Shown here: piece after piece, positions 1-57,933 of the stretch | Layout of the letters: every line of letters begins with the position of its first letter | Numbering within the stretch: position 1 is the first letter of the stretch | NCBI GenBank assembly: GCA_944384465.1 | Contig: CALWTK010000006.1 | Location: 1-57,933 of the forward strand | Length of the DNA stretch: 57,933 bases | DNA from: an uncultured Clostridia bacterium | GTDB taxonomy: Bacteria > Bacillota > Clostridia > Christensenellales > UBA1242 | Reading direction: 5' to 3' | Made by a program: the position numbers and the translations under genes | The notes under the pieces: generated by a model | What the model saw: only the letters and a program-made list of their open reading frames with translations | Databases searched by the model: none | Told to the model about the DNA's origin: nothing

Positions 1-77
1 ATTGTATTCAGGGTGTGAGCCAAGGTTCCACCTTCGGTGCCAACTCGTGTAAACACTCGTACTCGTAACGCTAAAAC

Positions 78-100
78 ATACCAATTTTGGTATTTTTTTT
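78..100 (+). terminator. Probable intrinsic terminator
   Basis: Inverted repeat ATACCAA-TT-TTGGTAT (78-93) runs into eight T residues. The stem is AT-rich and the loop is only two bases, so it may be weak. Confidence 0.35.
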
Positions 101-130
101 AACGCTACTCCCCCTACTCGGGGCGCCAAT

Positions 131-152
131 CACCGCAAAAGCGGTGTTTTTT
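131..152 (+). terminator. Intrinsic terminator
   Basis: Perfect six-base stem CACCGC-AAAA-GCGGTG followed by six T residues. It probably ends whatever transcript enters from left of the window. Confidence 0.6.
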
Positions 153-367
153 GTTTGTAAAAAACATAGGTGAGTTTCCATATTTTTAGTTGATGACAAA
201 TCTGCACACTCTCACATAATGTTCACTGTATTCCACTGCCACAGAGTTGGATGTGTTGACAACATTAAGATTAGATCATATAAATTTTTTTGTAAAACTT
301 TAGAACTATTAATAAAGAGGGTGAATAAAACTGCTATAAGAGTTGTCTAAAAAATAGTGACAAAAAA

Positions 368-396
368 TTGTATTTATTGTTTCCTTTTATTATAAT
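368..396 (+). promoter_or_regulatory. Promoter with long leader before pth
   Basis: TTGTAT (368-373), a 17-base spacer and TATAAT (391-396). The start site would be near 403, leaving about 140 untranslated bases before pth. I found no clear riboswitch fold in that leader. Confidence 0.5.
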
Positions 397-544
397 GAAT
401 GTATAATAAAAGGTAATTACACGATATTGTTTAAAATATCCATATCTAGGATTAAGCGTATTATGCAAGGAAATATGGGTTTCTAATATTCGGTTAAATG
501 CATTGTGAAAAACAAACTTATTGAAAGTTTAAGGAGTGATAGTG

Positions 545-1126
545 ATGATAAAGTATGATATAGTTATGGTCGGTCTAGGAAATCCGGGGAAAAAGTATGA
601 AAGGAATAGGCATAATGTTGGGTTTAGATTTTTAGATCAGTTTGCAAAAGTTCAAAAGACAAGTTTTGTCAATTCAAAGTTTAATGTGCAACTAGCAGAA
701 TGTGAAATCAAAAACAAGCGGTGTCTGCTTGTAAAACCGTTGACATTTATGAATGCTAGCGGAGCAGCAGTATCACAAATATTAAATTATTATAAAATTC
801 CTATAGAAAAATTACTAGTAGTGTATGACGATATTTCTTTTGATGTGGGAAATTATAAATTAAAAAAGAAAGGGGCCAGTGGTAGACATAAAGGGATAAA
901 TAGTATTATTGAACAATTAGGGACAGAAATATTTGATCGTATAAAAATAGGTGTGGGAAAAAACAAGGATGTTGATTTGAAAAACTGGGTGGTGTCAAAT
1001 CTGTCAAATGAGCAATTAAATATTATAGAGAGTTTATTTTTAGAGTTGAATGAAGTGGTTAAAGTGATACTAGAAGAGTCTTTTGATTATGCAATGAATA
1101 TATTTAATAAAAAAAATGCAAAATAA
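545..1126 (+). CDS. pth: Peptidyl-tRNA hydrolase
   Basis: Cleaves the ester bond of peptidyl-tRNAs that drop off the ribosome, recycling tRNA in the cytoplasm. The 193-residue length is normal for bacterial Pth. The family signature VGLGNPGKKYERNRHNVG lies at the N-terminus with its catalytic His, followed by KPLTFMNASG and the segment VVYDDISFDVG containing the conserved Asp. I place the start at the ATG at 545, because AAGGAG at 531-536 is eight bases upstream; an upstream GTG at 536 overlaps that ribosome site and is unlikely. The gene stands alone with its own promoter at 368-396. The usual Firmicutes partner mfd does not follow it here. Confidence 0.96.
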   Translation: MIKYDIVMVGLGNPGKKYERNRHNVGFRFLDQFAKVQKTSFVNSKFNVQLAECEIKNKRCLLVKPLTFMNASGAAVSQILNYYKIPIEKLLVVYDDISFDVGNYKLKKKGASGRHKGINSIIEQLGTEIFDRIKIGVGKNKDVDLKNWVVSNLSNEQLNIIESLFLELNEVVKVILEESFDYAMNIFNKKNAK

Positions 1127-1366
1127 TTTATTTTTTTGATTTAAAAACATGTAAAAATTTAACTTTTCAAAACCACTATAAAATTGCACATTTCATACAA
1201 CTATTGGAAAGGAAAAAACCTACCTATAAAATCTAAAGAAAGTTCAAAATATGGGCAAGGAAAGAGAGTAAAAGATGTCAAAAAAAACTAGAAAAAGAAA
1301 TAACAGAAATTAAAGAAAGGCTAGAAAATCTATCTGACAACAAACATCTACAATAGTAAAAATTAG

Positions 1367-1394
1367 ATAAGACATGCGATATGTCTTATTTTAT
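1367..1394 (+). terminator. Intrinsic terminator
   Basis: Perfect nine-base inverted repeat ATAAGACAT / ATGTCTTAT (1367-1375, 1381-1389) with a five-base loop and a T-rich tail. Confidence 0.6.
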
Positions 1395-1404
1395 ATCATA
1401 AATA

Positions 1405-1433
1405 TTGATTTTTTAAAATTGTTATGATATAAT
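1405..1433 (+). promoter_or_regulatory. Promoter of the 1034-residue protein gene
   Basis: TTGATT (1405-1410), a 17-base spacer, TATAAT (1428-1433). The ribosome site AGGAGA at 1441-1446 follows directly, giving a very short leader. Confidence 0.7.
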
Positions 1434-1451
1434 TAATCATAGGAGATACAT

Positions 1452-4400
1452 ATGGCCGTTGAGTTGTTGGGGAAATATTCAAAGTTAGAAAATAGGAATT
1501 TGCCTTTGGACAAAGTGTATATTTATGCCAATGTGGGTAGATTGCTGTCTGGAGGCAGGACAGAGTCTAAGATGGATTATGTCTGTCTAGATGACCTATT
1601 GATCTATATCAATGATTCCCAATCTAGGAAAGTGAGAGATGTAAAGGATTTTCGTTCACAACTAGCGAAGGGGAATGTATATTTCAAACGTTTTAATGCT
1701 GATGGGATCGACCTCTCTAGAAAAGTCGCTAATGATGTTGAGTTGTTTGTGAAAGATTTGGATCTGCCAAAATCATATCTTTCGACCAGCATAAATACAG
1801 AAAGGGATTCTGTGGATCATGGACTTTTAAGAGAGTTGGAAGTCAAAGCTCAAGATGGCTTTGACGGACCATATGTGTACGTTGGGCTCATTGATAACCC
1901 TAACATGCAGTTTATTAAGAAAGAAGATATAGGTTACTATGAAGCGGGCAAATTTATATCTATCAAAGATAAATCAATAGATGAATTCAAAGATAAAGAC
2001 CTATATACAAGGCATGGCAATTTCTTCGTCACAAAGATGTTTACTGACGCGACCTGTTCATTCGAAGTGATAAAACAGCGTGAGACATACGATCTTGAAC
2101 ATATGAAGAAAACCACTTTGGTTGAAGGTAAAGATGGTTCAATCAATGCTGTTGAAGAAGATATAGATCCTTATTACAGTGAGCAGATAATGCGTCCGGA
2201 TGGAAGGGATGTGACGCTAGAAGTGATGAACTATACTGTCGATCCAACAGCTGATGGGGAATTCATTTTATTGAGATATTTGGGCGAACATGTGGATACA
2301 TTGGTGCCTATAAATTCGCTATATTCTGTAAATGGTGACTCTATTGGTGATAAAATTGAGAATTTTAAAGAAAATAGAAACAATTTGATTGGGCAATCCA
2401 TTTTTGTGAAATTAGCTAACGGCTCAATTTTTAGGACTGAACCACTTACCTATGAGCAAGTGTATAAGACATATTCAAAGCATGAGACTATGAAGATAAC
2501 AGAAGATGAGAGTGCAATCCTTGAGGACGGCACTTATCTCAAATTGAAAGACGGAAGATATGTCAAAGAAAATGAGACGGTTAGACCGATTTGTTATGAA
2601 TTCGTATCTGGGGATGCATTTGATGCTTATATGGTGAAGTTGGATTCCCCTACCGCGGACGGAAAGACGAGCGTAATAGTTGATAAGTCCACTTTCGCTA
2701 AAAAAGCAGAAGTGGTAGTAGATGGTACCACACTAAAATTGGAGAATGCGTTCAAGATAAAAGAGACTAGCAAAGCTATGAAGGACGCAGATGTGATCCA
2801 GACAACAAGTGGACACAACAAAATCGAGCAATGCGTATTGTTGTCAGAACCAAAATACAATGCTGCAGGTGAAGTGGAGACTACTCCACTAAGCGATGAA
2901 GAGAAAGAAAAAGTTATCAAAAGCGCTAAATCTCAATTCGAGAGCAGTTATAAAGAGGGCGATTATGAACTAGATCGAGTGGTGGATGATAAAGGTAATT
3001 TGGTAGAACTAGATAAACAAAAGCAAAGATACAGATATACCAATGTGACCAAAATGGAAGACTATGGCAACAAAGATTATGCACTTCTGCGCAGTGGGAA
3101 TATCAAATATGATGCAAGCAAAGGGAAATTAGTCGGCGGACCAAAATTTGAAACCGCAAAGTATATCAAATCGACTTGTAAGAGAATTGGGACCATTACG
3201 ACGGACGCTTTTTCTGCCATGTTCAGCGAAGGGGGAATATTGGCAGCGTTCTTGTTGGCACAAATATTAGTCGCTGGGTTGTTGCCACAAATATTAGTCG
3301 CTGGGGCGGTTGCTTTAGCTGGAGCAGCAGTGCTAACCCCTATAATTTTCGGCATTATTGGTGCGATAAAAAATCGTTACCAAAATTTCAAACTAAACAC
3401 TAATAAACATAGAAAGAAGTTGAAGAAAGAGATAATCGACGATTTAGAAGACGTTCTAAAAGATACTAAAACGGCCGATAAAGCCAACTTGACCGAACGT
3501 AACCTTTTGAATAAATTTGAGACCATTGACAACAAGATTATGTCTCTATGTGCTACGAAAAGGATTTCTAGTTTCAGGATGGTAAACGGAGTGGGGCATG
3601 TCAATAGGACGAATGCTGCTCTATATACCGATTTTAGAAAGGATATGACTGCTAGAGAAAAAGAATTGAAGCGCTTGAGAAAGGCTGTCAGAAAGGATCC
3701 AAGTCTGCAAGCGACTTTGGGTGCTAAACAGTCTCAATATGAGCAGAAGATTAGAGATTATGTCTCTCAAGGTGTGATTGAACCTAAAGACAAACAGATG
3801 CGTGAGATGATGGATCGTTCTAGGAAAACAAAAGGCTTCTTACTTGCGAAACATTTTGATCAAGGTGAATTCACTGCCGAAGAAAAAGAACTCATCGGAG
3901 CAGTCGACTACAACGTCCGTAAAAATGAATTCGAATATAGCAGCAGAAAAGACAAGAAGAAGATGAAGGATAAGGTAAAAGACCTTGATAAAGCTATGAC
4001 AGAAATTACTAAGAAAGATTCTTTCAGAACATTAGCTGATAAAAAATACAATTATGAAGATAGCGTCATCAGTTCATGCAATACGTCAGACTTTGATAAA
4101 CCATCTGCAAGGAGCGAGTCGGAACAAACAATTGAACGAGAGGTGGCTAGAGAGACAGAGCGCGAACACATAGAGGATCATGAGGTAACCTCAGAACACA
4201 CTGCAGAGACAGCGTCTAATGCTCCTACTCGTCGAAGGACAAGCTCATCAACTCAAGTCAAGACTAGATTGAGTGAAAAAAATCTAGTAGAATTGATGGA
4301 TAATATAAGGAAATTGGATCAATTAAATTCTCAATATTTTGGTGCGGATGAAGACATGGATCAGGATTTAGATGATAAAATTAGAAGACTTGAAGCCAAA

Positions 4401-4556
4401 ATTAGACCAAGTAAGCATCTTTTGAAAAAAGCAGCTGTAAATGAACGGTATGCAAAATATAAAATGCAAATAATTGAAAGTGAGAAATTGTTGAAGAAAT
4501 ATTTAGTATATAGAAGTTCATCTGATAAAATCCATATAGGAAGAATGGAACTGTAA
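1452..4556 (+). CDS. Large hypothetical protein with central membrane segment
   Basis: I do not recognise this 1034-residue protein. The first roughly 600 residues are charged and hydrophilic, with no signal peptide. Near residues 595-640 is a long hydrophobic stretch, the only likely membrane region. Inside it the peptide QILVAG occurs twice (DNA around 3260 and 3290), an internal duplication that lengthens the segment. The remainder is highly charged and probably coiled-coil, with a Glu/Arg/Thr/Ser-rich low-complexity tract near residues 875-940. It has its own promoter and terminator, so it is a single-gene unit between pth and glyQS. A lineage-specific membrane-associated structural protein is possible, but the function is unknown. 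The start is supported by AGGAGA six bases upstream. Confidence 0.85.
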   Translation: MAVELLGKYSKLENRNLPLDKVYIYANVGRLLSGGRTESKMDYVCLDDLLIYINDSQSRKVRDVKDFRSQLAKGNVYFKRFNADGIDLSRKVANDVELFVKDLDLPKSYLSTSINTERDSVDHGLLRELEVKAQDGFDGPYVYVGLIDNPNMQFIKKEDIGYYEAGKFISIKDKSIDEFKDKDLYTRHGNFFVTKMFTDATCSFEVIKQRETYDLEHMKKTTLVEGKDGSINAVEEDIDPYYSEQIMRPDGRDVTLEVMNYTVDPTADGEFILLRYLGEHVDTLVPINSLYSVNGDSIGDKIENFKENRNNLIGQSIFVKLANGSIFRTEPLTYEQVYKTYSKHETMKITEDESAILEDGTYLKLKDGRYVKENETVRPICYEFVSGDAFDAYMVKLDSPTADGKTSVIVDKSTFAKKAEVVVDGTTLKLENAFKIKETSKAMKDADVIQTTSGHNKIEQCVLLSEPKYNAAGEVETTPLSDEEKEKVIKSAKSQFESSYKEGDYELDRVVDDKGNLVELDKQKQRYRYTNVTKMEDYGNKDYALLRSGNIKYDASKGKLVGGPKFETAKYIKSTCKRIGTITTDAFSAMFSEGGILAAFLLAQILVAGLLPQILVAGAVALAGAAVLTPIIFGIIGAIKNRYQNFKLNTNKHRKKLKKEIIDDLEDVLKDTKTADKANLTERNLLNKFETIDNKIMSLCATKRISSFRMVNGVGHVNRTNAALYTDFRKDMTAREKELKRLRKAVRKDPSLQATLGAKQSQYEQKIRDYVSQGVIEPKDKQMREMMDRSRKTKGFLLAKHFDQGEFTAEEKELIGAVDYNVRKNEFEYSSRKDKKKMKDKVKDLDKAMTEITKKDSFRTLADKKYNYEDSVISSCNTSDFDKPSARSESEQTIEREVARETEREHIEDHEVTSEHTAETASNAPTRRRTSSSTQVKTRLSEKNLVELMDNIRKLDQLNSQYFGADEDMDQDLDDKIRRLEAKIRPSKHLLKKAAVNERYAKYKMQIIESEKLLKKYLVYRSSSDKIHIGRMEL

Positions 4557-4563
4557 TTGATTA

Positions 4564-4594
4564 TTGAAGTGATGCCTCGCATCACTTCAATTTT
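4564..4594 (+). terminator. Strong intrinsic terminator
   Basis: Perfect 12-base stem TTGAAGTGATGC / GCATCACTTCAA (4564-4575, 4579-4590) with a three-base loop and TTTT. Confidence 0.8.
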
Positions 4595-4806
4595 ACTAAA
4601 AATAATATAAATTAGCGATGCTAAAATTTTACAATAAATTTTAATATCGATAATATAGGCAATACAACAAGTGTAATCACGCTTAAATTGTCTAGAACTT
4701 GTTGCGTTTAGCGGAATAGTATTTAGAAAAAATCTTTTTGACAATATAAATTATTAGAATTTTAGCTAAAAACTGATGAAAATGACTAACTCATTTTATA
4801 ATTTTT

Positions 4807-4815
4807 TGCTATAAT
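4807..4815 (+). promoter_or_regulatory. Extended -10 promoter of glyQS
   Basis: TGCTATAAT is an extended -10 with no good -35 in register. Transcription would start near 4822, about nine bases before the ATG, so there is no room for a T-box leader, the usual control of glycyl-tRNA synthetase genes in Firmicutes. Confidence 0.55.
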
Positions 4816-4830
4816 GTACTTGGAGTAAAT

Positions 4831-6195
4831 ATGGGTAATTTTGATAAAATAGTGAATTTATGTAAAAATAGAGGGCTTATTTTCCCAGGTAGCGACATCT
4901 ATGATGGGCTTGCTAATACTTGGGATTATGGTCCGGTAGGCGTTGAGCTGAAGAATAATATCAAACGTGCATGGTGGAAAAGGTTTGTCCAAGAGTCTAT
5001 CAATTCGTATGGGATTGATGCCGATATTTTCATGAATAGCAAGGTGTGGGACGCAAGCGGGCATACTGCCAGTTTTTCGGATCCCAAAATGGATTGCAAA
5101 TCTTGTAAGACACGCCACAGAGCAGACAATTTGATTGAAGAGCACAGCAAGGGAAAAGTCAATCCTGACCTTATGAGCAATGAAGAGATGGAAAAATATA
5201 TCAATGAACACCATGTCTGTTGCCCAAAATGTGGGAAATGCGATTGGACGCCTATCAGAAATTTCAATTTGATGTTCTCGACTTCACGCGGAGTTACGGA
5301 TGACAGTCAAAACTTGATATACTTGAGGCCGGAAACCGCTCAGGGTGAATTCGTAAACTTTTTGAACGTGCAGAGAAGTATGCGTGCCAAAGTGCCGTTT
5401 GGTATCGCGCAGATAGGTAAAGCGTTTAGGAACGAAGTGACTCCGGGGAACTTTACTTTCCGTACGATTGAATTCGAACAGATGGAGCATCAATGGTTCT
5501 GCAAGGCTAGCGAGAGTATGGACTACTATGCAGAATACAAGAAAAAGGCGATGGACTTTTTGCTCTCACTTGGCTTCAATAAGGACCACTTGAGATACCA
5601 TGACCATGACAAATTGGCTCATTATGCAAAGGCCGCATGTGATATTCAGTATCTATACCCAATCGGTTGGGAAGAATTGAACGGAATTCACCATAGGGGA
5701 GATTGGGATCTAAGTAGACATCAAGAATTTAGTGGAAAATCAATGCAATATCTAGATCCGTATACCAATGAAAGATATATACCTAATGTGATAGAGTATT
5801 CTATAGGTGCGGATAGGCTGACTTTAGCTGTCATGTGTGAAGCTTATGATGAAGAGAAGTTAGAAAATGGCGAGACTAGAGTTGTGTTGCATTTCCATCC
5901 AGCGATTGCACCTTATAAGGTGGCAGTTTTACCATTGCAGAAAAATTTGAGTGAAAAAGCGTTGCAAGTCTATCACAAATTGGCTAAACATTTTATGATC
6001 ACTTATGACGAGGCGGGTAGTATTGGCAAACGTTATAGGCGTCAAGACGAAATTGGTACTCCAATGTGTGTGACTATTGATTTTGATACTCTCAATGATG
6101 ATACAGTGACCGTTCGTGACAGAGATACAATGGAGCAGATTAGGATAAAGGTTGATGATTTGATAGCTTATGTCAACAAAAAAATAGAATATTAA
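4831..6195 (+). CDS. glyQS: Glycyl-tRNA synthetase, single-chain dimeric type
   Basis: Charges tRNA-Gly with glycine using ATP. It is the alpha2 (archaeal/eukaryotic-like) class II enzyme, not the alpha2beta2 form. The 454 residues fit the family. The N-terminal GLIFPGSDIYDGLANTWDYG is diagnostic. A CxxC pair (CKSC) and a second pair (CPKC) lie in the insertion before motif 2. Catalytic-core motifs are LRPETAQGEFVNF, FRNEVTPGNFTFRTIEFEQMEH (in two parts) and EYSIGADRLTLAVM for motif 3. The C-terminal 100 residues, from VAVLPLQKN, are the anticodon-binding domain. It is transcribed alone from an extended -10 promoter with GGAG just upstream and ends in a terminator near 6202-6265. Confidence 0.96.
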   Translation: MGNFDKIVNLCKNRGLIFPGSDIYDGLANTWDYGPVGVELKNNIKRAWWKRFVQESINSYGIDADIFMNSKVWDASGHTASFSDPKMDCKSCKTRHRADNLIEEHSKGKVNPDLMSNEEMEKYINEHHVCCPKCGKCDWTPIRNFNLMFSTSRGVTDDSQNLIYLRPETAQGEFVNFLNVQRSMRAKVPFGIAQIGKAFRNEVTPGNFTFRTIEFEQMEHQWFCKASESMDYYAEYKKKAMDFLLSLGFNKDHLRYHDHDKLAHYAKAACDIQYLYPIGWEELNGIHHRGDWDLSRHQEFSGKSMQYLDPYTNERYIPNVIEYSIGADRLTLAVMCEAYDEEKLENGETRVVLHFHPAIAPYKVAVLPLQKNLSEKALQVYHKLAKHFMITYDEAGSIGKRYRRQDEIGTPMCVTIDFDTLNDDTVTVRDRDTMEQIRIKVDDLIAYVNKKIEY

Positions 6196-6201
6196 ACTTA
6201 T

Positions 6202-6265
6202 AAAAAGACTACATTTTCATTTTGATGTAAACCTAAAGGGGTCACTACATTTTGTAGTCTTTTTT
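6202..6265 (+). terminator. glyQS terminator region
   Basis: AAAAAGACTACA (6202-6213) pairs with TGTAGTCTTTTT (6254-6265) around a long internal loop that includes ATTTTCATTTTGATG; a T-run follows. Confidence 0.5.
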
Positions 6266-6279
6266 CTTTTTTGAATTTG

Positions 6280-6314
6280 AAAAATCCGTGTAATTTTTGA
6301 ATACACGGATTTTT
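6280..6314. terminator. Symmetric hairpin, probable bidirectional terminator
   Basis: Perfect 13-base inverted repeat AAAAATCCGTGTA / TACACGGATTTTT with a nine-base loop. A smaller hairpin, CCAACG-N9-CGTTGG (6316-6336), follows. The remaining bases up to 6456 show no gene. Confidence 0.65.
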
Positions 6315-6456
6315 ACCAACGCTTACTGATCGTTGGCGTTTTGCTAGCTTCAGCTCGATTGTCCCTCGCTGTTGGCTCTTAATATGTAGACTTCTATTTG
6401 TGAGAATGGCTTATAGAAATAACTTTAGTTACATACTAAGACTATAGATATTATAG

Positions 6457-6506
6457 TTGACGCATTTGCAACTTGTCAAGTAAAAATGACGCAATTGTAA
6501 CATAAT
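6457..6506 (+). promoter_or_regulatory. Operator repeats and promoter of the HTH pair
   Basis: Two near-identical 15-mers, TGACGCATTTGCAAC (6458-6472) and TGACGCAATTGTAAC (6487-6501), are spaced 29 bases apart. The second runs into CATAAT (6501-6506), a possible -10 only six bases before the ATG at 6513. The layout suggests autorepression by one of the HTH proteins and a leaderless message, since no ribosome site is visible. Confidence 0.45.
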
Positions 6507-6512
6507 ATTTTT

Positions 6513-6737
6513 ATGAGAAATATACATGATGTTATGGATATCTTTGCTGAAAGATTACTTGACCTAATTCGTGAACGTGGTTGGAGTTTAAATGAATTTT
6601 CAAATTATATCAAAATTCCTAGGACAACTATTAATGGTTGGACTTTGAGAACACGATCACCGAAGGTAGATAGTTTATGTGAATTGGCAGATTTTTTTGG
6701 CGTTTCGGTCGATTACTTACTAGGAAGAGAAGACTAA
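6513..6737 (+). CDS. Small Xre-type HTH regulator (copy 1)
   Basis: A 74-residue protein that is essentially one Cro/CI-type helix-turn-helix domain. The recognition region is SNYIKIPRTTINGWTLRTRSPKVDSL, followed by the typical ending LADFFGVSVDYLLGR. It should bind DNA as a dimer. It is about two-thirds identical to the next gene, so the pair is a tandem duplication. No Shine-Dalgarno sequence precedes the ATG; either the message is leaderless or the in-frame ATG at 6534 is used. The direct repeats upstream (6458-6501) are its likely operator. Target genes are unknown. Confidence 0.85.
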   Translation: MRNIHDVMDIFAERLLDLIRERGWSLNEFSNYIKIPRTTINGWTLRTRSPKVDSLCELADFFGVSVDYLLGRED

Positions 6738-6759
6738 TTATTTCACTGTTGAGCAATAT

Positions 6760-6984
6760 ATGAAAAATATTCAAGATATTAACAGTGTATTTGCAGAAAG
6801 ATTGTTTGATTTAATTCACGAGCGTGGTTGGAGCATAGCAGAGTTTTCTAATCAAGTAAGGATTCCAAGAACGACTATAAATAGTTGGCTGTTAAAGTTA
6901 AAATCTCCAAGAATTGATTCTCTTTATGAAATTTCGGACTTTTTTGGCGTTACGATTGACTATCTTGTTGGTAGAGAAGATTAA
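6760..6984 (+). CDS. Small Xre-type HTH regulator (copy 2)
   Basis: A 74-residue paralogue of the preceding gene, 22 bases downstream and in the same orientation, so probably co-transcribed. It keeps the same frame: MKNIQDINSVFAERL at the start, RIPRTTINSWLLK in the recognition helix area and FFGVTIDYLVGRED at the end. Differences concentrate in the recognition helix flank (GWTLRTRSP against SWLLKLKSP), so the two copies may read slightly different operators or form heterodimers (inference). No ribosome site is obvious. Transcription ends at the symmetric hairpin 6983-7008 shared with rplI. Confidence 0.85.
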   Translation: MKNIQDINSVFAERLFDLIHERGWSIAEFSNQVRIPRTTINSWLLKLKSPRIDSLYEISDFFGVTIDYLVGRED

Positions 6985-7008
6985 AAAATGCACATATGTG
7001 CATTTTTT
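6983..7008. terminator. Bidirectional terminator between HTH pair and rplI
   Basis: Perfect palindrome AAAAAATGCAC-ATAT-GTGCATTTTTT. It is flanked by A and T runs, so it serves both the plus-strand HTH operon and the minus-strand rplI gene. Confidence 0.8.
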
Positions 7009-7012
7009 GTAT

Positions 7013-7456
7013 CTATTTGATATTTACATTTGCTATGATGTCGACAGACACTTCTTTAATCAATTGTAAAGTGATTTTGTATTGTCCTACACTTTTGATT
7101 GTTGGGAAATCTTTGATTTGATTTTTTTCTATCTTTATTCCGTCTTGATTTAATGCGGACAGAATTTCTTGTTTTGTGATTGAGCCAAACGCTTTTCCAT
7201 TCGCTCCAACGTTTAGAATGAAATTGTAATGTTTGTTTCTGATTTTATCCGCTATTGCTTGATATTCTTTTACCAACTCAGAGTGGTGAAATTGTTTTGC
7301 TTCAACTTGACCTTTGTGGTCGTTTAAGTTGCTGGCGTTGGCAACTTTTGCTATACCTTGTTTTACTAATACATTGTTGGCATAATTAGGGTTGACATCT
7401 ATGATGTCGCCTGCTTTGCCTTTCCCTTTCAAGTCTTTTATTAAAATTACTTTCAT
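7013..7456 (-). CDS. rplI: 50S ribosomal protein L9
   Basis: Ribosomal protein that binds 23S rRNA near the L1 stalk with an extended two-domain shape. The 147 residues match the family. The N-terminal domain shows MKVILIKDLKGKGKAGDIIDV and the conserved NYANNVLVKQGIA; a long connecting helix (residues 50-75) leads to the C-terminal domain. It stands alone with its own promoter (7474-7502), rather than in the common rpsF-ssb-rpsR-rplI cluster. AGGAG lies just upstream of the ATG. Confidence 0.97.
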   Translation of the reverse strand: MKVILIKDLKGKGKAGDIIDVNPNYANNVLVKQGIAKVANASNLNDHKGQVEAKQFHHSELVKEYQAIADKIRNKHYNFILNVGANGKAFGSITKQEILSALNQDGIKIEKNQIKDFPTIKSVGQYKITLQLIKEVSVDIIANVNIK

Positions 7457-7473
7457 TTATTTCTCCTATAATT

Positions 7474-7502
7474 ATTTTAGCATATAATATAAATTTAGTC
7501 AA
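7474..7502 (-). promoter_or_regulatory. Promoter of rplI
   Basis: Read on the minus strand: TTGACT (7497-7502), a 17-base spacer, TAAAAT (7474-7479), then AGGAG and the ATG. Confidence 0.65.
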
Positions 7503-7549
7503 ATTTTGTAAGCGTGTATAAAATTTTTCAAATGAGAGACAATTAAAGT

Positions 7550-7864
7550 ATGGACGTAATGTGTAGAAAATATAGTTGTATGTACAATGATAGAGCGAAA
7601 TGCACACGAAAAAATCTAAACATCAGCAAACATGCCGATTGTGGAGATTTGATCATTGATAATGAAAAAATTGTGGAAGACGTTTCATTGGATATGTTCG
7701 AACATGAACCGGACATAGCACCTTTTCATCATTGCAAAACTATGTTCATCAGTTGTGATTGTTTCGTGTGTATTTACAATAAGAGTGGTGAATGCTATTC
7801 TAATGGAATTTTTGTGGGGAGTGAAATTGATGACGCACCATGTAATAGTTATGTGCCAAAATAA
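7550..7864 (+). CDS. Cys-rich DUF1540 protein, two repeats
   Basis: A 104-residue cysteine-rich cytoplasmic protein with two DUF1540-like units. The first is CRKYSCMYNDRAKC...DC (residues 5-32); the second is CDCFVCIYNKSGEC...PCNSY (residues 69-100). The pattern C-x4-C-x(2)YN-x4-C-x(n)-C is typical of this family of small metal-binding-like proteins, common in Clostridia, whose function is unknown. The gene is divergent from rplI and ends at a terminator (7908-7940). An in-frame ATG at 7559 is an alternative start; neither has a strong ribosome site. Confidence 0.75.
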   Translation: MDVMCRKYSCMYNDRAKCTRKNLNISKHADCGDLIIDNEKIVEDVSLDMFEHEPDIAPFHHCKTMFISCDCFVCIYNKSGECYSNGIFVGSEIDDAPCNSYVPK

Positions 7865-7907
7865 TGTTTAGAAATATTAGTGGGCATGTTTAAACATTAA
7901 AACATAG

Positions 7908-7940
7908 AAAAAAGACTCTGAATTTGACAGAGTCCTTTTT
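7908..7940. terminator. Bidirectional terminator
   Basis: GACTCTG (7914-7920) and CAGAGTC (7928-7934) flanked by an A-run and a T-run. It serves the DUF1540 gene on the plus strand and the HdeD-like gene on the minus strand. Confidence 0.75.
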
Positions 7941-7956
7941 GTTTCATTTTTTATCT

Positions 7957-8559
7957 CTATTCTTCAATATCATAATCATCAATATCTATTTCCACTGGGC
8001 GGACTAAATCTTTTAATTTGTGTCTGATCTGTTTAAGTTTGTTGGTGACCATGATTAAGGTGATTAAATCCATAATTCCATTTATAATAATGCAAGAGCC
8101 TAAGAAAATATTTAATATAGTTTCGCTAAATGGATTGATGATGATAATCATCCCTAACAACAAAAATATTGTACCAAAGATTGTCTCAACCCACCAATTT
8201 TTTGCACCGAATTTTTTGTAGTTTAAAGATCTTTGAATTTTTATAAGTGCGGAGAAAATAAATACGGTACCAAACAAAAATGCCAAGATATTTAATTCGG
8301 TCAGAATCCTAACTGACGATATTAAAAGTAGACCAAAGATAAAATCAAATATTCCGAACCAAAATCCAAACAATTCATAGCCGTATATGAAGTAGTTTAC
8401 AATTTCAATAATTCCTAAAATGATTATTCCTGCACCAAAGACATATAGCAGGGTGAGTTTTGTAATTTCTGGAAAAATGATCAATAAAATACCAAAAATT
8501 ATGCAAAAAATACTAAAAATAGCAGAAGTTAGTTTAAAATTTTTAAATTTTTCTTTCAT
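7957..8559 (-). CDS. HdeD-like (DUF308) membrane protein
   Basis: A 200-residue inner-membrane protein with about six hydrophobic segments in three hairpin pairs, each ending in a Gly-rich helix, as in the DUF308/HdeD family (first helix IFSIFCIIFGILLIIFP, second LLYVFGAGIIILGIIEI). HdeD is linked to acid resistance in enteric bacteria; in Firmicutes the role is unknown. The C-terminal 25 residues are charged and end in an acidic tail (DIDDYDIEE). It has its own promoter, TTGGAT-18-TATAAT on the minus strand, and AGGAGAG upstream of the ATG. Confidence 0.85.
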   Translation of the reverse strand: MKEKFKNFKLTSAIFSIFCIIFGILLIIFPEITKLTLLYVFGAGIIILGIIEIVNYFIYGYELFGFWFGIFDFIFGLLLISSVRILTELNILAFLFGTVFIFSALIKIQRSLNYKKFGAKNWWVETIFGTIFLLLGMIIIINPFSETILNIFLGSCIIINGIMDLITLIMVTNKLKQIRHKLKDLVRPVEIDIDDYDIEE

Positions 8560-8605
8560 AATCTCTCCTAATATTTATTATAATACATATCTAGAAATTA
8601 ATCCA

Positions 8606-8622
8606 ACAATTTTAAAAATTGT
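8606..8622. promoter_or_regulatory. Palindrome between divergent genes
   Basis: ACAATTTT-A-AAAATTGT lies between the divergent HdeD-like gene and the 222-residue protein gene, next to the HdeD -35 element. It is a possible operator, but the AT-rich context makes chance plausible. Confidence 0.3.
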
Positions 8623-8648
8623 AATTCAATTAATTTATAAGGGGGCAT

Positions 8649-9317
8649 ATGTATATCGATTATTTTCAAGATTTAAGTTTAGTGAAAAAATATTTTTCAA
8701 CAGTTGGTGATAGGGATATCAAATCTCGTGGTGAACAACACTATTATTGGGATGGATGCTGGGGGACTATGATGATTAAATGTAAGGTCGTGGAAAATTA
8801 TGATCAAGTCAAGACATTTTTTGCCGATCAAAATGGGCACCCTTTAGGATATCCGTTGCAGGGTGAATTTTTTGACTGCACGATAAAAGATTTTGTCTTG
8901 AAAGATAGTGCAATTTTGGGGCACCTTGATGGTCAAAACATCTACATAAAATTGGATAAATCAAAACGTGAAAGATTGATACCGCTTTTAGAAAAGGTGC
9001 CGACTGATGATATGGACATTTTATCCCTTGTGGCGATTGATGCCAGATTTTTGGGATGTTTGAATATAAAAAGGATTGTAGAAATTTTGAATTCCGACAA
9101 AGATTTTTATCTGAAATTGATGCTCGCAAAAGACAAGGCGATACACAATATTTTGACCAGCGAAGAAAATTTTTCAGACAAAAAAGCTTTGGACTTAGAT
9201 CTGAAATTTCGTCAAAAATATGTAAAAGAGATTGGCAGTATCATAAAAGTTTTCAACAAACGATTAAAGAAACACATGAAAAATCAGCTAGAAAAAAATG
9301 AGGGAATGATTATCTAA
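8649..9317 (+). CDS. Hypothetical protein
   Basis: A 222-residue soluble protein that I do not recognise. It has no signal peptide, no membrane segment and no obvious enzymatic motif. It is mixed alpha/beta in the first 130 residues (segments such as YYWDGCWGTMMIKCKVV and ILGHLDGQNIYIKLD) and helical, Lys-rich in the last 70. AAGGGGG is eight bases upstream of the ATG. It is transcribed ahead of leuS, but leuS has its own promoter starting four bases after this gene ends. The function is unknown. Confidence 0.75.
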   Translation: MYIDYFQDLSLVKKYFSTVGDRDIKSRGEQHYYWDGCWGTMMIKCKVVENYDQVKTFFADQNGHPLGYPLQGEFFDCTIKDFVLKDSAILGHLDGQNIYIKLDKSKRERLIPLLEKVPTDDMDILSLVAIDARFLGCLNIKRIVEILNSDKDFYLKLMLAKDKAIHNILTSEENFSDKKALDLDLKFRQKYVKEIGSIIKVFNKRLKKHMKNQLEKNEGMII

Positions 9318-9320
9318 TAA

Positions 9321-9350
9321 TTGACAAACCTTTCTCATATATGTTATCAT
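9321..9350 (+). promoter_or_regulatory. leuS promoter
   Basis: TTGACA (9321-9326), an 18-base spacer, TATCAT (9345-9350). The predicted start near 9357 coincides with the ATG of the leader peptide. Confidence 0.65.
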
Positions 9351-9356
9351 AAATGC

Positions 9357-9392
9357 ATGAAAAATAAATTTTTGGCATTGCTATTACAATAA
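9357..9392 (+). CDS. Leucine-rich leader peptide of leuS
   Basis: An 11-codon open frame encoding MKNKFLALLLQ then TAA. Four of its eleven codons are Leu (TTG, TTG, CTA, TTA), three of them consecutive or nearly so just before the stop. It lies between the leuS promoter and a terminator hairpin, so it has the design of an amino-acid attenuation leader: ribosomes short of Leu-tRNA would stall in the Leu codons. It may be translated from a leaderless 5' end, as the ATG sits at the predicted start site. It is too short to be found by ordinary gene calling. Confidence 0.55.
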   Translation: MKNKFLALLLQ

Positions 9393-9393
9393 A

Positions 9394-9464
9394 GTGCCGT
9401 TCTATCGGCACATTGTTTTGGTTGTGCTGAAATATGTGTGACAGCATGACCGCTGTCATTTTTT
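9394..9464 (+). promoter_or_regulatory. Candidate transcription attenuator of leuS
   Basis: Three structures are possible. A first hairpin is GTGCCG-TTCTAT-CGGCAC (9394-9411). A terminator is TGACAGC / GCTGTCA (9439-9445, 9452-9458) followed by six T. An alternative ten-pair stem, GGTTGTGCTG (9420-9429) with CAGCATGACC (9442-9451, two G-U pairs), uses the CAGC of the terminator and so would act as antiterminator. With the Leu-codon leader just upstream, this is a classical attenuation layout. No T-box sequence is present. Confidence 0.55.
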
Positions 9465-9482
9465 GTTTGTTAAGGAGATTTT

Positions 9483-11894
9483 ATGAGAGAATACAAGCCA
9501 CAAGAGATTGAGCAAAAATGGAAAAAATATTGGGAGGACCATGCGACTTTCAAGACTGATATTTGGGATTTTTCAAAGCCTAAATTCTATGCGCTAGATA
9601 TGTTCCCATATCCGTCAGGTGCGGGACTGCATGTCGGGCATCCAGAAGGATATACCGCCACTGATATTGTCAGCAGGATGAAAAGGATGCAAGGGTACAA
9701 TGTCCTTCATCCTATGGGATTTGATTCGTTCGGTCTGCCAGCTGAACAATATGCGATCGAGACGGGGAATCACCCAAATGTGTTCACTGAAAAAAATATC
9801 AATTATTTTCGCAGTCAGTTGAAAAATATTGGGTTCTCTTACGATTGGGATAGAGAGATCAGCACATCTGATCCTAAATATTACAAATGGACGCAATGGA
9901 TATTCAAGCAATTGTATCTCGATGGCTTGGCTAGGAACGTGGATATACCTGTCAACTGGTGTGAAGAATTGGGCTCAGTGCTCGCAAATGATGAGATCGT
10001 GGATGGGAAAAGCGAGCGGGGCGGTTATCCAGTAGTCAAGAAAAATATGAAGCAGTGGGTCATAGATATCCCTAAATATGCGGAGAGATTGTTGAGTGGC
10101 TTGGACGAAATTGACTGGCCAGAGTCCACAAAATTGATGCAGAGAAATTGGATTGGAAAATCAAATGGAGTTGAGGTGGATTTTGATATTGTCGGTGGGG
10201 GCAAATTTTCTATATTTACCACCTGTATTGAGACAATATATGGAATTTCATTTATGGTTTTGGCGCCTGAAAGTAAGCTCGTGGATGAATTGAAACCTAG
10301 GATAAAAAATTGGGCTGATGTTGAAAAATACAGGACTGAGACTGCTAAACTTAGCGACCTAGACAGGACAGAATTGAACAAGGGAAAGTCTGGCGTCTGT
10401 CTAGAAGGGATAATGGCGATCAATCCTGTCAACAACAAGCAAGTGCCAGTATTCATAGGTGATTTTGTCTTGGCAAGTTATGGGACGGGAGCGGTTATGG
10501 CGGTACCTAGTCATGACCAAAGAGATTTTGAGTATGCGATTGAACATAATATTCCTATGATACAAGTCATAACAGGTGCAGATGTGAGCAAATGTGCATT
10601 TGAAAAATACGACTATTTAGGAAAGGGTTGCAAGCTGATAAATAGTGAAGAGTTCACTGGGCTAACTGTAGAAGAAGCAAAGACTGCCATCACAGACAAA
10701 TTGATAAAGATGGGAAAGGGTAGGATTAAAACAAATTACCATATACGTGAGTGGATATTTGCTCGTCAAAGATATTGGGGCGAACCGCTTCCTATAGTAC
10801 ATTTTGATGATGGTAGCACGGCAGCTTTGGATGATAAAGATTTGCCATTAGTCTTGCCTGTACTGAAAGATTACAAACCAGCAAAAGATGGCAATTCTCC
10901 TTTGGCAAAGGATAAAGAATGGGTGAATATCACCTATCATGGCAAACCTGCCAAACGAGAGACTAGCACCATGCCGGGAAGCGCGGGTTCAAGTTGGTAT
11001 TTCTTGCGCTACATTGATCCGCACAATGATAAAGAGTTTGCTAATTTCGAGTTGCTGAAACATTGGTTACCGGTGGATCTGTATGTCGGTGGTCCGGAAC
11101 ATGCGGTGGGGCATCTATTGTATTCAAGGATGTGGAACAATTTCCTTTTCGATAAAGGGTTGGTGCCTGTGAAAGAGCCGTTCAAAAAGTTGGTTCATCC
11201 GGGTATGATTTTGGGGGCGAACGGTATCAAGATGGGGAAACGCTATCCAGAATATGTGGTGGACCCAAACGATGTTGTGAAAAAATATGGCGCGGACACT
11301 TTGAGACTGTATGAAATGTTCATGGGACCATTGGAAGCGTCAAAACCTTGGGACGAAAATGGGGTAAATGGCGCTAGAAAATTCTTGGATAGAGTGTTTA
11401 GACTTTATCAAGAAAAAGAGATTATAGACACGGGCGACAGTGAACTAGAGATGATATATCATCAGACAGTCAAAAAGGTCACAGAAGATTTTGAGAGTTT
11501 GAACTTCAATACTGCCATAGCACAGATGATGATATTTATCAATGCAGTCAGCAAGGCAAAAACTTTCCCTAGAGAATATGCAGAAGGTTTTGTAAAATTG
11601 TTGAATCCAATTTGTCCTTGTATCACTGAAGAACTATGGGAAATGTTGGGGCATGAAAATGCGACCATCAGTTATGAGAGTTGGCCAACTTATGATGATA
11701 GTAAAATGGTTGTTGACACTATTGAAATTCCTATTCAAGTGAACGGAAAATTGCGTGGGAAAATTACGGTAGATAAAAATCTAGGAGAGGACGAGATCAA
11801 AAAATTGGCGCTCAATGAAGTGAAGGCATATGTAGAAAATGGTTATAAAAAAATAATTTATATACCAAACAGAATATTTAATATAGTTGTATAA
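9483..11894 (+). CDS. leuS: Leucyl-tRNA synthetase
   Basis: Class I synthetase that charges tRNA-Leu. The 803 residues match the bacterial enzyme. The HIGH motif is HVGH in PSGAGLHVGHPEGYTATD (near residue 46). The CP1 editing domain spans roughly residues 220-420 and contains GTGAVMAVPSHDQRDFEYA. The C-terminal domain (from SWPTYDDSK) is complete. The KMSKS position reads KMGKR (GIKMGKRYPEYVVDP), a variant also known in other Firmicutes-type LeuS. AAGGAG is six bases before the ATG. Expression is probably controlled by the Leu leader peptide and attenuator directly upstream. Confidence 0.97.
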   Translation: MREYKPQEIEQKWKKYWEDHATFKTDIWDFSKPKFYALDMFPYPSGAGLHVGHPEGYTATDIVSRMKRMQGYNVLHPMGFDSFGLPAEQYAIETGNHPNVFTEKNINYFRSQLKNIGFSYDWDREISTSDPKYYKWTQWIFKQLYLDGLARNVDIPVNWCEELGSVLANDEIVDGKSERGGYPVVKKNMKQWVIDIPKYAERLLSGLDEIDWPESTKLMQRNWIGKSNGVEVDFDIVGGGKFSIFTTCIETIYGISFMVLAPESKLVDELKPRIKNWADVEKYRTETAKLSDLDRTELNKGKSGVCLEGIMAINPVNNKQVPVFIGDFVLASYGTGAVMAVPSHDQRDFEYAIEHNIPMIQVITGADVSKCAFEKYDYLGKGCKLINSEEFTGLTVEEAKTAITDKLIKMGKGRIKTNYHIREWIFARQRYWGEPLPIVHFDDGSTAALDDKDLPLVLPVLKDYKPAKDGNSPLAKDKEWVNITYHGKPAKRETSTMPGSAGSSWYFLRYIDPHNDKEFANFELLKHWLPVDLYVGGPEHAVGHLLYSRMWNNFLFDKGLVPVKEPFKKLVHPGMILGANGIKMGKRYPEYVVDPNDVVKKYGADTLRLYEMFMGPLEASKPWDENGVNGARKFLDRVFRLYQEKEIIDTGDSELEMIYHQTVKKVTEDFESLNFNTAIAQMMIFINAVSKAKTFPREYAEGFVKLLNPICPCITEELWEMLGHENATISYESWPTYDDSKMVVDTIEIPIQVNGKLRGKITVDKNLGEDEIKKLALNEVKAYVENGYKKIIYIPNRIFNIVV

Positions 11895-11900
11895 ATTTTT

Positions 11901-11928
11901 AAAAAAGTATGTAAAAACATACTTTTTT
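11901..11928 (+). terminator. leuS terminator
   Basis: AAAAAAGTATGT-AAAA-ACATACTTTTTT stem-loop with a T-run. Confidence 0.75.
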
Positions 11929-11932
11929 TACA

Positions 11933-12034
11933 TTTTTCCATAAAATAATTTGTTTTTCCATAAAATAATTTGTTTTTTAGTGATTTTTAAACTTTATTTT
12001 TGATATTAAATAAAATTTTTGATATTAAATAAAA
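11933..12034. repeat. Two adjacent short tandem duplications
   Basis: A 20-base unit (11933-11952) is exactly repeated at 11953-11972. Further on, a 19-base unit (11997-12015) is exactly repeated at 12016-12034. Two independent exact duplications in the same spacer suggest replication slippage in AT-rich DNA. Confidence 0.8.
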
Positions 12035-12047
12035 TTATAAAAAAATT

Positions 12048-12076
12048 TTGCATTCTTATACAATTTAGTGTATAAT
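12048..12076 (+). promoter_or_regulatory. Promoter of the VTT-domain gene
   Basis: TTGCAT (12048-12053), a 17-base spacer, TATAAT (12071-12076). About 50 leader bases follow. Confidence 0.6.
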
Positions 12077-12131
12077 TAGATAAATTGATTTAAATTATAT
12101 TATTAGAAAAAGAATATAATATAAGGGATAG

Positions 12132-13025
12132 ATGAAAGAAAAAATAAAAAAATTATTTGACAACAATACCTTGCACGGAAAAATCATGCGTGCAGTTTTT
12201 GTTTTGATTATAGTCGCAATCATTTGTGTGGTGGCATATGTGATAATGAAAAAAACTGGCTTTTGGGAAGAGATCAACTCTATGGAAAAGATCAGAGAGT
12301 GGGTGCTCGCTGGGGGCGTGTTTAGCTTTTTGATATTCATTTTACTTCAGATTTTGCAGACCACTATTTTACAAATTCCCGCTATTTTTGTAACCATCGC
12401 GGGCGCGCTAATTTTCGGGAGATGGCCAGCTTTTATCATGAGTTATATTGCTGTCATGATAGGCAGTTTGATTATGTTTTGGATCGGGCGAAAAGCGGGC
12501 AGAAAATTTCTAAATTGGCTGGCAGGTGAAGAGACTGCAAACAAGTGGATAGACAGGATGAGCAATGGTAAATATTTGTTTTTCCTTATGATGCTATTCC
12601 CACTGTTCCCTGACGATATTTTGTGCGTTGTAGCGGGGCTTACTAAAATGAGTTTTCCTTTCTTCTTCTGGACAAATGTTTTAGCTAGGGGATTGGGTAT
12701 TGCGTGTACAGTCTTCTTTGGTAGTGGAGCGATAATTCCGTTCCATGGCTGGGGCTTGATCGTGTGGGGTGTCTTGATCGTTCTAGTTATAATTTTATTT
12801 TATCTTAGCGTCAGGTATAAAAACAAAATTGATGAAATAATTAGATTGATGTTTAAGCGAAAACTAAAACCAGCGAATACAGTAGAAAATCAAAACATGA
12901 TAGAAAATGAAGTGGTTAAAAAAGATGAAAAAATCGAAATTGTAGAAAAGGAAAATAAAATTAATATTAAAAAAAATACAGAAAGTATAGAAAAAAACGT
13001 AAAAAATGATGAAAAAATTGAATAA
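12132..13025 (+). CDS. VTT-domain (TVP38/DedA-type) membrane protein
   Basis: A 297-residue integral membrane protein. The region around residues 55-215 has the VTT (SNARE-associated) architecture: QTTILQIPAIFVTIAGALIFGRWPAF, then a GSLIMFWIGRKAGRKF segment with the family's charged re-entrant motif, and LFPLFPDDILCVVAGLTKMS, which matches the conserved P-x2-P-D core. Bacterial members act in membrane homeostasis and undecaprenyl-phosphate or phospholipid translocation (established for relatives). The C-terminal 60 residues are an unusual, highly charged Lys/Glu/Asn tail, probably cytoplasmic and disordered. AAGGG precedes the ATG. Confidence 0.85.
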   Translation: MKEKIKKLFDNNTLHGKIMRAVFVLIIVAIICVVAYVIMKKTGFWEEINSMEKIREWVLAGGVFSFLIFILLQILQTTILQIPAIFVTIAGALIFGRWPAFIMSYIAVMIGSLIMFWIGRKAGRKFLNWLAGEETANKWIDRMSNGKYLFFLMMLFPLFPDDILCVVAGLTKMSFPFFFWTNVLARGLGIACTVFFGSGAIIPFHGWGLIVWGVLIVLVIILFYLSVRYKNKIDEIIRLMFKRKLKPANTVENQNMIENEVVKKDEKIEIVEKENKINIKKNTESIEKNVKNDEKIE

Positions 13026-13111
13026 ATTTAATTATATTTTAAATTTTCAAACATTTTAAATAGAAAATAAATTAAAAAAATTTTATTAAAATTTATCTTT
13101 ATAAAATCATT

Positions 13112-13140
13112 TTGAAAAATTTGTATATTTATGCTAAAAT
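13112..13140 (+). promoter_or_regulatory. Promoter of the zinc-ribbon gene
   Basis: TTGAAA (13112-13117), a 17-base spacer and TAAAAT (13135-13140), with TG in extended -10 position. Confidence 0.6.
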
Positions 13141-13158
13141 AATTATAAGGAAATAAAT

Positions 13159-13446
13159 ATGGAAGAAATCAAAGAAGAAAACAATAAAAATTTTAAATGT
13201 CCAGCATGTGGTGCTAGTATAAAATTGGATGAAAAATATTGCGAGTATTGTGGCAGTGTGAATCCACATTATCAACAAAAAGAACCGCCAAAAGATATTG
13301 AACTGCCTAGCGAGGATTACGATATAGACATGGGAGACGTGTTTGGCGGATTCCTTGGAGGAATGATGTTGGGCGGAATGATGCGCGGACCTAGAGTTCC
13401 CTTTGGACCTGGTCGTCGCGGACCTCGGCCTCCTAGAAGAAGATGA
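13159..13446 (+). CDS. Small zinc-ribbon protein with Gly/Arg/Pro-rich tail
   Basis: A 95-residue protein. An N-terminal zinc ribbon, CPACG-x9-KYCEYCG (residues 14-34), should bind one Zn ion. The second half is acidic (SEDYDIDMGD), then Gly/Met-rich (FGGFLGGMMLGGMMRG), and ends with a basic Gly/Pro/Arg tail (GPGRRGPRPPRRR). The Gly/Met stretch could insert in a membrane or mediate self-association. It lies directly before two more zinc-ribbon genes, so the three probably work together (inference). The specific function is unknown. Confidence 0.75.
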   Translation: MEEIKEENNKNFKCPACGASIKLDEKYCEYCGSVNPHYQQKEPPKDIELPSEDYDIDMGDVFGGFLGGMMLGGMMRGPRVPFGPGRRGPRPPRRR

Positions 13447-13456
13447 GGTCTATTGA

Positions 13457-13485
13457 TTGACAAGAACAATTATTTATGAGATAAT
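13457..13485 (+). promoter_or_regulatory. Promoter of the SPFH gene
   Basis: TTGACA (13457-13462), a 17-base spacer, GATAAT (13480-13485). GGAGGG follows before the ATG at 13515. Confidence 0.6.
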
Positions 13486-13514
13486 TGAGATAATATAAAT
13501 ATATCGGAGGGAAT

Positions 13515-14636
13515 ATGGGATTTTTTAAAAAGCAATTTTTATCAGTGATCGAATGGAAAGATGCTAGCAACGACATCATAGTATATCGTTATCCACTGAC
13601 AGATAGAGACGAGATTATGAACAGCTCGACGTTGGTGGTGAGAGAGAGTCAGGTTGCTATGTTTATACATAAAGGTGAGATAGCGGACGTGTTCGGACCG
13701 GGGACGTACAAACTAGCTACTGAAAACATACCTTTTTTGACTAAACTTTTGAGTCTGTCTACATTGGGTAATTCACGAATAAAAGCGGAAGTGTATTTTG
13801 TCAACACAAAGCGTTTCATGGGGCTAAAATGGGGCACGCAAAATCCTATCATGATGCGAGATGTGGATTTTGGCAACATTCGCTTGCGTGGGTACGGCAC
13901 TTTTGCTTTCAAAGTGGAAGATGCGACAAAATTCATGAAAGAATGTTTCGGTACCAATCCTATATATAGAGTTAAAGATATGGTCACGCAATATAAATCT
14001 ACATTGATTCAACTGTTGACGGATGCAATAGGCGAGAGCAAACTTTCTGCTCTAGACTTGGCGGCTAATTATAAAGAACTGGCTGACATTGTGGAAGAAA
14101 AAAGTAAAGAAGAATTCGCTCCAATCGGGTTGAAATTGTCCAATTTTGTCATTGAGAATTTGTCTTTGCCGGAAGATGTGGAGAAGATGCTAGACGAAAG
14201 GACAAAGATGGGCGTCATCAGCGATAAAATGGGCACCTATACTCAGTACAAAGCGGCGAATGCTTTGGGCGATGTGGCAAAAAATCCTAGTGGAGGCGGC
14301 TTGGCCGGCTTAGGAGTGGGCTTAGGCGCTGGCGTGAATATGGGGAGTATGTTCACAGATGCTTTGAGCGGGGCAAAGGACAGCAGACGTCAGGTGACCG
14401 TGCAGTGCATAAAGTGCGGAGCAACTATCCCGGGTAAATCAAAATTCTGCCCTGAATGTGGTGCGACTCAAGCACTGTCTTGCCCAAAATGTGGCGAACC
14501 CGTATCAAAGAACAGTAAATTCTGTGTAAACTGTGGCGAAAAATTGACCTTTAATGAAAAAACATGCCCAAAGTGCGGTAAAGTATTGTCAGCGAAGGCT
14601 AAATTCTGCCCTGATTGTGGCGAAAAGATAAAATAG
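13515..14636 (+). CDS. SPFH-domain protein with C-terminal zinc ribbons
   Basis: A 373-residue protein. Residues 1-240 are an SPFH/band-7-like domain of the virion-core/YdjI type, with the hallmark segments VVRESQVAMFIHKGEIADVFGPGTYKL and NIRLRGYGTFAFKVED. A Gly-rich linker (residues 255-290) follows. The C-terminus has three CxxC...CxxC zinc ribbons (CIKCGA...CPECGA; CPKCGE...CVNCGE; CPKCGK...CPDCGE). SPFH proteins form membrane-associated ring assemblies that organise envelope proteases and stress responses; this soluble-looking subtype is often linked to cell-envelope stress. It overlaps closely with the following membrane zinc-ribbon gene (eight bases apart), so they form an operon. Confidence 0.85.
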   Translation: MGFFKKQFLSVIEWKDASNDIIVYRYPLTDRDEIMNSSTLVVRESQVAMFIHKGEIADVFGPGTYKLATENIPFLTKLLSLSTLGNSRIKAEVYFVNTKRFMGLKWGTQNPIMMRDVDFGNIRLRGYGTFAFKVEDATKFMKECFGTNPIYRVKDMVTQYKSTLIQLLTDAIGESKLSALDLAANYKELADIVEEKSKEEFAPIGLKLSNFVIENLSLPEDVEKMLDERTKMGVISDKMGTYTQYKAANALGDVAKNPSGGGLAGLGVGLGAGVNMGSMFTDALSGAKDSRRQVTVQCIKCGATIPGKSKFCPECGATQALSCPKCGEPVSKNSKFCVNCGEKLTFNEKTCPKCGKVLSAKAKFCPDCGEKIK

Positions 14637-14644
14637 GAGGCAAT

Positions 14645-15100
14645 ATGGGATTGTTTTCATATAGAGAAAAGAGATATGGCAAATTTTGGTTTGTCTTAAT
14701 AGCTATCATTTTGATAGGACTCGCTGTGGCTAGCGTGTATGGTGGGGTCTATGCGGTACTTCACATGACGCATTGGGCAAAATATGTGATCATCACAGTC
14801 GCTTGTATAGTGGCGCTTTTGTTAGCGGGATTTGGTATATTCATGATCCTGTTTTCATTCAGTCTTATCAATACTTGGAAAAGTGTTCGCGATGGCAACA
14901 AATCTAAGGGGGTTGCGAATACTCGTCTGTGTGATAAATGTGGTAGAGTTATCACCAAAAATGCTGAATATTGTGAGCATTGCGGGGCGAAACAACAGAC
15001 AGGCTTAGGTCTCAAAACTTGTCCGGAATGTAAGACTAAAAATAGTGGAAACGCAGCTTTTTGCGAAAAGTGCGGTCATGAGTTTAAAGAAGAAGGATAG
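14645..15100 (+). CDS. Two-helix membrane protein with two zinc ribbons
   Basis: A 151-residue protein. I use the ATG at 14645 because AGGAGG (14635-14640) lies just upstream; an in-frame ATG at 14615 lies inside the preceding gene. Two membrane helices span about residues 13-36 and 47-70. The cytoplasmic part holds two zinc ribbons, LCDKCGR...YCEHCG and CPECKT...FCEKCG. It follows the SPFH gene by eight bases and is probably its membrane partner (inference). The stop codon lies within the terminator hairpin 15093-15117. Confidence 0.8.
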   Translation: MGLFSYREKRYGKFWFVLIAIILIGLAVASVYGGVYAVLHMTHWAKYVIITVACIVALLLAGFGIFMILFSFSLINTWKSVRDGNKSKGVANTRLCDKCGRVITKNAEYCEHCGAKQQTGLGLKTCPECKTKNSGNAAFCEKCGHEFKEEG

Positions 15101-15117
15101 AAAATATCCTTTTTTTT
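15093..15117 (+). terminator. Terminator of the SPFH operon
   Basis: AAGGATA (15093-15099) pairs with TATCCTT (15105-15111), followed by seven T. It overlaps the stop codon of the last gene. Confidence 0.7.
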
Positions 15118-15258
15118 CGTAAAAATTTATTCCGCTTTGCTATTTTCTATGTAGTTTGATTTGTCGTTATATATAATATTATTAACATTTAGATAACTTT
15201 AACAAAAAATTTGTAATATCTTGTCGTTTTGAGTAAAATAATTTTAAGGGGGAAGGCT

Positions 15259-17289
15259 ATGAATAATAAAGTGACGAAAAATAGTACAAAATTGACTATA
15301 AAAGTTATGTTGGCTATTTTGGCGGTTGTTTTATTGGTGGTGTCCAGTGTGGGCATCTATTTTGCAGTTAAGGATAGGAATAGACCAACTGGAAGTGTGG
15401 GCAATCCATTAGAGTGGTCAGTGGACGAATGGGACGGAGAGAGTAGCAATTCGGACAACTGGCTGGATGGTGACCAGTTTGGTAACAGGGGCGAACGAGT
15501 ATATACAATAGACTCAGTCGAGTCCTTTATCTATTTCATAGACTTAGTGAATAACGAAACGGAAGCACAGAAATATGACAATTTCATGGGCTACACAGTC
15601 TACCTAAACACGAACATAGATCTGAAAGGATATACAATAGAGTCAATAGGTAAGCGAGTAGAGAGAACAAACGGTACAGTATATTCTACCTTCCAAGGCA
15701 CATTTGATGGTTCATACTATACGATATACAATGGGAATATAGCAGGCAATGGCTTGTTTGGCTATGTAGATAATGCGACTATCAAGAACATAGGCTTATA
15801 CAACTGTACAATCACAGGCGAAGGCTCATATGTAGGCGGAATTGTGGGCGAAGCGATCAATACAGATATAGAGAATACATATGTGCGCCTTGGCTCAATC
15901 AACGGAAATAGTGTAGTGGCTGGTATAGCAGGTAGCTTCACTGCCAACGAAGAGCACTATATTACAAATTCCTTTACAGATACTACGATCAACGGAGTGA
16001 GTGTAGCAGGCATAATAGGAAACATATCTGCAAGTGCAATGGTAACGATCAGCAATTCATACTACACGAATCAAGATAGATATAATGTGACAGTTGACAA
16101 TCAAGACAATGTAGTCACAACGAATGTAATCAAAGCAAATAGCGTATCTCAATTCTACAGTTGGGACTATGCAGCAGAATATAATTTAGAGAAGACATGG
16201 TGTAATTATTCATACAAAGAAGGGAGTACTGAATTAAGTTTTTCATACCCAATACTCACCAGGTTCAACAAAGTGTTTATGACAGGCTCATGTTATGAGA
16301 ACACGGTTAAGAATGAGACTACAGGCGAGATCATCAATGCGGACACTATCTCTGACGCATTTGCGAGTGTCAGTGATGAGCAAGAAGCGGAAGTGAACAT
16401 CATAGTAGAGCAAGTGTATATGGAAGACGCAGCGGTAGCGAGTGGGACCAGCACAGTGACCTTAAATACCAGCGTGGACTCTACATTGGTACGAGGGGAC
16501 TCTAATCCAGAGATGTTGGTGGTAGGTGCAGACAACTCAACACTAATCTTGGGTGACGAGAGTGCGAAGATAGAGAGCGATGAGGATGGCAATCTTACTA
16601 GGTTAGACAACCTTCCTACCTTGACATTGGATGGACAGAGAGACTATGTGGAAGAGAACGGCTTAAGGTCAGGCGCGCTAGTATATGCGCAAGGGTATGA
16701 CTTCGAGATGTACTCTAACGTAGTAGTAAAGGACAATATCAACAACACGACTGGCTACGGCGGTGGTGTGTTTATCAATTCGCTAAATGTAGGTAATAGG
16801 ACAAATGGTGAAGTGGACATCACTGGCGGTGGACAAGTGGTAAACTGCGAAGCGGATTATGACGGCGGAGGAGTCTGCGTGGTATGGAGCGCAATGACTA
16901 ACAACCTATCCTTTAACGTCTCAGGCTGTTCAGCGCGCAATGGTGGTGGATTGGCAATCATAGAAGATATAGAGGACAATGCGACTGCTGTAAATTCTTT
17001 AACCAAACTTTATGGCGGAGACAAATATGTAAAACCAGCAGCGAGATATACTGCGACAGGTAAAGGTGATACTACTGTGAGTGGCACATATGCTAATAAT
17101 TATGTTGTTGGTGTAACAGTAGGTAGGTTTACTGGTTATGGCGGAGGAGTGTTCTTCCAAACTACATGGGGGAATGCTGATCTAACATTGTCTGGGGCTC
17201 AATTTATAGCAATACAGCTTCAAAAGGCGGTGGCGTTGCAGCGAGAGATAATGATACAGGTAGCGACGGTGGTGTTGCAGTTAGATTGA
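15259..17289 (+). CDS. Giant surface protein, 5' part (frameshifted)
   Basis: N-terminal portion of a giant cell-surface protein. I place the start at 15259, after the GGGGGAAGG ribosome site; a GTG-type start 30 bases earlier is less likely. Residues 12-36 are a hydrophobic signal or membrane anchor after a Lys-rich start. Next comes a GLUG-like beta-helix region (FQGTFDGSYYTIYNGNI, then GLFGYVDNATIKNIGLYNC), followed by GGGVxI-type beta-helix repeats (YGGGVFINSLNVGN, GGGVCVVWSAM, YGGGVFFQTTW). After about base 17199 the translation loses the repeat pattern and stops at 17287-17289. The repeat continues in the -1 frame, so one base is missing relative to an intact gene. Adhesion or matrix binding is the usual role of such proteins. 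Confidence 0.8.
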   Translation: MNNKVTKNSTKLTIKVMLAILAVVLLVVSSVGIYFAVKDRNRPTGSVGNPLEWSVDEWDGESSNSDNWLDGDQFGNRGERVYTIDSVESFIYFIDLVNNETEAQKYDNFMGYTVYLNTNIDLKGYTIESIGKRVERTNGTVYSTFQGTFDGSYYTIYNGNIAGNGLFGYVDNATIKNIGLYNCTITGEGSYVGGIVGEAINTDIENTYVRLGSINGNSVVAGIAGSFTANEEHYITNSFTDTTINGVSVAGIIGNISASAMVTISNSYYTNQDRYNVTVDNQDNVVTTNVIKANSVSQFYSWDYAAEYNLEKTWCNYSYKEGSTELSFSYPILTRFNKVFMTGSCYENTVKNETTGEIINADTISDAFASVSDEQEAEVNIIVEQVYMEDAAVASGTSTVTLNTSVDSTLVRGDSNPEMLVVGADNSTLILGDESAKIESDEDGNLTRLDNLPTLTLDGQRDYVEENGLRSGALVYAQGYDFEMYSNVVVKDNINNTTGYGGGVFINSLNVGNRTNGEVDITGGGQVVNCEADYDGGGVCVVWSAMTNNLSFNVSGCSARNGGGLAIIEDIEDNATAVNSLTKLYGGDKYVKPAARYTATGKGDTTVSGTYANNYVVGVTVGRFTGYGGGVFFQTTWGNADLTLSGAQFIAIQLQKAVALQREIMIQVATVVLQLD

Positions 17290-20200
17290 CAGGTGCTAGT
17301 ATTTACGATAATGCATCTCAAGGGGATGCTGGCGGAGTATATTGCAGGGGATCTATCTTTATGAGCAGCGGTAAAGTGACTGGTAATAATGCTGATGGTA
17401 ACGGTGGTGGATTATATAGAGAAAACTCCTCAAATGATAATGGAGATTATGGATATGGTTCGGGTTCTAGAACAGGCGGCACACTAGGCGGATCTGGAAG
17501 TAATGAAAATTATGCTATATATAATGGTAACAATACTTATGGCTTTGGCTCAAAATCGTATAGGTGGTATTATAGAACCAGTTCTTTCTCTGGAACGTCT
17601 AAAAGTGAAACAGTGTATTATTATGATATGCCGTCTCCAGTAACTTCATCTCCATCTGGATATTCGTTTGCATATTGGTCAACAAGTTCATCAAGTACAA
17701 GTACATCATATATGGCAAGTGATGCTCCTAACAGGAACATGTCTACCAGTGGCTCAAGCACATATTATGCTGTATATAGGAAAACATTATATTTATATAT
17801 CAATGAATACGTTGAAGCTGGATCTTATTATGGCGTATATAATTATTCATATAATCAGACGACTTCTCAATCTAAAACGGTTTCTATAAGTTTACAAATA
17901 CCAGACGGATATACTTTTGCAGGGTTAACAACTACAGACACTACAATAGATTACAATTATAATAATTATACTATTATAGATGGCATGTATTATTATCAAG
18001 ATACTACATCTACTTACGGCGTGGGTACTACCACAGCACCTACATTCTATACCACTTCATCTACTAGCATCACTTTGAATAATGCGGGAACATATTTGTA
18101 TGCTGTTTATAAAAAAGAATTTGTATTCAATATTTCTTCAAGCAGTACGCACACCGCAACTGTGTATTATGGATATAATGTTAATACTACTATATACAGA
18201 GGGACTTCTCATTATGGGTCAGATACAAAGTCTTATACATACAATGCGACGAGAAGCGGATATAATTTTGAAGGCTGGTCAACTAGCAGATATGGGACAA
18301 GTGCGACTAGCGCAACCGTATCGTCTAGTTCATCGTCTAGTTCGTATTATGCAGTATGGAGTAGGACGCTCACGTTAAAACATTATTATAGAACGTCAAC
18401 AGCATCATACACGACTAGCAATACACTAACTTGCACATACAATGGGTCCATTTCATCTATTACAACTAATGTTACAAGTGTGACTCCGACTCTCATCGGG
18501 TTTACTTTCTATGGATGGGCGACAAGCTCGATTGCGGAGGGAACAAGCACCACACCTACTACATATACATCTAGGACAATTTCAGTGTCGGCGGCAAATA
18601 CGACTAGTTCTTTGTATGCTGTATGGCAAAGGCAAGTGCAATATTATTATGATGGGACAAATACAACGACATATAGATATTATCCATATAATACTAGCAC
18701 AGGGACGAAATATATTTCAATTTCAAACTCTACTCCTACGGGATATAATCTGTATGGTTATACAATTACATCTAGCTTCACAAACAATACGACCACTGCA
18801 CCTAGTTTAGTTAGTTATAGTGGTAATGTATATAATATAGCGACTACTTCAGTTAGTTCTACTGTCTACGCTGTTTACTCAAGGACATGGGATTTCTACG
18901 AAACAACGACAGAAAGGACTACTAAATATACATATTACAATTACCTTACTGAAGATAATGCAACATATGAATTGACATATGATGCTACTAGGACAGGTTA
19001 TTTTTTGGAAGGTTGGGCGATGAATTCAATGGAAACAGTTGTTGCTAGTGGTGGGGCGACTGTTTCTACGGATTATGCTTCGAGTACATGGTTCGCTGTT
19101 TGGTATAAAGAATTAATATTGAATCATTATTATGGAGTGACTTCATATTATATAAGTACTAAAAAAGAGTTGTGTTTATATACAGGTTCAATTGATTCTA
19201 TATCGTCACCTGTAACGACGGACATTCCTGTAAAATCTGGTTTTGATTTCTACGGGTGGACGAAAGACTCACTTAATGAGGGAGCAACTATACTGCCTAC
19301 CATTTATATAGCAGTTAGTCAAGCTACTCCTAATGCTATAACTACAGTGGATTTGTATGCTACTTGGGGGAAAAAAATATCTTATTACCACAATGCTACA
19401 AATGATGTAACATATAGGTATTATCCTTATACAACGGCAGAAGAGATAAAATATATTTATTTACCTACAGATGTCCCAGAGGGGTATAGTTTCAGTGGAT
19501 ATACTACGGATATCAGTTTTACAAATAATACCACTTTGAGTCCAGATTTGGTTTTATATTCTGAATCTGAAAATAATATTGGGTCGGATAACTCTAACAT
19601 GACTATTTATGCTGTGTACAAAAGGCTTTGGCATTTTAATGAAGACGAAGAAACAACTTATGATATATCATCTTATTATATGTATGATGTGGTAGCGAAT
19701 GAAGAGTATGCTCAAAGTTATACCCCATCTAAGGATAATTACACCTTTGCTGGTTGGACAATTGATCCTCAAAGCACACAACCATCTAGCGATTCTAATG
19801 TTAGTTTAACCACAAATTCTGGCGTATGGTATGCAGTATGGGCAGATGCAAGCGGAACAAGAGAGGATGTGCAGATTTTAACGCATACATTCTATACAGC
19901 AAGTGAGACTTCAAATACAGATACAACAACTAAGACTACTTCATATATTCAAGTAACGGTATATTATAACTACTCATTATCTAAAACAAGGACGGCGACT
20001 TCTGGTGGAACAGCGGGGGATTCTACATATTCAAAACTAGAATATCAGTCAGCGAGCATGCCTGAGTACATTTTTGTAGGTTGGACACAAGACAGTGCAA
20101 GTGCTTCGGCAACATGGACGAGCGGAGATAGAACGCCTGTTGATAATGAATCTTGGTATGCAGTTTGGAGATCCAACTCTCAACAAAGTGAAATAGTGGA

Positions 20201-22838
20201 TGGCTCACCTGATACTGGGGTGGATACTTTCACATTAATATTTGATGGCAATAATAGTACGGGTGGCAGTACGGATGATATGACTGGTACAATAATCATT
20301 GACTATGATAGAGAAAGGTTGTATTATTTGCAGTACAATTACGATCTATCTGAATCTATACAGGTTGATGAGAGTTTTGGATCAAATTATGAAAGTGGCA
20401 GGACATATCCAACCCTCACATTGCCAAGCAATGGATTTATTAGAACTGGCTACACATTCACAACATGGGCATTAGGAGGTGGAACAGGGACAACTTATGC
20501 GGTAGGTTCAACATATACGCCAACGAGCGGGACGAGCGCTACTATGTATGCGGTATGGGATGCCAACGATTACATTTTAACGTTTAACGCTAATGGTGGT
20601 ACATTATCAGGTAATGAGACATATATAGTCACATATGATTCAACGAACTACAACAGCATGTCAAGTATAATACCAACAAGAGAAGGATATACGTTCATAG
20701 GTTGGTACACTGATGCGACTGCGGGTGAACAAGTATATGATACCAACGGTCAGGCAGTAGAAGGTACTTATTGGGCGGCTAGCGGAAGCAGTATGATATG
20801 GAATTACGCTGGAGATGTGACATTGTATGCTCATTGGGCACCAGCGACATACAATGTGACGACAGGAATGTCTGCTGGCACAGCGAGTGTGACAGTGGCA
20901 GATACTGGCACATATGGTGAAGGTTTGAGCATATCATGGACAGCGAGTGAAAATACAGCGCAATACACTTATACACTAGATTACGTACGCGTGTATGCGG
21001 GTACGGATACAAGCGGAACATTGCTAGCGACATACACAAGTGGCACGAGTGCTACATATGTAATGAATGGGACGTATTATCCAAATATCTACATATATGC
21101 GACGCATACCGCTACAGTGAACAGATATAATGTGACAATAGTATCTAACAATACGACCTATGGAACAGTGTCGGTAGGTCAAGTAAATGTACCGTATGGT
21201 TCAGTAGTGCAGGCCGATGGAAACATTATCACAATAGGCAGTGAGACAGTGACAGCTACGGTGAAGACGGGGTATCACTTTGTCAGTTGGACTATCCCAG
21301 CTAACACAGTGACAGGAGCGATGACCATCACGGCAGTGTTTGCACCAGACACAGACACAGCATATACAGTGAGACATTACTGGCAGAATGTAGATGACGA
21401 TGAATATACGCTACATGAGACAGAGAACTTGACAGGTACTACAGGCGCACAAGTGACACCAAGCGTGAAGACATACACAGGCTTCAATAGTCCAAGCACG
21501 CAGACAGTGACTGTTGCGGCAGATGGCAGTACAGTAGTAGAATATAGATATACAAGACAGACATATACGGTCAACTTGCAAACAGGCACAGGTGTCACAA
21601 GTGTATCTGGCGGTGGAACATATAGGTACGAAAAAGAGATTACTATCAATGCAGTACTAGCAGAAGGGTATGACTGGAGAAACTGGACAGGAACGACAAC
21701 AATATCTACCCAACAAGCTACAATAACGGTCACTCAGAATATGACCTTGACAGCGAATGCAGATATAAAGGTACTAGTAGTGACCATCACAGCTGGAACA
21801 GGCGGACAAGTGAGTGAGACAAGCGTAGAAGTAGACTATGGCACAGCGGTATCAGTTGACGGAGCGACTCTGACAATAGGTACAACAGTCGTGACAGCTA
21901 CAGCGAATAGTGGATATGAGTTTGACAGTTACTTAAACGTACCAGAGACAGTGACGAGTAATGTAACAATTACAGCACAGTTCGCAGAGATAGTGAACGT
22001 GACTATAGAAGTACAAGGCGAAGTAGGATCAGGTAGTTTCGGAATCAAAGTAAACAATGGAGAAACAATATCTACGAGCGGAACGGTAAGGAAAGGCTCT
22101 ACTATCAATATAGTAGGCACGACCGAACCGGGAGATGAAGAGAATAATGTGTATCAGATAGTGACAGTGTACATAAACGATGAATTGAGTATGAGACCAG
22201 ATACAGGAGACATAAGCGGGAATACAGGTACGATAATCTACTCAGTAGAAGAAGACACGACGATACGCTTTGTATTCTCTGAAGGGTATAGGATGAACAT
22301 CAGCGCGACTGAGGATACTAACGTGGATGGGATTGATATATCTGCTGATATAGATAAGATCACCGCTGATGGTGTCATAGCTACAGACGCGGAAGTGACG
22401 ATCACGATAGACGAGAACACGTTGAAAGGCTCTAACACAGACAGGACATACATAGGTATGATATATACCTTAGAGAGTGGAGAGACAGTTAGCAGGTTGA
22501 ACGACGGAGCTGACGATAATGTAGTAGGCGGCAGCGTAGGAGATGGGTTGTTTGTCTATACGGTAAAAGAGAACGTGATTATAGAAGATATTCATGTGAT
22601 AGTGAAAGGGACAGAGACTATAAATATCGAGATACCAGTAGGTAAGACAGTAGAGATAAGGTCAGCAGATGAAGGCTTTGTGAGGAACTTACAGAATGGG
22701 GAAAATACAATCTTCACAGGAAAGTGGTACATAATGCTACCAATAGATGCTGAGAGCATAGAAACAATCTTTAGTGGCTACGAGATAAGTCAAGAGACGA
22801 CTGGAGCATACGAAGGGTATTACTACTTTGAGCTATAG
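17286..22838 (+). CDS. Giant surface protein, 3' part: InlB-like and MucBP-like repeats
   Basis: Continuation of the preceding protein in the -1 frame; this frame is open from about 17199 without a stop and reads SIYSNTASKGGGVA, resuming the beta-helix pattern. From about 17560 to 20550 there are roughly ten Tyr/Ser/Thr-rich units of 80-110 residues ending in YAVW or YAVY and containing GYxFxGW (for example GYTFAGWTIDPQ). These are InlB B-repeat/Listeria-Bacteroides-type repeats. Next come FNANGGTLSG repeats, a MucBP-like unit (YTVRHYWQNVDDDEYTLHET) and all-beta repeats to the end. No LPXTG signal or C-terminal anchor is present, so retention would depend on the N-terminal helix. Codon choice in the middle (about 17.3-20.5 kb) looks more AT-rich than on either side, suggesting repeat exchange. 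Confidence 0.8.
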   Translation: MTGASIYDNASQGDAGGVYCRGSIFMSSGKVTGNNADGNGGGLYRENSSNDNGDYGYGSGSRTGGTLGGSGSNENYAIYNGNNTYGFGSKSYRWYYRTSSFSGTSKSETVYYYDMPSPVTSSPSGYSFAYWSTSSSSTSTSYMASDAPNRNMSTSGSSTYYAVYRKTLYLYINEYVEAGSYYGVYNYSYNQTTSQSKTVSISLQIPDGYTFAGLTTTDTTIDYNYNNYTIIDGMYYYQDTTSTYGVGTTTAPTFYTTSSTSITLNNAGTYLYAVYKKEFVFNISSSSTHTATVYYGYNVNTTIYRGTSHYGSDTKSYTYNATRSGYNFEGWSTSRYGTSATSATVSSSSSSSSYYAVWSRTLTLKHYYRTSTASYTTSNTLTCTYNGSISSITTNVTSVTPTLIGFTFYGWATSSIAEGTSTTPTTYTSRTISVSAANTTSSLYAVWQRQVQYYYDGTNTTTYRYYPYNTSTGTKYISISNSTPTGYNLYGYTITSSFTNNTTTAPSLVSYSGNVYNIATTSVSSTVYAVYSRTWDFYETTTERTTKYTYYNYLTEDNATYELTYDATRTGYFLEGWAMNSMETVVASGGATVSTDYASSTWFAVWYKELILNHYYGVTSYYISTKKELCLYTGSIDSISSPVTTDIPVKSGFDFYGWTKDSLNEGATILPTIYIAVSQATPNAITTVDLYATWGKKISYYHNATNDVTYRYYPYTTAEEIKYIYLPTDVPEGYSFSGYTTDISFTNNTTLSPDLVLYSESENNIGSDNSNMTIYAVYKRLWHFNEDEETTYDISSYYMYDVVANEEYAQSYTPSKDNYTFAGWTIDPQSTQPSSDSNVSLTTNSGVWYAVWADASGTREDVQILTHTFYTASETSNTDTTTKTTSYIQVTVYYNYSLSKTRTATSGGTAGDSTYSKLEYQSASMPEYIFVGWTQDSASASATWTSGDRTPVDNESWYAVWRSNSQQSEIVDGSPDTGVDTFTLIFDGNNSTGGSTDDMTGTIIIDYDRERLYYLQYNYDLSESIQVDESFGSNYESGRTYPTLTLPSNGFIRTGYTFTTWALGGGTGTTYAVGSTYTPTSGTSATMYAVWDANDYILTFNANGGTLSGNETYIVTYDSTNYNSMSSIIPTREGYTFIGWYTDATAGEQVYDTNGQAVEGTYWAASGSSMIWNYAGDVTLYAHWAPATYNVTTGMSAGTASVTVADTGTYGEGLSISWTASENTAQYTYTLDYVRVYAGTDTSGTLLATYTSGTSATYVMNGTYYPNIYIYATHTATVNRYNVTIVSNNTTYGTVSVGQVNVPYGSVVQADGNIITIGSETVTATVKTGYHFVSWTIPANTVTGAMTITAVFAPDTDTAYTVRHYWQNVDDDEYTLHETENLTGTTGAQVTPSVKTYTGFNSPSTQTVTVAADGSTVVEYRYTRQTYTVNLQTGTGVTSVSGGGTYRYEKEITINAVLAEGYDWRNWTGTTTISTQQATITVTQNMTLTANADIKVLVVTITAGTGGQVSETSVEVDYGTAVSVDGATLTIGTTVVTATANSGYEFDSYLNVPETVTSNVTITAQFAEIVNVTIEVQGEVGSGSFGIKVNNGETISTSGTVRKGSTINIVGTTEPGDEENNVYQIVTVYINDELSMRPDTGDISGNTGTIIYSVEEDTTIRFVFSEGYRMNISATEDTNVDGIDISADIDKITADGVIATDAEVTITIDENTLKGSNTDRTYIGMIYTLESGETVSRLNDGADDNVVGGSVGDGLFVYTVKENVIIEDIHVIVKGTETINIEIPVGKTVEIRSADEGFVRNLQNGENTIFTGKWYIMLPIDAESIETIFSGYEISQETTGAYEGYYYFEL

Positions 22839-22852
22839 GGATCTGAATATAT

Positions 22853-22883
22853 AAAAAAGGAGGCAGAAATTGCCTCCTTTTTT
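22853..22883. terminator. Strong symmetric terminator
   Basis: Perfect 13-base stem AAAAAAGGAGGCA / TGCCTCCTTTTTT with a five-base loop, after the surface-protein gene. It could also stop transcripts from the convergent activase operon. Confidence 0.85.
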
Positions 22884-22986
22884 CATATTTAGTATAATGA
22901 ATCCTTTTGTAAATTTTAATAAAATATAATATATCTACAATTGATATGTAATTTTTATCCGATCGATCGGATTAATCGACTAATAG

Positions 22987-23937
22987 TTAGCTGATTTTGA
23001 CAGCACCATTATCACATTTGTTGCCCCATGCATCTATAAGCTTGTTGTCCTTGAATACGCAAACTATTTCGCAATGATTTGCACATTTTGGGCAATCGAA
23101 GCCAGTTGTTTTGAATTCTATATCCGCTACGTCAAAGGAAAAATCTTTTTCTATTCCTGAATTTTTGGCAAGCACTGCGACACCGAATGCTCCCATCAGA
23201 TGGCCATTTTTATCCACTATTACTTCATGACCTACAGCATCTTCAAACGCCTTCTTTACTCCGACATTTTTGCTGACTCCACCCTGGAAAACAATTGGTG
23301 GATTGAATTTTTTACCTTTGCCAATGTTGTTTAAATAATTTGTCACGACCGCTTTGCACAGACCCGCTATGATGTCTTCTTTGCTGTGTCCGATTTGTGC
23401 CTTGTGGACTAAGTCACTTTCTGCAAAGACTGTGCATCTCGCGGCAATATTAGTAGGATGCTTTGACCTAAGGGCAATCTCTCCAAATTCTTCTACAGAA
23501 ACACCTAATCTATGTGCTTGCGATGAAAGGAAAGAGCCTGTCCCAGCAGCACACAATGTGTTCATAGCATAGTCTACTACGTATCCATTTTCAATAATTA
23601 TGATTTTTGAATCTTGACCGCCGATTTCAAAAATTGTGCTCACATCTGGATGTAGCGTAGTTGTGCCAACAGCGTGAGCAGTGATTTCATTTTTTACTAC
23701 ACTGGCGTTAGTCATGACTCCAATCAGTTTTCTTGCGCTACCAGTCGTACCGACTGAAACTATCTTTATATCCTTATCTTTCAATTGATTTTCTAAAACT
23801 TTTAATAGTCTTTTGACAGCAGCCATTGGGTCACCTTCTGTCCAAAGATATTCACTAGCAACAATCTCTAAATTTTCGTCAATTACAACACCTTTGGTTG
23901 AAATTGAACCTATATCAATTCCTAAATAACCTTTCAT
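22987..23937 (-). CDS. BcrAD/BadFG-type acyl-CoA dehydratase activase
   Basis: ATP-dependent activator of the 2-hydroxyacyl-CoA dehydratase (HgdC/CompA) family: a dimer with one [4Fe-4S] cluster at its interface that passes a high-energy electron to a partner. The 316 residues include the actin-like ATPase fold (GIDIGSISTKGVVID; EIGGQDSKIIIIENG) and the two cluster cysteines, in CAAGTGSF and ARCTVFAESD. It carries an extra C-terminal CPKCANHCEIVC segment, beyond the basic activase. It is the last gene of a five-gene minus-strand operon with two DUF2229-type proteins. No hydroxyacyl-CoA dehydratase proper or CoA-ligase is nearby, so the substrate is unknown; the set may be a double-cubane-type reductase (inference). 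Confidence 0.9.
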   Translation of the reverse strand: MKGYLGIDIGSISTKGVVIDENLEIVASEYLWTEGDPMAAVKRLLKVLENQLKDKDIKIVSVGTTGSARKLIGVMTNASVVKNEITAHAVGTTTLHPDVSTIFEIGGQDSKIIIIENGYVVDYAMNTLCAAGTGSFLSSQAHRLGVSVEEFGEIALRSKHPTNIAARCTVFAESDLVHKAQIGHSKEDIIAGLCKAVVTNYLNNIGKGKKFNPPIVFQGGVSKNVGVKKAFEDAVGHEVIVDKNGHLMGAFGVAVLAKNSGIEKDFSFDVADIEFKTTGFDCPKCANHCEIVCVFKDNKLIDAWGNKCDNGAVKIS

Positions 23938-23944
23938 ATTTCAC

Positions 23945-25006
23945 CTACTTTTTCTTCGCTTTTAACATGTCATAAAATGCTTCTAATCTTGTCTTGACGC
24001 CCGTCTCACTTGTTTGAGAATCAAAGCTAAAATACAGGATAGGGACTTTGTGGTCCTTGCTGATATTTTGCAATATTGTCTGAGCGTTGATCTCTGGCGT
24101 ACACCCAAAGCATTTGACATGAATGATGCCATCTAGCCCATTTTTTGCATATTTCAACGCTTCCGCTACAGTATAGTTTGCAGTCGCGCCAATATTGAAT
24201 TTGGCGTATTTTTTTGAGATTTTTCGTACCTTTTTGTATTTGCTGTTTATTATTGTGTTGGTCAAATTCATCTCTCTATGTACTTCTATCCCCATGTTTT
24301 CTAGTTCTTTTTCTATAAAATAATTGCTAAATGGCTCTTGTACTGTATAATAATCACCGACAAAGCCGACTCTAATTGGTCTCTTTGGCTTGTCAATCTT
24401 TACTGAATATAATTTTTTCAGATATTCTTTCTTTAATTTTTTATATTCCTTATGACTATATGTCTTATCCAACTTTTGCTTGAATTCATTAAAGATGTTT
24501 TCCATTTCATTTTTGTTCACTTCAAAGCCCACGTTTTTTCTTATATAGTCTTCCATTTTGTCAATTGTTTTGATAATGCCGATTGTTGTTGGTAGGGCAG
24601 AAGCAACTTTCAGAATTGACATATTAGGATTGACTATTTTTAAATGGTTCATGATTGATTTCGGAGATTTGAAGTTGATCTCTGCCATGTTGAAAAAGTT
24701 AAAATTGTACCCCATATCTTTCAATATCTTTTCTTCCAGTTCTCCGTAATAATTTAGTCTGCAACTGCCATATATCTGCATCAAGCAGTTTGCACCATTG
24801 TTCAATGCCTCGATATGACAACCCAGGCAATATTTAAATGGAGTACATACATAATCTGGGCTATTTTTACTGCCTAGGTCAATCGTGTTTTTAGTGATTG
24901 GCGGTGGGGTGAGATATTTTACACCAAACCCGTTTTCAAACAGATATCTAAAAGCACACGAATAACTTCCCCATTGTGGAAAACATGCTAAAATTTCGTT
25001 ATTCAT
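23945..25006 (-). CDS. DUF2229-type, 2-hydroxyacyl-CoA dehydratase-like protein (B)
   Basis: A 353-residue cytoplasmic protein related to the subunits of 2-hydroxyglutaryl-CoA dehydratase and to the DUF2229 activase-associated family. Probable cluster cysteines lie in DYVCTPFKYCLGCHIEAL (residues 51-68), YGSCRLNYYGE and HVKCFGCTPE. It overlaps the upstream paralogous gene by eight bases and lies seven bases before the activase gene, so all three are translationally coupled. The likely role is a [4Fe-4S]- or double-cubane-cluster reductase component receiving electrons from the activase. The substrate is not known. Confidence 0.8.
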   Translation of the reverse strand: MNNEILACFPQWGSYSCAFRYLFENGFGVKYLTPPPITKNTIDLGSKNSPDYVCTPFKYCLGCHIEALNNGANCLMQIYGSCRLNYYGELEEKILKDMGYNFNFFNMAEINFKSPKSIMNHLKIVNPNMSILKVASALPTTIGIIKTIDKMEDYIRKNVGFEVNKNEMENIFNEFKQKLDKTYSHKEYKKLKKEYLKKLYSVKIDKPKRPIRVGFVGDYYTVQEPFSNYFIEKELENMGIEVHREMNLTNTIINSKYKKVRKISKKYAKFNIGATANYTVAEALKYAKNGLDGIIHVKCFGCTPEINAQTILQNISKDHKVPILYFSFDSQTSETGVKTRLEAFYDMLKAKKK

Positions 25007-25919
25007 TTCTTCCGTTCCTTTTAAAATTCAATATATCTACAAAACTCTCTAACCTTGTCTCAATGCCCGCGGTCGCATCTTGCGCGTCAATGGTTAAACT
25101 CAATATAGGCACATCCCTATACTGGCGTATGATCATCTCGTTGCACATACTGTCCGGACCGCAGGGATAAGTTGTGACAAGGATTACGCCATCTACTAGA
25201 TCCTTGTACAACTCCAACGCACCAACAAGATGCCTATTGTACGCCCATGGCAAAGTCTTGGTCACTTTGAATGATGTTTTGATACATTTTTTTGCGTCTA
25301 GATATTCGGCGATGATAGGTTCAACATCTAGTTTTTTCAACATGTTCAGTATAGGTTCACCTACATATTTGTCACCTACGTTATATGCATGCGCAAGGAC
25401 TAAAACTTTTATTTTTTTTGAATTTTTTATTACATTTTCCTGGGTCTCGCTACGGAACATTTCGTAATAAAATTGTGTTTGTTTGGCTATTCTGTAAGCA
25501 TATTTCCCTAGAGATTTTTTTATCTTCAAATATTTGCAGAGTTTATAAAAAGCCCTGAATTCTCTAGGCTTTTTGTGACCATAGTCGTTATAAAATAATA
25601 TTTTCAAATTATAATTTCTAAATGTATTTTTGACTAAATCGTACTGTGCACGAAAGTTTAGGCAAGTTTCGCTATTTAGTGCGTATTCAATCCTAGGGAT
25701 AAAGATATAGTCACATTTATCTTTTAGATAATCTATGTGACCTAAAAAGATTTTTATTGGAAGGCAGGTCTCATCTATGGCATATTTTGAGCCGTTGTCA
25801 ATGATCTCTTTGTTCGTCTCTGGACTGATGATATAATCAATGCCTAATTCGTCAAAAAATTTTGTCCACAATTTTTCATTTTTGTAATAGAGCAGTGCTC
25901 GTGGTATTCCTATTTTCAT
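24999..25919 (-). CDS. DUF2229-type, acyl-CoA dehydratase activase-related protein (A)
   Basis: A 306-residue protein starting MKIGIPRALLYYKNEKLWTKFFDELG, the hallmark start of DUF2229 activase-related proteins. Conserved Cys residues occur in AIDETCLPIKIFLGHI, YALNSETCLNFRAQYD and VTTYPCGPDSMCNEMI, which are plausible cluster ligands. The C-terminal end (TIDAQDATAGIETRLESFVDIL) closely parallels the end of the next gene (FDSQTSETGVKTRLEAFYDML), so the two arose by duplication and probably form a heterodimer. It sits nine bases after degV in the MarR-led operon. Confidence 0.85.
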   Translation of the reverse strand: MKIGIPRALLYYKNEKLWTKFFDELGIDYIISPETNKEIIDNGSKYAIDETCLPIKIFLGHIDYLKDKCDYIFIPRIEYALNSETCLNFRAQYDLVKNTFRNYNLKILFYNDYGHKKPREFRAFYKLCKYLKIKKSLGKYAYRIAKQTQFYYEMFRSETQENVIKNSKKIKVLVLAHAYNVGDKYVGEPILNMLKKLDVEPIIAEYLDAKKCIKTSFKVTKTLPWAYNRHLVGALELYKDLVDGVILVTTYPCGPDSMCNEMIIRQYRDVPILSLTIDAQDATAGIETRLESFVDILNFKRNGRNE

Positions 25920-25927
25920 ATTTCATC

Positions 25928-26776
25928 CTATTCTTTACTAAAGTAAGCGACCCCTATAGCATTAGGTCCAATGTGTGTGCCTATTGTGCTACCGATTTGA
26001 TATTTTGGTATGGAATTGGTTTTGTCTTTCCAAATAGATTCGCTGTCTGATACATATTTATCCAATAATCTTGTATCTTGTCCTGAATATGCAACGCAAT
26101 ATGGCATATCAAAATCAATTTGGTTTTCTGTGACCAATTTGTTCAATAAATTGCCTGCCTTTTTAGAGCCAATTGCCTTGCCGACCAGTTTTACTTCACC
26201 ATTTCTGACGGCAATAACTGGTTTTATTGACATTATTTCTCCTGCGAATGCCACAAATGCTGAAATTCGTCCACCTTTTCGTAGATACTTTAAAGTGTCA
26301 AGCATTGCTAGGAGATGAAGGCGGTGCTTGACTTTATTCAGCTCGTCGGCAATCTCTTTGGCAGATTTATTTTTCTCTAAAAGGGAATAGGCGTAATTGA
26401 ATAAAATCCTTTCGCCCAGGCTAGCGTTCAAACTGTCCACAACGAATATTTTGTCTTTATATTCACTACTTGCTTTGACCGCGCTTGAATATGTACCTGA
26501 TAGTTTTGATGATATTGTGATGACGACCGCTTCATCCCCATTTTCTACTACTTCTTTATATTTTTCCTTGAAAGTTTCTGGATTAATTTGACTGGTCTTT
26601 GGTAGGGTAGCGTTTTCTATCAATTTTTCAAAAAATTGGTCTTTGGTTATAGTGAATCCGTCCAAATATTCGTCATCTTCAAATCTGATTGTCATTGGTA
26701 TCAAAATTATTCCTAACTTTTCTGCTTCTTCTTTTATTATGTCGGAAGCGGAATCTATGATGATTTTTGTTGCCAT
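25928..26776 (-). CDS. DegV family fatty-acid-binding protein
   Basis: A DegV-fold protein of about 282 residues; Gram-positive members bind fatty acids and feed them to the fatty-acid kinase FakA (FakB role, established). Motifs are IIIDSASDI near the N-terminus, TSQINPETFKEKY, and VITISSKLSGTYSSA with the Ser-Gly-Thr fatty-acid site, plus LRKGGRIS. I use the ATG at 26776 (MATKIII) because GAGGAGAAA lies just upstream, rather than an earlier in-frame ATG. Its ribosome site lies inside the end of marR. Its position with a lipid- or acyl-CoA-type redox set suggests fatty-acid metabolism (inference). Confidence 0.9.
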   Translation of the reverse strand: MATKIIIDSASDIIKEEAEKLGIILIPMTIRFEDDEYLDGFTITKDQFFEKLIENATLPKTSQINPETFKEKYKEVVENGDEAVVITISSKLSGTYSSAVKASSEYKDKIFVVDSLNASLGERILFNYAYSLLEKNKSAKEIADELNKVKHRLHLLAMLDTLKYLRKGGRISAFVAFAGEIMSIKPVIAVRNGEVKLVGKAIGSKKAGNLLNKLVTENQIDFDMPYCVAYSGQDTRLLDKYVSDSESIWKDKTNSIPKYQIGSTIGTHIGPNAIGVAYFSKE

Positions 26777-26777
26777 T

Positions 26778-27242
26778 TTATTTCTCCTCACTTTTAATAA
26801 TTGTTTGCAGTCTATTGTTGATATCTTCTAGACTGGAATACAAGATTTCTCTATTTTTATCTGACAGGTCCTGATTGGCTTCTAGAATTATTTCATTTAC
26901 TTTACTTTCAATAAATTTAGCAATTTCTTCACCTTTTTTAGTCAAGATTATGGGAAGTTTATATTTGTTATTGTCTAAATTTCCGCGCTCTACATATTGA
27001 TTCACGGTCAAATATTCAATTTTTCGTGAAATTGCTGCCTTATTTTCATCACAAATATCGCCTAATTCGCTCAGTGTCAAAGGTCCCATTTTGTATAGAT
27101 AATATAGGCATGAAACATGACCGCTCTTCAAGCCTAAAGTGCGCATATATTTATCTTTTATCTTTTTTATACATCTCTGTATATTGGTGATCAACCTAGT
27201 AAACAATGTGAAAATGTTTTCTAATCTAATAGTCGCATTCAT
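26778..27242 (-). CDS. MarR family transcriptional regulator
   Basis: A 154-residue winged-helix dimer. The DNA-binding part is LTLSELGDICDENKAAISRKIEYLTVNQYVERG, and the wing contains NNKYKLPIILTKKGEEIA, the typical MarR layout. It is the first gene of the operon with degV, the two DUF2229-type genes and the activase. A perfect inverted repeat overlaps its own -35 element (27278-27303), strong evidence for autoregulation of the whole operon. AGGAG precedes the ATG. The ligand may be an acyl compound, given the operon, but that is inference. Confidence 0.92.
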   Translation of the reverse strand: MNATIRLENIFTLFTRLITNIQRCIKKIKDKYMRTLGLKSGHVSCLYYLYKMGPLTLSELGDICDENKAAISRKIEYLTVNQYVERGNLDNNKYKLPIILTKKGEEIAKFIESKVNEIILEANQDLSDKNREILYSSLEDINNRLQTIIKSEEK

Positions 27243-27267
27243 GATTTACTCCTGTACTCAATTTCTT

Positions 27268-27303
27268 GTATAACATAAAAATTGTTGCTTTGTCAACAAT
27301 TTT
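27268..27303 (-). promoter_or_regulatory. MarR operon promoter with palindromic operator
   Basis: On the minus strand: TTGACA (27291-27296), a 17-base spacer, TTATAC (27268-27273). A perfect ten-base inverted repeat AAAATTGTTG-N6-CAACAATTTT (27278-27303) covers the -35 element, the size and placement expected for a MarR dimer site. Confidence 0.75.
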
Positions 27304-27380
27304 ATAATATATGTAAAAATTTTTGAAAAATGAAAGTTTTTATAAAAAAATAAATAAAAAATACGCGTAAATAATAAAAA

Positions 27381-27408
27381 AAACCATAAAATTATGAATT
27401 TATGGTTT
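27381..27408 (-). terminator. Terminator of the LysR gene
   Basis: AAACCATAAA / TTTATGGTTT with an eight-base loop; read on the minus strand it is followed by a T-run. Confidence 0.6.
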
Positions 27409-27434
27409 GTCTAATGCTAAAGCGGATGATTTGG

Positions 27435-28289
27435 TTATAGATTTTTTAGCAAAGGCAAAAGTTTATTTTGATGGGATTTTTTATATACTAGATAAAATTC
27501 AACTTTAGCGTCATCATCTAAGATTGGTATATTAACTCGTCCTAATTTTTCATAACTAGATAAGGTAATGTTAGTGGAAAAGTTGGGTATTGTGGAAGAG
27601 TTGATTATTTCATTCAAATTTTCCATAGATTGCGGAAAAATTTTTGAGTTGGGTAGATTGTCAGCGACAATTTTTGCCCACATCCCCAGGTTGTTTGATA
27701 CCAAGAATGATTGGCCGTCAATTTCACTAAAGTGTACCCCCGTTTTTATGTTAGCTAGGAAATGAGATTTTGGTATAGATATGTACAATTCTTCTTTAAA
27801 TGCAAATTTATATGTCAAATTTTCATCTTCTATCTTATGAGATAAAAATATAAAGTCATATATGTCCTGATTGAGTTTTTCGATCAAGACATCTTCTTGC
27901 TCAATCTTTGAGACAATAGTTTTCTCGGGATATATTGAATAAAATAAATTGCCATATTTGATCATAGGGCCGAGTGCTACTGACCCAATTGATATGTTCG
28001 TGGTTTTGTTGTAGAGAGCGGTCGCTTTTTCTTTCATTTTATCTATTGAGTCTAGGACATCTTGAACACTTTTCACAAGTTCGTGTCCTGTGGGGTTTAG
28101 GGTCAATTTGTTTTTCGAATGTTCAAAAATAGGTACTCCTATATCTTCTTCCACCTTCTGCATCGCTCTAGTTAGGGCGGACTGTGATATATGAAGTGAT
28201 TTGCTGGCTTTGGTCAAGCTCTCGGTCTTTGCGTATTCAATAAAATAACATAAAAAATCAATATTAATCATTATATTCTCACTATGCAT
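27435..28289 (-). CDS. LysR family transcriptional regulator
   Basis: A regulator of 278-284 residues. The N-terminal winged helix shows FIEYAKTESLTKASKSLHISQSALTRAMQKVEEDIGVPIFEHSKNKLTLNPTGHEL (in pieces), the LysR signature. The rest is the two-lobed inducer-binding domain. The in-frame ATG at 28271 (MINIDFL) has a GAGAA ribosome site and a TATAAT further upstream; the earlier ATG at 28289 has none, so the shorter form is likely. It is divergent from the flavodoxin-oxidoreductase genes, the usual arrangement for a LysR regulator and its target, and a palindrome at 28375-28393 is a candidate site. Confidence 0.92.
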   Translation of the reverse strand: MHSENIMINIDFLCYFIEYAKTESLTKASKSLHISQSALTRAMQKVEEDIGVPIFEHSKNKLTLNPTGHELVKSVQDVLDSIDKMKEKATALYNKTTNISIGSVALGPMIKYGNLFYSIYPEKTIVSKIEQEDVLIEKLNQDIYDFIFLSHKIEDENLTYKFAFKEELYISIPKSHFLANIKTGVHFSEIDGQSFLVSNNLGMWAKIVADNLPNSKIFPQSMENLNEIINSSTIPNFSTNITLSSYEKLGRVNIPILDDDAKVEFYLVYKKSHQNKLLPLLKNL

Positions 28290-28340
28290 TTTAATTATAG
28301 CAGTTTAACTTTTTTGTGTCAAATATTGATGTTGTTTAGT

Positions 28341-28393
28341 TTGAATTTTTGTCTTTTGTAGATACAATTATTATATAGTGAAAATTTCACTAT
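28341..28393 (+). promoter_or_regulatory. Flavodoxin promoter with palindromic operator
   Basis: TTGAAT (28341-28346), a 16-base spacer, TACAAT (28363-28368). Immediately downstream is a near-perfect palindrome, ATAGTGAAA-A-TTTCACTAT (28375-28393), over the predicted start site. That position suits repression; the LysR protein or another factor could bind. Confidence 0.6.
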
Positions 28394-28417
28394 GGAAAAA
28401 AGTTATAGGAGAATAAT

Positions 28418-28885
28418 ATGAAAAATTTGATTGTCTATTTCTCTTGGTCCAACAATACAAAGAGACTAGTTGAAGATCTCAACAAAACATTTAACTTTGA
28501 TATTGTTAGAATATTTAGAGAAGTGCCTTATTCAGAAGATTATGATACATGTGCTTACAAAGAAGCAAAAGAAGAAGTAGAAAAACAAATTCATCCCGCT
28601 ATCAAGAAAATGAATGTAGATTTCAATTCGTACGACAATATTTTACTATTCTTCCCAATTTGGTGGTACACCTTCCCAATGCCTGTAGGAACATTTATTA
28701 GCGAATTAGGTAACTTTAAGGGCAAGATATATGTATTTGCAAATAGTTATACAAATGACCCTAAGTATATGGAAAACTCTATGCGAGATTTGAGAAAAAT
28801 TAATAAGAATATCACTTTTGTTGAAGGACTTTTCAACAAGAGCACAAAGAACCACATAGATTTCATCAAAAATATTGAAAAGTAG
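28418..28885 (+). CDS. Flavodoxin
   Basis: A 155-residue FMN-binding electron carrier. The phosphate-binding loop is YFSWSNNTKRLVEDL (residues 7-21), the second FMN loop is FFPIWWYTFPMPVGTFI (residues 78-94), and the third region is ANSYTNDP. The fold and length match flavodoxin_4-type proteins, often annotated as NAD(P)H- or thiol-linked. It is the first gene of a set with an aldo/keto reductase and a short-chain dehydrogenase, under probable LysR control, which points to reductive detoxification of carbonyl compounds or oxidative stress (inference). Confidence 0.9.
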   Translation: MKNLIVYFSWSNNTKRLVEDLNKTFNFDIVRIFREVPYSEDYDTCAYKEAKEEVEKQIHPAIKKMNVDFNSYDNILLFFPIWWYTFPMPVGTFISELGNFKGKIYVFANSYTNDPKYMENSMRDLRKINKNITFVEGLFNKSTKNHIDFIKNIEK

Positions 28886-28928
28886 TGTGAAGAATTATTT
28901 TATTTAACATCATTAAAAGGAGAAAAAT

Positions 28929-29779
28929 ATGGAATATGTAAAATTAAACAATGGCGTCAAGATGCCAGAACTAGGATTAGGGACTTTCTTACTTTCGCCA
29001 GCCGATGCGGAAAACGCCGTATACAACGCCCTAAAAAGTGGCTATAGATTGATTGATACTGCAAATGCGTATCATAACGAGCGCGCGGTAGGTAGGGGAA
29101 TAAAGAAAAGTGGAGTAAAGAGAGAAGATATCTTTTTGGAGTCAAAATTGTGGCCTACTGTATATACAAAATCTGCTGCTATAGATGAGATGTTAGAAAG
29201 ATTGGGTACACCTTATGTCGATCTACTTTTGTTGCATCAACCTGCAGGTGATTATATTGAAGGTTATAAAATGATGGAAAAGGCGGTGAAAGATGGTAAA
29301 GTGCGAGCTATTGGCGTGTCGAACTTTGAGGGGAAACCACTTGAAGAAATTTTGAAAGTTTGTGAAATCAAACCGTCCGTAATCCAGGTGGAAGCACATC
29401 CATATTATCCACAAACTGAACTTAAAAAGGTTCTAAAAAAATATGATATCAAGATACAAGCGTGGTATCCACTAGGACATGGAGATAAATCACTTATTGA
29501 AGAACCGGTATTCACAAAACTAGCTAAAAAGTACAACAAATCAAATGCTCAAATTATATTACGCTGGCATATTCAGTCAGGGCATATTGTTATTCCGGGC
29601 AGCAAGAATGTGGATCACATCAAAGACAACGCAAACATATTTGACTTTAAATTGACAAAAGAAGAGATGGGGGGGGGAAAATAGACAAATTGGATAAAAA
29701 CAAAAGGTATTATATTCCAAATCCAGATTTGGTGGCTAAATATGCGACTATGGAATTAAATCCAAAATTAGATGTGTAA
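28929..29779 (+). CDS. Aldo/keto reductase (frameshift at G9 tract)
   Basis: NAD(P)H-dependent carbonyl reductase of the AKR family. The catalytic tetrad is visible: Asp and Tyr in DTANAYHNERAVG, Lys in ESKLWP, His in LLLLHQP; GVSNF and QVEAHPYYPQ are family signatures. The open frame stops at 29684 just after nine consecutive G residues (29669-29677). In another frame the rest of the protein is present (KIDKLDKNKRYYIPNPDLVA, ending at 29779) and would be restored with G7 or G10. So about 30 C-terminal residues, which help bind substrate, are lost in this reading. A G9 run is either a phase-variable tract or a sequencing artefact. Confidence 0.85.
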
Positions 29780-29836
29780 ATATTTTTATCTGTGAATTAA
29801 ATCTAATAAATAAAATTAAATTGAAAAGGAGAAATT

Positions 29837-30579
29837 ATGAAAGTATTGGAAAATAAAGTGGCGGTGGTAACAGGAGGAAATTCTGGGATTGGTAAAGCGA
29901 TTGCACTGCGATTTGCTAGCGAGGGAGCGAAAGTGCTAATTGTCGGTAGAAAAGAAGAGACTCTAAAAGATGTAGCTAAAGAAAACAAGAACATCTCTTA
30001 TCTTACCGGAGATATAACAAATTCTAACGTCGTAAAAGAAATAGTCGCGAAATTGAAAAAGGACCACAAAGGCAAACTAGATATTCTAGTAAACAACGCC
30101 GGTTGGTGTCCAGTGCAACCAATAACCGAAATCACAGTTGAAGATTATGACAGAGTATTTAATCTAGATGTGAGAGCAGTTGTAGATTTGACTACTCAAG
30201 CTCTACCTATGATTATAAAATCAAAAGGGAATATTATAAATTTGTCCAGCGTAGGAGCTACTCACCCTGCAGCTAACCTTTCAATGTATGTCGGAGCTAA
30301 AGCTGCCATTGAAAACTTCACTAGATCATGGGCACTTGATTTGGCAGGGTATGGAGTGAGAGTAAATGCTATTGCCCCAGGGGCAATTGATACTAATATT
30401 TGGAATGCTACCGACCTATCAAAAGAGACGCTAAAAAGCATAGAGATGGCATTGCAGCGACCATTCCTTTCAAACGTTTTGGTCGTCCAGAAGAAGTAGC
30501 TAACGTTGCTCTATTCTTGGCGAGCAGTGAAGCTAGTTATGTGAGCGGTTCAGTGTATGCCGTAGATGGCGGAGAGTGA
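29837..30579 (+). CDS. Short-chain dehydrogenase/reductase (frameshifted)
   Basis: NAD(P)-dependent classical SDR. It shows the Rossmann motif [12 protein letters not shown], the catalytic Ser in INLSSVG and Tyr/Lys in YVGAK (YxxxK), then APGAIDT. The frame from the ATG stops at 30499, ending in an unrelated tail after SIE. One base missing near 30445 explains this: the other frame reads [20 protein letters not shown] and then [20 protein letters not shown] family ending up to TGA at 30577-30579. The intact protein would be about 247 residues, normal for the family. It ends one base before the first long direct repeat. Confidence 0.8.
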
Positions 30580-30580
30580 G

Positions 30581-30731
30581 GGATTTGAAGCCCCTGAGTA
30601 GAACTCAAAACACTATAAAATAGAGGGCTTTAGACAATTACGCTACTCAACCTCTACTCAGTTTACCAACATTTTGAATCAAAATTTACAACACACATAA
30701 TCCACAGGTCAATTTGACTTGTGGATTTTTT
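30581..30731 (+). repeat. Long direct repeat, copy 1 (left end of module)
   Basis: About 150 bases, directly repeated at 42137-42289. Over the first 128 bases only six differ. It contains TGAGTAG (30595-30601) and two direct CTACTCA motifs (30642-30648, 30654-30660); the first and last form the inverted repeat CTGAGTAG / CTACTCAG. AAGCCC and GGGCTT form another possible stem. It ends with a terminator, ATCCACA / TGTGGAT plus six T (30700-30731). The two copies flank an 11.4-kb AT-rich gene module, as attachment sites would. Confidence 0.85.
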
Positions 30732-30811
30732 GTTAAAAAACATCTAAAACAACCGGTTAAAATCAGGTATTTTCAATTAAAAGATAAAAACCGTTGAAAA
30801 AATATTAAAAA

Positions 30812-30841
30812 TTGCTTGTTGTTTTTAGGGTTTTGTGATAT
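30812..30841 (+). promoter_or_regulatory. Probable promoter of the biosynthetic operon
   Basis: TTGCTT (30812-30817), an 18-base spacer, TGATAT (30836-30841). AAGGA (30851-30855) lies eight bases before the first ATG. The match is moderate. Confidence 0.4.
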
Positions 30842-30863
30842 CCTTGATGTAAGGAAATGAAAA

Positions 30864-32192
30864 ATGAAAGAAACATTTAATAATAATAAATTTATAAAGT
30901 TGCAAAAAGAATCAATTAACGGATTGATAAATTCAACTAAAGGTAGAGTCTATTTAGAGATTGGGGGAAAATACTTTGATGATTTACATGCTTCTAGAGT
31001 ACTGGCAGGGTATAGTCCTGAAAATAAAAGAAATATTATCAATTCAATTGATTGTGATAAAGAATTTATTTTATGTGTTAGCGCAAGGAGTATAACAAAA
31101 AGAAAGAAAAGAAGAGATAATAAATTATTATATATTGATGAATGCTATAGAATGATTGATTTATTACAGAAGGACAATCACAAGGTATCTGTTGTAATAA
31201 CTATGTATAAAGAAACCCCAACGATAGCAAAGTTTAAAGAAACACTCTCAAAATTAAATGTTCCTATATTTAAAAATTTTATAATTGAAGACTATCCTAA
31301 AATTGACAGAAATTTAGCCTTCTCACAATTTTTAAAAAATGATTATGTTAAATGTAATTCAAAATTGGTTTGTGTGATTGCTCCTGGTCCAAATTCTGGT
31401 AAGTTTTCAACATGTATTTCACAAATCATAAATGAAAAAGCAAATAATAATTTAGCTATTTATAGAAAAATAGAAACATTCTTGGTCCCTGAATTAAGTT
31501 TAGATCATCCAATAAACTTGGCTTGTTCGGCAGCAATGGCAGATGTTTCAAGTGAAGATGTTATAGATGAACGATATTACAAAGAATACGGTAAAATGAT
31601 GTCTGTAGATAGCAGAGATTTGCAGGCGTTTGAGTTGTTGTATCCAATAATCAAGGAAGCAGATATAGAAGTGAAATCTTTGTCAGATACATTTATAAAC
31701 AATATATATAATTGTATAACAGATTTAGAAACGGCCAAATCTCATGCGATTAAAGAAATAAACAGGAGATATAAGGAAGCTGTATCACATTATAAATCAG
31801 GTAAATTAAATGCTATTGAATATAAAGAAATTATTAGAATTAAAAATTTAGCAATAAAAGGAAAGGTTTTATCAAAGACCGAAATTGATGCGTTGTTTCA
31901 TAAAACTATAGAATTTTGGGGATTTGATATACAAAGTAATACATTAATAGAAGAATTGGCAGAATTGATAAAAGCCATGGCAAAATATAAACGTGAAGAA
32001 TGTGAAAAAGCTCCTGATGAAATTAAATATAATTTATTGGAAGAAATAGCAGACGTTCATAATATGCTTTATCAAATGGAAGTTTATTTTGGTGAAGATA
32101 AAATTGCTCAAATAAGAGCTGAAAAAGCTTATAGAACAAAGAAACTTTTGGAAAAAGAAATATTAGAAGATAAATTAAATAAAGGAGAGTAG
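30864..32192 (+). CDS. DUF1846-MazG fusion protein
   Basis: A 442-residue two-part protein. Residues 25-320 match the DUF1846 (UPF0371) family: VYLEIGGKYFDDLHASRVLAGY (in part) and VIAPGPNSGKFSTCISQI with its loop GPNSGK at residues 175-180. DUF1846 has known structures but no assigned function. Residues 345-435 are a MazG-type all-alpha NTP pyrophosphohydrolase: LIEELAELIKA with E364/E367 and LLEEIADVHNML with E394/D397, the metal-binding ExxE and ExxD pairs. MazG enzymes turn NTPs into NMPs and pyrophosphate. The gene starts the operon, one base before the nucleoside-hydrolase-like gene, so it may supply the NMP substrate (inference). I know of no described fusion of this kind. Confidence 0.8.
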   Translation: MKETFNNNKFIKLQKESINGLINSTKGRVYLEIGGKYFDDLHASRVLAGYSPENKRNIINSIDCDKEFILCVSARSITKRKKRRDNKLLYIDECYRMIDLLQKDNHKVSVVITMYKETPTIAKFKETLSKLNVPIFKNFIIEDYPKIDRNLAFSQFLKNDYVKCNSKLVCVIAPGPNSGKFSTCISQIINEKANNNLAIYRKIETFLVPELSLDHPINLACSAAMADVSSEDVIDERYYKEYGKMMSVDSRDLQAFELLYPIIKEADIEVKSLSDTFINNIYNCITDLETAKSHAIKEINRRYKEAVSHYKSGKLNAIEYKEIIRIKNLAIKGKVLSKTEIDALFHKTIEFWGFDIQSNTLIEELAELIKAMAKYKREECEKAPDEIKYNLLEEIADVHNMLYQMEVYFGEDKIAQIRAEKAYRTKKLLEKEILEDKLNKGE

Positions 32193-32193
32193 T

Positions 32194-32655
32194 ATGAAGG
32201 TTTTTTTAGCATTGCCATTTTCTCAGTTTTGTGAAAATGATAAAGATGAAGTTGAAGATTGTAACAAATGGTTTTTTCAGGATTTAATAAAAAAAGTTAA
32301 AGAGTTGGGGTTGGAATACTTTTTGGCTCATGAGCGAGAAGACTGGGGTGCAAAATATAAGTCAGCAGAAGAGAGCACATTAATAGATTTTAATGCTATG
32401 AAAACGTCAGATTTAGTAGTTGCGGTACCAGGGAATCCAATTTCTGGCGGTGTGCATATTGAACTTGGTTGGGCAAGCACCATGAATAAAAAAATACTAA
32501 TGTTTTTAGATAAAGATAAAGAATATTCCCCAATGATTGAAGGACTCAATAGCGTAACAGATGTTAAATATTTCTTTTATCAAGAATTGATAAGTATTGA
32601 ATTGATTAATGAAATTATCTCAGCTATTAAGGAGGAATTATGTATAAAAAATTGA
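32194..32655 (+). CDS. Nucleoside deoxyribosyltransferase / NMP N-glycosidase-like enzyme
   Basis: A 153-residue cytoplasmic enzyme of the nucleoside 2-deoxyribosyltransferase fold. It starts MKVFLALPFSQF, has LIDFNAMKTSDLVVAVPG with D73, and GVHIELGWAS with E90, the position of the catalytic Glu in the family; NKKILMFLDKD follows. Relatives include deoxyribosyltransferases and the CMP N-glycosidases MilB and BlsM, which release cytosine in mildiomycin and blasticidin S biosynthesis (established). It follows a MazG-domain protein by one base and precedes a radical SAM enzyme and a glycosyltransferase. The best reading here is base release from an NMP. A true base-exchange transferase cannot be excluded. 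Confidence 0.75.
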   Translation: MKVFLALPFSQFCENDKDEVEDCNKWFFQDLIKKVKELGLEYFLAHEREDWGAKYKSAEESTLIDFNAMKTSDLVVAVPGNPISGGVHIELGWASTMNKKILMFLDKDKEYSPMIEGLNSVTDVKYFFYQELISIELINEIISAIKEELCIKN

Positions 32656-33644
32656 TAGATCTGAATTTGTTAAAAGATAAATCAAATTATCCTATATACG
32701 CATTTTTATCAATATCTAATATTTGTAATGCAAATTGTATTTTTTGCGACGTGCACGAGAATAAATGTTTCAAAACTTGTATTGATGTATATTCAATTTT
32801 AGATCAAATGAAAGAAATTGGAATTAAGTATGTGCATTTCACAGGTGGCGGAGAACCTTTCGCAAATAAAGAAATTTTTGATTTTATGGAACATGCTTCA
32901 AAACTTGGTTTAAACATTATATTCCTATCTAATGGTATTGCACTTAATGAAGAAAAAATTGATAAGATTTCGCAATACAATATTAAAGCAATTTTCTTTT
33001 CATTAGATAGTCATTTAAAAGAAGTTCATAATGAAATTAGAGGAGTTCCTGGTTGCTTTGAAAATTTAAGTAAGGTAATCAATTTGTGTAAAAATAAAAT
33101 GCCTAATATTCCTATTACTATAAATCATGTGTTGAGCAATAGAAATTTGGATTATTTAAAGGATTTTATAGATTTAAAAGATGAGGTTGGTTACGATTAT
33201 TTAAATCCTATAATTGTTAAAGAGTGTCCTGAATATTATTTTAGTAAAGATCAGATAAAAAAATTCAATCAAGAAAAATCGGAAATAATGGAATTGGCTA
33301 AAAACAAAAATGTTGAGTTCTTATATGATGATATAAATTATTTTGAAGAAAATCAATATTTTGATGATGGATCTGATTTGAGAAAGAATCAAGTAAAATG
33401 CAAAATTCCTAATTATACTTGTTTTATAGATTGTGTTTCAGGCAATGTTTATCCATGTGATTGTTGTTGCCATAGAGATCAAGAATATTATTCATATGGT
33501 TCATTAAAAAATAACACATTAAAACAATTGTTTGATGCTAATAGATTCAAAGAAATACAAGAAGAATTAAATGGTAGATGCTCATTGTGTAAAAGTAAAT
33601 GTGATTATGCGAATGTTGAATTTAATAAATTTATTGGAGAATAA
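32640..33644 (+). CDS. Radical SAM enzyme with C-terminal Cys cluster (SPASM-like)
   Basis: A 334-residue radical SAM protein. The cluster motif CNANCIFC gives C29, C33 and C36; HFTGGGEPFANKEI is the SAM-binding GGE region. The C-terminal 75 residues hold many cysteines (YTCFIDC, YPCDCCC, CSLCKSKC), as in SPASM/twitch proteins that carry auxiliary [4Fe-4S] clusters. It overlaps the upstream gene by 16 bases, so it is translationally coupled. In blasticidin S biosynthesis a radical SAM enzyme (BlsE) decarboxylates cytosylglucuronic acid; in butirosin BtrN oxidises an aminocyclitol. Either type of sugar chemistry would fit; the substrate is inference. Confidence 0.85.
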   Translation: MYKKLIDLNLLKDKSNYPIYAFLSISNICNANCIFCDVHENKCFKTCIDVYSILDQMKEIGIKYVHFTGGGEPFANKEIFDFMEHASKLGLNIIFLSNGIALNEEKIDKISQYNIKAIFFSLDSHLKEVHNEIRGVPGCFENLSKVINLCKNKMPNIPITINHVLSNRNLDYLKDFIDLKDEVGYDYLNPIIVKECPEYYFSKDQIKKFNQEKSEIMELAKNKNVEFLYDDINYFEENQYFDDGSDLRKNQVKCKIPNYTCFIDCVSGNVYPCDCCCHRDQEYYSYGSLKNNTLKQLFDANRFKEIQEELNGRCSLCKSKCDYANVEFNKFIGE

Positions 33645-34751
33645 ATGAAAATATTGTTTTTAACTGAAAATTTTGGATATGGTCCAGTTTCAACGATGTG
33701 TGAAATTGTTAAAAAGTTTAAAGAATTGCATTCTAATTTGGAATATGTTTTTTGGGGCAATTCGCATACGGCAGAAATATGTAAAAAATCCAACCTTTTT
33801 GACAATGTTTTAATAACAGATTCTTATTCAAGAGAGCAAATAGAGCAAAATAAAAAACTTTTAATGAGTGCGGATAAAATAGTTGCTGTTGAAACAACAG
33901 ATGTTATAGTAAATCTTATTAATTTATACGATTTAAAAAATATTTATTTGGTAGACAATATTTTTTGGTTATGGGATTTTTTAGAGGAAGAATTAAAATC
34001 AATAAAAAAATATTTTGTGTCAACAACTATGCCTGTTGATGAAAATATTAATAGAATAGCTTCTGACTTTAATAATATTGTAAAAGTAGGACCAATTCGT
34101 ACTTTTAGAGAATTTAAATTTTGTAATACAAACAATAACCTAATGATAAGTTTAGGAGGAGCAGAATCTCATGCTTCCGATGAAAACATCGTGTATACAT
34201 ATTATAATAATTTTCTTAAAGTCTTAGATGATTGTGATTTGAAATTTAATAATATATATGTTTGTGGTGGAAAATCTATTGTTAACAAATTAAGTAAAGA
34301 AGTTTATAAACATAATTTTAATTTTATAACATTAAATCGCCCCGAATATTTAAATTTGTTATATAGTTGTTCGCATATTATATCTTCACCCGGAATGGGA
34401 AATTTTAATGAAATTTCCAGTTCAAATATTAAAACGATGTTTTTGTTGCCAATAAACTATAGTCAGTTTTATCAATACGAATATTTTAAATCCCTTAATT
34501 TGGACTTTTATTTTGACAATTTTAATTTTGATGTTGAAATTGAAAAGTATTTAGAAGAAAATGAGGGTGTTAGGCGTGTTTTAGAAAAGTTAAACGAATA
34601 TAATGGTAACAACAATATGATTAATGTAAAAAACAATATTCAAAGGTTTATAGATGACACAAATTTTTTAGAAAAGAGATTAAGTTTTTATAAAGATTTA
34701 GATAAGCAAGCAATAGAAAATATTATTAACCAAATTATAGAGGAGGGTTAA
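33645..34751 (+). CDS. GT-B-like glycosyltransferase, candidate base-glucuronosyltransferase
   Basis: A 368-residue soluble protein with the two-Rossmann GT-B look. The N-lobe begins MKILFLTENFGYGPVSTMCE, and the C-lobe contains NLMISLGGAESHAS, IYVCGGKSI and the donor-binding-type stretch SCSHIISSPGMGNFNEISS. This resembles MurG/UDP-glycosyltransferases and the cytosylglucuronic acid synthases (BlsD, MilC) in outline, but similarity is too low to name the donor by eye. It starts directly at the stop of the radical SAM gene. With the base-releasing enzyme upstream, it may attach a free base to a sugar. No UDP-glucose dehydrogenase is in the module, so any UDP-glucuronate must come from elsewhere. 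Confidence 0.6.
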   Translation: MKILFLTENFGYGPVSTMCEIVKKFKELHSNLEYVFWGNSHTAEICKKSNLFDNVLITDSYSREQIEQNKKLLMSADKIVAVETTDVIVNLINLYDLKNIYLVDNIFWLWDFLEEELKSIKKYFVSTTMPVDENINRIASDFNNIVKVGPIRTFREFKFCNTNNNLMISLGGAESHASDENIVYTYYNNFLKVLDDCDLKFNNIYVCGGKSIVNKLSKEVYKHNFNFITLNRPEYLNLLYSCSHIISSPGMGNFNEISSSNIKTMFLLPINYSQFYQYEYFKSLNLDFYFDNFNFDVEIEKYLEENEGVRRVLEKLNEYNGNNNMINVKNNIQRFIDDTNFLEKRLSFYKDLDKQAIENIINQIIEEG

Positions 34752-34752
34752 G

Positions 34753-35925
34753 ATGATTGTTCCGAGCGATCCGTTTTATGGTTTAAAATATATTAATCAT
34801 AAAGAAAGAAGGCAAGTTAAAAAGGTTATGAACAGTAAAGGTCTTTTTCGTTTTGATGGACCTAAACTTTTAAGAACAACTGAGCTGTTGGAATCAAAAT
34901 TATCATCAATGTTTGACGGAAATGTTTTATGTGTTGATAATGGAACAAGTGCTTTAAAATTATGTTTGGTAGCAAATGAAATTGGGGTTGGTGATGAGGT
35001 TTTAGTACCTTGTTTAAGTTTCATTGCAACGGCATCATCTGTTTTAACTGTAGGTGCATTGCCAGTTTTTGTGGACATTGATGAAACATTTAATGTTGAT
35101 ATTTCAAAAGCGGAAAGTTTGATTACAAAAAAAACAAAAGCAATCGTTGTTGTTCATTTTCAAGGTCAACCATCTAATATAGATGCAATTTTAGAGTTTT
35201 CCAAAAAACATAATTTGATAGTCATAGAAGATGTTGCTCAAGCTTTTGGTGTGAAATATAAAAACAAATACGTTGGAACAATTGGAGATTGTTCAGCTTT
35301 TAGTTTTCAATCAGGAAAAGTTATAACTAGTGGTGAAGGAGGTTTCTTCTACCATAAAGACAATAAGAAATTCGAAAAAGGCAAAAGATATGCAGATTGT
35401 GGCGGTGAACGTCCTTATGATTCATATCCTTCTTGGGATAAAGAATATACAAGTTTTGGAGAAAATTTCAAAATAACAGAAATTCAAAGCGCAATTTTAA
35501 TTGAACAATTAAAAAAAGTTGATAAGATATATAATAAACAAATAAAGAATTACAACTATTTAATTAATAATTTGACAGAGTTTAAAATACGAAAAAAAAG
35601 TAAAGAATCAAAAATTTTCCCAATGAGTTTATGTGTTATTTTTGAAACAGAAAATATTGCGCAAAAGTTTTTACAATATTCTAATGAAAAAGGTATTGAA
35701 TTTTCTTTTAAAGTTGGAAATTTCTTACCAGAATATAACACATTTAAAAACAAAATATCTTGGCAAAAAGATAATTTCCCATATACTAAAGAATATAAGG
35801 TAAATCCTTGTGCTGAAAGTTTAGAACTTTTAAAACGAACATGTTGGTTGAATTTGTCGGCATATTTAAAAAAGAAGCATTTAAAATATATAATCAAAGT
35901 TATGAAGGATTTTATAAATGAATAA
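34753..35925 (+). CDS. DegT/DnrJ/EryC1/StrS aminotransferase (first)
   Basis: A 390-residue PLP enzyme that aminates a keto-sugar or keto-cyclitol, usually from Glu or Gln. PLP Lys is K189 in AFSFQSGKVITSGEGG; D160 in VIEDVAQAFG contacts the pyridine nitrogen; CVDNGTSALKL and LVPCLSFIATASSVL are standard. The SFQ..KVITSGEGG form is closest in style to glutamine:scyllo-inosose-type aminotransferases of aminoglycoside clusters. Length and residues are complete. It lies one base after the glycosyltransferase and overlaps the next gene by eight. The likely role is introducing the amino group on the sugar later acylated by the FemAB-like enzymes. Confidence 0.9.
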   Translation: MIVPSDPFYGLKYINHKERRQVKKVMNSKGLFRFDGPKLLRTTELLESKLSSMFDGNVLCVDNGTSALKLCLVANEIGVGDEVLVPCLSFIATASSVLTVGALPVFVDIDETFNVDISKAESLITKKTKAIVVVHFQGQPSNIDAILEFSKKHNLIVIEDVAQAFGVKYKNKYVGTIGDCSAFSFQSGKVITSGEGGFFYHKDNKKFEKGKRYADCGGERPYDSYPSWDKEYTSFGENFKITEIQSAILIEQLKKVDKIYNKQIKNYNYLINNLTEFKIRKKSKESKIFPMSLCVIFETENIAQKFLQYSNEKGIEFSFKVGNFLPEYNTFKNKISWQKDNFPYTKEYKVNPCAESLELLKRTCWLNLSAYLKKKHLKYIIKVMKDFINE

Positions 35926-36751
35926 TTTTACAAATGATGAATTGTGGAGAAAAATTTTATATTTCAGATATCCATTTGAAAAAGTTTTTTCATCTAAGAA
36001 TCTAGATTTTGTTGATAGGGACGATTTTATTGAATGTAAACAAAATTTTCAAATAAACGTAAATGAAGAAGATTTATTATTGCTGGAAAAACTTTTGGAA
36101 ATGAAAGAAGTTAAATTTAAATATATGGATGAGAATTTTTATAAGTTGATAAAAGACAAATTTACATCTAAATATACTGTTAACATTGATTCCAAATGGG
36201 AAAATCCTATTATAAAAATAGAACAAAACCAACTAAAAGAATATATTGATTCTAAAAATGAAAATATTAAGCGAGATTATAAAAAATATCTTGTAGAAAA
36301 GGAATCTAGCTTATTTTACGACGAAGAGAATAATGATTTTTACGATTTATGGAAAAATATATTGTTTATTGATCAAAGTTCGTGGAAAAAAACAGAAGAA
36401 ACAGATATGATGAATCTGGAATATGAGCATTTGCAATATATGTTTTTCTGTTTAAAAGATGCTAAATATTATGTGGATATAATGTGTGATAAAAATAAAG
36501 AACCTATTGGATATTCATTAATGTTTGAATATGATAATATTTTGTATGCAGCCAAATGGGGAGCAACAGATGAGGGAAGAAAACACAAAGCAGGAATAGT
36601 ATGTTTCTTTAGACAATTGGAACGATTAAGTAAAAATAGAAACATTGTGATCGACACTTGGTCTAGAAATAATCTATTTTTTGAAAAAATTTCAAATGAA
36701 GGTATTGCAAGAATTAATTTAACATTAAGGAGAAAAAATGGAAATAACTAA
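35918..36751 (+). CDS. FemAB/GNAT-like acyltransferase (first)
   Basis: A 277-residue protein of the GNAT-fold Acetyltransf_6/FemAB-like group. The conserved core includes FYDLWKNILFIDQSSWKK (residues 141-158), then YYVDIMCDKNKEPIGYSLMFEYDNILYAAKWGATDE and the C-terminal FFRQLERL segment. Proteins of this group transfer acyl or aminoacyl groups, some from aminoacyl-tRNA. The start overlaps the aminotransferase by eight bases, and the end overlaps the next, related acyltransferase by 14. In a peptidyl-nucleoside pathway it would add an amino acid or acyl chain to the new amino group (inference; BlsK is a tRNA-dependent precedent). Confidence 0.65.
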   Translation: MNNFTNDELWRKILYFRYPFEKVFSSKNLDFVDRDDFIECKQNFQINVNEEDLLLLEKLLEMKEVKFKYMDENFYKLIKDKFTSKYTVNIDSKWENPIIKIEQNQLKEYIDSKNENIKRDYKKYLVEKESSLFYDEENNDFYDLWKNILFIDQSSWKKTEETDMMNLEYEHLQYMFFCLKDAKYYVDIMCDKNKEPIGYSLMFEYDNILYAAKWGATDEGRKHKAGIVCFFRQLERLSKNRNIVIDTWSRNNLFFEKISNEGIARINLTLRRKNGNN

Positions 36752-37697
36752 AGTTGGAATTAATGAAATTCATAATTTAGATGAACTTATAGATATATCT
36801 GATAATGGTACGGCATTTTGTTATAACTATTTTTTAAAATTAAAAAAAGTAAAATATCTATTAAAGATAGAAGAAGATGATAAACTATTATGTTTGTTTC
36901 CTTTATTTGAAAATGGTTCAAAAGTTGAACAAAGCACAATGTATGTTCCGTATGGTGGACCTGTTTTGTTCATAAATAAATATTCATATAGAAGAGCTGT
37001 TTTGTTACAAAGACAGATTATATATGAATTAATAAAATATTTACAAAACCATTATGAAGAAATCTGCTTTTCTTGTGATACTTCCATGACAGATGTGAAA
37101 TCATTTGTGAATTTAAAAATTGTTCCTGAAGTTAGATATACATATAAAATTGATTTAACTCAAACTTTGGAAGAAATAGTTAATAATTTTAGTAAAGATC
37201 GAAAAAAAGATTTAAGGAAAGCTAAAAAATATTATCTTGAATTGATATTTGATGATAACTTGCAATTATTTGATGTTAATAAAGCGTTAATTTGGGAGAG
37301 TAAATATGGAGAAGAATCATCAACAAACTTTGTTGAAGAATATTTAAAAGAATCAATAAAAAATAGCAAAGGAAAGATTTTTGTTGCAAAATATAATCAA
37401 GAAATTGTTGGTGGTGTTGCAATAGTTTGGGATAACAACTCTGCTTATATAATGTATTCGTATTATAATCATGATCTAGATATTTCAACTATACCATTTT
37501 TATATAATGCAATTATATCTTATTTAAAAAATGAAACAAATTGTAAATATTTAGATTTCGAAGGTTCAGTTTTTGAAGAAATAGAAAAATGGAATTTGTC
37601 TTTTGGGGCAAAACAATGGCTGTATTTTAATTACTATTGGCAGAAAAACAATTCGGAAGAAATTTTTAAAGATTTGTATGATTATGGAGAAAAGTAA
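36738..37697 (+). CDS. FemAB/GNAT-like acyltransferase (second)
   Basis: A 319-residue protein of the same superfamily. Diagnostic segments are the first-domain MYVPYGGPVLFI, the central FSKDRKKDLRKAKKYYLEL (the Lys/Arg-rich helix typical of FemAB/BioF2-like proteins), and GKIFVAKYNQEIVGGVAIVWDNNSAYIMYSYYN followed by LDFEGS. It is more typical than its upstream neighbour and not a recent copy of it. Two acyltransferases side by side suggest two acylation steps, or a dipeptide side chain (inference). It overlaps the second aminotransferase by one base. Confidence 0.75.
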   Translation: MEITKVGINEIHNLDELIDISDNGTAFCYNYFLKLKKVKYLLKIEEDDKLLCLFPLFENGSKVEQSTMYVPYGGPVLFINKYSYRRAVLLQRQIIYELIKYLQNHYEEICFSCDTSMTDVKSFVNLKIVPEVRYTYKIDLTQTLEEIVNNFSKDRKKDLRKAKKYYLELIFDDNLQLFDVNKALIWESKYGEESSTNFVEEYLKESIKNSKGKIFVAKYNQEIVGGVAIVWDNNSAYIMYSYYNHDLDISTIPFLYNAIISYLKNETNCKYLDFEGSVFEEIEKWNLSFGAKQWLYFNYYWQKNNSEEIFKDLYDYGEK

Positions 37698-38653
37698 TGA
37701 ATTTGGAAATGTTAAAGAAAAAATATAATTTACCTAATGTTTTGTTTTGCAAATCAGGTTCAAAGTGTTTTACTGAAATCTTTAGGAGTGTTAGGCATAA
37801 TGATTATGATGAAGTTATTGTGCCAGTAACATTATGCTATTCTGTTATTAAAGAAATAATAAAAGCTAAATTAATTCCAGTTTTTGTTGATATTGATAAA
37901 AATTTTCAAATATCAATTAATGAAATTCAAAGAGAAATTACAGAAAAAACAAAAGCAATTATTTACGTTAATCAATATGGATACTTGCAAAATTATAACT
38001 CAATTCGTTTCAAAAATAAGAAAGGAGAACCAGTAATTAACATTTTAGATAATGCTCAATGTTCTTTGCAATCTTATGATAGAAATTTTGATTATATAGT
38101 TTATTCATTTAACAAAGGAAAACCAATTACTGTTGATGGCGGATTAGGAATGTTAATTTCAAATCATAATTTACAAATTAAAGATTGTAATAATCATGCA
38201 AATGTAGATTTTACAAAATTGGATAACTTCTCTTCGAGCTTTCAAAAAAGAGTGAGTATTGCAAATATAATTAAAAAAACATTGGGTTCTCAGTGGGAGT
38301 TTGTGAATTTAGAAAATTCTTCAATGTATAGATTAGTTTGTTATAAAAAAGAATTTAATAAAAAATCTTTTGGTAAATTTGAAAATGATTTATACGCGTT
38401 TCAAAAAATAAATAATATGAATATTTGTCAAACAACAATTGATGTGGCACCTTTTCAAAGACAAAATGTTAAACAATACATAAAAAAGCACACAAATCGT
38501 GTGCCTAAAAATCAAAAAGATTTTATAAATTACAATAATCTTGCATCTCAAACTTTATATTTTAAAATTTATGAAAATATATATGAATTAGACTATAAAA
38601 AGATTTGCAAATATATTTTAGATTATAAATATAATTCAATAAGTAGAATGTAA
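37697..38653 (+). CDS. DegT/StrS-type aminotransferase (second, divergent)
   Basis: A 318-residue PLP-fold protein, 70 residues shorter than the first aminotransferase. The catalytic elements are kept: K142 in VYSFNKGKPITVDGG, D118 in NILDNAQCS, and VIVPVTLCYSVIKEIIKAKLIPVFVDID. The C-terminal small domain is reduced and Lys/Asn-rich, and the usual GEGG is replaced by VDGG. It may be a second aminotransferase, a DegT-type dehydratase or a regulatory partner of the first. It is the last gene of the operon; its end overlaps the convergent phosphotransferase gene by 31 bases. Confidence 0.75.
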   Translation: MNLEMLKKKYNLPNVLFCKSGSKCFTEIFRSVRHNDYDEVIVPVTLCYSVIKEIIKAKLIPVFVDIDKNFQISINEIQREITEKTKAIIYVNQYGYLQNYNSIRFKNKKGEPVINILDNAQCSLQSYDRNFDYIVYSFNKGKPITVDGGLGMLISNHNLQIKDCNNHANVDFTKLDNFSSSFQKRVSIANIIKKTLGSQWEFVNLENSSMYRLVCYKKEFNKKSFGKFENDLYAFQKINNMNICQTTIDVAPFQRQNVKQYIKKHTNRVPKNQKDFINYNNLASQTLYFKIYENIYELDYKKICKYILDYKYNSISRM

Positions 38654-39384
38654 TATTCTACTTTTTCTTTATTATGAGCAATTCCTAAATGTTCAAAAAA
38701 CATATCTACATATTTTTCATCTTCAAAATTTCGTCTAATAGATTTTACAGTAATGGCAATATCAAACCACTTATCTGCACATCCACATTCACCAACATCT
38801 AAGAAACCAGAAATTTTGCCATCTTTTTGGAATATGTTTGGAAGGCTTGTATCTCCGTGTGAAAAGCAAAGTTCTTCTTTAGGTTTGTTGTTAATTAAAA
38901 ATTTATAAATTTGTTCGTATGATCCAAATTTTTTAAAATAATCAGAATCATTGGCTTGATCAAGTAGATTATTATCAAGATTATATTTTGCTGTTGCTAA
39001 TTTATGATCTAAATCTGAAGCAAGAGGACAAGAAGTGTAATCTATTGTTTGCAATAATCTTATGGCATCGGCTGCCAATTTTACTATTTGTTCAGGGTAA
39101 TCCCAAAGATCGTCGCAACACAACATTTCTCCTTGCAATTTCTCGGTTAGCATAAAACTTTTATTTTGATGGGTTGAAAAATAGACAACTTTAGGAACAT
39201 TAATTTTGCCATCTAGCCAATTAAGTGCTAAATATTCTTTGTCTAATAATCCCGCTGTAGATTCTTTTAAAAAATATTCTTTATTATCTTTTAAAATTCT
39301 AGTAACTTTAGCTCCTGAACAACCAATATCTATATATTCAAGTTCAGAATTTGTTAAAAATTCTTGTATTTCTTTTGGGTACAT
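38623..39384 (-). CDS. APH(3')-like aminoglycoside/nucleoside phosphotransferase
   Basis: A 253-residue small-molecule kinase with the eukaryotic-kinase-like fold. The Brenner motif is CFSHGDTSLPNIF with catalytic D178 and N183; the metal Asp is D196 in SGFLDVG; the ATP Lys is K40 (FLK). The C-terminal part (ADKWFDIAITVKSIRR, then YVDMFFEHLGI and YYILLIELYL) closely resembles APH(3')-IIIa, which phosphorylates the 3'-OH of kanamycin-type drugs. In producers, such kinases give self-resistance or make a phosphorylated inactive precursor. It is 15 bases from the PHP gene on the same strand, so kinase and phosphatase are co-transcribed, opposite to the biosynthetic operon. Confidence 0.85.
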   Translation of the reverse strand: MYPKEIQEFLTNSELEYIDIGCSGAKVTRILKDNKEYFLKESTAGLLDKEYLALNWLDGKINVPKVVYFSTHQNKSFMLTEKLQGEMLCCDDLWDYPEQIVKLAADAIRLLQTIDYTSCPLASDLDHKLATAKYNLDNNLLDQANDSDYFKKFGSYEQIYKFLINNKPKEELCFSHGDTSLPNIFQKDGKISGFLDVGECGCADKWFDIAITVKSIRRNFEDEKYVDMFFEHLGIAHNKEKVEYYILLIELYL

Positions 39385-39398
39385 ATTTCTCCTTTTAT

Positions 39399-40298
39399 TT
39401 AATCTTGTGATATTATTAAATTTGGATCTAAAACCAGTTTGTGATCTAAAAGGTAATCTAGTAAACTACAATTTGTTTTACATAAGTTATAATCAATACC
39501 GAAACCGGGAAGTTTGTTGTCTTCATCTATAATATGAAAGTCTGAACCTACAGATTGAAGTAATCCAAAATATTCAGCCAAACTTTGGTTATAGAAAATT
39601 GTAGAATCATCAAATTCTGAATAATACACTTCAATTCCCATTAGACCTTTACTTTTTGCTTTTTTTATAAAATTAAATAGTTGTTCTTCTGTGAAATTGA
39701 TTTTTTGAGGATGTGCTAAAACAGGAATTCCTCCCGCTTCACGAATTAGTTTAATTGCTTTAAAAACATCTATTTCATATCCTTCATATTCTGGTAAAAA
39801 CTCTTTAGCGATGGCAACAAAAGATATTATAAATTCATTATCAAAATCATTCTTTTTTAAACATTTTTTAAATTCTGTAACAATGCTATTATAGTTTTCA
39901 AGTCTCACTTGCTTATAGATGCATTGAGGAACAGTGGTGCCAGACTTTTCTATTTTTGAAAGTAATTGCATATTATTTTCGTAACGGTTTTGTCTAAATC
40001 TTAACATCTCTTGTTTTAGCGGTTCGTAATTATGATCAATACCATAACCTAGGATATGAATATAATAATCTTTTCCGTTTTCGTCGTAATAAACTGTTGA
40101 CAATTCTACCCCGGGAATAAAAATAATATCTTCTATATTTAATTTTAATAATTTTTTTATTGATCGTAAATCATCGTGATCGGTTATAGCGGCAAATTTG
40201 GTGTTGGTATGTCGGAACAATTCAATTAATTGTTCTATGTTCTTATCTCCGTCGCTAAATCTAGAATGACAATGTAGATCAATAAAGTTGTGTTTCAT
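39399..40298 (-). CDS. PHP-domain phosphoesterase (TrpH/RNase AM-like)
   Basis: A metal-dependent phosphatase of about 299 residues. PHP metal-site motifs in order are DLHCHSRFSDG, AAITDHDDL, IPGVELST, VLAHPQK and GSDFHIIDED. The family includes RNase AM/TrpH, which hydrolyses nucleotide bisphosphates and short RNA 5' phosphates, and histidinol phosphatases. I choose the ATG at 40298 rather than 40304: the -10 box (40305-40310) would put the transcript start near 40298, so the message is probably leaderless. Paired with the APH-like kinase downstream, it may remove the protective phosphate during product release (inference). Confidence 0.85.
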   Translation of the reverse strand: MKHNFIDLHCHSRFSDGDKNIEQLIELFRHTNTKFAAITDHDDLRSIKKLLKLNIEDIIFIPGVELSTVYYDENGKDYYIHILGYGIDHNYEPLKQEMLRFRQNRYENNMQLLSKIEKSGTTVPQCIYKQVRLENYNSIVTEFKKCLKKNDFDNEFIISFVAIAKEFLPEYEGYEIDVFKAIKLIREAGGIPVLAHPQKINFTEEQLFNFIKKAKSKGLMGIEVYYSEFDDSTIFYNQSLAEYFGLLQSVGSDFHIIDEDNKLPGFGIDYNLCKTNCSLLDYLLDHKLVLDPNLIISQD

Positions 40299-40304
40299 AA
40301 TCAT

Positions 40305-40372
40305 ATTATAACATATATTTAAAATTTGTCAATAAGTCAAGTATTGACAAAAGTGCAAATTTGTTATATAAT
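40305..40372. promoter_or_regulatory. Back-to-back divergent promoters with shared palindrome
   Basis: Plus strand, for the ABC-F gene: TTGACA (40344-40349), 17 bases, TATAAT (40367-40372). Minus strand, for the PHP and kinase genes: TTGACA (40327-40332), 16 bases, TATAAT (40305-40310). Both -35 boxes lie in a perfect inverted repeat TTGTCAATA-N7-TATTGACAA (40326-40350), so one regulator could control all three self-protection genes. Confidence 0.8.
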
Positions 40373-40389
40373 AACAACGGAGATAAAAA

Positions 40390-42102
40390 ATGATTATTTT
40401 AGATGTTAATAAATTATCTAAAAATTTTGGATATGGACAACTTTTCGAAGATGTCTCTTTTTCTCTTAATGAAGGAGAGTCTATATCAATTGTAGGTCCA
40501 AATGGTTGTGGTAAATCAACACTTTTAAGAATGATTGCGGGTGTAGAACGTGCAGATAAAGGTGTTGTTAATATTAAAAAGGGTGCAAGTGTTGCTTATC
40601 TAGATCAAACTTCTGCAGATAGAGTGGACAATAGAATTGTTTTTGATGTTATTAAAGATGTGTTTGTGGAAATCAACGAACTTGCTGCAAGAATGAAAAA
40701 ATACGAAGATATTATGGCAAATCCATCATCACAAGAAGAATATGACAAAGCATTGGAAAGATATTGCCGAGTTATGGAGGAATTTTCAAATAAAGGTGGA
40801 TATGATATAGATGTACAAATAAACACAGTATGTAATGGTTTGAAAATAAGTGAAACTATGTTATATCAAGAATATTCAACTTTGAGTGGTGGAGAAAAAA
40901 CCTTGGTACAATTGGCAAAAGCCTTGTTGCAAAAACCAGAATTGATTTTGCTTGATGAACCGACAAACCACTTGGATATTGAAAGAATTGAGTGGCTTGA
41001 AGATTATATTAAAAGTTTTAAAGGCGCAAGCGTTATTGTATCGCACGATAGATATTTCCTAGATAAAATGTCAACAAAAATTCTAGACCTATCAGGTATT
41101 GAACCAAAAGTTTATAATACTAATTACACTGGTTATTTAGAAGAAAGGGAAAGAGATTTTGAAAAGCAAATGGCAGCCTATGCTGATCAACAATTAATCA
41201 TAAAAAGGCTTCAAGAGCAAATTAAATATTTTGCGGAAAGGGGTATGGCAACAAATAGCTCAACCCTTTGTAATAGAGCCCATGCTTTACAATCTCAATT
41301 GGATAGAATTTTAGCAAGAAAGATTGAAAGGCCACAAGAGCAAAAAAATATAAAAATTGGATTCAATGAAGAAAGAAAATCAAGCAAAAGAGTTTTTGAA
41401 ACTAAGGATCTGGTAGTAACTGCTCCGGATGGAAGAAGAATTTTAAATGGTGTGGATTTAACAATCACTTCTGGAGAAAGAATTGCTTTAATAGGTTCCA
41501 ATGGAAGCGGTAAATCTACTTATGTTAAAACATTACTTGGTTTGCAATCTCTGGAACATTCCGGCGAAGTTGTTATGGGGCCAAGTGTTAAGGTTGGATA
41601 TCTTCCACAAATTATCAGTTTTGAAAACGATAATCAAACATTATTGGAATGTTTTAAATATGAAACAGCCGTTCATGAGCAGCGCGCTCGCCAAATTTTA
41701 GCAGCTTTTCAATTTTACAAAGAAGATGTTAATAAAATGGTAAAGAACTTATCTGGCGGTGAAAGGATAAGACTTCGCTTAGCCAGTTTGTTGCAACAAA
41801 ATGTGAACTGCCTAGTGTTTGATGAACCCACAAACCATATTGACATACCAACTAAGGAAGTTTTAGAAAAAGCAATAGAAGATTTTGATGGAACGGTGAT
41901 ATTTGTTTCACACGATCGTTATTTTATCAATAAGTTTGCCGAAAAAACTATCGAATTTGATGGTGGAAAAATTGTTGTTTATAATGGTAACTATGAGTAT
42001 TATAAACATTTAAAGAAAAAGTTGGCAGAACAACCAAAAGTGCAAACAAAAAGTAAAAAAAACACCAAAATAAGTAATATAGATTCTGGATTTACAATTT
42101 AA
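40390..42102 (+). CDS. ABC-F ATPase (candidate ribosome-protection protein)
   Basis: A 570-residue soluble protein with two ABC domains and no membrane part. Domain 1 has GPNGCGKST, LSGGE and LILLDEPTNHLD; domain 2 has GSNGSGKST, NLSGGERIRLRLASLL and LVFDEPTNHID. The inter-domain linker (about residues 240-320, QIKYFAERGMATNSSTL) is the part that reaches the ribosome's peptidyl-transferase centre. Some ABC-F proteins are antibiotic-resistance factors (Vga, Lsa, OptrA; Ard1 in the A201A producer), others are housekeeping translation factors. Its place in this module argues for self-resistance. The promoter is a perfect consensus. The C-terminal 25 residues are Lys-rich. Confidence 0.9.
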   Translation: MIILDVNKLSKNFGYGQLFEDVSFSLNEGESISIVGPNGCGKSTLLRMIAGVERADKGVVNIKKGASVAYLDQTSADRVDNRIVFDVIKDVFVEINELAARMKKYEDIMANPSSQEEYDKALERYCRVMEEFSNKGGYDIDVQINTVCNGLKISETMLYQEYSTLSGGEKTLVQLAKALLQKPELILLDEPTNHLDIERIEWLEDYIKSFKGASVIVSHDRYFLDKMSTKILDLSGIEPKVYNTNYTGYLEERERDFEKQMAAYADQQLIIKRLQEQIKYFAERGMATNSSTLCNRAHALQSQLDRILARKIERPQEQKNIKIGFNEERKSSKRVFETKDLVVTAPDGRRILNGVDLTITSGERIALIGSNGSGKSTYVKTLLGLQSLEHSGEVVMGPSVKVGYLPQIISFENDNQTLLECFKYETAVHEQRARQILAAFQFYKEDVNKMVKNLSGGERIRLRLASLLQQNVNCLVFDEPTNHIDIPTKEVLEKAIEDFDGTVIFVSHDRYFINKFAEKTIEFDGGKIVVYNGNYEYYKHLKKKLAEQPKVQTKSKKNTKISNIDSGFTI

Positions 42103-42127
42103 AAATGGCACGCTGTGTCATTTTTTT
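42101..42127 (+). terminator. ABC-F terminator
   Basis: AAAAATGGCAC-GCT-GTGTCATTTTT stem-loop (one G-U pair), overlapping the stop codon and followed by T residues. Confidence 0.6.
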
Positions 42128-42136
42128 GTAGGTGAT

Positions 42137-42289
42137 GGATTTGAAGCCCATGAGTAGAATTCAAAACACTATAAAATAGAGGGTTTTAGACAATTACGCT
42201 ACTCAACCTTTACTCAGCTTACCAACATTTTGAATTAAAATTTACAACACACATAATCCACAGGTTAATTTTAACCTGTGGGTTTTTTT
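42137..42289 (+). repeat. Long direct repeat, copy 2 (right end of module)
   Basis: Second copy of the element at 30581-30731, same orientation. TGAGTAG (42151-42157) and CTACTCA (42198-42204) are kept; the last motif is TTACTCA. Its terminator stem, CCACAGGTTAA / TTAACCTGTGG (42258-42281), differs from copy 1 at several bases but stays fully paired, so the hairpin is under selection or is a rewritten transcript end. The module between the copies is 11.4 kb. Confidence 0.85.
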
Positions 42290-42317
42290 ATATTTGTAAA
42301 TAAAAAGTTTAAATAAA

Positions 42318-42370
42318 TTTTACAAAATTTGTAAAAAATACTTTACAAAAAATGTAAAGTATGTTAATAT
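42318..42370 (+). promoter_or_regulatory. Two palindromic operators and promoter of the HTH-OLD pair
   Basis: TTTTACAAA-A-TTTGTAAAA (42318-42336) and ACTTTACA-N5-TGTAAAGT (42340-42360) are two perfect inverted repeats sharing the half-site TTTACA. The second covers a -35 element TTTACA (42342-42347), 17 bases before TAATAT (42365-42370). The adjacent HTH protein is the obvious repressor. Confidence 0.7.
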
Positions 42371-42399
42371 GTCATTGAAAAAGAAAAAGGAGGATGAGT

Positions 42400-42885
42400 A
42401 TGTTGCGCAATAGATTAAAGAATATGGATCTGCGGATCACAGAGTTGGCAGACTATATGCAAGTGTCAAGACCAACTATGTATAAATTTATTGAGTATTA
42501 TGAAAATTCATCATTTGATCTCATAAATAGAAAAACACTAAAGTTGTTCAATTACATTGTTGAAAACGAGCTGGCAGGTAAGAAGAATGTTATAAATTAT
42601 ATACTAAATAACCTAGTTGAACTTAAAGAAATGGGTGATGGTGAAGAAAAAGACTTCATAAAGAGTATGAAAAAATTCATAGTGTCTAATCCAGAATCTA
42701 AAAAGAGTAAGTTTATTGAATATTGTGTTTTGAAGAATACTTTTGATGATATTATTTATTATTTAATGGAGATAAAGGACTTATTAAATAAACGAAAATT
42801 AATGGATGATGAAGCTGAGTCATTAAAGATGTACAAAGAGTTTTTAATAAAAATTGAAGAATTTAACAAAAGAAAAGGAGAATAA
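42400..42885 (+). CDS. HTH regulator partner of an OLD-type ATPase
   Basis: A 161-residue protein. Residues 8-35 (KNMDLRITELADYMQVSRPTMYKFIEYYEN) form a helix-turn-helix of the phage-repressor type; the remaining 120 residues are helical and charged, without a known domain. I start at the ATG at 42400 because AAGGAGG ends at 42393; the ATG at 42394 touches the ribosome site. It lies two bases before the OLD-type gene, with two palindromes in front of its promoter. The likely role is autorepression of a toxic defence effector, possibly also sensing (inference). Confidence 0.75.
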   Translation: MLRNRLKNMDLRITELADYMQVSRPTMYKFIEYYENSSFDLINRKTLKLFNYIVENELAGKKNVINYILNNLVELKEMGDGEEKDFIKSMKKFIVSNPESKKSKFIEYCVLKNTFDDIIYYLMEIKDLLNKRKLMDDEAESLKMYKEFLIKIEEFNKRKGE

Positions 42886-42887
42886 TT

Positions 42888-44750
42888 ATGGAAAGAATTT
42901 TGCAAATAGAGAAATATAGAAATTTAGGGTTTAAACAAAAGGAAAGATTGGTGTTAAACACATCTCTTGAAAAAGGAAAGATGGGTAATCTTATTGTTAT
43001 GGTTGGAGCAAACAATTCGGGAAAATCTAATGTTTTAGATGCGTTGATTAGCTTTGGTAAACATAAAATAGAAGATAGGGATATTACAACTCTTAGTTAC
43101 GAAGAAGAATATAGAAAACCCTCATTAGCATTAGTAACAAAAGACGATGATGAAATATATTCTTATGAAATCACATATGGTGAAAATACGCCTAAGATAA
43201 ATTATCCGGCAGATAAAAAGAAAAACAAGGCAGAGCTGGTTACTTATTTAAATGATATTGTTGCTGTGTTAAAGCCATTTAGGGAAAATCTACAACAATT
43301 CATTGAAATTGAAACTAAAATATCTAACAAACTAACAATTGAAGAATTGTTGGATTTAGAAACTCAGTTAAATAGTATAATTGAAAATGTTTATAACAAT
43401 CGCCAATATAATTCAAATGATAGAAATGCTTGGAATACAATTGTAAATGAATTGGTGACTAAAGTTTCTAAGGTTAGAGAACTATTTAATAGAAGTAGCG
43501 GAAAAAATCATGATTGGGAAAGATTGAGCGCTAAATACCAAGATAAGTATTCAATTAACTTTTTACCTAACATAATTTCTTATACTGAACGAAAATTCAC
43601 TAACAACGACTTAAAAGTTGGTTATCAATATTTAGATAGAAGCACTTTCTTTACTGCAATTCTAAAAGCTATAAATGTAAAAAAAGAAGAAATTATTAAT
43701 GCTTATAATACATTCAACACCACAGGCAACAAAGGAGTTCTAAAAGATTTAGAAAATAAATTAAACAAAAAATTGAAAACAATAAGTAAACGTTTTAACG
43801 ATTTGTACTTTTTGGAAGAAGATGCTTATAAATTTACCTTTGATTTTGAAAGTAATCAAATTAATTTTATAATGTATAGAAATGGTCTCAGTATGACATT
43901 GGATTATCAATCAACAGGATTCAAGTGGTTCTTTAACTTGTACTTTGATTTCCTTTGTGGAAAAGAGCTTAATGCGGGTGATATTGTTGTTATGGACGAG
44001 CCTGCAATTAACTTACATCCAGCAGGTCAGGTTGAACTAAGAAAATTCTTAAAAGAGTTTGCAATTAGAAATGACATCGTTATTATTTTGGCAACTCATA
44101 CTCCATTCTTAGTGGATTTAGATTATTTAGATGAAATCAGAGTAGTTTCAATTAACGAAAACGAAGCTGTTATTAGTAATGATTTCTCAACAATCGATTT
44201 GGAAGATCCAGATTCTTTGAAACCTATTAAACAAGCATTTGTAATTGAGAACCATATACTTTACGATCAAGATAAAACATTGGTGTTTGTTGAGGGTATT
44301 ACTGATTATAATTATATGGTTGCTTTTAAACATTTATTTGGAGAAAAGGATATAATTTTCTTACCTATAAAAGGTGTTGGAAAATACAATTCAGACGGGT
44401 TTAAAGAAAAACAACAAGCTATTAGTGTGCACTTGTCTCAAATAAAGAAAAATCATCCTATATTAATGGTTGATGCTGACGGTGCTGGCAAATCTATGAA
44501 AACTATTAACAAGGATTCAAATCTAGATGTGTTTATGTTAAGTGAAGTAAATGAACAATTTAAAACAATTGAAAACTTATTTTCTCAAGATGATTTGAAA
44601 ACATTAGGTATCATTGATGAAAGTGGTAGATATGTAAAAAAATCATCTACTTCTGCATCTTTTAAAACGCATATTATGACAGCAACTTTGAGTGATGAAA
44701 CAAAAAATAACTTTGCTAATTTGTTTAAATATATCAATGAGGCTTTATAA
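42888..44750 (+). CDS. OLD-family ATPase with TOPRIM domain
   Basis: A 620-residue protein of the OLD/AAA_15 type. Walker A is VGANNSGKSNVL (near residue 40), Walker B is DIVVMDEPAINLHP, followed by an ABC-like His switch, ILATHTPFLVDL. A long coiled region (residues 100-300) lies between. The C-terminal 200 residues are a TOPRIM nuclease domain: LVFVEGITDYNYMV holds the catalytic Glu, and HPILMVDADGAGK the Asp-x-Asp. OLD proteins act in phage defence (P2 Old, GajA of Gabija). There is no UvrD-like GajB partner; the companion is the HTH gene two bases upstream, so this is a different two-gene arrangement. Promoter and operators lie upstream of the HTH gene. Confidence 0.88.
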   Translation: MERILQIEKYRNLGFKQKERLVLNTSLEKGKMGNLIVMVGANNSGKSNVLDALISFGKHKIEDRDITTLSYEEEYRKPSLALVTKDDDEIYSYEITYGENTPKINYPADKKKNKAELVTYLNDIVAVLKPFRENLQQFIEIETKISNKLTIEELLDLETQLNSIIENVYNNRQYNSNDRNAWNTIVNELVTKVSKVRELFNRSSGKNHDWERLSAKYQDKYSINFLPNIISYTERKFTNNDLKVGYQYLDRSTFFTAILKAINVKKEEIINAYNTFNTTGNKGVLKDLENKLNKKLKTISKRFNDLYFLEEDAYKFTFDFESNQINFIMYRNGLSMTLDYQSTGFKWFFNLYFDFLCGKELNAGDIVVMDEPAINLHPAGQVELRKFLKEFAIRNDIVIILATHTPFLVDLDYLDEIRVVSINENEAVISNDFSTIDLEDPDSLKPIKQAFVIENHILYDQDKTLVFVEGITDYNYMVAFKHLFGEKDIIFLPIKGVGKYNSDGFKEKQQAISVHLSQIKKNHPILMVDADGAGKSMKTINKDSNLDVFMLSEVNEQFKTIENLFSQDDLKTLGIIDESGRYVKKSSTSASFKTHIMTATLSDETKNNFANLFKYINEAL

Positions 44751-44793
44751 TACAACTTGTAGAATATTAGTCAGGTTTACATAAAATAAAATT

Positions 44794-44820
44794 CACAAGT
44801 AAATTTGCTTGTGGATTTTT
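44794..44820 (+). terminator. Terminator after the OLD gene
   Basis: CACAAG / CTTGTG stem with TTTTTT tail. The 3' part (CTTGTGGATTTTTT) is the same as in the terminator of direct repeat copy 1. Confidence 0.65.
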
Positions 44821-44841
44821 TATTCTTACAAACAACTTGAT

Positions 44842-44870
44842 TTGACATAAATCTTTTCGGGTTGTATAAT
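44842..44870 (+). promoter_or_regulatory. Consensus promoter
   Basis: TTGACA (44842-44847), a 17-base spacer, TATAAT (44865-44870): a perfect consensus, in front of the ADP-ribosylglycohydrolase gene. Confidence 0.8.
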
Positions 44871-44905
44871 ATGAGCAATTGACAATGTTTATATGTGAGG
44901 TGGTA

Positions 44906-45745
44906 ATGTTAGGTGCCATTATTGGGGATATTGTAGGAAGTAGATATGAGTTTATGTCAAATAGATCAAAAGAGTTTGATTTGTTTCTTGGTGAAGGGTA
45001 TAAGGAAAATCCTACAATTGAAGAATATACAAAATGTTCTAGATTTACAGATGATACTGTCATGACAATAGCTGTTTGCAAAGCATTGTTGGATTGTAAA
45101 GGTGATTATACAAATTTATCACAACAAACTATAAATAACATGCAATTGTTTGGACGAAGATATCCTTTTGCTGGATATGGATATAGATTTAACAGTTGGC
45201 TAAGAACTTCTAATCCACAACCATATAATTCTTTTGGTAATGGAAGTGCTATGAGAATTAGTGCTGTTCCGTACTTTTCAAAAGATATTGATGAGTTAAA
45301 AGATTTATCTAAAAAAGTGACTGTGGTTACACATAATCATCCAGAGGGAATAAAGGGTGCTGAAGCAATAGCTGTTTGTATTTGGATGGCACTAAATGGA
45401 AAATCCAAAGAAGAAATAATTCAATATGTACAAGAAAATTATTATAATCTAGATTTTGATTATGAAGAGTTGAAACAAGCCTATAAATTTGATGAAACGT
45501 GTCAAGGCTCGGTTCCTCAATCTATTTATGCTTTTGCAATTTCAAATTCTTATGAAGACACAATAAGAACCGCGGTTTCTATGGGTGGTGATGCTGATAC
45601 AATGGCATGTATTGCTGGAGCAATCGCAGAAGCATATTATGGTCTTCCAAAAGAAATAGAGGAACAAATGTATAAGTTTCTTTCACCTGACATACTTGAA
45701 GTTGTTGAAGCTTTTAAAAAATTATGTAAAAAGGTTAATAATTAG
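44906..45745 (+). CDS. ADP-ribosylglycohydrolase family protein
   Basis: A 279-residue ARH/DraG-type enzyme that removes ADP-ribose from proteins or nucleic acids using two Mg ions. Metal motifs are GAIIGDIVGSRYE at the N-terminus, RFTDDTVMTIAV (the TDDT motif), GNGSAMRISAVP and, near the C-terminus, AVSMGGDADTMACIAGAIAEAYYG. I use the ATG at 44906 because GAGGTGG precedes it; the open frame extends back to a TTG at 44879. It stands alone between defence genes with its own promoter and terminator. It could counter an ADP-ribosylating toxin or phage enzyme, or simply be cargo (inference). Confidence 0.92.
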   Translation: MLGAIIGDIVGSRYEFMSNRSKEFDLFLGEGYKENPTIEEYTKCSRFTDDTVMTIAVCKALLDCKGDYTNLSQQTINNMQLFGRRYPFAGYGYRFNSWLRTSNPQPYNSFGNGSAMRISAVPYFSKDIDELKDLSKKVTVVTHNHPEGIKGAEAIAVCIWMALNGKSKEEIIQYVQENYYNLDFDYEELKQAYKFDETCQGSVPQSIYAFAISNSYEDTIRTAVSMGGDADTMACIAGAIAEAYYGLPKEIEEQMYKFLSPDILEVVEAFKKLCKKVNN

Positions 45746-45797
45746 ATTGTTACATAATATTAGATTTTTTTAATGATTTAGTTGAATAAATATACAA

Positions 45798-45831
45798 ATC
45801 TACGGGTTTATATGTCTCGTGGATTTTTTTT
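45798..45831 (+). terminator. Terminator after the ADP-ribosylglycohydrolase gene
   Basis: ATCTACG / CGTGGAT stem (one G-U pair) and eight T. It ends in CGTGGATTTTTT, similar to the other module-border terminators. Confidence 0.6.
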
Positions 45832-45840
45832 AAGTGAGGG

Positions 45841-45869
45841 TTTACAATTAGTGATTTTTATGATATACT
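45841..45869 (+). promoter_or_regulatory. Promoter of the small gene before the helicase
   Basis: TTTACA (45841-45846), a 17-base spacer, TATACT (45864-45869). Confidence 0.5.
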
Positions 45870-45897
45870 TATAAAACAAAAAACAAAAGGATGAAAT

Positions 45898-46215
45898 ATG
45901 TTAGTTTCGGAACAAAAATTTATGGATTGGTTAAAACAGGAAGATTATAAAGATTGGACAGGGACCGGGTATCCAAGTACAATTTATCAATATGTCGGTG
46001 CAATTAAAAGGGTGATGGCAAAAGAAAATATAGAGAGTTTGTCGGATCTAACTCAGCATATACAATTACTAATAAGGAAATATGGTCCATACGGGCCTAT
46101 GAAAGAATATGGAAGTTCAAGCCACAACACAGTTATTAATGCACTTAAAAGATTTATGGATTTCTTAATAAATATTTATGATTTTAAACCAATCAAAAAG
46201 ATGTATTTTGTTTAA
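45898..46215 (+). CDS. Small protein resembling an integrase core-binding domain
   Basis: A 105-residue helical protein. The layout FMDWLKQE...STIYQYVGAIKRVMAKENIESLSDL, then TVINALKRFMDFLI, resembles the four-helix SAM-like N-terminal DNA-binding domain of tyrosine recombinases, but no catalytic domain follows. It lies 44 bases before the helicase gene in the same orientation and probably shares its transcript. It may be a DNA-binding accessory of the helicase-nuclease, or a recombinase remnant. AAAAGGATG-type ribosome site is directly upstream. Confidence 0.6.
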   Translation: MLVSEQKFMDWLKQEDYKDWTGTGYPSTIYQYVGAIKRVMAKENIESLSDLTQHIQLLIRKYGPYGPMKEYGSSSHNTVINALKRFMDFLINIYDFKPIKKMYFV

Positions 46216-46259
46216 TTTTATAACAATTACAAAATCAAAAGATAAAAGGAAACTAGTTA

Positions 46260-47273
46260 ATGGATGCACTTTTTCAAAAATGGTGTGATAAATTATTAGA
46301 CACAGGAAAAAGCAATAGGCTTATAAATTATAAAGATACAAAAATGAGAACTATTGAAATATTAGAACCTAGTTCTCATGAGGTTTTTAATAAATTATCA
46401 TCTGGCCAAACTTTAAATTTTTATGAGATAGATGATTATATTCGTAGTCTAAAAGAAAACGAATTAGAAGATGAATCAACAGATGGAAATTTAAAGGATA
46501 AAGGGAAATTTGATAGAATTAGTAAACAAAAAGTTGTAGAAGCTCTTGGAAATAAATTAACTAAATATGAAATATTGTCTTTTAAAAAAGGTTATTCGTT
46601 AAGATCTATATTAAATAATTTAAAAACTATTGCTAATACTTCATTGTATGAAAAAGGTATTAATATTTTGTATGTAGCATTTGGCCTTTTAACTTGGACT
46701 GAAAGTGATACATCGGAATATAAATACAACTCACCTTTAGTTTTAATTCCTGTAACCATTGAAAATGAATCAAAATCTCTTCCTTATACATTGAAGCAAT
46801 ATGAAGATGATACAACAACAAATCCAACATTATTGTATAAAATGGAGCATGAATTTGGTATAAATCTACCAATTTTTCAAGCTAATGAATATAGTGAAGA
46901 ATCTCTCGAAGAATATCTTGAAAGAGTGAAAAATATTGTTTCTAAATATAATTGGACAGTATCAGATAATGTTGCAGTTGGCACATTTTCATTTTTAAAA
47001 ATTAATATGTATAAAGATTTAATAGTCAATGAAAAGAAGATATTATCAAATCCAACTATTAAAAAATTATTAAATAGGGCAGAGAGTGAAGAACGAGAAA
47101 GTGATTTTGTAGATGCTAACATAGAAATAAATAGCGATAATGAAATAACATTACATAATGTTGTTGATGCTGATTCAAGTCAAATGTCTGCTATATTGCA
47201 AGCAAAAAAGGAAATAGTTTTGTTCTGCAGGGGCCGCCAGGAACTGGTAAATCTCAAACTATTACTAATTTAA
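46260..47273 (+). CDS. DUF4011-type helicase, N-terminal part (frameshifted)
   Basis: N-terminal third of a superfamily 1 helicase. Residues 1-330 match the DUF4011 region found before such helicases: MDALFQKWCDKLLDTGKSNRLINYKD, then ILYVAFGLLTWTESD and SPLVLIPVTIE. The frame breaks after ILQAKK at the A-run 47214-47219 and ends in RGRQELVNLKLLLI. In the next frame the sequence reads GNSFVLQGPPGTGKSQTITN, the Walker A. One extra A would fuse this part to the next entry. The break disables the ATPase unless it is a sequencing error. Confidence 0.8.
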   Translation: MDALFQKWCDKLLDTGKSNRLINYKDTKMRTIEILEPSSHEVFNKLSSGQTLNFYEIDDYIRSLKENELEDESTDGNLKDKGKFDRISKQKVVEALGNKLTKYEILSFKKGYSLRSILNNLKTIANTSLYEKGINILYVAFGLLTWTESDTSEYKYNSPLVLIPVTIENESKSLPYTLKQYEDDTTTNPTLLYKMEHEFGINLPIFQANEYSEESLEEYLERVKNIVSKYNWTVSDNVAVGTFSFLKINMYKDLIVNEKKILSNPTIKKLLNRAESEERESDFVDANIEINSDNEITLHNVVDADSSQMSAILQAKKEIVLFCRGRQELVNLKLLLI

Positions 47274-47284
47274 TATCAGAATTT

Positions 47285-50200
47285 TTGTATGATGGCAAAA
47301 AGGTTCTATTTGTGTCTGAGAAATTGGCTGCATTGAATGTTGTTTATAATAATTTACTTAAAGCTGGCTTATCTGATTTCTGTTTAGAACTTCATAGTAA
47401 TAAAACAAATAAAAAAGATGTCGTAAACGAATTATATCGTATATTGAGTGGAAATCAAAAAATCCTTAAAGATGGTACCAATAATGAATTGATAGAATTA
47501 AAAAAGGTGAAAAAACAACTTGATGATTATGCTGAAACAATGCACACAATTCATCCTTGTATTAATAAAACACCATATCAAATTTTAGGGGCAATATCTA
47601 AATATCGTTTAATACCTACTTTTGATTATGTTATAGAATCAATAGAAAACAAGGATATGGAATTTTTAAAATCTGCAGTGGAAATTCTGGAATCTTTTGA
47701 AAAGCATAGTGAAAATATAGGTTATAACTATTGGGAAAATTGTTGGTATGGATATACAAGTGGTGATTTGACATATGAAAACAAGTATAAAGTAAAGAAA
47801 TTATTAAATGAAAGTGAAGAATTTCTAAAAGATATTATAGATAAAACATTACAATTAAAAAAAGACACTGGAATTGAATTTAAAAAATTAAGCGCAATAA
47901 ATACAAATAAGAATTTATTAGATATAGTTGAAGACTTAAAGTTTTTTGACACTGCAATATTCAAAGTTGAGTCACTTCATAATATTTTAACGGCAGTAAA
48001 AACTTACAATCAGACAATCAAAAATATTGTTGAAAATAGAAAAATCTTATTAAAAGTATATTCAGATGATATATTTGAATTAAATTGTAAGGATTATTAT
48101 TTGAAATTTAAAAACGACTATATTTCTGCATTTAGATTATTTAACAGCAGATATAGAAATGATAAAAAAGTTTTATCTAGATATCAAAACAATCCAAAAA
48201 TCAAAATTAAATACAATGAAATTGTCGAACTGTTAAAAATTGCAAGTGATATTCAAGAAGCTGAAATTCTTAAAGAGAAACAAGAAAAGGCTATATTAAA
48301 TTTATTGGAAATAAATAACAATGTAAGCATAGAATATGATTGGAATGATATTGAAAATGAATTAAGTGAATTATCAAAATGCTTGTCAGAAGATTTGGAA
48401 GTTTTTATAGGAATAGATGAAAAAGAGTTTAGAGAATATCAAAAAATACTTGACGATTATGTGGATTTTATAGAAGATTCAAATGAGGGTTTTGATTCTT
48501 TGAAAAAATTACAAACATATTTTGATAAAAATGTTATGGATTTTGATGAATTAAATATTGAATTTTTGTTAAGAAAAATTACTAGTTGCATTAACGAATA
48601 TGATTCAATAGAAAATTGGGTTAGGTTCAATGATATTTTAATTGAATTGCAAAGTCAAAATTTATTAGATTTTGTAATTCAGTCTATTAAGAATAATATT
48701 CCTAGAAATACATTATCTAAAACATTCAAACTAATGTTTTATACACAATGGATGTATTATATTATAGATAAAAATTCAACATTGCATGAATTTAGTAGAA
48801 TGAGTCAGGATTCTGCGGTTACAAACTTTAAAAAGAAAGATAAATTAAGATTTGAAATAGCTAAAGCTGAAATTGTTTCAAAAATAAATAAAACCATTCC
48901 AAATTTAAACAATATGGCAGTTGGTGGACAAGTGAGCACATTAGTGAGAGAAGCTAATAAAAAGTGTAGGCAAAAACCTGTTAGATTGCTTTTAAAGGAT
49001 GCAGGACAATTAATTCAGACAATAAAGCCATGTTTTCTTATGTCGCCACTTAGTGTGAGTACGTATTTAGATTCAGAAACTTGCAAATTTGATGTCGTTA
49101 TTTTCGATGAAGCTTCTCAAATTTTCCCATGGGATGCTATTGGTGCAATTTATAGGGCTGAACAAGTAATTATTGTGGGAGATTCTAAACAGATGCCACC
49201 AAGCAATTTCTTTAATGCGGGAATGCTTGATGATGATATTGAAGAAAATTATGACGATGATGTTCTGGATTTTGAATCAATATTGGATATATGTTCTGCA
49301 ATATTTCCACAGAATAGACTAAATTGGCATTATAGAAGTAAAACTGAAGATTTAATAGCTTTTTCTAATAAGAACTTTTATGATGGGAGATTAGTTACAT
49401 TTCCTTCTGCACACAAAAACAATGAAGATATGGGGGTTGATTTTTACTATGTAAATAATGGTATTTTTGATAGAAAATCAAAATGTAACATTGTTGAGGC
49501 TGAAAAGGTTGCTGATTTAGTTTTTGATCATTTTAAAATTCATCCAGAAAGAAGTTTGGGTGTTGTGGCGTTTAGTCAATCTCAAGAAAAACAAATTGAA
49601 GCTATTATTGAAAAACGAAGAGAAAATGATGATACATTTGCGAAATTTTTTGATAGAAAAAGGCCAGAAGCATTTTTTGTTAAAAATTTAGAGACTGTAC
49701 AAGGTGATGAAAGGGATACAATCATATTCAGTGTTGGATATGGTAAAGATACTGATGGAAGATTCTTACATAATTTTGGTCCGTTGAATAGGCAAGGAGG
49801 TGAGAGAAGGCTAAATGTTGCTGTAACAAGAGCAAAATATAATGTTAAATTAGTTGCATCGATTAAATCATATGACATAGATTTAAATAGAACTAATGCA
49901 ATAGGCGCAAAACTGCTTAAAGATTATCTTGATTGCGCAGAACATGGAATGGTATACGTTGATAAAGATTTGGATATTAATTCAAACGCAGAACCTGATT
50001 CTTATTTTGAACTAGAAGTTTATGATATACTTAAAGAGGCTGGATATAAAGTAGATATGCAAGTTGGATGTTCAGGATATAGAATAGATTTGGCTGTAAA
50101 ACATCCTAGCAAAGATACTTATGTGCTTGCCATAGAATGTGATGGGGCGACATATCATTCTGGTAAAACAACAAGAGATAGAGATAGGCTTAGACAAGAA

Positions 50201-50935
50201 ATACTTGAAAGATTCGGATGGAAATTTTATAGAATTTGGTCAACGGATTGGTTTAGAAATAAGGTTACAGAAAAAAGAAAATTATTGGTAGCTGTAGAAA
50301 AAGCCATTGAAGATTTTGAAAAAGAAGACAGTGTTGAAAGTGATTTTAAGGTTGACGTGGAATCAAGTGTTTCAAATTTTATAGAAGAAAAAGAAGTTGA
50401 AAAACACGAATTAAAAGAATTGTTTGAAACTTTTGAATATTATGATATCTTTAATGATAGTAAATATTTAAGTTTTGATAATGTTGTACTAAAACTGATC
50501 GCAAAAGAACAACCAGTTCATGAAGAACAAATCTTAAAAGAGACTGTTGAATTATTTGACAGAGAAAAAGTTACAAGCGTTGTAAGAGATGTATTTAAAG
50601 AGAGAATGAAAAGACATAGAGGTATGTTCTTTAAAAGTGGTTCATACTATTTTGTAAACCCGCAAAAAGAAGTGAGAATGAGAATTCCTAAAGATGGTGA
50701 CAACCCAAGAGATATTTTATATATCATGGATGAAGAAATTGAACACGGAATGATTGTTATTATTAAAAATAATATTGGTATTACTAAGGAAGGATTATTC
50801 AGAACGATCAATAGATTGCTGGGATATACAAACGTGGGTTCAAAAATACAAGAAAAATTTAATCATTGTTTAAACAATTTATTACGCAAGGAAAAAGTTA
50901 AAGAAGAAAACGGAGAATATTTCATTAATTCTTAA
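47285..50935 (+). CDS. DUF4011/AAA_12-type helicase-nuclease, C-terminal part
   Basis: The rest of the helicase; the frame is open from about 47220, including Walker A QGPPGTGKSQTITN, while the first ATG is at 47285. Motif II is VVIFDEASQIFPWDAIGAI, motif III IIVGDSKQMPPSNFF, motif V ETVQGDERDTIIFSVGY and motif VI RRLNVAVTRAKY. Residues 880-1000 are a restriction-endonuclease-like (MTES_1575/DUF559-like) nuclease: RIDLAVKHP...LAIECDGATYHSGKTTRDRDRLRQ, with the PD-(D/E)XK pattern. The last 200 residues match the DUF3320-like C-terminus. The full protein would be about 1558 residues. Such helicase-nucleases are common in defence islands; cutting or unwinding of foreign DNA is likely. Confidence 0.85.
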   Translation: MYDGKKVLFVSEKLAALNVVYNNLLKAGLSDFCLELHSNKTNKKDVVNELYRILSGNQKILKDGTNNELIELKKVKKQLDDYAETMHTIHPCINKTPYQILGAISKYRLIPTFDYVIESIENKDMEFLKSAVEILESFEKHSENIGYNYWENCWYGYTSGDLTYENKYKVKKLLNESEEFLKDIIDKTLQLKKDTGIEFKKLSAINTNKNLLDIVEDLKFFDTAIFKVESLHNILTAVKTYNQTIKNIVENRKILLKVYSDDIFELNCKDYYLKFKNDYISAFRLFNSRYRNDKKVLSRYQNNPKIKIKYNEIVELLKIASDIQEAEILKEKQEKAILNLLEINNNVSIEYDWNDIENELSELSKCLSEDLEVFIGIDEKEFREYQKILDDYVDFIEDSNEGFDSLKKLQTYFDKNVMDFDELNIEFLLRKITSCINEYDSIENWVRFNDILIELQSQNLLDFVIQSIKNNIPRNTLSKTFKLMFYTQWMYYIIDKNSTLHEFSRMSQDSAVTNFKKKDKLRFEIAKAEIVSKINKTIPNLNNMAVGGQVSTLVREANKKCRQKPVRLLLKDAGQLIQTIKPCFLMSPLSVSTYLDSETCKFDVVIFDEASQIFPWDAIGAIYRAEQVIIVGDSKQMPPSNFFNAGMLDDDIEENYDDDVLDFESILDICSAIFPQNRLNWHYRSKTEDLIAFSNKNFYDGRLVTFPSAHKNNEDMGVDFYYVNNGIFDRKSKCNIVEAEKVADLVFDHFKIHPERSLGVVAFSQSQEKQIEAIIEKRRENDDTFAKFFDRKRPEAFFVKNLETVQGDERDTIIFSVGYGKDTDGRFLHNFGPLNRQGGERRLNVAVTRAKYNVKLVASIKSYDIDLNRTNAIGAKLLKDYLDCAEHGMVYVDKDLDINSNAEPDSYFELEVYDILKEAGYKVDMQVGCSGYRIDLAVKHPSKDTYVLAIECDGATYHSGKTTRDRDRLRQEILERFGWKFYRIWSTDWFRNKVTEKRKLLVAVEKAIEDFEKEDSVESDFKVDVESSVSNFIEEKEVEKHELKELFETFEYYDIFNDSKYLSFDNVVLKLIAKEQPVHEEQILKETVELFDREKVTSVVRDVFKERMKRHRGMFFKSGSYYFVNPQKEVRMRIPKDGDNPRDILYIMDEEIEHGMIVIIKNNIGITKEGLFRTINRLLGYTNVGSKIQEKFNHCLNNLLRKEKVKEENGEYFINS

Positions 50936-51007
50936 TAAATATTTATTATTCAAAGTTATATATCTTTTTATAATTTCTATGATAATTATTAAAACAAAGG
51001 AGTTAAG

Positions 51008-52831
51008 ATGCAAATAGAAAAATATAACACTAACAATCTGTCTGTTAGCTCAATTTTGGGATTAATATCTTCAAATGATATTGCGATTCCAGAAATTCAA
51101 AGACCATTTGTTTGGAAAAATAAACAAGTTAGAGATTTGATAGATTCCTTATATAAAGGATATCCTACGGGGTATTTAATAATTTGGAAAAATCCTAATG
51201 TGAAATTAAAAGATGGCAAACTTTCTGCCGGAAAGAAAATTTTAATTGATGGTCAGCAAAGAGTTACTGCTTTAATGACAGCTGTTGCTGGAATTCCAAT
51301 TATTAATAGCGAGTATGAAAAAACAAGAGTTAAAATTGCATTCGATCCATTTGCTGCATTGTCTGAAGATAAAGATGCTGAAATATTTGCAGTTCAAGAT
51401 CAGAGTCATTTAAGAAGCAAAAGATGGATTCCTGATATTTCAGAAGTTTTCAAAACTGGATTTTCGAGCTTTAAATTTATTAATGAATATTGTCAGAATA
51501 ATCCTGATATGAGTCAGGAAGATTTGGATGCAATTATTCGCAAATTACAATATATAGGTAATAGACAAATTGGAGTAATTGAACTTGCAGAGAATTTAGA
51601 TATTGATATCGTTACGGATATATTCATTAGAATTAACTCTAAAGGCAGTGCATTAAGTCAAGGTGACTTTGTTATGTCTAAAATTGCAGCAGATGAAAAA
51701 TATGGCGGAAATATGCTTAGAAAAGCAATTGATTATTTTAGCCATCTTAGCGTTGCACCAACATTCTATAATATTTTAGCTGAAACAGATAAAGAATTTG
51801 TTAATAGTGAATATTTCACTAAAGTTTCATGGTTAAAAGATGATACGGAAACAGTCTTTGATCCTAAATGTGATGATATATTAAGAGTTGCTTTTATGCA
51901 TAAATTTTCAAGAGCAAAACTTGGAGATTTGGTTGCATTGTTATCTGGAAGAAACTTTGAGACTAAAGAATATAAAGAAGAAATTATAGAACAAACATAT
52001 TTAGAATTAGTAGAGGGTGTTAAGAATGTTATAAATCAATATAACTTTACACAATTCATGTTGGCTATAAAAGGTGCAGGATTTATCTCGGATAAAATGA
52101 TAAATTCTAATATGGCTCTTGATTTTGCTTACACATTATACTTGATTTTAAAAGAATCTAATGAAGTTCATGTAAGTGATATTAAAAGGGTGGTTCAAAA
52201 ATGGTATGTATTGTCAATTTTAACAGGTAGATATTCAAGTTCTCCAGAAACTAAATTCTATATGGATTTGAAATCAATTAGAGAAAAAGGGGTATTGTCA
52301 ACTTTAAAAGACATAGAAGATGCAACGTTATCTGATAATTTCTGGGATGTTGCAGTCGTTCAAAATTTGGCTCATTCATCAACCATTAATCCTACATATT
52401 TAGTATACTTAGCAGCTCAAGTTATGAATAATGATATGTCACTTCTGTCTACAAATGTAACGGTTAGGGAGTTGATTAATCTTGGTGGAGATATTCATCA
52501 TATATTCCCTAAAGAATATCTCAGATCGTTTGGTCATGAAAAGAATTCATATAATCAAGAAGGTAACTATGTGTATTTAGATAGACCTGTTAATATTTCA
52601 ATAGGCAAACAAGCACCAAATCAATATTTTCAAAAAGCATTTAATCAATGTGAAACAAAAGAAGTGGTTTGTGGTAGTATTGTTGATTTAGATAAATTAA
52701 AAGAAAACCTACAACAAAATTGTATTCCTGAATCTGTTAAAGATATGGATGAGTCAAATTATGAAGAATTTGTTCAAGAAAGACGTAAACTAATGGCTCA
52801 AAAAATTAAGGACTACTACTATTCTTTATAG
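51008..52831 (+). CDS. DUF262/HNH protein (GmrSD-like restriction factor)
   Basis: A 607-residue protein. The N-terminal DUF262 (ParB/Srx-like NTPase) domain has IPEIQRPFVWKNKQVRDLIDSLYKGYPTG, LIDGQQRVTALM and INSKGSALSQGDFVMSK. The C-terminal DUF1524-type HNH nuclease has GDIHHIFPKEYLR and NYVYLDRPVNISIGKQAP. GmrSD and SspE/SspF-type proteins with this layout cut modified or non-modified phage DNA using nucleotide hydrolysis. It stands as a single gene with AAGGAG upstream and a terminator downstream (52839-52865). Its target modification is unknown. Confidence 0.88.
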   Translation: MQIEKYNTNNLSVSSILGLISSNDIAIPEIQRPFVWKNKQVRDLIDSLYKGYPTGYLIIWKNPNVKLKDGKLSAGKKILIDGQQRVTALMTAVAGIPIINSEYEKTRVKIAFDPFAALSEDKDAEIFAVQDQSHLRSKRWIPDISEVFKTGFSSFKFINEYCQNNPDMSQEDLDAIIRKLQYIGNRQIGVIELAENLDIDIVTDIFIRINSKGSALSQGDFVMSKIAADEKYGGNMLRKAIDYFSHLSVAPTFYNILAETDKEFVNSEYFTKVSWLKDDTETVFDPKCDDILRVAFMHKFSRAKLGDLVALLSGRNFETKEYKEEIIEQTYLELVEGVKNVINQYNFTQFMLAIKGAGFISDKMINSNMALDFAYTLYLILKESNEVHVSDIKRVVQKWYVLSILTGRYSSSPETKFYMDLKSIREKGVLSTLKDIEDATLSDNFWDVAVVQNLAHSSTINPTYLVYLAAQVMNNDMSLLSTNVTVRELINLGGDIHHIFPKEYLRSFGHEKNSYNQEGNYVYLDRPVNISIGKQAPNQYFQKAFNQCETKEVVCGSIVDLDKLKENLQQNCIPESVKDMDESNYEEFVQERRKLMAQKIKDYYYSL

Positions 52832-52838
52832 TATATAG

Positions 52839-52865
52839 ACAGCAAATATTATGTTTGCTGTTTTT
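52839..52865 (+). terminator. Terminator after the DUF262 gene
   Basis: ACAGCAAA / TTTGCTGT stem with a seven-base loop and T-rich tail. Confidence 0.7.
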
Positions 52866-52894
52866 ATTTGATGAATTATATGATTTCATCCAGT

Positions 52895-52991
52895 AAATGT
52901 GATATTATACAATTATCCGGAGGAAATTTTAATAAAAATGGTTGATTTTCTCCAACAAATGTGATATTATACAATTATCCGGAGGAAATTT
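52895..52991 (+). repeat. Duplicated promoter/ribosome-site unit before abiEi
   Basis: A 35-base segment (52895-52929) containing a TATTATAC -10-like box and CCGGAGG recurs exactly at 52957-52991, period 62. The first copy's ribosome site serves an eight-codon frame, MVDFLQQM (ATG at 52938, stop 52962-52964); the second serves abiEi. It is either a tandem duplication or a leader-peptide control device. Confidence 0.75.
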
Positions 52992-53579
52992 ATGATAGTT
53001 ACTACTCAACAATTGAAAGAATATTATAAAAATTATGTTGATCCAAATGGTAGGATTGCTAGAGATGTTAAGAATGGGAAATTATTTCCTTTGGTAAAAG
53101 GAATATATGAAACAGATCCTAATGCATTTGCTCCTAGACTTGCACAATTTATTTATGGTCCATCATATATTTCGTTTGATTATGTATTACATTATCAAGG
53201 ATTGATTCCAGAAGCGGTTTATCATACAATTACTTGTGCAACTTATAACAAAAACAAGATTAAAAAGTATACCAATAAATTTGGTACATTTATTTATCGA
53301 GATGTGCCTAAAAATGTATTTAATTTAGGTGTAATAGCAATTAAAGATGGAACTTATTCATATCAGGTGGCTTCAGCAGAAAAGGCTCTTTGTGACAAGT
53401 TGTATACTTTAACACCGGTTAAAACGGTAAAAGAATTGTATCAAATGCTTTTTGAAGACTTAAGAATTGATGAGGAAAAATTTAATAGCTTAAATAAAGC
53501 GGATATTTTAAAAATTGCACCGCTTTACAGATCATCAAATCTCAACTTGCTAATAAAGCTTATAAAAGGAGAAAAATAG
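52992..53579 (+). CDS. abiEi: AbiEi-family antitoxin/regulator
   Basis: A 195-residue member of the type IV AbiEi antitoxin family. The N-terminal winged helix is TTQQLKEYYKNYVDPNGRIARDVKNGKLFPLVKGIYET, typical of these repressors, followed by the family region SYISFDYVLHYQGLIPEAVYHTITCAT and ASAEKALCDKLY. AbiEi represses its own operon and counters the AbiEii toxin without binding it (established). GGAGG is directly upstream. It ends one base before the toxin gene. The leader contains an exact 35-base duplication with a mini-ORF. Confidence 0.88.
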   Translation: MIVTTQQLKEYYKNYVDPNGRIARDVKNGKLFPLVKGIYETDPNAFAPRLAQFIYGPSYISFDYVLHYQGLIPEAVYHTITCATYNKNKIKKYTNKFGTFIYRDVPKNVFNLGVIAIKDGTYSYQVASAEKALCDKLYTLTPVKTVKELYQMLFEDLRIDEEKFNSLNKADILKIAPLYRSSNLNLLIKLIKGEK

Positions 53580-53580
53580 T

Positions 53581-54441
53581 ATGCAAAATGTTTTAACCAA
53601 TATGTTGTCAAAATATGAAATAAACAATATGGATGATAAGAAAAATGCAATTAAGGAAATTATTCAAGAAGTGGTTCTTTGTGGATTATCAAGAGGTGGT
53701 TTTTTTAAAGAAGCCGCATTTTATGGTGGAACTGCATTAAGGATTTTTTACGGTCTAGATAGATTTAGTGAAGATTTAGATTTTTCTTTAGTTACTCAAA
53801 ATCCAGATTTTGATTTAACAAAATATTTTCCATATATTGAAAATGAAACCAAATCGTTAGGTTTGAATTTTAATGTATCTGAAAAAGAAAAGAGTGTTGA
53901 TTCAAATATTAAATCAGCGTTCCTCAAAGGAAATACAAAAGAACACATCATGTCCTTTTATAAAGAAGGAGATGATTCGGATTTTATTAATAAAAATGAA
54001 ATTATTAGAATTAAATTTGAAGTTGATGTTAATCCTCCTATTGGAGCAACTTACGAAACGAAGTTTGGATTGCTGCCATCTCCATATCAAGTGCGCTTGT
54101 ACGATTTGCCTTCATTATTTGCAGGCAAGATTCATGCGTGTCTTTGCAGAAATTGGAAATCAAGAATAAAAGGTAGAGATTTTTATGATTATATTTTCTT
54201 CTTATCTATGGGCGCAAAAGTTAACTTAGATAACTTAAAAGCCAAGTTGGTACAATCTAAATTTATCAATGTTGAGTATGATTTAACTATTGATAAATTG
54301 AAATCTTTACTTAATGAACGATTTGAAAATATGGATTTTGAACAAGCAAAAGAAGATATTTTACCTTTTGTTAGGGATAAATCAAAGTTGGATTTATGGA
54401 GTAAAGAATTCTTTATTGAGATAACAAAGAAATTAAAATAA
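53581..54441 (+). CDS. abiEii: AbiEii/AbiGii-family nucleotidyltransferase toxin
   Basis: A 286-residue MNT-type nucleotidyltransferase. The catalytic motif is FYGGTALRIFYGLDRFSEDLDFSLV (G-G-T-x-L and SEDLDF with two Asp), and the third acidic residue lies in EVDVNPPIGA. The C-terminal SLFAGKIHACLCRNWKSRIKGRDFYDYIFFL is the family hallmark. AbiEii-type toxins arrest growth during phage infection, some by adding nucleotides to tRNA ends. It is complete and coupled to abiEi. Confidence 0.92.
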   Translation: MQNVLTNMLSKYEINNMDDKKNAIKEIIQEVVLCGLSRGGFFKEAAFYGGTALRIFYGLDRFSEDLDFSLVTQNPDFDLTKYFPYIENETKSLGLNFNVSEKEKSVDSNIKSAFLKGNTKEHIMSFYKEGDDSDFINKNEIIRIKFEVDVNPPIGATYETKFGLLPSPYQVRLYDLPSLFAGKIHACLCRNWKSRIKGRDFYDYIFFLSMGAKVNLDNLKAKLVQSKFINVEYDLTIDKLKSLLNERFENMDFEQAKEDILPFVRDKSKLDLWSKEFFIEITKKLK

Positions 54442-54476
54442 ATATAAAATTAATTTATATTAATAATCATTTATGA

Positions 54477-54482
54477 TATAAT
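54477..54482 (+). promoter_or_regulatory. -10 element of hsdM
   Basis: TATAAT with a weak TTTATA 17 bases upstream; AGGAGG follows before the ATG at 54505. Confidence 0.45.
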
Positions 54483-54504
54483 GATTTAAACATAGGAGGA
54501 ATTT

Positions 54505-56976
54505 ATGGCTGTTAAGAAAAGTGAATTATACAGCAAATTATGGGCGAGTTGTGATGAGTTAAGAGGAGGAATGGATGCTTCTCAATATAAAGATTATGTT
54601 TTAACATTATTGTTTGTAAAATATGTTAGTGATAAATTTAAGGGACAACCTTTCGCGGATATAGCTATTCCAGAAGGTGCAAGTTTCGATGATATGGTAG
54701 CTCTGAAAAGGGATGCTCATCTTGGTGAAGAAATGGATAAAATTATTGGCAAACTAGCAGAAGTTAATAATTTAAGAAATGTTATAGATAATGCAAAATT
54801 TAACGATGAAGAAAAAATGGGCAAGGGAGAAGAAAAAAGAGATAGATTATCTAATCTTATCGATATTTTTGATAATCCAGATTTAAATTTTAAAGACAAT
54901 AGAACCGATGGCGACGATATCATTGGTGATGCTTATGAATATCTTATGAAGAACTTTGCTAAAGACTCTGGTAAAAGCAAAGGTCAATTCTATACACCAG
55001 CTGAGGTATCAAGGATTTTAGCAAAAATTATTGGAATAAAAAATGCTAAAAGTTCTGATACTCTATATGACTGTGCATGTGGTAGTGGATCGCTACTTAT
55101 CAAAGCAGCAAGTGAATGTGATAACAAAGTTACTGTATACGGACAAGAAAAAGATGGTGCAACAGCTGGTATGGCAAAAATGAATATGGTGTTGCATAAT
55201 CTTTCTACAGCAACAATTCATAAAGATAACACAATGGCTGCACCTTTCTTTAAAGAGCAAGATAGTAAAGGTAATAATATAGACAACAAACTAAAACAAT
55301 TCAACTATATTGTTGCAAATCCGCCTTTCTCTCTTAAGAATTGGAAGAATGGTGTTGATACTGAGAAATATGGTATTTATCAAGGTTATAGCATACCACC
55401 GGAAAAATGTGGTGACTATGCTTGGCTTTTACATTGCATAAAATCTTTGAAACAAACTGGTACAGGTGCTATTATTCTTCCACACGGAGTTTTATTTAGA
55501 GGAAATGCTGAAGCAGAAATTAGAAAAGAAATTATTGATAGAGGTTTAATTAAGGCAATAATTGGCTTGCCGGCAAATTTATTCTTTGGAACAGGAATTC
55601 CTGCTTGTATTATAGTATTTGACAAAAAAGATGCTGCAAATAGAAAAGGCGTTTTCATGATAGATGCAAGTAAAGGATTTGTTAAAGATGGTCCGAAAAA
55701 CAAATTAAGGGAGCAAGACATAAAGAAAATAGTTGACGCTTTTGAAGCTCAATTAAATATTCCAAAATTCTCAAGATTTGTTGAAAATGAAGAAATAAAA
55801 GTAAAGAATGAATATAATTTAAACATTCCAAGATATATTGATACAACAGAAATTGAAGATTTACAAAATATTGAAGCACATTTACATGGTGGAATTCCTA
55901 TGGAAGATGTTGACTCTCTTGACAAATATTGGAAGCAATTCCCTAATTTAAAAGAAAAATTGTTTTCTAAATTAAGAGATGGTTTTTATAAATTAAATAT
56001 TAATAAAGATGATATAAGGTCAGCAATTTTTAATGATGAACAATTTTCTTCTTATTCTCAAAAAGTTGATAAAGCATTCTCTGAATGGAAAGAGTTTGCT
56101 GATGAGAAATTAAGAGCAATGAATAATTCTGTGAAACCTAAGGAGCTTATAATTGAACTTTCTGATAAATTAATTTCAGAATTTGAATCGGTAGAACTTA
56201 TTGATAAATATGATGTTTATGAGGTTTTGCTTGAATATTGGCAAGAAACCATGCTTGATGATGCTTCTTTAATCTGTTCAGAGAATGGATGGAATGAAGC
56301 AAAAGAAACTGAATTAGAATATGCTAAACCTAAAAAATCAAAAGAAGGTGAGGAAAATAAACCTAAAAAAGATCCAAAAGTAATTGGCTGGCACGGTAAA
56401 ATTATAAGCAAAGAACTTCTTGCTAGTGTTTATTTTAGCGACGCTGTTTTAGTAATAGAAACTACAACAAATGCCGTAGTTGAACAAGAAAGTTTATTAC
56501 AAGCATTAATTGAAGAAAATAGTGAAGATGATTCTATATTTAATGATTGTATGAACGATAAAAACGAAGTTACAACAAAATTGGTTGAATCAAAATTTAA
56601 AGAACTTAAAAAACTTAATCAGTTAGATGATGATTATTATCTTCTTAAACAATATTTAGATATTAATGAAGTTATAAAACAATTAAATAAAGATTTAAAA
56701 ATATTAAATGCAGGATTAGAATCAGATTTAATAAAAAAATATCCAACTTTAACAGTTGAAGAAATTAAAGATATTCTTATAAATAAAAAATGGTTAAAAG
56801 CAATTTTTGATGGGATAGATAATCTTTACACAACCATTTCTCACAACATAACAAATCGAATTATGGAACTTGTTGAAAGATATGAGTACACTCTTTCTGA
56901 AATAGAAAACAATGTTAATTCTTACGAAGCAAAGGTTAAAGAACATCTTAAAAGGATGGGATTCGATATATGTTAA
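54505..56976 (+). CDS. hsdM: Type I restriction-modification DNA methyltransferase subunit
   Basis: An 823-residue adenine-N6 methyltransferase. The N-terminal HsdM helical domain has LWASCDELRGGMDASQYKDYVLTLLFVKYVSDKF. The catalytic domain has GQFYTPAEVSRIL, the SAM motif YDCACGSGSLLIKA and the catalytic NPPFSLKNW. It is longer than the usual 500-550 residues: from about residue 480 it carries an acidic, helical C-terminal extension (with EEENKPKKDPK and coiled-coil segments to the end), a type seen in larger HsdM subclasses. It overlaps hsdS by seven bases. hsdR is not in the window and may follow. Confidence 0.93.
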   Translation: MAVKKSELYSKLWASCDELRGGMDASQYKDYVLTLLFVKYVSDKFKGQPFADIAIPEGASFDDMVALKRDAHLGEEMDKIIGKLAEVNNLRNVIDNAKFNDEEKMGKGEEKRDRLSNLIDIFDNPDLNFKDNRTDGDDIIGDAYEYLMKNFAKDSGKSKGQFYTPAEVSRILAKIIGIKNAKSSDTLYDCACGSGSLLIKAASECDNKVTVYGQEKDGATAGMAKMNMVLHNLSTATIHKDNTMAAPFFKEQDSKGNNIDNKLKQFNYIVANPPFSLKNWKNGVDTEKYGIYQGYSIPPEKCGDYAWLLHCIKSLKQTGTGAIILPHGVLFRGNAEAEIRKEIIDRGLIKAIIGLPANLFFGTGIPACIIVFDKKDAANRKGVFMIDASKGFVKDGPKNKLREQDIKKIVDAFEAQLNIPKFSRFVENEEIKVKNEYNLNIPRYIDTTEIEDLQNIEAHLHGGIPMEDVDSLDKYWKQFPNLKEKLFSKLRDGFYKLNINKDDIRSAIFNDEQFSSYSQKVDKAFSEWKEFADEKLRAMNNSVKPKELIIELSDKLISEFESVELIDKYDVYEVLLEYWQETMLDDASLICSENGWNEAKETELEYAKPKKSKEGEENKPKKDPKVIGWHGKIISKELLASVYFSDAVLVIETTTNAVVEQESLLQALIEENSEDDSIFNDCMNDKNEVTTKLVESKFKELKKLNQLDDDYYLLKQYLDINEVIKQLNKDLKILNAGLESDLIKKYPTLTVEEIKDILINKKWLKAIFDGIDNLYTTISHNITNRIMELVERYEYTLSEIENNVNSYEAKVKEHLKRMGFDIC

Positions 56977-57933
56977 AAAAACAAAAACTCAATGATTTGT
57001 TTAATTATTCAAATGGACAATCAATTGAAAAATATTTTTGTGATCAAGGCGAATATGAGGTAATATCTATTGGAAATTACTCTTTAGATGGTACATTTAA
57101 AGAAAATGGAATTTTTGTAAAAAAAAGTGATGCTTTAAATAAAAAAAATCAAATACCAAAGATAAATGATTTAACAATGATTCTGAATGATAAAACAGGA
57201 GATGGTAGAATTATAGGTAAGACCTTGTTGGTGAATAGGGAAAACTATATTGTCAATCAACGAACTATAATTTTATCCCCGAAGCAAACATTAAATAGCA
57301 GATATTTTCATTATTTAATTAATTCAGTACCGGTACATCTGCAGATTATGAAAAAAGTTAAGCCGGGCACTCAAATATATTTAAACACTAATGATGTTTT
57401 AGATTTGGAACTTTGCTTTGAAGAAGATGTTGAGATTCAGAAAAAAATATCAAACAATTTATTTGATATTGATCAATTAGTTAAATGTTTGGAAGAGTTG
57501 ATTCAAAAGAAAAAGTTAATTAAGCAAGGTGTAATGCAAGACCTTTTAACTGGTAAAAAACGCCTTCCCGGCTTTAATGGAAAATGGACAAAAAAAGAAT
57601 TGCAAGAACTTGGCGATTTTACTAGTGGAGGTGTAGATAAAAAAAGTGTTGCAGGACAAAAAAGTGTTAAGTTATTAAATTTTTTAGATGTATATCATAG
57701 AGATTTTATTTATAAAAATGAACTTTATCATGTTGTAACCGCAAGTGATGCGCAAATAAGGAAATGCACATTAAAAAAAGGAGATTTGTTTTTCACTCCA
57801 TCATCTGAACTCCAAACAGATTTAGCATTGTCTGCTGTTGTAATGGAGGATTGCCATGGTTGTGTTTATAGTTATCATATTACAAGATTTAGGTTTAAAG
57901 ACAATTTTGATATAAAATTTAAATCTTATATGT
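56970..57933 (+). CDS. hsdS: Type I specificity subunit, partial (runs off window)
   Basis: An open frame from the ATG at 56970 to the window end without a stop (321 codons visible). It overlaps hsdM by seven bases in another frame. It begins MLKKQKLNDLFNYSNGQSIE; the first target-recognition domain covers residues 1-150. The conserved helix between the domains is CLEELIQKKKLIKQGVMQDLLTGKKRLPGF, the classic HsdS repeat, followed by GKWTKKELQELGDFTSGG and the second recognition domain. HsdS reads the split DNA sequence for the HsdM2HsdS complex. Confidence 0.92.
   Translation, partial: MLKKQKLNDLFNYSNGQSIEKYFCDQGEYEVISIGNYSLDGTFKENGIFVKKSDALNKKNQIPKINDLTMILNDKTGDGRIIGKTLLVNRENYIVNQRTIILSPKQTLNSRYFHYLINSVPVHLQIMKKVKPGTQIYLNTNDVLDLELCFEEDVEIQKKISNNLFDIDQLVKCLEELIQKKKLIKQGVMQDLLTGKKRLPGFNGKWTKKELQELGDFTSGGVDKKSVAGQKSVKLLNFLDVYHRDFIYKNELYHVVTASDAQIRKCTLKKGDLFFTPSSELQTDLALSAVVMEDCHGCVYSYHITRFRFKDNFDIKFKSYM

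Follow-up and report, generated by a model that had tools for sequence, protein, structure and literature searches.

In the literature and sequence records consulted, the described clusters of cytosine-nucleoside chemistry of the blasticidin and mildiomycin kind belong to Streptomyces and its relatives. Gougerotin has an amino sugar bearing a short peptide, and its likeness to the locus described here, drawn from the general outline of its pathway, is a lead by description alone. Gougerotin has a cytosylglucuronate (CGA) core in common with blasticidin (PMC5572114), the mildiomycin set includes MilB, MilC, the DegT protein MilD, MilG, and MilH, a putative tRNA-dependent aminoacyltransferase (PMC11784345), and the family of Sbb17/Sba18, Orf11 (BD-12), and PacB aminoacylates antibiotic precursors (PMC12945691).

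The window, which is the whole stretch of 57,933 nucleotides that was analysed, holds an 11.4-kb cassette whose best reading, from sequence comparison, is a variant of the blasticidin/mildiomycin kind with four core genes (B to E) related to BlsM, BlsE, BlsD, and BlsH. We consider it quite probable that the operon makes an aminoacylated cytosyl-aminohexose nucleoside, predicted to act as a ribosome inhibitor. The initial annotation had proposed a nucleoside or aminosugar natural product with the enzyme logic of a peptidyl-nucleoside antibiotic; the succession of N-glycosidase, radical SAM enzyme, glycosyltransferase, DegT protein, and FemABX protein fits that proposal, whereas D and C score below the curated cut-offs and F is weakly assigned. 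All genes from A to K, that is, the proposed eight-gene operon and the adjoining kinase, phosphatase, and ABC-F genes, were confirmed as open reading frames. A to H lie on the plus strand, neighbouring genes overlapping or standing a few bases apart, and the ABC-F gene, formerly described as convergent with the phosphatase gene, is in fact divergent from it. The features are as follows.

30576-30731, left direct-repeat copy, with a terminator-like hairpin at its end (30699-30727)
30864-32192, plus strand, A: fusion of a DUF1846 N-terminal domain with a MazG-like NTP pyrophosphohydrolase
32194-32655, plus strand, B: predicted CMP N-glycosidase (CMP to free cytosine)
32640-33644, plus strand, C: BlsE-like radical SAM enzyme with a cysteine-rich C-terminal region
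33645-34751, plus strand, D: GT-B glycosyltransferase, remote relative of CGA synthase
34753-35925, plus strand, E: DegT/DnrJ/EryC1/StrS aminotransferase
35918-36751, plus strand, F: FemAB-like protein, conserved, weakly assigned
36738-37697, plus strand, G: FemABX-fold protein, predicted aminoacyl-tRNA-dependent amide ligase
37697-38653, plus strand, H: short second DegT protein, presumed PLP lysine retained
38623-39384, minus strand, I: APH(3')-family kinase
39399-40304, minus strand, J: PHP phosphatase
40305-40372, divergent promoter region with two sigma-70 consensus sites, 12/12 each
40390-42102, plus strand, K: ABC-F ribosome-protection-like protein
42132-42288, right direct-repeat copy, with a terminator-like hairpin (42255-42284)

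The cassette and the blasticidin S (bls) cluster have in common a CMP N-glycosidase, a CGA-synthase-like glycosyltransferase, a BlsE-like radical SAM enzyme, and a DegT aminotransferase. In contrast, the arginine 2,3-aminomutase, carboxylate-amine ligase, and MFS exporter of bls are missing from the cassette, in which no exporter of any kind was recognised; FemABX-type genes stand instead, an APH(3') gene is present, and the genome has no UDP-sugar dehydrogenase. MilB, MilC, MilD, MilG, and MilH match the window proteins in role, with MilB alone compared by sequence, whereas the MilA-type CMP hydroxymethylase is absent from the window and the host and resistance genes differ. We also compared 11 of the 20 annotated proteins surrounding the bls-type cluster of Kitasatospora sp. 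NBC_00039, whose record names blsE, blsF, blsG, and a CGA synthase; the labels BlsM, BlsD, and BlsH were assigned in our analysis. Among these 11 proteins, the family profiles of B, C, D, and E each select only the cognate (BlsM-, BlsE-, BlsD-, and BlsH-type, respectively).

The gene set recurs in other genomes. We read 17 loci, namely the window, 14 other small-genome loci, and two from Paenibacillus, judging the neighbours by BLAST to the window genes and by eye. The set is present in the 15 small-genome loci, with a FemABX-type gene in 15/15, the glycosyltransferase and a DegT gene in 14/15 each, the radical SAM gene in 13/15, and the PHP, APH, and ABC-F genes in 14/15, 12/15, and 11/15, respectively. 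The source genome is about 1 Mb, and one recurrence is in a Bacilli genome from goat rumen. Gene order varies among loci and content persists; because other genomes repeat the gene content and, to a large extent, the order, the set is more than a chance grouping. In one locus (L076), on a contig that ends next to the set, C, F, APH, and ABC-F were not seen. For C, D, E, F, and G, pairwise distances correlate at 0.84-0.93 over 11-13 loci, which common descent would also yield. In Paenibacillus periandrae and P. faecalis (L003 and L004), B to E relatives lie within about 4-8 kb; these loci differ from the window in their other neighbours, relatives of F, G, APH, and PHP were not found there by BLAST or profile, and their genomes contain a UDP-sugar dehydrogenase.

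B, at 153 residues, groups with solved CMP N-glycosidases (4jen, 7.2e-30; BlsM 5vto, 6.5e-24; MilB 4jem, 2.4e-23) rather than with an unrelated family. Six of seven published MilB residues are kept (B/MilB: F9/F22, E49/E62, D65/D78, S84/S97, G86/G99, and E90/E103), and the published motif FL(G/A)(G/A)PFxxL(L/V/T) is partly kept as FLALPFSQFC. From this homology and the conserved active site, B is predicted to be a CMP N-glycosidase that would cleave CMP to free cytosine. The seventh residue, Arg23 of MilB, is Ser10 in B, and hydroxymethyl-CMP enzymes carry Arg or Lys at this position; because of this serine and the absence of a MilA-type enzyme, plain cytosine is the predicted base. CMP could be supplied by A, which would hydrolyse CTP. 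The initial annotation called A a MazG gene; the MazG-like part is there, but as a fusion with an N-terminal DUF1846 domain (PF08903, 1.6e-74). That part gives no Pfam match at 0.01, and with E values up to 10 its MazG matches are all below the cut-off. In an alignment of its region (about 31863-32189) with three relatives, EExxE and ExxD, which we take to be the MazG motif, are invariant, and two stand-alone orthologues match PHROG 2245, a nucleoside triphosphate pyrophosphohydrolase (5.9e-26 and 1.8e-24). The slot holds MazG in 6/15 small-genome loci and the unrelated Ham1 in 3/15, with no NTP pyrophosphohydrolase seen in 6/15; occupation of one slot by unrelated enzymes favours a genuine NMP-supply step.

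D has a GT-B fold, its closest curated family is CGA synthase, and sequence comparison makes it a remote relative of that enzyme. The proposed kinship with CGA synthases, as against an unrelated family, stands in that the D family profile reaches two proteins named cytosylglucuronate synthase in their source, P0059 (9.1e-49) and P0060 (4.2e-47), but D falls far below the cut-off of TIGR04467 (18 bits against 300). By hhalign, D matches the Kitasatospora CGA synthase at 75.8% (2.3e-5), compared with 0.1-0.2% for two control proteins. BLAST with window D at 0.01 finds no Kitasatospora protein; only the orthologue in L016 does, at 18% identity. The predicted reaction of D is the attachment to cytosine of a hexose donated by a nucleotide sugar. 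The reported lack of a sugar-nucleotide dehydrogenase holds genome-wide, as PF03721 has no match in the source genome, which is 97.7% complete, so that UDP-glucuronate would not be makeable by the usual route. PF03721 exceeds its cut-off in none of the four small genomes tested (of the 15 small-genome loci), compared with 2/2 Paenibacillus genomes and 13/14 control genomes. Because none of the four exceeds that cut-off, UDP-glucuronate made by the cell itself is probably not the donor, and cytosylglucuronate as such is an unlikely intermediate; a non-glucuronate donor probably sets this cluster apart from those of blasticidin and mildiomycin.

The best PDB match of C is cytosylglucuronate decarboxylase 7vob (2.5e-17; 1.7e-21 by profile), and C29, C33, C36, and GGGEP are invariant in four aligned proteins including that of the window. 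C matches TIGR04466 (BlsE) at 2.2e-23 with 83 bits, below the cut-off of 400 and compared with 79 bits for another radical SAM family; for the orthologue in L068, other families outscore TIGR04466. C is a putative BlsE-like enzyme, and its radical chemistry at the sugar may yield a 4'-keto, perhaps 3'-deoxy, sugar. E (PF01041, 1.2e-74) would convert the 4'-ketone to an amine. It matches the Kitasatospora-cluster DegT protein at 2.4e-51, and its best solved matches are perosamine synthetases, with 2-deoxy-scyllo-inosose aminotransferase also among the PDB matches. H (PF01041, 1.1e-16) keeps an SFxKxKPI motif that is invariant in four aligned proteins and whose lysine is presumably the PLP lysine; H is possibly tied to a second amine, which it may supply or install.

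The model of G has the FemABX double-GNAT fold, as do Sbb17/Sba18, Orf11, and PacB. Its closest structures are the aminoacyl-tRNA-dependent ligases Sbb17, FemX, and FemA, with Sbb17 bound to streptothrisamine as the best Foldseek match. G has no direct Pfam match to PF02388 (FemAB); the profile-profile comparison gives 95.1% (3.2e-8), and 10/10 weak matches of the G profile that were checked are PF02388 FemAB proteins. G is predicted from this model to be an aminoacyl-tRNA-dependent amide ligase, differing from Sbb17/Sba18 in its acceptor, which would be a cytosyl-aminohexose, and in its low identity to them (about 11-14%). F matches FemAB_like PF04339 at 0.007, below the cut-off. In two divergent clusters, hhalign (85.7%) shows D joined to an F-like region, which hmmsearch with the plain F profile did not find; hhalign of F against FemAB (0.2%) and against G gave nothing. 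F may tentatively be called FemAB-like, with a putative role in aminoacyl transfer. We propose that G, and probably also F, would acylate the amine with amino acids drawn from aminoacyl-tRNA, which would make an NRPS unnecessary.

I exceeds the cut-off of NF033068 (APH(3'); 233.7 bits against 205) and matches aminoglycoside 3'-phosphotransferase 2bkk at 3.3e-53; three relatives score 215.6, 198.8, and 193.9 bits, so that two of the four are over the cut-off. K scores 451.8 bits against NF000355, whose cut-off of 380 is exceeded by all three ABC-F proteins tested (the others at 475.1 and 455.8 bits). J matches PF02811 at 2.2e-10 and the nucleoside bisphosphate phosphatase family NF041577 at 3.7e-33, below the cut-off. 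Since these resistance-type genes adjoin the operon, we infer that the product is an antibiotic, which I may keep phosphorylated inside the cell as self-resistance, J may handle in its phosphorylated form (or J may clean up nucleotides), and from which K may protect the ribosomes.

It is unlikely that the operon instead makes a cytosine nucleoside that is no ribosome inhibitor, such as a bacimethrin-like antimetabolite, a signal, or a cofactor, with APH and ABC-F otherwise used. The best solved match of B, the CMP N-glycosidase 4jen, is a Clostridium enzyme linked to bacimethrin, and a B relative with 41.9% identity lies beside a thymidylate-synthase gene on a Priestia megaterium plasmid, where neither a glycosyltransferase nor a FemAB is annotated in the 16-kb stretch viewed. 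However, no thymidylate-synthase-like gene was found in the window cluster, Ser10 of B departs from the Arg/Lys of hydroxymethyl-CMP enzymes, the glycosyltransferase, DegT, FemABX-type, and radical SAM genes recur at nearly every small-genome locus, and the APH(3') and ABC-F families target ribosome drugs.

Less likely still is a real nucleoside pathway to which I, J, and K are adjacent by chance as an independently acquired drug-resistance module. APH(3') and ABC-F genes are frequent mobile resistance genes, the distances of J correlate less with the core (0.49-0.64, a relation that common descent also yields), and J-I and K have strong promoter-like sites of their own, one 12/12 sigma-70 site facing each. 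These two are the sole 12/12 matches, and sigma-70 sites in total are not enriched (86 observed, 81.4 expected). Against such a module, the three genes recur widely in varying order with their content kept, the four loci that lack ABC-F (L016, L066, L072, and L076) are all on contigs ending beside the set, and the distances of I and K correlate at 0.75-0.87 with the core (9 loci each), for which common descent is a possible cause.

We regard it as very improbable that the operon adds an aminoacylated amino sugar to a glycan of the cell surface or to a precursor of the cell wall. DegT, GT-B, and FemAB proteins are known in such pathways, E is closest to perosamine synthetases, and the fold of G is common with FemA/FemX, but the sequence and active site of B are those of a CMP N-glycosidase, D is closest to CGA synthase, no flippase, polymerase, or second glycosyltransferase was recognised in the cassette, and the APH, PHP, and ABC-F genes persist across the 15 loci without a glycan gene set being noticed; none of the 17 loci looks capsule-like. 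A viperin-like antiviral nucleotide system is a negligible prospect: PADLOC viperin models match C (1.1e-19 and 2e-18) and a viperin chain appears in its PDB profile search (2.2e-7), but BlsE is the better match both by family (2.2e-23 against 3e-15) and in the PDB (1.7e-21), none of the nine other proteins searched matches a defence family, and free cytosine has no place in the viperin pathway.

If the reading as an aminoacylated cytosyl-aminohexose is true, this compact, NRPS-free version in small-genome bacteria would mean that animal microbiota contain a source of ribosome inhibitors not yet tapped, and these clusters may be where APH(3')-type kinases meet a native substrate. The cluster also offers testable enzymes, among them a predicted cytosine glycosyltransferase, whose donor is probably not self-made UDP-glucuronate, and a radical SAM/aminotransferase pair. 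More tentatively, the products of such clusters could form a class of their own, cytosyl-aminohexose antibiotics directed at the ribosome, with FemABX/aminoacyl-tRNA assembly, a non-glucuronate sugar, and producers with genomes of about 1 Mb; equally tentatively, the clusters could be a natural home of the APH(3') aminoglycoside-resistance family, because the producers' putative defence kinases belong to it.

The cassette is flanked by a direct repeat of 157 columns, the copies of which are 92.4% identical. A 15-mer of the left copy occurs exactly twice in the window, with 0.15 occurrences expected when up to two mismatches are allowed.

All of the reading frames named in the initial annotation were present in the cassette at 30864–42102. 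Genes A–H are packed on the + strand and encode a DUF1846–MazG-like protein (A), a CMP N-glycosidase (B), a BlsE-like radical SAM enzyme (C), a GT-B glycosyltransferase (D), a DegT aminotransferase (E), a weakly assigned FemAB-like protein (F), a FemABX-fold protein (G) and a second DegT protein (H). As described before, the APH(3') kinase (I) and PHP phosphatase (J) genes face them from the − strand; the ABC-F gene (K), also taken to be convergent, is instead divergent from J. EExxE/ExxD is the motif of MazG proteins, and the lysine motif is that of DegT proteins. The proposal that these genes form a nucleoside pathway holds in its main lines, with the addition of 15 loci, the FemABX assignment, a direct comparison with a blasticidin S (bls) cluster and the resistance-type genes. 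Kinase/phosphatase prodrug resistance occurs in other clusters.

The bls comparison used a Kitasatospora plasmid with an annotated blasticidin-type cluster, whose record names blsE, blsF, blsG and a cytosylglucuronate (CGA) synthase. Among the 11 of its 20 annotated proteins that were compared (E 1), the family profile of B matched only the N-glycosidase (1.5e-41), that of C only BlsE (2.2e-23), that of D only the CGA synthase (3.3e-6) and that of E only the DegT protein (5.8e-60), while the profiles of F, G, I and J had zero matches. Judged by sequence, D is the weakest of these four links: hhalign of D with the CGA synthase gave 75.8% (2.3e-5), compared with 0.1–0.2% for two control proteins. 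By BLAST at 0.01, the window's own D had no match among the same 11 proteins, and its orthologue in the related cluster L016 matched the CGA synthase at 3.3e-8 with 18% identity. An unnamed 626-residue protein of the Kitasatospora cluster gave no link to F or G, and an ABC ATP-binding protein (L078:1-505) adjoins the CGA synthase gene. BlsE has reportedly been reassigned as a dehydratase yielding a 4'-keto-3'-deoxy sugar. A relative of B in Streptomyces microflavus has no comparable cluster around it, and an Embleya record is unannotated at the corresponding place.

The nearest named relatives of the window genome suggest that it belongs to the class Bacilli. D was found in 1 of 148 relatives searched and 1 of 398 genomes of the phylum, in each case the window genome, and in 2 of 391 genomes of the class and 3 of 309 of the family, window genome counted; no same-genus genome listed has it. 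Scanning genome contigs for D gave three loci, L002 from goat rumen and two from Paenibacillus. L002 has all eight genes in order, with an extra aminotransferase, PHP, APH and ABC-F, and shares with the window (30864–32192) the fusion of a DUF1846 N-terminal domain to a MazG-like domain. L016 and L017 also have the eight genes, with MazG standing alone as a separate gene. The Paenibacillus loci contain B, C, D and E and lack F, G, I and J; these core clusters (L003:12392-20439, L004:12820-18209) have other neighbours, among them, by eye, a kinase-like protein, an arginase-like protein and ATP-grasp or HPr-kinase-like proteins. G matched in 63 of 386 genomes of the L002 family (9 strong, including L002 itself, 3 intermediate and 51 weak), and 11 further loci with new strong or intermediate matches were read.

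Across 15 small-genome loci (the window, L002, L016, L017 and L066–L076), B, D and E were each present in 14 and C in 13. F stands alone in 12 and an F-like region is fused to D in two more; G is in all 15, having been the search criterion for 11. H and J occur in 14 each, I in 12 and K in 11. The NTP pyrophosphohydrolase is MazG in six loci and Ham1 in three, with none seen in six, and six loci add a methyltransferase. L072 and L067 are short contigs cutting through the gene set. In L076, C, F, I and K were not seen, and their true absence is uncertain because the contig ends beside the set. For C, D, E, F and G, pairwise distances are positively correlated (r 0.84–0.93, 11–13 loci), with r of 0.70–0.77 for B against these five and 0.49–0.64 for J, the divergent loci and L072 being left out; common descent alone may also raise these values.

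L074 and L075 are a divergent cluster type. The L074 radical SAM protein matches BlsE at 5.1e-54 and the next family at 1.5e-29. Both loci encode an F-like region and a D-like glycosyltransferase in one protein (L074:10915-13008, 697 residues; L075:11484-13583, 699 residues); hhalign links the region ahead of D to F, but hmmsearch gives no such link. Two further proteins (L074:13459-14550, 363 residues; L075:14034-15116, 360 residues) had no family match and contain, by eye, HFGT and KLSKS stretches resembling class I aminoacyl-tRNA synthetases, whose motifs are HIGH and KMSKS. F itself gave nothing in hhalign against FemAB, G and controls. Searching the PDB by sequence returned nothing meaningful for D, F, G or the MazG-like part of A. 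PDB 4jen is presumably a Clostridium enzyme of bacimethrin synthesis.

Viperin-like defence was discarded, as PADLOC matched C alone among 10 proteins, through its radical SAM core. Phage or plasmid cargo was rejected: tblastn at 1e-3 against 50,697 phage records and 72,556 plasmid records found no D relative, and D is not encoded in any of the 18 viral stretches matching a D pattern. Homologous operons in capsule loci had been raised as the observation that would point to surface glycans; the neighbourhoods read speak against capsule and, together with the identity of B, dismiss that reading.

For the nucleoside pathway, we infer every reaction from A to G. A would convert CTP to CMP, B would convert CMP to cytosine, and D would turn cytosine into a cytosyl-hexose. 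The radical step of C would follow glycosylation, amination by E would follow the radical step, and G and F would carry out aminoacylation with an amino acid from tRNA. The proposed order joins these assignments to the mildiomycin scheme of PMC11784345 and to BlsE work in PMC3715490. In UDP-glucuronate supply, one tested feature of the blasticidin/mildiomycin family, the cluster fell short, and we therefore place it as a variant working like that family. Among the titles and abstract openings listed from the open literature, subscription journals lying beyond this scope, none describes a cluster of this kind from outside the actinomycetes; in a Brevibacillus paper, the term peptidyl nucleoside appears in the reference list only.

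The reported lack of a sugar-nucleotide dehydrogenase held for the whole window genome, which has no match over cut-off to the UDP-sugar dehydrogenase model PF03721. The same was true of all four small genomes covered out of the 15, the window's among them, with one fragment below cut-off in G1016; both Paenibacillus and 13 of 14 control genomes passed. UDP-glucuronate made by the producer itself is thus unlikely on these profile matches, and the simplest candidate for another donor would be a neutral hexose. GalU and GlmU models had no match over cut-off in the four small genomes, a weak test that only 5 and 9 of 14 controls pass, respectively. G000 (the window genome), G797 and G1016 have frames of 210–242 residues (L023–L025) with a strong GlmU match over the C-terminal half only. 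The window genome may make CDP-glucose, since it encodes a glucose-1-phosphate cytidylyltransferase (G000 contig C2:141343-141939, L019) at 366.8 bits against a cut-off of 300.25.

The cassette lies between two copies of a direct repeat, which align over 157 columns with 92.4% identity:
30576–30731, direct repeat, copy just outside A
42132–42288, direct repeat, copy just outside K
The window holds no further copies, and none of 10 other loci, each compared with itself, has a repeat bracketing the cluster. Together with the absence from same-genus genomes, the repeat suggests that the cassette was inserted, its copies possibly marking insertion or recombination ends. Upstream of the cassette, by eye, a short-chain dehydrogenase frame (29837–30580) seems to be broken, its tail being unusual. 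GC content is 24–27% in the operon (32001–40000), compared with 31–44% in 2-kb steps of 1–30000; composition alone fails to set the operon apart, because the downstream region 42001–56000 is nearly as AT-rich (26–30% GC). No Rfam element matched within 29000–43000 at E 1. Promoter-like sites total the shuffled level; two sigma-70 sites with a 12/12 match lie between J and K. Downstream, 42394–56976 resembles by eye a defence island, with an AAA ATPase, an ADP-ribosylglycohydrolase, a large helicase, a DUF262-like protein, an AbiE-like pair and a type I methyltransferase-like protein.
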